Shown here: positions 1-27,290 of the stretch, in pieces
How the letters are laid out: the number at the start of each line of letters is the position of its first letter
Position numbering within the stretch: the stretch's first letter is position 1
Virus record (IMG/VR): IMGVR_UViG_3300030108_001127
Span: 1 to 27,290 of that record
Strand: one strand, 5' to 3'
DNA length: 27,290 nucleotides
Origin: a virus
Position numbers and translations under genes: made by a program
Notes under the pieces: model-generated
What the model was told of the DNA's origin: nothing
Database searches by the model: none
What the model saw: the letters and a program-made list of their open reading frames with translations, nothing else

Positions 1-1690
1 CTTTATCAAAGCATAGCATACAATCCCCAACTGATCCAACCCAAGAAAATCTACATTTCCAGACCATCACTTGACTAAGACTAGATGTTGTTGGATTTGG
101 TCTATGAACTGTTAATCCAAGATCAGCTTTTGCAAACCATGATGCACTACCAGATATGTCATAACCTTTTGGTGGTGGGACAGTCCCATCATCTTTTCGC
201 ATCATTTTTGTTGGGTGGGCAACAAACCAAATATGTATTCCATGAGCTTGAGCAAACACTCGTAACGTAGTTAGCATATCTGAAATCCAATCAGTTTCAG
301 AATTTATATTTTCTTTTGAGATATAATTATATGGATCTATAACTACACCTCTAATTCCATGTCGCATAACTGCAACTTTCATTCTCTCGATAATGCTATC
401 CAACGTAGATAGCGACCCATCAGCTTGATACAAAAAAGAAAAATGATCTTGTACAAACTTTTTTCCAGTAGCTAAATCTTCTTTCGTAACTCTTGGAGTT
501 ATGCCATCAAAGAAAGGTTTACCAACATATTTACTAATTAATTTAGCAATATGTATTCTAGGCTCATTCTCAAAGCTACATATTCCAAACTTCCAACCTT
601 TATCTCTGGCAATATTTACCATGATCTGATCTACAAATTCTGACTTACCAGATGATGGGTGTCCAGTCACAACTGTAAGCTGACCCTCGACAATTGTGTA
701 AAGTTCATCTACTTCTTGATAACCAGTAGAAACCCCAGACCCTATACCCTTTTCATAAATGTCATCAACTTCTTCATAAAAATGTGAAGCATCATACAAA
801 CCTGAAACTGGATATGGTATTGGGTTTGCAGTTATTTTATCTAACTCTTCTGCACCATGCTTAACTAAAACCTCGTTGGCATCTTTGCAATCTTCTGGGT
901 ATTCTATCTTGAAACACTTATCTTTTCCTATTCTTCTGGCTAACTCCTCTGCCATAGCTTGACCAGACTTATCACTATCCATTGCAATAACGACTTTCTG
1001 GCATTCATCAAGTTTCTTTTTTGCATTCCAAATAAACTTAAATTTATTATCTTCATGTGCATCTATTTTGCCATCAACAACTTTCATTACTGCACCATGA
1101 GGTATGGAAACAACTGACTTGTAACCTATCTCCATGAATGACAAGCAGTCCATCTCCCCCTCACAAATAATCATAAACTCATTATCATTTACGTTATCTA
1201 TGTTGAAAAAATTTACTGCTGATCCTTGAGATGAAAAACCCTTTTGTGGAAATGATCTAAGTTTAGCAAACTCTGTACTGCCATTGTTTCTGTATGGAAA
1301 AACTATGCAAGGCATCTCTTTTCTTTCTGATGCAATGTAGTGATGTTTAAACTTTATACCTACCTTTTTTGCCGTATCTTCTGAGATGCCACGACTTTTC
1401 AAATAATTAATACTGCCATTCTCTACTGTTAAATCTCTCCACCTATTATCATCAACAGCATGAATCACATTCTCTCTCCTTATTAATCTAAAATTGCTAT
1501 CCTCAAACTTAATAAATCCATTCTCATTACAATGCCAACAATTATAATAAACTACTTTGGCATCTACCTTTAGGGATAATGTTTTCTGGTCTTTTTTCTT
1601 TCTCTGATTTGAGCAAAATGGACAGTTTACCTTGTGTTGCCCACTACCCAACTTGAGGGCATTTGCCCTAATATTTTGTTTTAATTCCAT
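1..1690 (-). CDS. Primase-helicase, T7 gp4/Twinkle-like (3' end cut by window edge)
   Basis: This gene is open to the left edge, and 563 residues are visible. It should synthesise RNA primers and unwind DNA 5'-3' at the phage fork. Order of domains: an N-terminal zinc-binding domain with C23-P-F-C26 and C51-W-H-C54; a TOPRIM primase core with EGEMD at 177-181 and the D-S-D triad at 238-240; a linker; then a RecA-like hexameric helicase with Walker A GHPSSGKS at 343-350 and Walker B VVID ending at D452. The ATG at 1690 is chosen because GGAGAG lies 4 bases upstream and the zinc finger begins soon after. A promoter-like TTGACG-17-TATCTT precedes it. T7 gp4 has 566 residues, so this protein is somewhat longer. 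I read all motifs directly from the reverse strand; the family assignment is firm. Confidence 0.95.
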   Translation of the reverse strand, partial: MELKQNIRANALKLGSGQHKVNCPFCSNQRKKKDQKTLSLKVDAKVVYYNCWHCNENGFIKFEDSNFRLIRRENVIHAVDDNRWRDLTVENGSINYLKSRGISEDTAKKVGIKFKHHYIASERKEMPCIVFPYRNNGSTEFAKLRSFPQKGFSSQGSAVNFFNIDNVNDNEFMIICEGEMDCLSFMEIGYKSVVSIPHGAVMKVVDGKIDAHEDNKFKFIWNAKKKLDECQKVVIAMDSDKSGQAMAEELARRIGKDKCFKIEYPEDCKDANEVLVKHGAEELDKITANPIPYPVSGLYDASHFYEEVDDIYEKGIGSGVSTGYQEVDELYTIVEGQLTVVTGHPSSGKSEFVDQIMVNIARDKGWKFGICSFENEPRIHIAKLISKYVGKPFFDGITPRVTKEDLATGKKFVQDHFSFLYQADGSLSTLDSIIERMKVAVMRHGIRGVVIDPYNYISKENINSETDWISDMLTTLRVFAQAHGIHIWFVAHPTKMMRKDDGTVPPPKGYDISGSASWFAKADLGLTVHRPNPTTSSLSQVMVWKCRFSWVGSVGDCMLCFDK

Positions 1691-1714
1691 TGATCTCTCC
1701 TACGCATGACAGAA

Positions 1715-1743
1715 AAGATAATCAGATAAAAAATCTTCGTCAA
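1715..1743 (-). promoter_or_regulatory. Sigma70-type promoter for the primase-helicase
   Basis: On the minus strand TTGACG (1738-1743) is separated by exactly 17 bases from TATCTT (1715-1720). Transcription would start near 1708, leaving a short leader that contains the GGAGAG ribosome site at 1695-1700. The -35 box matches consensus at five of six positions and the -10 box at four of six. This suggests the helicase is an early gene read by host RNA polymerase. Confidence 0.55.
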
Positions 1744-1823
1744 CAAAAAAATTTAGCTAATTTTATAAGTTCGCAAATCAGATGAGATAGGGAGGAACGC
1801 CTGTATTTTGCAAAACTGTTTTA

Positions 1824-1840
1824 AATGTTAACCTTAACAT
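1824..1840. repeat. Inverted repeat ATGTTAA-CC-TTAACAT, copy of the GTTAA-x-GTTAAC motif
   Basis: ATGTTAA and TTAACAT are perfect 7-base arms around a CC centre at 1825-1840. Read on the minus strand it gives GTTAAGGTTAACA, shared exactly with the site just before the giant gene near 16213-16229. A 10-base palindrome TTTTGCAAAA lies close by at 1806-1815. Both sit upstream of the helicase promoter, so they could be operators or part of an origin. Confidence 0.5.
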
Positions 1841-1841
1841 C

Positions 1842-1907
1842 TACTAGTTATAACTAGTATATATATATATATTATTACTTGTTATAACTAGTATGTTATA
1901 ACTAGTA
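1842..1907. repeat. Three copies of the 13-mer GTTATAACTAGTA around a (TA)n tract
   Basis: GTTATAACTAGTA occurs exactly at 1847-1859, 1881-1893 and 1895-1907. The first copy sits inside a perfect 18-base palindrome TACTAGTTATAACTAGTA at 1842-1859. A pure TA run covers 1858-1871, between copies one and two. The last copy overlaps the stop codon of the unknown gene at 1902-2228. Iteron-like clustering beside an AT tract and next to a helicase gene fits a replication origin or a multi-site operator. Which of these it is cannot be told from sequence alone. Confidence 0.75.
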
Positions 1908-2228
1908 GAGATGACCCCTATCTTGAATTGCTTTTCTTAATCTTTCTCCAAGATATCTAGCAACTATTGGTTTACTGGTTAAAATTTCTTTTATTAGTTT
2001 GTATAAATTCTCTGGGTGCATCTCTGCCATATCACACACGATTATGTAATCATCAGTCATTAACCATTCGCCAACTCTTAATTTTTCTTTTGGACTTCCT
2101 AAATAGCTATCAGAGATCGCTTGGCAAATTACATGTTTCCAAAGGCGACACTCTGACATGAGTTCTAGGTCTTTCTCTGTCCAGTCCCCAGTAAATGTGC
2201 TTTTGCTTGACTTGTCTGTCATTAACAT
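1902..2228 (-). CDS. Unknown small phage protein (108 aa)
   Basis: I do not recognise a named family. The protein is soluble-looking, with a Trp-containing segment ECRLWKHVICQAI, a stretch GEWLMTDDYIIVCDMAE and a helical C-terminus ending near LGERLRKAIQ. From memory, similar CRLWK...EWL..DD...VCD proteins occur in phage replication regions, which fits its place between RusA and the helicase. The ATG at 2228 has AAGGGAA upstream at good spacing, so this start is preferred. It makes the gene overlap the RusA gene by 119 bases in another frame. A shorter version from the ATG at 2159 would still overlap by 50 bases. Function is unassigned. Confidence 0.75.
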   Translation of the reverse strand: MLMTDKSSKSTFTGDWTEKDLELMSECRLWKHVICQAISDSYLGSPKEKLRVGEWLMTDDYIIVCDMAEMHPENLYKLIKEILTSKPIVARYLGERLRKAIQDRGHLY

Positions 2229-2502
2229 AAATTTTCCCTTGCATACAATCCAGTATCACACTTTCATCTAAATCTGGTCTTCTTGATGCGTAGTATATAA
2301 TTAACTCCACTTTAACATCAGTTTCAATAAGATTTTCTAAAACTGGACATTGATCTGCAAATAACTTTTCATAATCTCTAGCTTTTTGGGATTTTATTAA
2401 TGCCATTCTTTTACCAAAATTTACTATTTTTCTAGAGTTTCCCTTACTTGCTGGTTCTCCATCTATGATAAAATGAATTTTGTTATTATTTGTTATTGAC
2501 AT
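2110..2502 (-). CDS. RusA-like Holliday junction resolvase
   Basis: At 130 residues this has the usual RusA size (about 120). The N-terminus IHFIIDGEPASKGNSRK matches the RusA opening strand and P-x-x-K-x-R type loop. The diagnostic segment follows at roughly 83-107: RPDLDESVILDCMQG, then IYVNDRQV. This carries the acidic residues that bind magnesium in the family (D-x-D and the D of NDRQ). RusA dimers cut four-way DNA junctions, so the likely job is to resolve replication and recombination branches before packaging. No Shine-Dalgarno is visible before ATG 2502. The upstream strand reads TATAATGTAATATAATAT, so the mRNA may be nearly leaderless. The 3' end overlaps the next gene by 119 bases. 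Confidence 0.85.
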   Translation of the reverse strand: MSITNNNKIHFIIDGEPASKGNSRKIVNFGKRMALIKSQKARDYEKLFADQCPVLENLIETDVKVELIIYYASRRPDLDESVILDCMQGKIYVNDRQVKQKHIYWGLDRERPRTHVRVSPLETCNLPSDL

Positions 2503-2522
2503 ATATTATATTACATTATAGT
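2496..2522 (+). promoter_or_regulatory. Candidate promoter of the plus-strand recombination operon
   Basis: TTGACA (2496-2501) is a perfect -35 box and TATAGT (2517-2522) a five-of-six -10 box. The 15-base spacer is a little short. The -35 box overlaps the start codon of the divergent resolvase gene. A start near 2529 would leave a short leader carrying TAGGAG (2535-2540). TATAAT also reads on the minus strand at 2515-2520 and at 2505-2510, so the 45-base gap may fire both ways. Confidence 0.45.
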
Positions 2523-2547
2523 TTTTAATAAGCGTAGGAGAAGACAC

Positions 2548-3459
2548 ATGAAAATTACTAATAAATTTGGTATGCCCAAACCATTCGTGGATTTTGCCAG
2601 AAACGATAAGTATAGTAAAGGCAAAGCTGACATATCTGTAACTACATTAATTGATAGTCCCAGAATAAGAATATTAAAAGAACAGTATAACGACAAGATA
2701 GAAGTTGATGCAGTAGACATGATTTGGTCTTTGTTTGGTACTGCAGTTCATTCTGTTTTGGAGAACACAGAAGATTCAGAAAACGACATCACAGAAGAAA
2801 GATTATATTCAGAAATTGATGGTTGGTTACTGTCTGGTGCTATCGACAGGCAAGAAAGAATAGGCAATGATATTTGCATTGTTGACTACAAGGTTACGTC
2901 AGTCTGGTCTGTTATTTATGGAAAAATAGAATGGGAAAGGCAACTTAATTGTTATGCCTATCTAGTTGATGACAAACATGCCTTTGATGAAAGCAACGTA
3001 ACTAACTTAAAAATATGTGCGATACTGAGAGATTGGAATAGAAGAGATAGCGAAAGAAAAGAAGAATATCCAAAAGCACCAATAGTATTTGTTGATGTTC
3101 CACTGTGGAGTTACGAGGATAGGCTAAATTACATAAAAGACAGAATGAAATTACATCAAGATGCCCAAATTCTTTCTGATGTTTATGGTAAAATAGATAA
3201 GTGTTCTGATGAAGATATGTGGAAGAAAAATGACACTTGGGCAGTAAAGAAAAAAGGTCAAAAGAGAGCTATCAGAGTTTTAGATAGCGAGGAAGAAGCC
3301 ATAAAATACATGGAGTGGCATAAAGAAACTGACAGAGCCTACACCAACAAAACAAGTTTAGAAATAGAGTTTCGAGTTGGAGAACATACTCGTTGTGGCA
3401 ACTATTGTTCAGTTGCTGATTTTTGTAACCAATATCAAGAAAGGATTAATAATGGTTAA
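2548..3459 (+). CDS. PD-(D/E)XK nuclease, RecB/Cas4-type exonuclease
   Basis: This protein has 303 residues. The RecB-nuclease motifs appear in order: G64-x3-H68; D100 in LSGAIDRQE; the catalytic D113-Y-K115 in IVDYKVTS; and Q132-x3-Y136 in RQLNCYAYL. It is expected to be a metal-dependent exonuclease or nickase acting on phage or host DNA. Three cysteines near the end (C283, C287, C293, in RCGNYCSVADFC) resemble the C-terminal cluster of Cas4/AddB iron-sulfur nucleases. The usual N-terminal partner cysteine is not obvious, so a 4Fe-4S cluster is only possible. AGGAG precedes the ATG. It opens an operon that also has an annealase-like gene and an SSB-like gene, which fits a recombination exonuclease. 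Confidence 0.85.
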   Translation: MKITNKFGMPKPFVDFARNDKYSKGKADISVTTLIDSPRIRILKEQYNDKIEVDAVDMIWSLFGTAVHSVLENTEDSENDITEERLYSEIDGWLLSGAIDRQERIGNDICIVDYKVTSVWSVIYGKIEWERQLNCYAYLVDDKHAFDESNVTNLKICAILRDWNRRDSERKEEYPKAPIVFVDVPLWSYEDRLNYIKDRMKLHQDAQILSDVYGKIDKCSDEDMWKKNDTWAVKKKGQKRAIRVLDSEEEAIKYMEWHKETDRAYTNKTSLEIEFRVGEHTRCGNYCSVADFCNQYQERINNG

Positions 3460-3685
3460 TAAAAAAACGGACAAAGCTAGTCCAAAAAAAGTTACAAGAA
3501 AAGTTAAGAAAAGTGGTTTGGTAAAACTAAAGCCAAAGATAACTGCAACAAGACCAAAAGACAGATCTCTTATTGCAGAGCATATAGCTGAAGCTACTGG
3601 TAAGGGTAAAGTCGAAAAACCATTTTTCTTAATCAGATTATTTATAAAGATAAGAGATAAGATTAGGGAGTGGAAGAAGTTGTAA
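3452..3685 (+). CDS. Small basic protein of unknown function (77 aa)
   Basis: The protein is very rich in lysine in its first 35 residues (KKTDKASPKKVTRKVKKSG). It ends in an amphipathic, aromatic-basic helix, FFLIRLFIKIRDKIREWKKL. The start at 3452 is preferred over an in-frame ATG at 3377: AAGGA lies 8 bases upstream and the overlap with the nuclease is then only 8 bases. The stop shares bases with the next start (TAATG), so translation is coupled. The basic N-terminus suggests nucleic acid binding, but no family is recognised. Confidence 0.65.
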   Translation: MVNKKTDKASPKKVTRKVKKSGLVKLKPKITATRPKDRSLIAEHIAEATGKGKVEKPFFLIRLFIKIRDKIREWKKL

Positions 3686-4341
3686 TGGCAGAAATAAACG
3701 AAAAGCTAAGTAAACTTCTCAAAGAAGTGGGAGAGGTTGTTGACTTAAAAGACAGAACTAGTGCAGTTTGGTCGTTGCCACAAAATCAAAATGTTTTGAT
3801 TGTTAAACACAAAGCATTAGAAAAAATATCTGCCCATCTTGGCATGTGGTTTGATCCACCAAAGATTATTGAAAGCGATACTGAAAAGAAAATAGTGTCT
3901 TTGGTTGTTCAAGGTTATATAGATGATGGCAAGGGAAAGAATACTGCATGGTCTATTGGAGAGGTAAGTCCAGACAATTATAAGACTTATGCAAAGCAAA
4001 GCACTTACCCATTTGCTATGGCAGAAAAAAGAGCCATAGATCGTGTCATATTAAAATTACTTGGTGTTCATGGGGATTTTTATTCTCAAGCTGAAATAGA
4101 TGAAGCAGATAACCCTAATAAAGATACAAGTGATAAACCAGATCCTAAGATGGTTTCCATGATTAAAGAAATGTTTATGACATTTCTAAAGGTACAAAAA
4201 ACCAGAGAGGAGTTGGTGGCATATTGGAAAGGTAATCCAAAGCCACTAGGACAACTAAAGGCAATGTCTGAAGTTGCCCATCAAGAAGTAGAAGATGCTT
4301 TCAGAGAGAGAGCAAAAGAAATTAAACAAGGAGAAAGTTAA
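3685..4341 (+). CDS. Putative single-strand annealing protein (Rad52/Erf-like)
   Basis: The protein has 218 residues from ATG 3685, which overlaps the previous stop as TAATG. An in-frame GTG at 3670 is less likely. Visible pattern: a strand-rich region with WFDPPKIIES and VVQGYIDDGKGKNTAWSIGE, then a helix YPFAMAEKRAIDRVILKLLG at 108-127, then an acidic, helical tail. The order of strands, an I-G-E strand end, and a helix of the form A-x-K-R-A-x-D-R ending at Leu-Gly resembles Rad52/Erf/Sak annealases. This is pattern resemblance, not a firm match. Being flanked by a RecB-type nuclease and an SSB-like gene supports a role in homologous annealing of ssDNA. It could instead be an unrelated phage DNA-binding protein. 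Confidence 0.5.
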   Translation: MAEINEKLSKLLKEVGEVVDLKDRTSAVWSLPQNQNVLIVKHKALEKISAHLGMWFDPPKIIESDTEKKIVSLVVQGYIDDGKGKNTAWSIGEVSPDNYKTYAKQSTYPFAMAEKRAIDRVILKLLGVHGDFYSQAEIDEADNPNKDTSDKPDPKMVSMIKEMFMTFLKVQKTREELVAYWKGNPKPLGQLKAMSEVAHQEVEDAFRERAKEIKQGES

Positions 4342-4661
4342 TGGAAGAAAACAATTATGGTGCAACTGGAGCTTTGTTTGTTGCAAAGCAAAAGAGAAGC
4401 GACAGAAGTCCAGATTATAACGGAATATTAGAACTGGATATGGAAGTTGTAGATGATCTCATAGCTCAAAAGCAAGAGGGAATACAACAACCTAAAGTTA
4501 ACCTTGTTGGTTGGAAAAAAGTAGCCAAGACTGGCAATGCTTATTTGAGAATAATAGCCAACATGGAAAAAGAGAGAAAAGATAATCAGAAAGAAAAGGT
4601 AGAGGAAAAGACTACTGAAGACAAATCTGATGATGAAATAGACGATCCAATACCATTCTAA
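4341..4661 (+). CDS. SSB-like protein, DUF736-type fold with acidic DDPIPF tail
   Basis: The protein has 106 residues and its start overlaps the previous stop (TAATG). The core reads GATGALFVAKQKRSDRSPDY, then an ELD strand, and later NLVGWKKVAKTGNAYLRIIA. This is the layout of DUF736-like small beta-barrel proteins (GALF...PDY.G...W.K..K.G..YL). A charged linker (about 78-95) leads to EIDDPIPF at the very end. That is the classic SSB C-terminal tip, which recruits replication and repair proteins. The combination strongly suggests a phage ssDNA-binding protein, even though the barrel is shorter than that of bacterial SSB. The tail is seen directly; the fold is inferred. Confidence 0.7.
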   Translation: MEENNYGATGALFVAKQKRSDRSPDYNGILELDMEVVDDLIAQKQEGIQQPKVNLVGWKKVAKTGNAYLRIIANMEKERKDNQKEKVEEKTTEDKSDDEIDDPIPF

Positions 4662-4672
4662 GGGAGATAAAA

Positions 4673-4900
4673 ATGGAAGAAGAAAAAAAAGTTGAGGGTG
4701 TTAGTTTTGAAGCAGTCAAAACATCTATGATGCAAGATAAGAATGGAACTAACATAAGATTAACAATACACCCAAATGATGTACCTCAAGATCTGCACAA
4801 AGATTGGGTTGGATCAAGGTACATGGTTGTTATGGTTAAACTAAACGAAGATGGCACACCAGACGATAGGAGTGAGAATGACAACGAAGTCAACAAATAA
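4673..4900 (+). CDS. Unknown small acidic phage protein (75 aa)
   Basis: AAGGGAG precedes the ATG at good distance. The core runs MQDKNGTNIRLTIHPNDVPQ, then WVGSRYMVVMVKL. This looks like a compact beta-rich domain with a negatively charged disordered tail (DRSENDNE). It follows the SSB-like gene after 11 bases and overlaps the HTH gene by 23 bases, so it belongs to the same operon. No family or function is recognised. Confidence 0.7.
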   Translation: MEEEKKVEGVSFEAVKTSMMQDKNGTNIRLTIHPNDVPQDLHKDWVGSRYMVVMVKLNEDGTPDDRSENDNEVNK

Positions 4901-5102
4901 TGCAGATATATCTTCTGATTTTTTGACTGTAGATGGTGTTGCTAGATATCTTTCAATAAGTAAACAAATGGTTTTGAAGTTGGCTAAAAACCCAGAGGAG
5001 AATTTTCCAAAAGGTTATGGCATAATTAAATCAAAAAACAGAACTAAAAACCTTTACAAAAAGGAAGATATAATCGCTTGGGTGGAAAGCAAAAAAGGTT
5101 AA
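4878..5102 (+). CDS. Excisionase-type HTH DNA-binding protein (HTH_17-like)
   Basis: The protein has 74 residues from ATG 4878, chosen because TAGGAG lies just upstream; an in-frame ATG at 4851 would extend the overlap. The sequence DFLTVDGVARYLSISKQMVL is a MerR/AlpA-type winged helix opening. A wing follows with GIIKSKNRTKNLYKKEDI, then the closing helix IAWVESKK. Proteins of this family bind short DNA sites as regulators or excisionases. No integrase is present in this window, so a transcriptional or replication-control role is more likely here. Its targets could be the repeated GTTAAC or GTTATAACTAGTA sites, which is inference only. Its stop codon lies inside one GTTAACGTTAAC copy. Confidence 0.75.
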   Translation: MTTKSTNNADISSDFLTVDGVARYLSISKQMVLKLAKNPEENFPKGYGIIKSKNRTKNLYKKEDIIAWVESKKG

Positions 5103-5110
5103 CGTTAACT
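5096..5110 (+). repeat. GGTTAACGTTAACT motif with perfect 12-base palindrome
   Basis: GTTAACGTTAAC at 5098-5109 is a perfect palindrome. Its surroundings, AAAGGTTAACGTTAACTTAT, match the site at 6399-6418 (minus strand) at 19 of 20 bases. It spans the end of the HTH gene and the leader of the next nuclease gene, whose start lacks a good Shine-Dalgarno. A regulatory role is therefore possible. Confidence 0.6.
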
Positions 5111-5111
5111 T

Positions 5112-5534
5112 ATGCGACCCATGTACGAAAATGACAATGACCTAAGATCAGAAAAAAATCTTATAAGCTACGTTTCAGATTGTTGGAACGTAGCTTCTTA
5201 TAAATTACCAATGTCCTACAAAATAGATTATGTGATGTATCGTGACGATAGCCCAGTGGGCTTCGCAGAAGTTAAGGTCAGAACGCACACTTTTGGGACA
5301 TTTCCAACATATATAATATCTCTAGCAAAGGTCATGGAAGCCAGAAGACTTGCCAGAGAAACAAATACTAAATCAATACTAATAGTATCGTGGACAGACA
5401 GAACTGGTTTTCTTGATTTTTTTAGTCATCACCAAATTAGACATGGTGGTCGATCAGATAGAAATGATTGGCAAGATCAAGAACCTATGTGCCACTTTAA
5501 TTTAAAGGATTTTAAGGGGATAGGAACAAAATGA
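5112..5534 (+). CDS. PD-(D/E)XK endonuclease-like protein
   Basis: The protein has 140 residues. The N-terminal helix has E14 and is followed by YKLPMSYKIDYVMYRD with D39. Then comes FAEVKVRTHTFG with E53-x-K55, and after that a helix rich in Arg/Glu (KVMEARRLARETN). This is the D...E-x-K nuclease core of the restriction-endonuclease-like superfamily, in the size range of phage resolvase-like or nicking enzymes. The substrate is unknown. Either ATG 5112 or ATG 5121 could be the start; neither has a strong ribosome site. The stop overlaps the HNH gene start as ATGA, so the two are probably co-translated. Confidence 0.7.
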   Translation: MRPMYENDNDLRSEKNLISYVSDCWNVASYKLPMSYKIDYVMYRDDSPVGFAEVKVRTHTFGTFPTYIISLAKVMEARRLARETNTKSILIVSWTDRTGFLDFFSHHQIRHGGRSDRNDWQDQEPMCHFNLKDFKGIGTK

Positions 5535-6064
5535 AGATAGTAATGAAATGTGATATGGGTGGCTACATAGCAGAGCTAGAAAAATACAACCACAAGCAAG
5601 TAAATAAACAAATGAAATATAATACAATAGCAAAATTTTTAAGAGATTATGCACAAAAACTTATAGAAAAAGCAGAGGAGCTTGAAAACAAAACTGGCTT
5701 TAATAAGTATTTGCAAAGTTTTAAAGATAGGAACTACATCTCTATGGGGTTTATTGACCCTGATATTAAAAAAGAAGCAGATGATTTATTAAAAAATAAA
5801 GCTACAAATAGATTAAATGCCAGAAGAAAAGCAGAAAAAAGACTGCAAATTCGTGCATACAAGAAAGAGGTTGGTTGCTCTTCTTGTGGGTACAAAGACA
5901 ACCCAGATATTTTGCACTTTCACCACAAAGACCCAACCACTAAAATTAATAACATATCAAGAATGCTAGGTAAAAATCATTCTATGGAAAAGATAAAACA
6001 AGAAATAGATAAATGTGATTTGCTTTGCATTACTTGTCATCATAAGGAGCATAAAATAAAATGA
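5531..6064 (+). CDS. HNH endonuclease with N-terminal coiled-coil-like extension
   Basis: The protein has 177 residues. The C-terminal HNH/zinc-ribbon module is clear: C116-S-S-C119, HFHHKD at 129-134, then CDLLCITCHHKEH with C166, C169 and H170/H174. It would cut DNA using a beta-beta-alpha-metal site. Residues 1-110 are lysine and glutamate rich and helical, with unknown role. It is placed directly after another nuclease gene (ATGA overlap) and before DUF3310 (ATGA overlap). It is therefore an integral operon member, although a free-standing homing endonuclease origin remains possible. Confidence 0.85.
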   Translation: MKIVMKCDMGGYIAELEKYNHKQVNKQMKYNTIAKFLRDYAQKLIEKAEELENKTGFNKYLQSFKDRNYISMGFIDPDIKKEADDLLKNKATNRLNARRKAEKRLQIRAYKKEVGCSSCGYKDNPDILHFHHKDPTTKINNISRMLGKNHSMEKIKQEIDKCDLLCITCHHKEHKIK

Positions 6065-6288
6065 GTGATAAAGTAAATAGACCAGAACACTATCGTAAAG
6101 GCAGAGTGGAGTGCATAGACGCAATCAAATCGGCACTTGGAGATGGTTACAGGCATTACCTACAAGGCAGTATCTTTAAATATTTATGGAGATACGAGCA
6201 TAAAAACAGCAATAATCCATTGGAAGACTTAGAAAAAGCACAATGGTATCTAAAAGAACTTATCAAGAATATAAAAAAGAAACAATGA
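6061..6288 (+). CDS. DUF3310 family protein (SaV-like)
   Basis: The protein has 75 residues. The family signature is nearly complete: NRPEHYRKGRVECIDAI, then YLQGSIFKYLWRYEHK, then EDLEKAQWYLKELI. DUF3310 proteins are common in phage replication modules and are sometimes annotated as nucleotide-kinase-like, but their activity is not settled. This is the last gene of the plus-strand operon. It overlaps the HNH stop by four bases. Confidence 0.9.
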   Translation: MSDKVNRPEHYRKGRVECIDAIKSALGDGYRHYLQGSIFKYLWRYEHKNSNNPLEDLEKAQWYLKELIKNIKKKQ

Positions 6289-6300
6289 TAGTAGTTGTTT

Positions 6301-6365
6301 TGTGGCAGCCAGTCAAACAAGCCTTCGGTTAGTCAACTGTTCTGGTTTCTCGATTCGCTGCCATA
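6301..6365. other. Possible structured element closed by a 9-bp stem between convergent operons
   Basis: TGTGGCAGC (6301-6309) pairs with GCTGCCATA (6357-6365) with a single G-T wobble. About 47 bases lie between. Short internal pairings are possible (CAGT 6310-6313 with ACTG 6336-6339; AGCC 6320-6323 with GGTT 6327-6330). The segment is visibly richer in G and C than its surroundings. It sits just past the DUF3310 stop and faces the end of the giant gene. It may be a terminator, processing site or small RNA. It does not fold as a standard tRNA. Confidence 0.4.
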
Positions 6366-6385
6366 CATACCACCAGTTATATCGC

Positions 6386-6405
6386 TAACTTTTAGCTATA
6401 AGTTA
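6386..6405. terminator. AT-rich near-palindrome at the convergent operon ends
   Basis: TAACTT (6386-6391) and AAGTTA (6400-6405) are perfect arms around a centre that contains the palindrome TAGCTA (6393-6398). It lies 11 bases beyond the giant gene's stop and merges with the GTTAAC motif copy at 6402-6418. It could help end transcription from both sides, but the stem is weak and no long T-run follows. An operator is equally possible. Confidence 0.25.
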
Positions 6406-6418
6406 ACATTAACCTTTA
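6402..6418 (-). repeat. TAAAGGTTAATGTTAAC motif at the 3' end of the giant gene
   Basis: On the minus strand this reads TAAAGGTTAATGTTAAC and begins with the stop codon of the giant gene. It differs by one base from the copy at 16213-16229, which overlaps the other end of the same gene region. It matches the 5096-5110 site closely as well. The two copies thus bracket the 9.8-kb gene. Confidence 0.6.
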
Positions 6419-9400
6419 TCCTGCTTTTTTAAAACCTGCCGATCTCATTAATATTAAACCTTGCTTCATCAGATCATTTATCTTTTGTCTTCTGATTCTT
6501 TTGAGGTTTAGCTTTGTTTGTTCTGGTATTCGTGGGTTAGCTTCTATCTCTTTAATCTGCCGTAATAATCTATTCCTTGCATTATCAATAGCCTTTATTC
6601 TTCCAGCTATCCTTAATTGATCTTTATACTCCGTGAATAGGCTTCTAACAGTAGACCCATCTCCTGACTTCTTTGCTAGATCTATTCTAGCTAGTATCGT
6701 GTACAGGTCTTGCCTGTTCTCTAAATAGTTTCCTACATCTTCTCTTTCACTAGGACTTATTACCACCTTTCTAACTAGTGGAACTGCTCTCATTATATCG
6801 CCTTCAAAGTCTCCTTGCAAAGCATCGTAAATAGCGAAAGGAGCTTCAGCAGATCTTTGCACAAATGCTCCCGTGCCACCAGCGAAGTAATCAAACCAGA
6901 ACTCTAATGTATTAGGGCTAAAGTCTATGTAACCACTCTCTACTGCATCTCCACCAGTAATACTGTTTATTGAGTCTGCAATTCCTTTTGCTATAGAGCT
7001 AGTATTAGACCAGTATGCTTGACTATCAGGCGTTGGTCGTGATGAGAACGTAGGACTTTCTTTGTATATAGGATCTCCTTTATAATCCTCGTTGATAGCC
7101 AAACTAACAAAAGGATCAAGTACGGTAGGTGCTGTAAGATTGTAAATGTTATCAAATCCACCAAAAGGACTTATACTTTCAAACGCAGTGCCGAAGATAG
7201 ACCTACTGGCTTCTCCTGCAGTGTATTCCCCTCTGGCTGATCTACTTAATGATCTACCAAAGTTAACTGCCAAGTTAAGACCATAAGATAAAGGTATCAT
7301 TATGAACTTGTCATCTGCTAATCCAAATGTAGGTAATATTAAATTATGCTCTAAAACGTATCTAGGTAATTCGTCATAATCTTTAATTCCATCTTCATCT
7401 TCATCATCAGATAATAATGAATTGATCTGATCTTGCATGATGCCGTAGATAACCAAACCACCCCAAACTTTTCTTACCTTCTTTGATTTCGCGGCAGCAT
7501 TAATAAGTGCCATCGACCCTTGAAGTGATGCGTTATAAAATAAATACCAAGAGTTCATGAGAGTCTTGTTTTCTCCACCCTTCGCAAAGTTCACGGTTAC
7601 GTTCCTTGCCGCTTGTGCAGCCCGGGCCGGTGTAACGCCACGCTTAACTAGTGAAGTGAATGTTGCAACTCTTACACCATTCTCAACTGCTGTATTATAG
7701 TCATCTAATAATTTTAATAAGTTTCTTGTAAATCCATTTTTATTTAAACCTAGTTTCTTTTTTATACCTGTATCAGATATATCTCCTAGTATATCTCCAA
7801 TATTATTTATCTGATCCTGAAGATCACCCATCTGGTTAGTAGCATTTTTACCTCCAGCCTCAACAAACTTATTGTATTCTTTAGACCAAAAGGTTTCTTG
7901 ACCACCTCTCAGTACAGCAACTATTCCTTTTACTGCTGGTAAAGCACTGGTCAATACTTCTTTCGTCATCCCTTTTTGATCGTACTGTTGCATGTTCACA
8001 CCAGCTGCTTGTAAGTCTCTGGCAAAGTTTGGAATAACAAATGATGGGTTGTATGTTGTATTAATGCTAGATAGATACTTATTCATTTTACCAAGGGCTT
8101 TAGTAAACTTGCCCATGCTTTCTGGGGTCATATGACCCTTCATTGCACGTCCTATTCTTTGATCCTTAAAGTGAACCTTAACTTCTGCGCCATTTTCTTT
8201 TAATGTAAGTATAGTATTTTCATCTAATGCATCTCTTGCTTGTTTAGGCATGTCATCTAAGAAAACAGCTATTTTACTCATGTGTTCTCTTAATTGATCG
8301 TTGATAGCAAAAGTACCATCAGGTTGCTCTTCCATGCCTCTCATTAAATTTAAAAATGATCTACCAACTTTATTACGCTCACCACGATCTATTGATCTTT
8401 GATTCTGTGCCATCATGGATGCAATTATATTTTCTGCATAATCGGTTTGTCCTAATGCGGACCGGTCTTCCTTACCCGCTGCGCCAAACAAATTAGTGGT
8501 CATTCTTGTTTTACCCATTAAATCTTCTTGTGTTTCAACCTCAGATTCAATGTCACCTCTAAGTGGCACATAATATTTATAAACTTTAGAATTAAAATTA
8601 TTATCTAATAAATCTTTTGATATTAAACCACTATCTAATCTTTGCCTGTTAGTGTTTTGTATTATCTGCCTAGATATATTTTCTATCTTAGCCAATTTAC
8701 CACCTTCAGTAGCATCAAGCGTAGATAGCCAATTTATTATGGCATCAGCTTCACTATTTGCCATACCAGAACCTTTTGTCTTATCTCCACCTTTATTTTT
8801 ATTTATGTAGTCGTTTCTTTCTTTAGCATGCCTTGCGTAAAGGATGGCATCTGCAACTGCCAATCTTTTATCAATGTATCTCTTTGCTGCCCTAGTATAA
8901 AAGTTACTAATACCTTTGAGTTCATTTAATTTAGACTCTGATATATTTATAGTTTTTATAGTATCAGCTAATGGCTCAAATAATTCTTTTTGTATTTTCT
9001 CAACTTTAGCTCCTGCCACACCATGAAACAACTCTTCTTGCATATATGTATCTAGTGCATCGGCTATTGTGAAGCCCTTCTTCTTTAACTCATCCAACAT
9101 AGCACCTACAGGCAGTAAAGCATCTTGAAACTTAATTAATATTTTTTCTGCTTCTTTTTGTGCTTTTTCTTTTTCTATCTTTCCAAATGTAATCTTAGAT
9201 ACAATCCTACCTAAAACTGGTGCTAAATTATTATATTGAATATTAAGTCTTTTCTTTTCTATATCTTCAACTATTTGATTTGATTGTGGTGTCGTGTCCG
9301 AAGTTGGCATGGTGGCCACTGAGTTAACACGCTGCGTTCCTAAGCGCCTGTCAGACTCTTCTAAAAATGTTGTATTAACTACATAAACTGGTTGAGAGTA

Positions 9401-12400
9401 TGTATCTTTTTTATATTTTAAAACTAATGCTAATGTTTTATTAGCTTTGTTTTTACCAGCTATTCTTGCTTTATCCCATAACAAAACAAGATCAGTTGAT
9501 TTGCCATCAAATTTTTGTCTTACACCATTCTTATGCTTATACGCTTTTAATGTTTCGTATATAGCAGTTTCAACATCTTTATATTTTATCCAATTACCTT
9601 CTTCTGTAGGGACTAATAACTCATCTCTTCTGCTTGGTTTTCTGCCGCGCTCACCTAGAATATGCGCTAATCCCTCACCACTATAAATAGGGTTGCCTGC
9701 CTGATCTGTTCCTTTATATTCGTGAAATCCCTCTGTTAAAACCACATTGGTCATTCTTCCCTGCGGGCCTTTAACAGTACCATAAAAATATCTATTACCA
9801 AATACACTCTCAGTTGGATCTGCTAAAGGTACGTTAATTAGCTTGTTTGGGTTAACAGCTGCTGACATAACCCTGTTAAACTTATCAAACTCGTTTTGTA
9901 ACTTTTGTTGGTCTGACTTTTCTTGCTCTGTTAAACCTTCAGATACATCATATTCTTCTACTTCTTGTTCTGCATCTGCTTTTTCTTCTGTAACGATATC
10001 ATTTGGGTTATAAACTCCTTCAATCTTTCTCTCGGTATTTGTGTCACTATCGAGTCTGTTTCTCTCTGATTCGGGGAGTGCTTCTGTGATCGTTTCATTT
10101 TCTATACCTCTCTCTCTTAAAACTGCTATAGCTCCATCTACATAGTCATTTTTTAATCCCTGACCTTTTCTAACACCATAGGCATCTAATAAATCTTTTT
10201 CTGCATACCATAACAATGCTTGTATATCTGCATTACTAATATTTATACCGTTCTCAGCTAGTATTTGTCTTGCCCTGTTAATTACAAGGCGCATCATTGC
10301 ACGGTCCCCTCCACTACGAGGCGCCTCTACAACTTGAACATTTGCGTTTCTATTTAAAGATTGAGCCGCTAAATCAAGCTCTGTCTTTTTTTCCCTTAAC
10401 TCTACAGGTGTTTTAGAAAATGCTACTTGATACTGCCTATCTAATGCTGCAGCTAACTCTAAAGCTGTTGCATCATTAATAATATCTAAATTTGCTTCAT
10501 CTTTTGCATCTTCAATAGCATTAATAAGAAAATTATTTCTTTGTGCTTCTGCTGTTTGTACAGCCCTTAACAATCTAGCTTTATTATCACTTAATACATT
10601 TTCGCCTATAACTTTAAATGGGTTGCCTGTTATTCTATTAAAGAATCTCATAAACCATCTATCCATAGTTAATGCATCATAGTTGCCTCTAACATTTTGA
10701 TAAAATGCACCACCTATCTTAGATCCGAATATTTGTGAACCCTTAACAATTGTATTAACTGTCTCTGTTGAAGATACAGTAATTCCAAGTTCTTTTATTA
10801 TTGGTAAGTTTTTAAGCTCACCCATTGTAAAATCTGAGTTAAGAAACTCTGTTATTTCTGCATCAGACATAGTTTCTTTCATAGTATTATAGGCTAAGAA
10901 AGCCTTTCGCATACCGGCATCTTTACCCTCTTCTTTAAATGTACCGTTCTCAACCCAATGCTCGTATTGCTCTGTAGCTAATTTAAAGTTAGGAATAATG
11001 GCTAATCCGTTAGATGTTATAGATAGCGCAAAGTCAAATGCCGCTTCATTGTCTGGATTATATGCAGGATTAGACTTATCAACCTCTGGATGCGCTACAC
11101 CTATAACTTTCTTAGCTAGTTTAAGTGTACGGTCATACCATCCTATGGCACTGTCATCACGCTCCATAGCAACTCTAGCTTCTTCAGCTATTATTTGTGA
11201 TACAGCTTCTCTATCTTCTGCATTATTAATATCATAAACTGCACCGCCTCTTTCGTCTTGTAGCTTTTGTAATGCATCTTCTAACTTCACTGTGCCTGCA
11301 GGCGCTGATCTAACAAATGGATTTTCATCACCTAATTGTGCTTTTGTTAATATATTGCCATTATCATCAGTCTTATAGTTCTTAATTATACTTTGATTTA
11401 ATAGCTTAGGATCAAGTTGTTTTCTTGAAAACATTACGTCTTTAAATTCTAATAGTTTATCCCTTCTATCTTCTCCATATTCAACTATTTTACCATCAGG
11501 CATATTTCTTTTTAAAATCTGCCTAACTTGAACAGAGGTTTCTTCAGGTATCAACGCTCCAGAAAATTCATTTAATCTTACAGCTCTAGCAGGTTTTATT
11601 TCAAAATATTCTGTAGGCATTGATTTAATTCTTCTGCCAGTTTCATTAATTAAATCAATAATAGGTTTTGGCAAATTAGCTTGCTGACTCTTTAATTCCT
11701 CACGAAAAGATTCTTTTCTTTCACCTGTAATTATTTGATAAAGATTATAATCTGATTTTTTCTCTAATATATTAACAACCATCTTTTTAGGGATACCATT
11801 ATTATTAATAACATCATCAACGGTATAGCCATCAGGATTACCTTCAACTATTTTTGCTAATGTAGGATTATTATTAAGAAATGTATAAATTGTTTCTTCT
11901 GATAAACTATAAGCTCTTTGAACTTCCTTAACAGAATCTTGAAATTTTTTAAAATCTATTCTTTCTCTACTATTTTTTATCTCTTGTAATGTTTTAAAAC
12001 GAGGTGTTATTCTTGCGGCTAACGGCCCAAGTGTTTTAGCTGTCTCGAAGCCTTTTTCTTTAGCTGGTCCTTTTCTTTTTCTCATAATTGCTACAATATT
12101 ATCCAATGTAGCTTTTTTATTTTCAAAAGTTTCAAAGTCTTGTACATACTCTGTAACTAAAGGCATTTTTTTATTTGCATAAGGCTTATTTATTGCCTCT
12201 AAAGCATTTTCTCTTTCTGTTATTAGCCAATCTCTTAAAGACTTTTCTTCATATTTTGGACTAATTTGATCTTGATAATCACCAAATCCAAATCCAGCCA
12301 TACTATTTATAATATCTGCTGTAATTCTATCTCTATTTTCTTTGCTACCAGCTGCATTTTCTTCAATAATTTCCTTCATTCCTCCTGTATCTTTAAGATA

Positions 12401-15400
12401 CTTCAATCTTAATAAAGGAGACATTTCATCTAAATATATTTCATCTTTTGTAAATGGGTCGTAGTCTTTATTTAATGCTTTTACATCTTTTTCTGATTGC
12501 TCAGGTAATTCACGAAATGCATTAGAAAATGCAACTTTAACATCATAGCTTAATTCTGGCTCTAGTTCATATTCATTAATAATTTCATTTCGCAACTGAT
12601 CTCTTAATTTATTAACATATTTTAAAGCATCGTCAGTAGCTTCAAATTCTGGTCTTGGCGCTCTTGTAGTGTAAGCATCTCTTTTATAAACTTGATCTAT
12701 GCTGCTTGGTGTTGCCATTCTGGCGTTTCCAATCAAAGATATATCACCAAAAGATTCAAAGCCTAAGCCTGCTTTAGCTATGGCAATTGAAGGCATAGGT
12801 ATTCCACCCAATTTATCTGCTCTTACCAATGCTTCTGCAGATAAATTATGTGCAACAAATAATAAATCTTCTGTTGCAATATCATCAGTAATAGCTTTTT
12901 TAACAGAAAATTTTGTATCAGCAGGCAACTCACCAGATAGCTTTCTTCCTAATATTTCCTCTACTTCTGCTTTGTACGGTAAATCTCTTACACCTTGACT
13001 TTGTGCTATAGTTTGTGCTTCTTGCCTTGATAAGACTCTATCAATACGCATATCACCACCAACTAACCAGTCTTGCTTTGCTTGTCCATCTGCGTATACA
13101 TAGCTGCCGCCTAATGGTACTCTATCATTTATATCTGTTCTGTCTGATGCATCTATTTGTGTCTGATAATCTACATCATCTGCCATAGATACTTTAGCAA
13201 ACACCTGATCTTCAGCTCTACGCTTTACAAAAAGTTTTCCCTCTTTAGGCTTAATAACCATACCTAAATCAGTTAATATTTTTGCTTCTTCTTTTGTAAC
13301 TTGCAGATCTTCTGGACCTAAATGTAGTGCATACGCTTTAACGCTTGCATGAAACCCGGGTCGTGCAGCAACCGCCCTAACTTGGCCATACGGATTAAGT
13401 TCATTTCTTCCTGCTTTTTCAGTTATATAACCTTCTGCAATAAGTTTTTGTCTTTCCTGCTCTGAAGATATGGATACCATTGTGCCAGTATCTCTTTTAG
13501 CTTCGCCTTTAGTTCTCTCTGCCCCTTTTGTCGGCACATAAAAAGATTCTGTGCCAAGTTTTTTATTTGGACCCTTACCAATAATTGGTCTGCCCCTAAA
13601 TGTAGCAGTAGGAAAATCAGCTTCTATAAACTGACCAATAGGTATAGGGTCTGCTGCATTAACAAATAATGGTAATAATTGCCCATCTGCTCTCTGTACA
13701 AATAACTTATAAGCTGTCTTAACCTTTTGTGGTATTGTTCTGCTTGGCCTTACTTTAGGCTTTACATCACCAGTAAGCTGGTCTGATAGACTGGCTTGTG
13801 TATTAAGAAGGCTGTTTTGCCTTTCCATAACACTTTCTGGGTCTCTCTTTCTTCTACCTATTTGCTTTTCTTGATCTGTAGTGCCTATATTTTCAAATAT
13901 CTGATCTACATCTGTTATTCCTACATCCTCATGAGCGCCAAATATTGACTTAATAAACTTAGTAATTTTTTGTAGTAGGGTCTTAGGCTGACCACCAACA
14001 ACTATTCTGCCATCAGCGTATGCTCTGTACATCTCAGCAATCGCTTCTTCTATTTTGGCCTCAGCTGTAAGATCTCTATTCATTCTTTCAGCTCTGTCTA
14101 AGAATGTATATTGTCTCTCTACTGGCTTTCCGTTTTCCATTACAACGTATTTACGTTTACTAACAGCATCAGTTAATGTTTTGTATTCTTGAGCGTTAAA
14201 CAAACCCATACGTTTAATAGCATGTATTATTTCGTGATTTAATACAGAGCCTATCTTAGCTTCTAGCTCTGCGTCTGTGAGATTAGGATCATATATCTCC
14301 ATAGCCAAAGCTATTGTTGGCTTACCACCCTCTGTTTGGAAATAACCCTCATAGATTTGACCCTTTTGCAATGCCTCTGTAGGTGACTCGTTAGGATTAC
14401 CAGTTAGTATATTTTCTTGCCTTAATACAACATCGCCCAATCCAATAGCTTTCATTCTATCAGATAGCTTTTTCATAACTAAATCTCTTTTGCTCATGTA
14501 GTTATCTGTAAGTTTTTTCTTATCTGCTACATCAAAGCTCTTTTTAGCAGTCAAATCAGGTATAACCGCACTAGCAGTCACAGGATTTTCTATCGCCACT
14601 CGTTGATCTGTGGTCCCTTTAACATCGGTGGTGCCATATCTTTGTTTAATATAATTAGCGGCATCACGCTCAAGTATCATTGCCTCTTTAATTACATTGT
14701 CATACTCAAGGTTTTTTTGCTCTAATCTTTGTCTGTTTGTTTCTAGTGTAACTGGATCTGCATCTACCGCAGGTATAGGAGGGGCATCATCTATTGTCTT
14801 TTGTATAGCTTTCTTTTCTTCTATTATTTGTTCTGCTTTAGATTTTAAAGCTGCGGCTCTAGCTTTATAGGTATCTAGATCATCTTGCATAACTTCAAAC
14901 TTATTTTTGCCAACAGATTTTATCTCACCACGCTTTGACATTTCCTCTATGATGCCGTCAACCTCAACTTTAGGTATCTTTCTACCTTCTTCTCTGATAG
15001 CATTTCTAACTATTGTAGGGTTTACCTTGCCTGCCTTTTTAACAGCGTCTAATGCTTTGGTGTATTTTTGAAAAAATGGTAACTCAGCTGCAGATATCTT
15101 TTCTCTATCTATAACCTTATTATCTTCTGTCTCTAGATCTGCAACGCCTTTATCATCTTGCACTTCTGCAGGTGAAGTTGATGGTGCAGGTAACGCTTTA
15201 TTGTCTAAAAAGTTCTCTGCATTTTTAATTTGTTGCTCTGTTTGTAATGCTTCGTTAGCTTGGTCTCTATTTAACTCTTCATCTTTTGTTAACTTTTTTT
15301 CTCTACTTCCTGCAACTATGGACCCTGTTGAGCGAACTGTACCACCAATTAATGCAGCAGCTGCGGCTACTTCTTTATATTCATCTATTGCTTCTTTGTT

Positions 15401-16210
15401 TGTTAGACTTTTCCCAGCCTGCAATCTTTCTAAAACTTGCTGTCCTATCTCTGTAGGAACTTCTGTCACCACACCTTTTGTGGCCCCGATTGCACCACGT
15501 CTACCTATTTCTTTTATTCCTGCCTTTACGCCCTTAGTAAAAAGACCTCCACCACCAACTAGCTTACCAGTAAACCCACCTATTAAAAATCTATCAGCTA
15601 TTAAATCTAACACCGATTGTGGTAGCGCAGCTAACGCAGCAGCGCCCTCAGATACCTCTATTCTATTACCCTTTTCTATTTCTTCTTTTTGTGCTTCTCT
15701 GTTTGATCCATAGAAAAAAGGTAAATTAGCAGCTAATCCACCGACAACCGCTCCTGCAGGGCCACCAACTAAGAAGCCTGCCGCAGAACCAGCAAGTGTG
15801 CTACCAAGTTGAGGAACCTGTGACCCTAATGTAGCACCTGCGTAATCAAAGAAACTGCCTACATTATTTATATCATCTAATTGCCTTGCAGCATCTTGGC
15901 TTGCTTCTAGTTCTTTTCTATTTTCCTCTACTACAGATGCACCATAGTTTTTAAGAAAATCAAGACCTGTGGACTCACCAATACCCTCAATAGCAGAGCC
16001 ATAAGCCTGCTGTATGGTATCGATGCCTCTTCCTATATTTTTGGTAAATAAATTGCCATCGTCTTTTTCTATGGCTTCTGTAGATAAACCTTCTTCTTGT
16101 GCTAGTATCTTATTGATTCTAGCCATTTCGGTTTGTGTAGGAGTGTCTCCGTCAATCTTAAATGGATAATCTCTACCAGTAACTCTGCTAAAAGCGTTAT
16201 ATGTTCCCAT
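6416..16210 (-). CDS. Giant polyvalent virion (ejection) protein with zincin metallopeptidase motif, 3264 aa
   Basis: This is the last gene of the late operon, in the position of T7 gp16 but about 2.5 times longer. Visible parts: a Gly/Ala-rich hydrophobic segment at about 125-165; charged helical linkers to 530; a metallopeptidase region with HEIIH at 659-663 and EEAIAE at 721-726 as probable third ligand, as in polyvalent-protein zincins; a segment with RPGFHA near 950-955; a segment with VAHNLSAEALVRADKLGGIP near 1119-1138; a segment around 1735 with ALSITSNG; a possible nuclease-like region with GLAHILGERG near 2180; and an LPD38-like C-terminal region (about 2690-2960) containing YNPSFVIPNFARDL and a hydrophobic helix near 2917. 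These resemble large polyvalent protein-associated domains. Probable role: packaged in the capsid and ejected into the host to aid DNA entry or counter host defences. No primase, methylase or RNA polymerase motif was noticed. The start has only a weak AAGG ribosome site. Confidence 0.85.
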   Translation of the reverse strand: MGTYNAFSRVTGRDYPFKIDGDTPTQTEMARINKILAQEEGLSTEAIEKDDGNLFTKNIGRGIDTIQQAYGSAIEGIGESTGLDFLKNYGASVVEENRKELEASQDAARQLDDINNVGSFFDYAGATLGSQVPQLGSTLAGSAAGFLVGGPAGAVVGGLAANLPFFYGSNREAQKEEIEKGNRIEVSEGAAALAALPQSVLDLIADRFLIGGFTGKLVGGGGLFTKGVKAGIKEIGRRGAIGATKGVVTEVPTEIGQQVLERLQAGKSLTNKEAIDEYKEVAAAAALIGGTVRSTGSIVAGSREKKLTKDEELNRDQANEALQTEQQIKNAENFLDNKALPAPSTSPAEVQDDKGVADLETEDNKVIDREKISAAELPFFQKYTKALDAVKKAGKVNPTIVRNAIREEGRKIPKVEVDGIIEEMSKRGEIKSVGKNKFEVMQDDLDTYKARAAALKSKAEQIIEEKKAIQKTIDDAPPIPAVDADPVTLETNRQRLEQKNLEYDNVIKEAMILERDAANYIKQRYGTTDVKGTTDQRVAIENPVTASAVIPDLTAKKSFDVADKKKLTDNYMSKRDLVMKKLSDRMKAIGLGDVVLRQENILTGNPNESPTEALQKGQIYEGYFQTEGGKPTIALAMEIYDPNLTDAELEAKIGSVLNHEIIHAIKRMGLFNAQEYKTLTDAVSKRKYVVMENGKPVERQYTFLDRAERMNRDLTAEAKIEEAIAEMYRAYADGRIVVGGQPKTLLQKITKFIKSIFGAHEDVGITDVDQIFENIGTTDQEKQIGRRKRDPESVMERQNSLLNTQASLSDQLTGDVKPKVRPSRTIPQKVKTAYKLFVQRADGQLLPLFVNAADPIPIGQFIEADFPTATFRGRPIIGKGPNKKLGTESFYVPTKGAERTKGEAKRDTGTMVSISSEQERQKLIAEGYITEKAGRNELNPYGQVRAVAARPGFHASVKAYALHLGPEDLQVTKEEAKILTDLGMVIKPKEGKLFVKRRAEDQVFAKVSMADDVDYQTQIDASDRTDINDRVPLGGSYVYADGQAKQDWLVGGDMRIDRVLSRQEAQTIAQSQGVRDLPYKAEVEEILGRKLSGELPADTKFSVKKAITDDIATEDLLFVAHNLSAEALVRADKLGGIPMPSIAIAKAGLGFESFGDISLIGNARMATPSSIDQVYKRDAYTTRAPRPEFEATDDALKYVNKLRDQLRNEIINEYELEPELSYDVKVAFSNAFRELPEQSEKDVKALNKDYDPFTKDEIYLDEMSPLLRLKYLKDTGGMKEIIEENAAGSKENRDRITADIINSMAGFGFGDYQDQISPKYEEKSLRDWLITERENALEAINKPYANKKMPLVTEYVQDFETFENKKATLDNIVAIMRKRKGPAKEKGFETAKTLGPLAARITPRFKTLQEIKNSRERIDFKKFQDSVKEVQRAYSLSEETIYTFLNNNPTLAKIVEGNPDGYTVDDVINNNGIPKKMVVNILEKKSDYNLYQIITGERKESFREELKSQQANLPKPIIDLINETGRRIKSMPTEYFEIKPARAVRLNEFSGALIPEETSVQVRQILKRNMPDGKIVEYGEDRRDKLLEFKDVMFSRKQLDPKLLNQSIIKNYKTDDNGNILTKAQLGDENPFVRSAPAGTVKLEDALQKLQDERGGAVYDINNAEDREAVSQIIAEEARVAMERDDSAIGWYDRTLKLAKKVIGVAHPEVDKSNPAYNPDNEAAFDFALSITSNGLAIIPNFKLATEQYEHWVENGTFKEEGKDAGMRKAFLAYNTMKETMSDAEITEFLNSDFTMGELKNLPIIKELGITVSSTETVNTIVKGSQIFGSKIGGAFYQNVRGNYDALTMDRWFMRFFNRITGNPFKVIGENVLSDNKARLLRAVQTAEAQRNNFLINAIEDAKDEANLDIINDATALELAAALDRQYQVAFSKTPVELREKKTELDLAAQSLNRNANVQVVEAPRSGGDRAMMRLVINRARQILAENGINISNADIQALLWYAEKDLLDAYGVRKGQGLKNDYVDGAIAVLRERGIENETITEALPESERNRLDSDTNTERKIEGVYNPNDIVTEEKADAEQEVEEYDVSEGLTEQEKSDQQKLQNEFDKFNRVMSAAVNPNKLINVPLADPTESVFGNRYFYGTVKGPQGRMTNVVLTEGFHEYKGTDQAGNPIYSGEGLAHILGERGRKPSRRDELLVPTEEGNWIKYKDVETAIYETLKAYKHKNGVRQKFDGKSTDLVLLWDKARIAGKNKANKTLALVLKYKKDTYSQPVYVVNTTFLEESDRRLGTQRVNSVATMPTSDTTPQSNQIVEDIEKKRLNIQYNNLAPVLGRIVSKITFGKIEKEKAQKEAEKILIKFQDALLPVGAMLDELKKKGFTIADALDTYMQEELFHGVAGAKVEKIQKELFEPLADTIKTINISESKLNELKGISNFYTRAAKRYIDKRLAVADAILYARHAKERNDYINKNKGGDKTKGSGMANSEADAIINWLSTLDATEGGKLAKIENISRQIIQNTNRQRLDSGLISKDLLDNNFNSKVYKYYVPLRGDIESEVETQEDLMGKTRMTTNLFGAAGKEDRSALGQTDYAENIIASMMAQNQRSIDRGERNKVGRSFLNLMRGMEEQPDGTFAINDQLREHMSKIAVFLDDMPKQARDALDENTILTLKENGAEVKVHFKDQRIGRAMKGHMTPESMGKFTKALGKMNKYLSSINTTYNPSFVIPNFARDLQAAGVNMQQYDQKGMTKEVLTSALPAVKGIVAVLRGGQETFWSKEYNKFVEAGGKNATNQMGDLQDQINNIGDILGDISDTGIKKKLGLNKNGFTRNLLKLLDDYNTAVENGVRVATFTSLVKRGVTPARAAQAARNVTVNFAKGGENKTLMNSWYLFYNASLQGSMALINAAAKSKKVRKVWGGLVIYGIMQDQINSLLSDDEDEDGIKDYDELPRYVLEHNLILPTFGLADDKFIMIPLSYGLNLAVNFGRSLSRSARGEYTAGEASRSIFGTAFESISPFGGFDNIYNLTAPTVLDPFVSLAINEDYKGDPIYKESPTFSSRPTPDSQAYWSNTSSIAKGIADSINSITGGDAVESGYIDFSPNTLEFWFDYFAGGTGAFVQRSAEAPFAIYDALQGDFEGDIMRAVPLVRKVVISPSEREDVGNYLENRQDLYTILARIDLAKKSGDGSTVRSLFTEYKDQLRIAGRIKAIDNARNRLLRQIKEIEANPRIPEQTKLNLKRIRRQKINDLMKQGLILMRSAGFKKAG

Positions 16211-16212
16211 TT

Positions 16213-16229
16213 GTTAACCTTAACCTTTA
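16213..16229 (-). repeat. TAAAGGTTAAGGTTAAC motif in front of the giant gene
   Basis: On the minus strand TAAAGGTTAAGGTTAAC lies 2 bases before the ATG of the giant gene and contains the stop codon of the preceding gene. It provides AAGG as the only ribosome-site-like sequence for that start. It matches the 6402-6418 copy at 16 of 17 bases. The 13-base core GTTAAGGTTAACA also occurs at 1826-1838 upstream of the helicase. Confidence 0.6.
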
Positions 16230-17614
16230 GAAGCTGTGCTATCACTTACATCTATGTCTAAATATCCAAATCCCGCCCTAGGCATTAACGCTCTCTTTTG
16301 GAATCTTAATTGAGCTATATCTCTTTCTATCTTAGCTAAAGCTGTTTCATCAAACGATTTTTCTGCTTCTTTTCTTAAATTTGCTATTGTTCTATCTATT
16401 ACACCAATAGCAGAGATTGCGTCCTTTTGTGAAAGGCCAGTGTTTTTAGATGCTAGTTTTACTCTAGCATTTAATATATCTGTTAAGCCCTCTTCGTATC
16501 TTTTATTAGCCTCTCTAAAAGCATCAAGGCCCTTCATACCGCCCTCTCCTACTGCGCCTGCTAAAGTAGGCTTGTCAGATGCAAGTATTCCTAATCCAGC
16601 TTGTGCTAATGCCATATACCTATCAAAGTCTCTATCTTTTTTTAATCCTGCCTGTCTTTTTAATAACTCTTCTTGTATAGTTAAAGGCTTTGGCGTTGTT
16701 GGCGTGTCAGCTCCAGAATCAATAATTGCATCTGTATCTTCTTTTTTTTCTTCAGTAGTAGCTTTGGTAGGCTTTTCTTCTTCTTCTAATTTAGCAAGAG
16801 TTGCGTCAGTAGCAGGGCTTCTTAAAACAGGGCCAAAACCAAGAGGATTGGACTCTGCTATTCTTTTTTCTACTGTTTCTTTATCTGGATTTAATGCACC
16901 AAAAAACTTACTTAAATAAGACTCTTCATCAGGTAAGCCATCTTGAGCTTTTATAACACCACCATCTGCATATCCAATCGCACCGAATCTCATAGGAGAT
17001 GCTATTTGCCCTTGCATTTCTGCAATAGCAGGTTGTGGAGATATTCTTGCGGGTCCTGAGAAAAACCTACTTCTTCCTTTACCACCTATACCTCTTTGAA
17101 TGGGTGGATTAAGCGGTCTACGAAAACCACCTCTATCCATAAGTGTTGGTATTCTTGGGCCGGGTAATTGTGTAATGTTGTCTGGCTGATTTTGATCTAA
17201 ATCAATATTAAATTTTGCCTCTGCTTCATTTTCTATTTCATCCAAATAAGGATCTACTTCTTGACCCATACTTTGCCTTATTTCATTGCCAAACTGAGCC
17301 AACCCTCCTGATCTCATGTTAATAGGCGCATTTGTTCCTATACCCTCTGAGGCAGCGCTTGCAGGAGCCATTGCTTCAGCCATACCAGCTATACCAGATT
17401 GAGGAACACCTGCCGCAGCAACAACCTCCTCTGCAACTGTTGGGGCTTGCTGTGCTTGTCTAGCGGCAAACTCACCTTTTACTCTTTTACGTCTATTTAA
17501 TTCTGACAATACAAGAAACTGAGGTGCAGAGCCGCTTGGCTGTTGCATTTCTTTTATTAACTGATCTTCAGAAAAGTTTTTTAAATCATCTTGTATTTGT
17601 AAAACGTTCATCAT
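16220..17614 (-). CDS. Probable internal virion/ejection protein (464 aa)
   Basis: The N-terminus NVLQIQDDLKNFSEDQLIKE followed by QPSGSAPQFLVLSELNRRKR is a motif I associate with marine phage structural proteins. The middle is low-complexity and rich in Ala, Gly, Pro and Gln, with short GG-x-I/L motifs (MRSGGL, YADGGVIK). A helical block (about 300-450) follows, rich in Lys, Glu and Ala. No catalytic motif is seen. Its place directly before the giant gene and after the 312-residue protein matches the T7 gp15 slot. It starts as ATGATG overlapping the previous stop, and the second ATG (17611) is also possible. It probably forms part of the internal core or ejected channel. Confidence 0.65.
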   Translation of the reverse strand: MMNVLQIQDDLKNFSEDQLIKEMQQPSGSAPQFLVLSELNRRKRVKGEFAARQAQQAPTVAEEVVAAAGVPQSGIAGMAEAMAPASAASEGIGTNAPINMRSGGLAQFGNEIRQSMGQEVDPYLDEIENEAEAKFNIDLDQNQPDNITQLPGPRIPTLMDRGGFRRPLNPPIQRGIGGKGRSRFFSGPARISPQPAIAEMQGQIASPMRFGAIGYADGGVIKAQDGLPDEESYLSKFFGALNPDKETVEKRIAESNPLGFGPVLRSPATDATLAKLEEEEKPTKATTEEKKEDTDAIIDSGADTPTTPKPLTIQEELLKRQAGLKKDRDFDRYMALAQAGLGILASDKPTLAGAVGEGGMKGLDAFREANKRYEEGLTDILNARVKLASKNTGLSQKDAISAIGVIDRTIANLRKEAEKSFDETALAKIERDIAQLRFQKRALMPRAGFGYLDIDVSDSTASKG

Positions 17615-18549
17615 CCGCCTGTTAACCCTCTATATAATCCTAATCCAGCTATACCCGTGCCTAATAAGTCTTTGACAGGATTGTATTGTTGAAATTTAGT
17701 GGTTTCTGTTGATGGCTGCACGGGTACACCACGCAAAATAGATGACAAGAATGTCAAATCTTCTCTTGGCATATCTCTTTGTCTAATAAAGTCTTCATAT
17801 GCTAAGTCTAATCCAGCCTGCTCTCTTGCCTGCCTATCTTTTGCTATTTTTTCTAAAAGCTGTGCAGACTCAATATCACCAGCTCTTGCTTTCTCGCCTA
17901 GTGCAGCAAGCTGCGCTGATTGACCAGAAAGACTCTCTGCTGCAGATAAGCCTTGTCTTTCAGCCGCCAGTTTTGCCGCTCTATCTCTCTCAAATTGCTG
18001 TTGAGCTTGCTCAAAGGCTTTTTGCTGACCAACCGCTTGTATTTCACCTAGTTGTCTTTGCAGGCCCTCTCCAGCAAGCGCTCTTGAAACAGCTTGTCTT
18101 GACCCACCAAATGCGCCAGCCTGCACAGCATCAGCATCTCTACCTGCTTGTTGTCTATTAAAATCTAATATTGCTTGCCTTTTTTGTACATCTAATACGT
18201 TTTGTAAATATGGTGACATATATTGTTGAGCCTGCTCAGATCCAAAGTCTTGTGATTGAAATCCTAAACCCTCTATTGCTCTCCCCATACCTGCTGTAGT
18301 ACCTGCCGTTGCTTGACTTAACCCGGGTATACCACCCTCTGCCACAGACCTAGCTATTTCTCTTGATCTAGCTGTATCTTCGTTTTCATCTGCAAGTCTT
18401 TGACCCTCATATGGAATATACTCTCTTTTAGACTCTGCTTCTGCCCTTTTAATCATATCTATAGCATATGGCTCAAAGTATTTAGGTAATGAGCTTTGTA
18501 CTATATTTTGTTCTGTTGGCTGTTGTGGTCTTGATCCGCCTTTACCCAT
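17611..18549 (-). CDS. Probable internal virion protein, Gln/Ala-rich coiled coil (312 aa)
   Basis: The protein is rich in Gln, Ala, Arg and Glu with long helical stretches. It includes AVQAGAFGGSRQAVSRA near 145-160, a motif I have seen in podovirus-like virion proteins. A further helix region contains QQKAFEQAQQQFERDRAAKL. A short hydrophobic Gly-rich tail (GTGIAGLGLYRGLTGG) ends the protein. GGAG precedes the ATG. It overlaps the upstream gene by 8 bases and the downstream gene by 4, so all three are coupled. By order and composition it may be an ejection protein comparable to T7 gp14 or gp15. This is inferred from context. Confidence 0.65.
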   Translation of the reverse strand: MGKGGSRPQQPTEQNIVQSSLPKYFEPYAIDMIKRAEAESKREYIPYEGQRLADENEDTARSREIARSVAEGGIPGLSQATAGTTAGMGRAIEGLGFQSQDFGSEQAQQYMSPYLQNVLDVQKRQAILDFNRQQAGRDADAVQAGAFGGSRQAVSRALAGEGLQRQLGEIQAVGQQKAFEQAQQQFERDRAAKLAAERQGLSAAESLSGQSAQLAALGEKARAGDIESAQLLEKIAKDRQAREQAGLDLAYEDFIRQRDMPREDLTFLSSILRGVPVQPSTETTKFQQYNPVKDLLGTGIAGLGLYRGLTGG

Positions 18550-18970
18550 TATTAATCTCCATTCTATAAGCTATATATTCTGGTTTCCAATTGTATTTTT
18601 TTAAAACTTTTGACCATGCTTTTCTACCGTAACCTTCTAAATGACTGCAACCACAATCTTTTGCAAAACTTGTCAATCTTTCCATAGCGATAGGCAACCA
18701 TTCCATCATTCTTTTGCCACCAATCCAATCCATAGCCATTGCTTTTCTGTTTGGATACCATATTATTCTAGTTGTAATAGCGGCTATAACTTTCTCTCCG
18801 TCTTTATTATCTACTATTAACCAAAGATTATAATAACCTTTAGTTAGTTCATGATAAATATCATCAATATGATATTTACCTCCGCTTGTGGCTATCGCTT
18901 TGTTAAGCATACTGCTAACATCACCCCAAACTATATCTATTGCCTCACGAGGCACTGCTGTGCATATCAT
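18542..18970 (-). CDS. GNAT-like fold protein, T7 gp13-like by position (142 aa)
   Basis: The protein begins with a helix pair, then NLWLIVDNKDGEKVIAAITT, a beta-hairpin typical of GNAT domains. WIGGKRMMEWLPIAMERLTS and GCSHLEGYGRKAWSKVLKKY follow, then a final strand EYIAYRMEI. The pattern GCSHLEGYGRKAW...KKYNWKP resembles the late part of the GNAT fold (the family's acetyl-CoA-binding loop is not obvious). In T7-like phages a protein in this position (gp13) helps assemble the virion. An acetyltransferase activity is not shown. It overlaps its upstream neighbour by 4 bases (ATGA). Confidence 0.55.
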   Translation of the reverse strand: MICTAVPREAIDIVWGDVSSMLNKAIATSGGKYHIDDIYHELTKGYYNLWLIVDNKDGEKVIAAITTRIIWYPNRKAMAMDWIGGKRMMEWLPIAMERLTSFAKDCGCSHLEGYGRKAWSKVLKKYNWKPEYIAYRMEINNG

Positions 18971-20010
18971 GCAGGCAACATCATCTCATCAGGTATAGCA
19001 GGTGGTTGTGTTTTACCACCAGTTCTTAATTGTCTAACTCTATCCATCATATCTTCTAATTTATCAGCACCTGCATCTGAGGAGCCGTTACCGAGGCCAC
19101 TAACAACGTCAGCAGGCACGACAAACTCACCATCAGAAAGTAATACATCTTGATCTCCCTCCATATTTGCAGGAATCATATCAGCCATACCATCTCCAGC
19201 ACCTTTAACCATGCCATCACCTTCTTTTGGAATAGATGGAATTTCACCACCTTGTACCTTTTGTATTAAATCCTGCAAAGCCTCTTGACCAAACTCAGCA
19301 ACAAACTGAGATAAAATAACTTTTTGTTGGTCAGGGTCATTAATTTCACCTTGTATAACGTCAATTGCGCTACTTATTAATTCTTTATCATTCATTCCAT
19401 CATCCATCATACCACCAATACCTGCATCCATAGGCATTATATCGCTTTCTACTTCTCCGCCTTCTGCAAAGTTTTTAGGTATTCTATAATTAAACTCACC
19501 CATTTTACCTGCATCATAACCCATCTCAGGAAATATAGATGTATTTTCAATCGGCATACCCCTTGGCATTTCTATTTCTTCTTCTTCTTTTGGCTTCATC
19601 ATTGGAGGTGGCGCTAATGACGCACCTATACCAGCTCCTATAGCTTCTGGCCTTGTTAACATATCTGTAAAACCGGGTACAGCACCTGTAGTTCCTCCTT
19701 GCATTGTCATAGCTGATGGTAAACTAGCGCCTCCTAATGGTGTTGTAACTGCTGGATTAGTAGTGCCAAATCCCGGCATAGTACCTCCAGCTATATTTGA
19801 TCCACCAGTTGCTCCACCTAACTTTCCTCCAAGAAAACTTCCCAAACCACCTAATGCAGCAGCTCCTAATGCGTCTTGTTGACTGCCACCTTCTAATAAT
19901 TTTCCTAGGCCACCGCCTATTGCGCTTGCTATGGCGGCATTAGATGTAATAGCTAAACCTGCTGGTCCAAGTATTGCTGGTGCTGCTAAACTAAGTATTG
20001 CTGATAACAT
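18967..20010 (-). CDS. Probable membrane-associated virion protein with LSDGEFVVPADVV motif (347 aa)
   Basis: Residues 1-35 are hydrophobic, with Ala, Leu, Ile and Gly, and could insert in a membrane. A Gly-rich stretch follows to about 115 (GGLGSFLGGKLGGATGGS), then an acidic, Met- and Pro-rich linker. The C-terminal part has GAGDGMADMIPANMEG, then LSDGEFVVPADVVSGLGNGS, then a helix DKLEDMMDRVRQLRTGGK. The LSDGEFV...A..V...GNG pattern recurs in phage internal proteins from marine viruses, as far as I recall. AGGAG lies 8 bases before the ATG, inside the lysozyme 3' end. A role in the ejection machinery is likely; the exact function is unknown. Confidence 0.65.
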   Translation of the reverse strand: MLSAILSLAAPAILGPAGLAITSNAAIASAIGGGLGKLLEGGSQQDALGAAALGGLGSFLGGKLGGATGGSNIAGGTMPGFGTTNPAVTTPLGGASLPSAMTMQGGTTGAVPGFTDMLTRPEAIGAGIGASLAPPPMMKPKEEEEIEMPRGMPIENTSIFPEMGYDAGKMGEFNYRIPKNFAEGGEVESDIMPMDAGIGGMMDDGMNDKELISSAIDVIQGEINDPDQQKVILSQFVAEFGQEALQDLIQKVQGGEIPSIPKEGDGMVKGAGDGMADMIPANMEGDQDVLLSDGEFVVPADVVSGLGNGSSDAGADKLEDMMDRVRQLRTGGKTQPPAIPDEMMLPA

Positions 20011-20011
20011 A

Positions 20012-20458
20012 TTACGCTCCTAGTGCTTTCATTCTGTTTATTAAACGCTCTGCTCTATTAGGCACTTGTGTTCTCCATTTTGAGTCATACATCTGATTTG
20101 CGCTCTCAGTAAAGTCCATAATTGATATACTTGCTCTAAGTTTACTAAATTTACTTAGTCTTGTGTACCCCAAATTGTACATCATATTACATAAAATTAA
20201 TTGTGCCTCTTCTGGCAAGTCATCGAAGTTGCCAAATAAATTTTTACAATCTGCTATAGTTCCCTGTATATCACTATCAAAACAACTATTTACACGCTCT
20301 TCACTTACAGGTGTGCCTACATCTTGTCCATACTCTGGGTCAGTATCACGGACCAGATGACCAATCCCAAAAGTAGGCAAACCGAGGTGATCCAAATAAA
20401 TTTCATTTACGTTTCCTTCGTCTGCCTCTATTTCCTGCCGCAGTTTTTGTATGTCCAT
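20012..20458 (-). CDS. Endolysin, GH24 (T4-type) lysozyme
   Basis: The protein has 148 residues. The active site matches T4 lysozyme spacing exactly: E14, D23 and T29 (E11, D20 and T26 in T4), within EADEGNVNEIYLDHLGLPTF. GIGH follows at 31-34. The end carries TQVPNRAERLINRM, the family's C-terminal helix motif. It hydrolyses the bond between N-acetylmuramic acid and N-acetylglucosamine in peptidoglycan. No signal peptide or membrane anchor is seen, so it needs the holin to reach the wall. AGGGAG precedes the ATG. It is separated from the holin by three small genes and followed directly by virion genes, so lysis is embedded in the structural operon. Confidence 0.95.
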   Translation of the reverse strand: MDIQKLRQEIEADEGNVNEIYLDHLGLPTFGIGHLVRDTDPEYGQDVGTPVSEERVNSCFDSDIQGTIADCKNLFGNFDDLPEEAQLILCNMMYNLGYTRLSKFSKLRASISIMDFTESANQMYDSKWRTQVPNRAERLINRMKALGA

Positions 20459-20507
20459 TTACTGACTCCCTTGTCTTTGTTTTAACACACATAACGTGTT
20501 TGTGATA

Positions 20508-20525
20508 AAAATAGTTACCTATTTT
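20508..20525. repeat. Inverted repeat AAAATAG-TTAC-CTATTTT in the lysozyme leader
   Basis: These are perfect 7-base arms around a 4-base centre, in the 102-base gap upstream of the lysozyme gene. A second weak pair, AACAC/GTGTT, lies at 20484-20500. The gap (20459-20560) has no gene. The hairpin could be an operator or weak attenuator before the lysozyme. No convincing promoter was found there. Confidence 0.4.
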
Positions 20526-20560
20526 ATTAAAAAACTTAGATAAACTTAACCAAAACCACA

Positions 20561-20848
20561 TCATTTTTTGTGAGCCTTTCGTATGCTTTCTTTGCCTCTT
20601 TTAAAGATACTCGCAACTTTATTCTTGCCCATTACCTTTGCTCTCTGCTCACCAACTGTAAGTATCTGTATCTTTCTCGCAAAAGGCTTACTGACTTTCT
20701 TAACTTTTGCAACCGTAGCTCTTGCGTCTGCTTCTGTGGCAAACTTGATACCAACTGTGTCTTTTGGGTTCTCATCTGTGTATAAGCGTCTGCCAGAACC
20801 TTTTGGTTTCTTTCCTGTTCCAACTTTAGGATCTCTTTTTTTTGCCAT
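20561..20848 (-). CDS. Small basic phage protein (95 aa), unknown function
   Basis: The N-terminus AKKRDPKVGTGKKPKGSGRR then LYTDENPKDTVGIKF is a motif I recall from podovirus-like genomes. The rest is a helix-strand-helix pattern (ATEADARATVAKVKK, then KIQILTVGEQRAKVMG) with a strongly basic end (FKRGKESIRKAHKK). It is probably nucleic-acid or capsid associated; no enzymatic motif is visible. It overlaps the preceding 45-residue gene by 23 bases in another frame. Ribosome site AAGG is about 10 bases before the start. Confidence 0.75.
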   Translation of the reverse strand: MAKKRDPKVGTGKKPKGSGRRLYTDENPKDTVGIKFATEADARATVAKVKKVSKPFARKIQILTVGEQRAKVMGKNKVASIFKRGKESIRKAHKK

Positions 20849-20963
20849 CTTTCTTAGCCTTACTAGGTAATAACCCTTTATTTACTGCTCTTGCTCTTTC
20901 GCTAAACCCTAGCTTTTGTTTCTTTGCTAATTTTCTTCTAATTGTATGAAGTTTAGCTACCAT
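20826..20963 (-). CDS. Tiny highly basic protein (45 aa)
   Basis: Reading the minus strand from ATG 20963 gives MVAKLHTIRRKLAKKQKLGF, continuing with SERARAVNKGLLPSKAKKDG and ending KKKRS. Nearly one third of the residues are Lys or Arg. It lies between two other small basic genes: it starts 2 bases after the upstream stop and ends inside the downstream start region. The ribosome site is weak (AAAGAAAG). The tight packing and protein-like composition favour a real gene. Function is unknown; nucleic-acid or virion binding is a guess. Confidence 0.55.
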   Translation of the reverse strand: MVAKLHTIRRKLAKKQKLGFSERARAVNKGLLPSKAKKDGKKKRS

Positions 20964-20965
20964 AA

Positions 20966-21106
20966 TTATTTCTTTCTTTGTGTTTTTTTGGCTTGTGCAA
21001 AGTTTTTAGATGTAGGTGCGCCTTTTGCACCTTTCTTTCTCATCTTCTCTCCACTACCAGCTTTTATTCTTTTTCTTTTTTTATGTATGTTTGCATATAA
21101 GCTCAT
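20966..21106 (-). CDS. Conserved tiny phage protein, MSLYANIHKKRKRIKAGSGE type (46 aa)
   Basis: Translation from ATG 21106 gives MSLYANIHKKRKRIKAGSGE, continuing with KMRKKGAKGAPTSKNFAQAK and ending KTQRKK. I recall closely similar short proteins, beginning MSLYANIHAKRKRI and containing GSGEKMRKPGSKGAPT, in many T7-like and other phages. There they are annotated as hypothetical. AAGGA lies 8 bases upstream. It follows the holin gene after 35 bases and starts the trio of small basic genes. Despite its small size, the recognised pattern makes it one of the surer calls among the short genes. Function is unknown. Confidence 0.8.
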   Translation of the reverse strand: MSLYANIHKKRKRIKAGSGEKMRKKGAKGAPTSKNFAQAKKTQRKK

Positions 21107-21141
21107 AACATGTATCCTTAAATGTCTAAATAAATCTTGTA

Positions 21142-21537
21142 TTACTTTGTTAAACCTTTTTGCTTCTCATAGGTTCTGAGCGTTCCGATTCCTAGCATGC
21201 CACCGAGAACAGTTAAAAGTGTACCCATATCGAAATCAGGCAAATCTGGTAGTTCTAAACCAGCGAAACTTGCACCAAATATAATTAGATCTTTTACGAT
21301 AAAATGATAAGCAAAAGCAATCGCACAGACCCACCCAACTGCTGGGCGCCAACCGCCTTTAAATATAGAGCCACTTGCAGCCTCTGCTTTGTTTATTTCT
21401 AACTGAGCAAGCAAAGCCTCCTGAGCATGTTTCTCAGACATAGTGGCTATCTCGTGTGCCAACTTAGCCTTTTGATCTGCATCAGGTATAAACTTATCTA
21501 GTAATCCTGTAACTGGTCCTATAAGGGCTTGTAACAT
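21142..21537 (-). CDS. Holin, 3-TM family (GTA-type)
   Basis: The protein has 131 residues. After a helical, charged N-terminal region, the family hallmark FKGGWRPAVGWVCAIAFAYH begins the first membrane segment at about 59-78. A second segment is at about 79-93 (FIVKDLIIFGASFAG) and a third at about 104-118 (MGTLLTVLGGMLGIG), ending RTYEKQKG. This is the layout of the 3TMs holin family found in phages and gene transfer agents. It would form inner-membrane lesions that let the endolysin out. GAGGAT lies upstream of the start, which overlaps the previous stop (TAATG). Confidence 0.92.
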   Translation of the reverse strand: MLQALIGPVTGLLDKFIPDADQKAKLAHEIATMSEKHAQEALLAQLEINKAEAASGSIFKGGWRPAVGWVCAIAFAYHFIVKDLIIFGASFAGLELPDLPDFDMGTLLTVLGGMLGIGTLRTYEKQKGLTK

Positions 21538-21737
21538 TAATATATCCTCACTTTATCTTTATTTACATATGGCACAAGTTTACATATACATTCATAAGTA
21601 AACTTCTCATTATCTTTCATATATGTTTGATTACTTAACATTTGACTAAAATCCATACATGATGCCGCACTTCTAAAATAGATTCCATCTCTATCAGCTA
21701 TTCCATTAAGATAACATGCTAATATAAATGCTGTCAT
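21537..21737 (-). CDS. Small putative exported protein with cysteines (66 aa)
   Basis: The N-terminus MTAFILACYLNGI is hydrophobic but short, so it may be a weak signal or membrane segment. Three more cysteines follow (AASCMDF, YECICKL), spaced so that disulfides are possible if it is exported. It is coupled by TAATG overlaps on both sides, between a virion protein gene and the holin. An envelope or lysis-accessory role would suit that place, but no spanin signature (lipobox, coiled coil) is seen. Function is unknown. Confidence 0.6.
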   Translation of the reverse strand: MTAFILACYLNGIADRDGIYFRSAASCMDFSQMLSNQTYMKDNEKFTYECICKLVPYVNKDKVRIY

Positions 21738-22117
21738 TACAAATCTACCTGTGGTGTTCTATGTATTGCAAACTCTTGTATACTTGCGACTACATGCAAT
21801 CTATTTGCTGTTGCTGCTGTGGCCTTTAATATCTCGCCCTCTTGCAATATTAAATCTCTTGTTAATAATTCTACAGAAGTATTAGCTGCAACTGCTTTTA
21901 AATTAAATAGGCTAAAAACATCAGTGCCATTTGTTAATGTAAGGGTTATAGTATCTGCGTTAGGGGATTCATTAGACACTATTATACTATTTATTACAGA
22001 TGCGTTAAAATCTGCTGTAGTTGGCGCTGTATACAAAGTGGTTATACTTGTTGTAGACAAGTCCAACTTAGCATTTGTTAAACCTTGCACATATTGTGGT
22101 ATACTTGTAACTAACAT
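21737..22117 (-). CDS. Small beta-rich virion protein (126 aa), unknown
   Basis: The sequence SIPQYVQGLTNAKLDLSTTS then TTLYTAPTTADFNASVINSI is followed by alternating strands (IVSNESPNADTITLTLTNGT, LTRDLILQEGEILKATAATA). Little charge and many Thr, Ala and Asn fit a beta-sandwich such as a decoration or tail-accessory domain. The N-terminal part resembles short structural proteins of marine phages. It is linked by TAATG overlaps to the tail stabilisation-like gene upstream and the small exported protein downstream. Confidence 0.6.
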   Translation of the reverse strand: MLVTSIPQYVQGLTNAKLDLSTTSITTLYTAPTTADFNASVINSIIVSNESPNADTITLTLTNGTDVFSLFNLKAVAANTSVELLTRDLILQEGEILKATAATANRLHVVASIQEFAIHRTPQVDL

Positions 22118-24258
22118 TATCTTCTTCCGTCTTGCACAATATTTACTTGAGGTGATCCTAATTTAAACTTTGTGCCTATTTCTGTAGACTCAACACGCAA
22201 AGCAAATGTTCTGCCTCTAACTCTAACGTCTAATTTTTCCGTATATGCTTCTACAGGTGTGGTTGCCGTTCTTTGAGATGTGTTACTATCGTCTGTCTGT
22301 GTAAAACCAGAACCAGAGTGTGTTCTTGCCTTTATTGTAAAATCAACTTGAGGATTAATTGACGTTGATCCTGCAAAGTTAATATCTGGCACAATTCTAT
22401 TTATAGATGAAAATCTATTCGCACCACCTAAAGCCATAGGAGCGGACTCAACAAATGATGTCATAGCGCTACCATCATCATCAAATCCAGTTTCATGATT
22501 AAATATAAATCCACCACCAGTAGCTAATGGTAAAGATCTTATTCCTCTATCAAGCCAAGCCTGTCTTGCCAAAGAACCAAAATACCAAATATTCTCTAAG
22601 TAATTATATATTACATATTTATCTATTTCTGTGCTACTTGCGCTAGGATAAAACCACCACACCTCACTAAACTCTGTATTAGCGCCAACATGGACTTTAT
22701 TTCTCTCTTCAATATTTAAATCAAGAAACACTTTGTCTTTTACACTACATGGTAACTGCTGTGTTTGTCCTGTATATATATAAAATGTGTCTACACCCAT
22801 CCAATACACACTGTCATCTATAGCTATAGCTGACGATGGACTCATTATTGTTATATTCTTCGATAATTCTTTTATACCAAAAGTGAAAGGCGGACCTATA
22901 AATCTCATGGCATGTAATGTTTTATTTGTATAAACTAATATTTGTTCTTTTGTTTCTACGGCTTGAACAAATGTAGATCCACCACCTAATCTTAAATCAC
23001 CTGCTGTATTGGTAGTTGTTGGAAAAAAGTCAACAGGATTTTCTTGTGATGAAAATCTAACTAACAGTGGATCTTGCACTCCATCACCTTGTGGTGCTGT
23101 AGGGCTTCCTCCCAATCCATCACATCCAAATACAATAACATGCCTGTCTTGATCTGATATAAGAACTTGTTTAGCTATTGTTGGAACACTAGTTTCTCCT
23201 GAAAATGTAGATGTAGAGCTAAGTTCTACTGCTCTATTACCAAGACCAGTTGTTTTGTCCCAGTAAAATAACCCCCCATCTCTAGGATTTATTATTAAAT
23301 CCTCACCAAAGTTATCATGTGACCATGTTCTAATTTGCGCACCCGGTGTTGTAACGGATGCTGCATTACCCCAGCCAACAAAATCATTATCAGAATCTGC
23401 ATTACCAACAGCTAATCTTACAAGTGTATTATCCGCATGTGTCGCTGCAGTCGTTCCGCTATGTCCACGAGTTACAGTCATTGTGTTGTCATCAGTTGTT
23501 GCAGATATGAGCATAAGCTCCTCTTCTACAAGTATTACATCATTAGCAGTATTCATACCTGTTTCATCATCTACATCTACATCAGTCTCACTTGCATCAA
23601 GTGCCTCGTTTAATTGTGTTGCTAAGGCACCAGATGTTGTGCCGCTCCACTGACCTGCGCCCCATCCCGTACCACCAACCGTAACATCTAATCCAACGTT
23701 TAGCTGATATGTACCAACAACACTACTTCCACCATTACCTGTATCAGATGAATTAGCTGCAACACTAGATGTGATTGTGTAAGCATTAGAACTAATTAAT
23801 GATGTTATTTGAAACTCTGCATTTAATATTGTGGCGGTTATTACCCCACCTAAACTAACAGCGCCAGAAAATGTAACAAAATCATTTTCATTTGCACCAT
23901 GAGCATTATCTGTAACAGTTATTGTTGTGGAGCCATTAGTGGCTGCAAATGTTACATCACCTGCAGATGTTATATTTCTTACAGGAGTAATATCGCTAAA
24001 TGTCTGCCCTTCTTCTATATAATATTTAAGATGTGTACCAACGCCTAAGAAATCAGATCCATCTAAAGCAACCCAATTATGTAGTCTTCTAGCGCTACCA
24101 AGATATGTGCTAAGACTAAATTTTTCCCAACCTCCTATCTTTTCTGGAGACCCTAATCTGAATCTTATTTTATCACCATCAACAAAACCACCCTCATTGC
24201 TGTAAGGTGTAATATCTGAGACAATACCTGATTTAAATGTTATTTTATTTAAAGGCAT
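22117..24258 (-). CDS. Tail/stabilisation protein, P22 gp10-like or podovirus tubular tail type (713 aa)
   Basis: The N-terminus FKSGIVSDITPYSNEGGFVD, then GDKIRFRLGSPEKIGGWEKF, is the opening of a large podovirus tail-accessory family. The middle (about 105-290) has Thr/Asn-rich beta repeats and a DNA segment for VTRGHSGTTAATHADNT, an insertion-like domain. The later part (about 310-620) alternates WYFG, WLDRGIRSLPL and WMGVDTFYIYTG-type strands, consistent with a beta-propeller. The end has a fibre-like FTIKARTHSGSGF region. It probably builds the tail tube between portal and fibres. Strong GGAGGT precedes the start. Confidence 0.75.
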   Translation of the reverse strand: MPLNKITFKSGIVSDITPYSNEGGFVDGDKIRFRLGSPEKIGGWEKFSLSTYLGSARRLHNWVALDGSDFLGVGTHLKYYIEEGQTFSDITPVRNITSAGDVTFAATNGSTTITVTDNAHGANENDFVTFSGAVSLGGVITATILNAEFQITSLISSNAYTITSSVAANSSDTGNGGSSVVGTYQLNVGLDVTVGGTGWGAGQWSGTTSGALATQLNEALDASETDVDVDDETGMNTANDVILVEEELMLISATTDDNTMTVTRGHSGTTAATHADNTLVRLAVGNADSDNDFVGWGNAASVTTPGAQIRTWSHDNFGEDLIINPRDGGLFYWDKTTGLGNRAVELSSTSTFSGETSVPTIAKQVLISDQDRHVIVFGCDGLGGSPTAPQGDGVQDPLLVRFSSQENPVDFFPTTTNTAGDLRLGGGSTFVQAVETKEQILVYTNKTLHAMRFIGPPFTFGIKELSKNITIMSPSSAIAIDDSVYWMGVDTFYIYTGQTQQLPCSVKDKVFLDLNIEERNKVHVGANTEFSEVWWFYPSASSTEIDKYVIYNYLENIWYFGSLARQAWLDRGIRSLPLATGGGFIFNHETGFDDDGSAMTSFVESAPMALGGANRFSSINRIVPDINFAGSTSINPQVDFTIKARTHSGSGFTQTDDSNTSQRTATTPVEAYTEKLDVRVRGRTFALRVESTEIGTKFKLGSPQVNIVQDGRR

Positions 24259-25682
24259 TAAGCTGTACCTCCAGTTTTAGTTCCACTACCACTTTCTGTT
24301 ACATTACTGACACCTTGTATTGATTTACCAGATGCACCGCCAGATCCTCCGCTTGATCCATTAGTTGGCGCAGTTGATGGATAGCTAATTGATGTACCGC
24401 TACCATTTCCACCTGTTGATCCAGATGATCCTGCGGCTCCAAAAGCTCCACCAGCACCTCCTGCTCCACCAGATCCTGAATTATTTGATCCTGCTGATCC
24501 GCTTGATCCTGATCCTGCAGATTGATTATATCCTTGTCCTACACCGCCTGCTCCACCAGAACCTCCACTAAATACATTGTTTACAGCAAGATTAATTAAA
24601 AAATCAAAATTATTATAATATAAGTTTGTGCCGCCAAATATATTATTTAAAAAACCAACTAAATAATATGTCGTATTAGCAGCTAAATTAAGACTAGCTC
24701 CATTGCCATATTCTCCTCCACCTTGTCCTTGGCTCGCAGATGTATTACTAGTGCTAATATTAATTCTTGGTGATCCATATCCTGTCCCATACGTTGTGGT
24801 TAATGTGGCACTGAGAGAATATGAAGCAGCTATACTTACCTGAAAAGAACAATAAAAAGGACCTCTGTTTGCAAGTGATCCTCTAAAAGCACTTGCATTA
24901 GAAAATAACCCCCATGAAACATTCACAGCTCCGGGTTGAGGTGCATTACCATTTAATCCGCCCCACTTTCTATCTGAAACAACGCCTTGTCCGTTTAAAT
25001 CATGAGATGTATTATACTGCGTGAACCATGAAGGAGCATCATTACTTGGTACATTATTTGTTCCATAGGGCGTTCCACCTTCATCCACAAAATTACTTAA
25101 AACAGCAGTAGCTGATGCTACGCCATTACCGCCTGCACCACCGTTGCCACCTCCGCCACCACCAGCTTTGATTGTTCCATTATTTACTAATGTAACCGCA
25201 ACACTTCCATCAACTTGCAGGGCATTTCCTCCTGCCGCACCTGCTGCACCTCCGGCACCTTCTATACTGCCATTGTTGGTTATGGTTATTGTGCCTACAC
25301 CTGTGCTATCTATCTTTAATGCTGGTTCAGAAGTACTAGTTGCACCTACAGTCTGTGATGAATTGATAACTATTTCTTTTGGATAATCAACTGCAAAGTC
25401 ATCACCAAAAACACCAACACCACTTTGGTCTGTGGCAGTAGATGCGTAAGTTTTCCTAAATGCTCTCTTCTGTCCATAAAAATCATTAATAGATAATGGG
25501 CTACTATTTGCGCTTGTTGGAACATCTGCTGATAAATTAGTCGATGTATTGTTAGTAGCATTAGCCCTAACAAACGAGCCACCTCTATAATAATCATCTA
25601 ACTCAATAGGCGCAGATGATCCATTGTTATACTCATCTCTTATATCTGTTAATGATATTGCGCCACTAGATTGTAATGTCAT
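24258..25682 (-). CDS. Glycine-rich tail adhesin/fibre tip (474 aa)
   Basis: The N-terminal part has GAISLTDIRDEYNNGSSAPI and LSINDFYGQKRAF, a repeat pair seen at the base of many marine phage fibres. A strand-rich region (about 105-170) contains ITITNNGSIEGAGG and VTLVNNGTIKAGGGGGGNGG. After a less repetitive globular part (about 180-360), the C-terminus from about 365 to the end is dominated by Gly and Ser (FSGGSGGAGGVGQG and similar). Such Gly-rich blocks recall polyglycine-II sandwiches of phage adhesins such as S16 gp38. It is the most likely receptor-binding tip. The start overlaps the upstream stop (TAATG). Confidence 0.7.
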   Translation of the reverse strand: MTLQSSGAISLTDIRDEYNNGSSAPIELDDYYRGGSFVRANATNNTSTNLSADVPTSANSSPLSINDFYGQKRAFRKTYASTATDQSGVGVFGDDFAVDYPKEIVINSSQTVGATSTSEPALKIDSTGVGTITITNNGSIEGAGGAAGAAGGNALQVDGSVAVTLVNNGTIKAGGGGGGNGGAGGNGVASATAVLSNFVDEGGTPYGTNNVPSNDAPSWFTQYNTSHDLNGQGVVSDRKWGGLNGNAPQPGAVNVSWGLFSNASAFRGSLANRGPFYCSFQVSIAASYSLSATLTTTYGTGYGSPRINISTSNTSASQGQGGGEYGNGASLNLAANTTYYLVGFLNNIFGGTNLYYNNFDFLINLAVNNVFSGGSGGAGGVGQGYNQSAGSGSSGSAGSNNSGSGGAGGAGGAFGAAGSSGSTGGNGSGTSISYPSTAPTNGSSGGSGGASGKSIQGVSNVTESGSGTKTGGTA

Positions 25683-26323
25683 TATAAACTTGTTCCAAAC
25701 GCTGTTACATTGTTAGCTGATGTTACCGCACCATTAGATCCCAATTTAAAAACTGTCGTGCCATTATATTTAAATAATAACTCATTATCACCAGTATCTA
25801 ATGATATTGCCCACTTACTAGAACCAAATAAAATTGCGTTTCCATTCGTGTCCAAGTCTCCTCCAAGCTGGGGAGTCGGATCTGCGACCAGATCTGTTGG
25901 CGCTATAGAGCTTACACTAGCACCTGCGCCTGTGCCGTCAGCAAACAATATGGCAGTTAAGCCAGTGTTAACTGCGATTGCACGACCATTTCCAGTTGTC
26001 CCTCCAGTTCCTTGTTTTACTGTAGCTGTTTGTCCACTACTATTTTTAATAAAATACCATTTTTGCTGGTCGTTAGGATCTATTGTTAAATCAAAGCCAC
26101 TTGATGGCGATCCTGCCAGTATTATAATTTTAAACTGACCATTAGATAATGTTCCATCACTTGTTGTCAGTGTTGTATTTCCTGTAACTGTTAATGTTAC
26201 AGCACCATTTAAGGCTCTATCTATTATATCAAGATTGTTATTTGTGGTGTTACCCCAAGTACCTGCTTGCTCTCCAGAACCTATTTTTTCTATTCCAGTA
26301 TTTGATGTATATGTACTTGCCAT
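25682..26323 (-). CDS. Tail fibre-like protein (213 aa)
   Basis: The N-terminus YTSNTGIEKIGSGEQAGTWG, then NTTNNNLDIIDRAL, is a motif of short tail fibre proteins in marine phages. Thr/Gly/Asn strand repeats follow, and then DPTPQLGGDLDTNGNAI near 147-163, a familiar fibre spacer motif. No enzymatic motif is seen. GAGG lies 7 bases before the ATG and the gene starts 2 bases after the upstream stop. It lies between the repeat-containing 160-residue protein and the Gly-rich adhesin, so it is likely a shaft or baseplate-connector subunit. Confidence 0.7.
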   Translation of the reverse strand: MASTYTSNTGIEKIGSGEQAGTWGNTTNNNLDIIDRALNGAVTLTVTGNTTLTTSDGTLSNGQFKIIILAGSPSSGFDLTIDPNDQQKWYFIKNSSGQTATVKQGTGGTTGNGRAIAVNTGLTAILFADGTGAGASVSSIAPTDLVADPTPQLGGDLDTNGNAILFGSSKWAISLDTGDNELLFKYNGTTVFKLGSNGAVTSANNVTAFGTSL

Positions 26324-26325
26324 GT

Positions 26326-26808
26326 TTACCTCGCTATTTCAGTATATGTCTCTGTGCCAGTGGGCGTAATTTCTGTCCATGTTTCTGTGCCACTTGGTGT
26401 AATCTCTGTATATGTTTCGGTTGCAGCATCTGTTACAACATCTACATACATTATATCTCCTGATGTAGTCTTTGTAAAATTTAAATCTGCTGATGCTGAT
26501 GTAATACGAATAGCTGTCCCTTGTGCTGTTTGTGTAAAAATAGTAGACAAATCTATCTCAGATATGTCTAATCTATTGGCTGCCGTAGTTTGCGTGAAAT
26601 CAAAACTTTTAGAAGCAGATGCTCCGGATGCTATAAGAACCCCAACAGATGTTTGCGTTAGATTGGCATCCATACTTGATATACCAACTAATATTCCCAC
26701 AGCAACAGATGATTTAGATGAGATACCGCTCATCTCTGCTACACCATCTAAAACTAAACCACCTACATCAGCTATAGAAGTTTCGGCTATGGCAGAATGA
26801 CCTAGCAT
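26326..26808 (-). CDS. Repeat-containing virion/fibre protein (160 aa)
   Basis: The N-terminus MLGHSAIAETSIADVGG resembles small virion proteins of marine phages. The middle carries a loose 20-23-residue repeat built around (L/F)TQT: LTQTSVGVLI, FTQTTAANRLDI, FTQTAQGTAIRI, FTKTTSGDIMYV. This suggests a small beta-solenoid or stacked beta layers. The end has three tandem 11-residue units, TETYTEITPSG, TETWTEITPTG and TETYTEIAR. Its start overlaps the upstream stop (GTAATG) with GAGG in front. It is probably a fibre or tail-accessory subunit; the role is inferred from context. Confidence 0.65.
   Translation of the reverse strand: MLGHSAIAETSIADVGGLVLDGVAEMSGISSKSSVAVGILVGISSMDANLTQTSVGVLIASGASASKSFDFTQTTAANRLDISEIDLSTIFTQTAQGTAIRITSASADLNFTKTTSGDIMYVDVVTDAATETYTEITPSGTETWTEITPTGTETYTEIAR
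26329..26421 (-). repeat. 33-bp tandem repeat encoding TETxTEITPxG
   Basis: Three units of 33, 33 and 27 bases encode TETYTEITPSG, TETWTEITPTG and TETYTEIAR at the C-terminus of the 160-residue fibre-like protein. The protein repeat is nearly perfect and the DNA is similar but not identical. It is therefore an established coding repeat rather than a very recent slip. Confidence 0.75.
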
Positions 26809-27290
26809 TACTTTACCTCTTCAGGAAAATCATATATGGGAGGATTACCTGTTGGTTTACCTTCACTATCTACAGGCGTATCAAATAATAATTTAAAAGC
26901 ACTTAATGTTTCACAATTATTAATTTTAGTTTCTATCGTGTCTGCTGAAACCCTTACTTTTTTTCTGTATTCTGTAATTTTGCTTGGTATTGCTTTTCCA
27001 GAATCTATATTTCTAATCATATACCAATCCGATGCACTTAATAAATTATTAGCAGTCAATTTAGTTTGTTCTATCCATAATGATTTTAATCCTAATGTAA
27101 TTTGTTGTTTACCTGTTAATGTATCTATTATAGGCTTACCATCTTTATCCACTTCTTTTTTGTCATATAAATTTTTCTCAATATCTTTTGCAAAATAAAA
27201 TCTCTCATCAAAACTTGTATCAACATCATCTTCCCATGTCAGGCCAAACCCTTTTTTATCTTTATCAGACCATATCATCCAATTACTAGG
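26808..27290 (-). CDS. Tail fibre assembly/chaperone-like protein, possibly running past the window edge
   Basis: From ATG 27278 there are 156 residues. The reading frame stays open upstream through CCT AGT AAT TGG to the edge and no ribosome site is seen before 27278. The true start may therefore lie outside. The opening MIWSDKDKKGFGLTWEDD is acidic. The later segment LLSASDWYMIRNIDSGKAIP, then SKITEYRKKVRVSAD, matches a pattern common in phage tail-fibre assembly proteins (L..tDWY.iR..e.G.aiP..i..yR..vR). It precedes the fibre genes, which fits an assembly factor. The last gene junction is a GTAATG overlap. Confidence 0.55.
   Translation of the reverse strand, partial: PSNWMIWSDKDKKGFGLTWEDDVDTSFDERFYFAKDIEKNLYDKKEVDKDGKPIIDTLTGKQQITLGLKSLWIEQTKLTANNLLSASDWYMIRNIDSGKAIPSKITEYRKKVRVSADTIETKINNCETLSAFKLLFDTPVDSEGKPTGNPPIYDFPEEVK

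Follow-up and report, generated by a model that had tools for sequence, protein, structure and literature searches.

What does a virus gain from a protein whose gene takes up more than a third of the DNA around it? The window considered here, the whole stretch of 27,290 nucleotides that was analysed, comes from a 43,262-base IMG/VR record of an uncultured marine bacteriophage and contains an uninterrupted reading frame of 3264 codons at 6416-16210, covering 9795 of its 27,290 positions (35.9%). An earlier note on this DNA had described a single 3264-residue gene using 36% of the window, and the reading frame confirms it; the minus strand is newly added, and the PBECR5 cassette, winged helix, LUZ24-like N-terminus and junction motif described below were likewise absent from that note. 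The product belongs with the phage polyvalent proteins that Iyer et al. 2017 (PMC5512222) described, in that it joins unrelated domains in one polypeptide and is encoded among virion genes. As a protein it is thus a fresh case of an already known kind. All of its domains are under purifying selection, with dN/dS of about 0.01-0.27 against close relatives.

Genomic setting and probable virion association

The giant gene shares its strand with tail-fibre-like genes, a gene for a 713-aa virion structural protein, a lysozyme gene and four smaller genes, which it follows. The replication genes have the opposite orientation and lie at 2.5-6.3 kb, with a primase-helicase at the left end. The tail-fibre-like protein at 24258-25682 has a long, Gly/Ser-rich, low-complexity C-terminus. 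The genes leading to the giant are:

22117-24258, minus strand: virion structural protein, 713 aa (phrog_3287, 6e-62)
20012..20458, minus strand: phage lysozyme, the likely wall-degrading activity of the module (Pfam Phage_lysozyme, 3.6e-8)
18967..20010, minus strand: 347-aa gene, by position a possible internal virion protein
18542..18970, minus strand: 142-aa protein, weak match to gp52 of the syntenic phage TL (2.2e-4)
17611..18549, minus strand: DNA ejection protein-like, 312 aa (phrog_4287, 1.3e-11)
16220..17614, minus strand: 464-aa upstream gene, by position a possible internal virion protein
6416..16210, minus strand: giant polyvalent ejection protein gene, a single ORF with an ATG start, 3264 aa

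Four smaller co-directional genes do precede the giant, at 16220-20010, but the earlier view that all four probably encode internal virion proteins is matched by a named family only for 17611-18549; family searches returned no family for the products of 16220..17614 and 18967..20010. In gene order the giant closes the series of internal virion genes and is the largest of them, and a T7 gp16-like position, as previously proposed, is borne out. Membership of the gp16 family is not, since Pfam and PHROGs give neither a gp16 nor a transglycosylase match, and homology to T7 gp16 is rejected.

The closest counterpart of this gene order is found in the LUZ24-like Pseudomonas phage TL. Residues 51-300 of the giant match residues 62-319 of TL gp48 (3.7e-15), whose annotation is virion structural protein, and TL gp54 (1.6e-14) and gp52 (2.2e-4) are also matched, with the genes in the same order as in TL. 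Synteny of the upstream genes is found with TL only; BLASTP comparison of these genes with the neighbours of the DC1, Ruegeria, Vibrio, Manatee Spring and Ab9 giants gives no significant match. TL gp48 thus has a homologous N-terminus and the same place relative to the gp54 and gp52 equivalents, but is a protein of 1055 residues, whereas the giant has about 2900 further residues after the shared part.

At its other end the giant resembles the DarB-like giants of Bcep22-like phages, such as DC1 gp67 and JC1 gp69. The C-terminal core (core 2, below) is homologous to the giant of Burkholderia phage DC1 (8e-38, 24% identity), whose locus is annotated with virion proteins, and JC1 gp69, from the same phage group, has been detected by mass spectrometry in CsCl-purified virions (PMC9144972). 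The remainder of DC1 gp67 differs, being annotated as transglycosylase, helicase and methylase where the present protein has zincin and PBECR5. Both ends of the giant are therefore tied to virion proteins, and by analogy with these relatives the protein probably travels inside the virus particle and enters the host along with the DNA.

Domain architecture

The regions of the protein outside the cassette discussed in the next section are as follows:

15182..16210, minus strand: N-terminal module, residues 1-343 (homology to LUZ24-like internal virion protein)
14885..15088, minus strand: winged-helix domain, residues 375-442, FtsK-gamma/Z-alpha-like fold (fold match and weak Pfam match)
14636..14881, minus strand: predicted long paired helices, coiled-coil-like, residues 444-525 (structure model)
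13811..14545, minus strand: zincin metallopeptidase-like domain, residues 556-800 (model and PDB neighbours)
14222..14236, minus strand: HEIIH zinc-binding/catalytic motif, residues 659-663 (H, E and H invariant)
14033..14050, minus strand: EEAIAE glutamate helix, residues 721-726, candidate third zinc ligand (E721, E722, A723 and A725 invariant)
12962..13228, minus strand: domain of unknown function, residues 995-1083 (phrog_30118, 5.9e-17)
9341..11329, minus strand: core 1, residues 1628-2290, common to part of the family and to the giant of Limnohabitans phage DC33
6419..9331, minus strand: core 2, residues 2294-3264, conserved more widely than any other part (alignment, PHROGs)
6833..7384, minus strand: LPD38 domain, residues 2943-3126 (Pfam)

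Residues 44-323 of the N-terminal module also match a virion structural protein family, phrog_6958 (3.1e-23), and hydropathy reveals a Gly/Ala-rich hydrophobic segment at about residues 138-156. The model of residues 375-442 superimposes on 2ve9_B with a VIA Z of 8.8 and an rmsd of 1.9 over 60 residues, placing it near FtsK gamma; the Pfam match of the same residues, to the MCM_C winged helix (2.6e-4), falls under the family cut-off.

The HEIIH/EEAIAE zincin-type site noted earlier lies at residues 659-663 and 721-726. H659, E660, H663, E721, E722, A723 and A725 do not vary among 52 aligned sequences, the most distant of which share 24-30% identity, and the two motifs are also conserved in a second alignment of 66-67 sequences; because these residues are invariant across such distant relatives, the motifs are not there by chance. 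The domain was modelled alone, since the fold search with a 526-residue model was swamped by winged-helix and coiled-coil matches. Built from the 52-sequence alignment, the model has a pLDDT of 84.7 and a pTM of 0.81, and by DSSP its order of helix, strands, HExxH helix and Glu helix is that given by Iyer et al. (PMC5512222). Its PDB neighbours in VIA-align are almost exclusively zincins: lethal factor and Certhrax (Z 7.2-4.8), PPEP-1 and PPEP-3 (6.3-5.0), lugdulysin (6.1), SprT-type proteases (5.7) and MATCAP (5.7). A zincin-like fold around HEIIH, which the earlier note had set as a test, is therefore present in the predicted structure. The scores are middling (best VIA Z 7.2, Foldseek E 0.016), but the neighbour list is uniform and the motif agrees with the fold, so that as a statement on the modelled fold the assignment of residues 556-800 to the zincins is solid; proteolysis is predicted. 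Sequence searches of solved structures with three alignments of the giant returned nothing relevant. Among viral proteins the best matches of the model include some annotated as structural, polyvalent or ART-PolyVal, and the zincin search matched 399 viral contigs, so that the domain belongs to an abundant marine family. Two relatives, L059 (residues 849, 1228 and 1964) and L052 (846, 1200 and 1762), have three HExxH motifs each.

Core 2 is recognised by phrog_14770 (1.1e-120) and phrog_616 (1.5e-92), which with phrog_10691 span residues 2348-3241, and its search returned 128 phage records. Within it, LPD38 (PF18857) scores 117.3 bits against a cut-off of 27 (1.2e-33). Several segments resembling large polyvalent protein-associated domains had been claimed; this was overstated, as Pfam finds one, LPD38, and the other domain is PBECR5. 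The description of a multi-activity protein holds nevertheless, given a zincin by model and polyvalent-type domains by Pfam, and an anti-defence activity is possible. The zincin metallopeptidase, PBECR and LPD38 are all in the domain list of Iyer et al. (PMC5512222), and the giant resembles their polyvalent proteins in bringing disparate enzymatic domains together in one giant virion-linked protein; it differs in its particular combination of a LUZ24-type N-terminus, winged helix, zincin, exchangeable PBECR5 and LPD38 core. Limnohabitans phage DC33 (PQ492659) is recorded as belonging to the Inoviridae, yet has 39 kb and a 3125-aa giant akin to core 1, and this taxonomy looks wrong.

An exchangeable cassette and its junction motif

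Between the zincin and the cores lies a segment with a different history:

11426..12916, minus strand: swappable cassette, residues 1099-1595, with PBECR5 at 1099-1274 (Pfam, and absence in relatives L068/L006)
12896..12910, minus strand: junction motif FSVKK on the upstream side, residues 1101-1105, at the border of the cassette (which L068 lacks)
11417..11431, minus strand: downstream junction motif FSRKQ, residues 1594-1598, at the cassette edge

PBECR5 (PF18814) scores 72.3 bits against a gathering cut-off of 25 (7.5e-20). H1121 is retained in all eight aligned cassettes, as is D-[AI]-Y-[TS]-x-R; on the strength of family membership the cassette is predicted to be RNase-like and to cut RNA.

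The PBECR5 cassette is exchangeable between giants. The relative L068/L006 is without residues from about 1098 to 1588, although its zincin and its two cores show 87-97% identity. Other close relatives diverge most in the cassette, with 69-70% identity there compared with 87-98% in the zincin and cores and a dN/dS of 0.26 compared with 0.03-0.09, and identity changes in steps near residues 1100 and 1600, at its two edges. More widely, when 71 full-length relatives (<80% identity) were mapped, about 50 covered the zincin and core 2 and 24 covered core 1, but just 2-3 covered residues from about 900 to 1620. Domain-wise dS values run in opposite directions in two relatives, with 0.18 in L005 and 0.81 in L007 for the zincin but 1.04 and 0.17, respectively, for the N-terminus, implying intragenic recombination. 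In another relative (L022) the giant gene is broken in its variable zone by one in-frame stop (9302-9304), leaving frames of 1391 and 1471 aa; a genuine split and a sequence error are both possible.

Homologues of the cassette occur in Cobetia phage Carin1 gp32, in the Acinetobacter phage Ab9 giant and in a stand-alone protein, gp65 of Roseobacter phage CRP-902. The Carin1 and Ab9 giants share the T7 gp16 position, coming after internal virion and lysozyme genes, but Carin1 gp32 has no BLAST match to the present giant outside the cassette. CRP-902 gp65 (L176, 11260-12801), annotated just as 'nuclease', consists of the PBECR5 cassette on its own; it sits between portal-type and capsid genes and terminates in LFSV where the giant has FSRKQ.

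The motifs at the two cassette edges resemble each other, and the FSR tripeptide of the downstream one recurs in such proteins. In 42 non-redundant giants FSR occurs 60 times where 14.7 are expected, while in the other proteins of the same loci it stays at expectation (32 observed, 27.3 expected). It is the top non-singleton tripeptide of the poorly covered, variable regions (32 compared with 6.0). The extended form [ILMVPT]FSR lies within 25 residues of an alignment or module boundary in 85% of cases, against 40% of random positions; of the control tripeptides in this comparison FTR, FAR, FSK, ISR and LSR are at background and YSR and FSE somewhat higher. The contrast is somewhat overstated because FSR was chosen from the giant's own cassette edges and a shared motif may attract BLAST ends. 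Free of that bias are the variable-region tripeptides, a further set of giants with 18 FSR against 5.5 expected (part of which had already appeared in the 42-giant count), and seven previously unseen prophage giants with 10 against 3.2, a number reached in none of 300 shuffles. The consensus around the motif is [DE][IVL]P[LMT]FSR. Nearly every synonymous codon is used for its Phe, Ser and Arg, so that selection acts on the protein, and DNA microhomology as the cause of FSR is ruled out by this diversity.

We propose that FSR is an interdomain junction that marks module exchange; judged from its sequence and position it is possibly also a processing site. The motif varies in number: the L059 giant has five copies, the DC1 giant, with its 24% identical core, has none in its own frame, and a simple scan of solo PBECR2 proteins shows no FSR-type motif. 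In the L059 and L052 giants the FSR sites are interspersed among the later modules. An extra FSR stands at the extreme N-terminus of the present giant, in MGTYNAFSR (residues 7-9, window 16184-16192), and is kept in close relatives. Packaging of phage P1 DarB requires residues 6-10 (PMC9024508); a link between the two is speculative.

Proposed processing, its alternatives and significance

How might these parts work together? The explanation that we favour, and regard as fairly probable, is that an ejection protein of a LUZ24-like podovirus has been enlarged and is processed by its own zincin at FSR, freeing PBECR5 to cut RNA. On this view the final and biggest of the internal virion (ejection) proteins of a LUZ24-like marine podovirus has grown into a polyvalent protein. 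Its N-terminal module and core would bring about 3000 residues into the head and from there, together with the DNA, into the cell. During or after delivery the zincin would act mainly on its own chain and cut the modules apart at the linkers between domains, with the recurring [L/M/V]FSR-type junction motif as the leading candidate for the site. The freed PBECR5 module might then cut RNA early in infection, with mRNA of the host or the phage, or RNA-based defences, as its targets, and this cassette would be exchanged for other payloads in neighbouring phages. Processing of polyvalent proteins by zincins was proposed by Iyer et al., who note that P1 DdrB is processed; the N4 virion RNA polymerase has a zincin yet is packaged unprocessed (PMC5512222), and the presence of a zincin therefore does not prove cleavage. 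That polymerase is like the giant in being a giant virion protein with a zincin domain, and unlike it in its polymerase, as Pfam and PHROGs give no RNA polymerase family match here. Moreover, nearly all giants carry a zincin, which makes the co-occurrence of FSR and zincin uninformative, and FSR may serve linkage or docking instead of marking a cut site. The DC1 giant without FSR, a prophage giant (L203) that has FSR but no HExxH or HExxxH, and the middling fold scores of the zincin also count against this explanation. More tentative is the broader idea that the interdomain processing signal of phage polyvalent ejection proteins in general is [DE][IVL]P[LMT]FSR, with its relatives, and that it is cut by the zincin of the same chain; such giants would then be polyproteins, with payload cassettes swapped during evolution and released during infection at one short motif.

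The zincin could instead be an effector, attached or released whole, that cleaves host proteins such as those of defence or transcription, with FSR a flexible hinge. Its closest folds are lethal-factor and PPEP-type proteases, which cut specific substrates, and Iyer et al. list this alternative (PMC5512222); but the zincin is little changed beside a swapped cassette, as would be expected of a housekeeping function more than of an effector under rapid evolution, and a mere hinge sits poorly with a motif that recurs at module boundaries. We consider this reading doubtful. It is unlikely that FSR has no function in the protein and is just a passive linker, or the scar of recombination between modules at a permissive boundary: the identity steps and the cassette absence do coincide with the motif, but with nearly all synonymous codons in use nucleotide homology is not what is conserved, and the consensus is tighter than a neutral linker needs. 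That FSR is cut by another protease, of virion maturation or of the host, leaving the zincin with a different job, is likewise unlikely. In P1 virions DarB occurs together with the prohead protease Pro (PMC9024508), and FSR but neither HExxH nor HExxxH is present in one prophage giant (L203, of 1810 aa and perhaps incomplete); all seven prophage giants except this one, however, carry HExxH or HExxxH, and no maturation protease is identified in the part of this incomplete record that was seen. A T7 gp16-type wall-penetrating channel with the zincin as peptidoglycan peptidase, for which the end position after the internal virion genes and the Gly/Ala-rich N-terminus could be cited, is highly improbable, and the wall peptidase suggested earlier goes with it, given the missing gp16 and transglycosylase matches, zincin neighbours that are protein proteases of lethal-factor, PPEP and SprT type, and a separate lysozyme (20012-20458) as the adjoining wall enzyme of the module.

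We return to self-processing at FSR as the preferred reading. The main text of the 2017 proposal of zincin processing names no cleavage motif and does not mention a recurrent FSR junction motif (PMC5512222), and a search of the literature, incomplete in coverage, found no report of an FSR motif in phage proteins; neither the motif nor the way it coincides with natural cassette boundaries seems to have been reported before. A natural variant without the cassette, the steps in identity and a motif conserved at the protein level converge on the same two positions. What merits following up is the junction motif together with its location at the cassette boundaries. FSR also offers a means of predicting where payloads begin and end in other giants.
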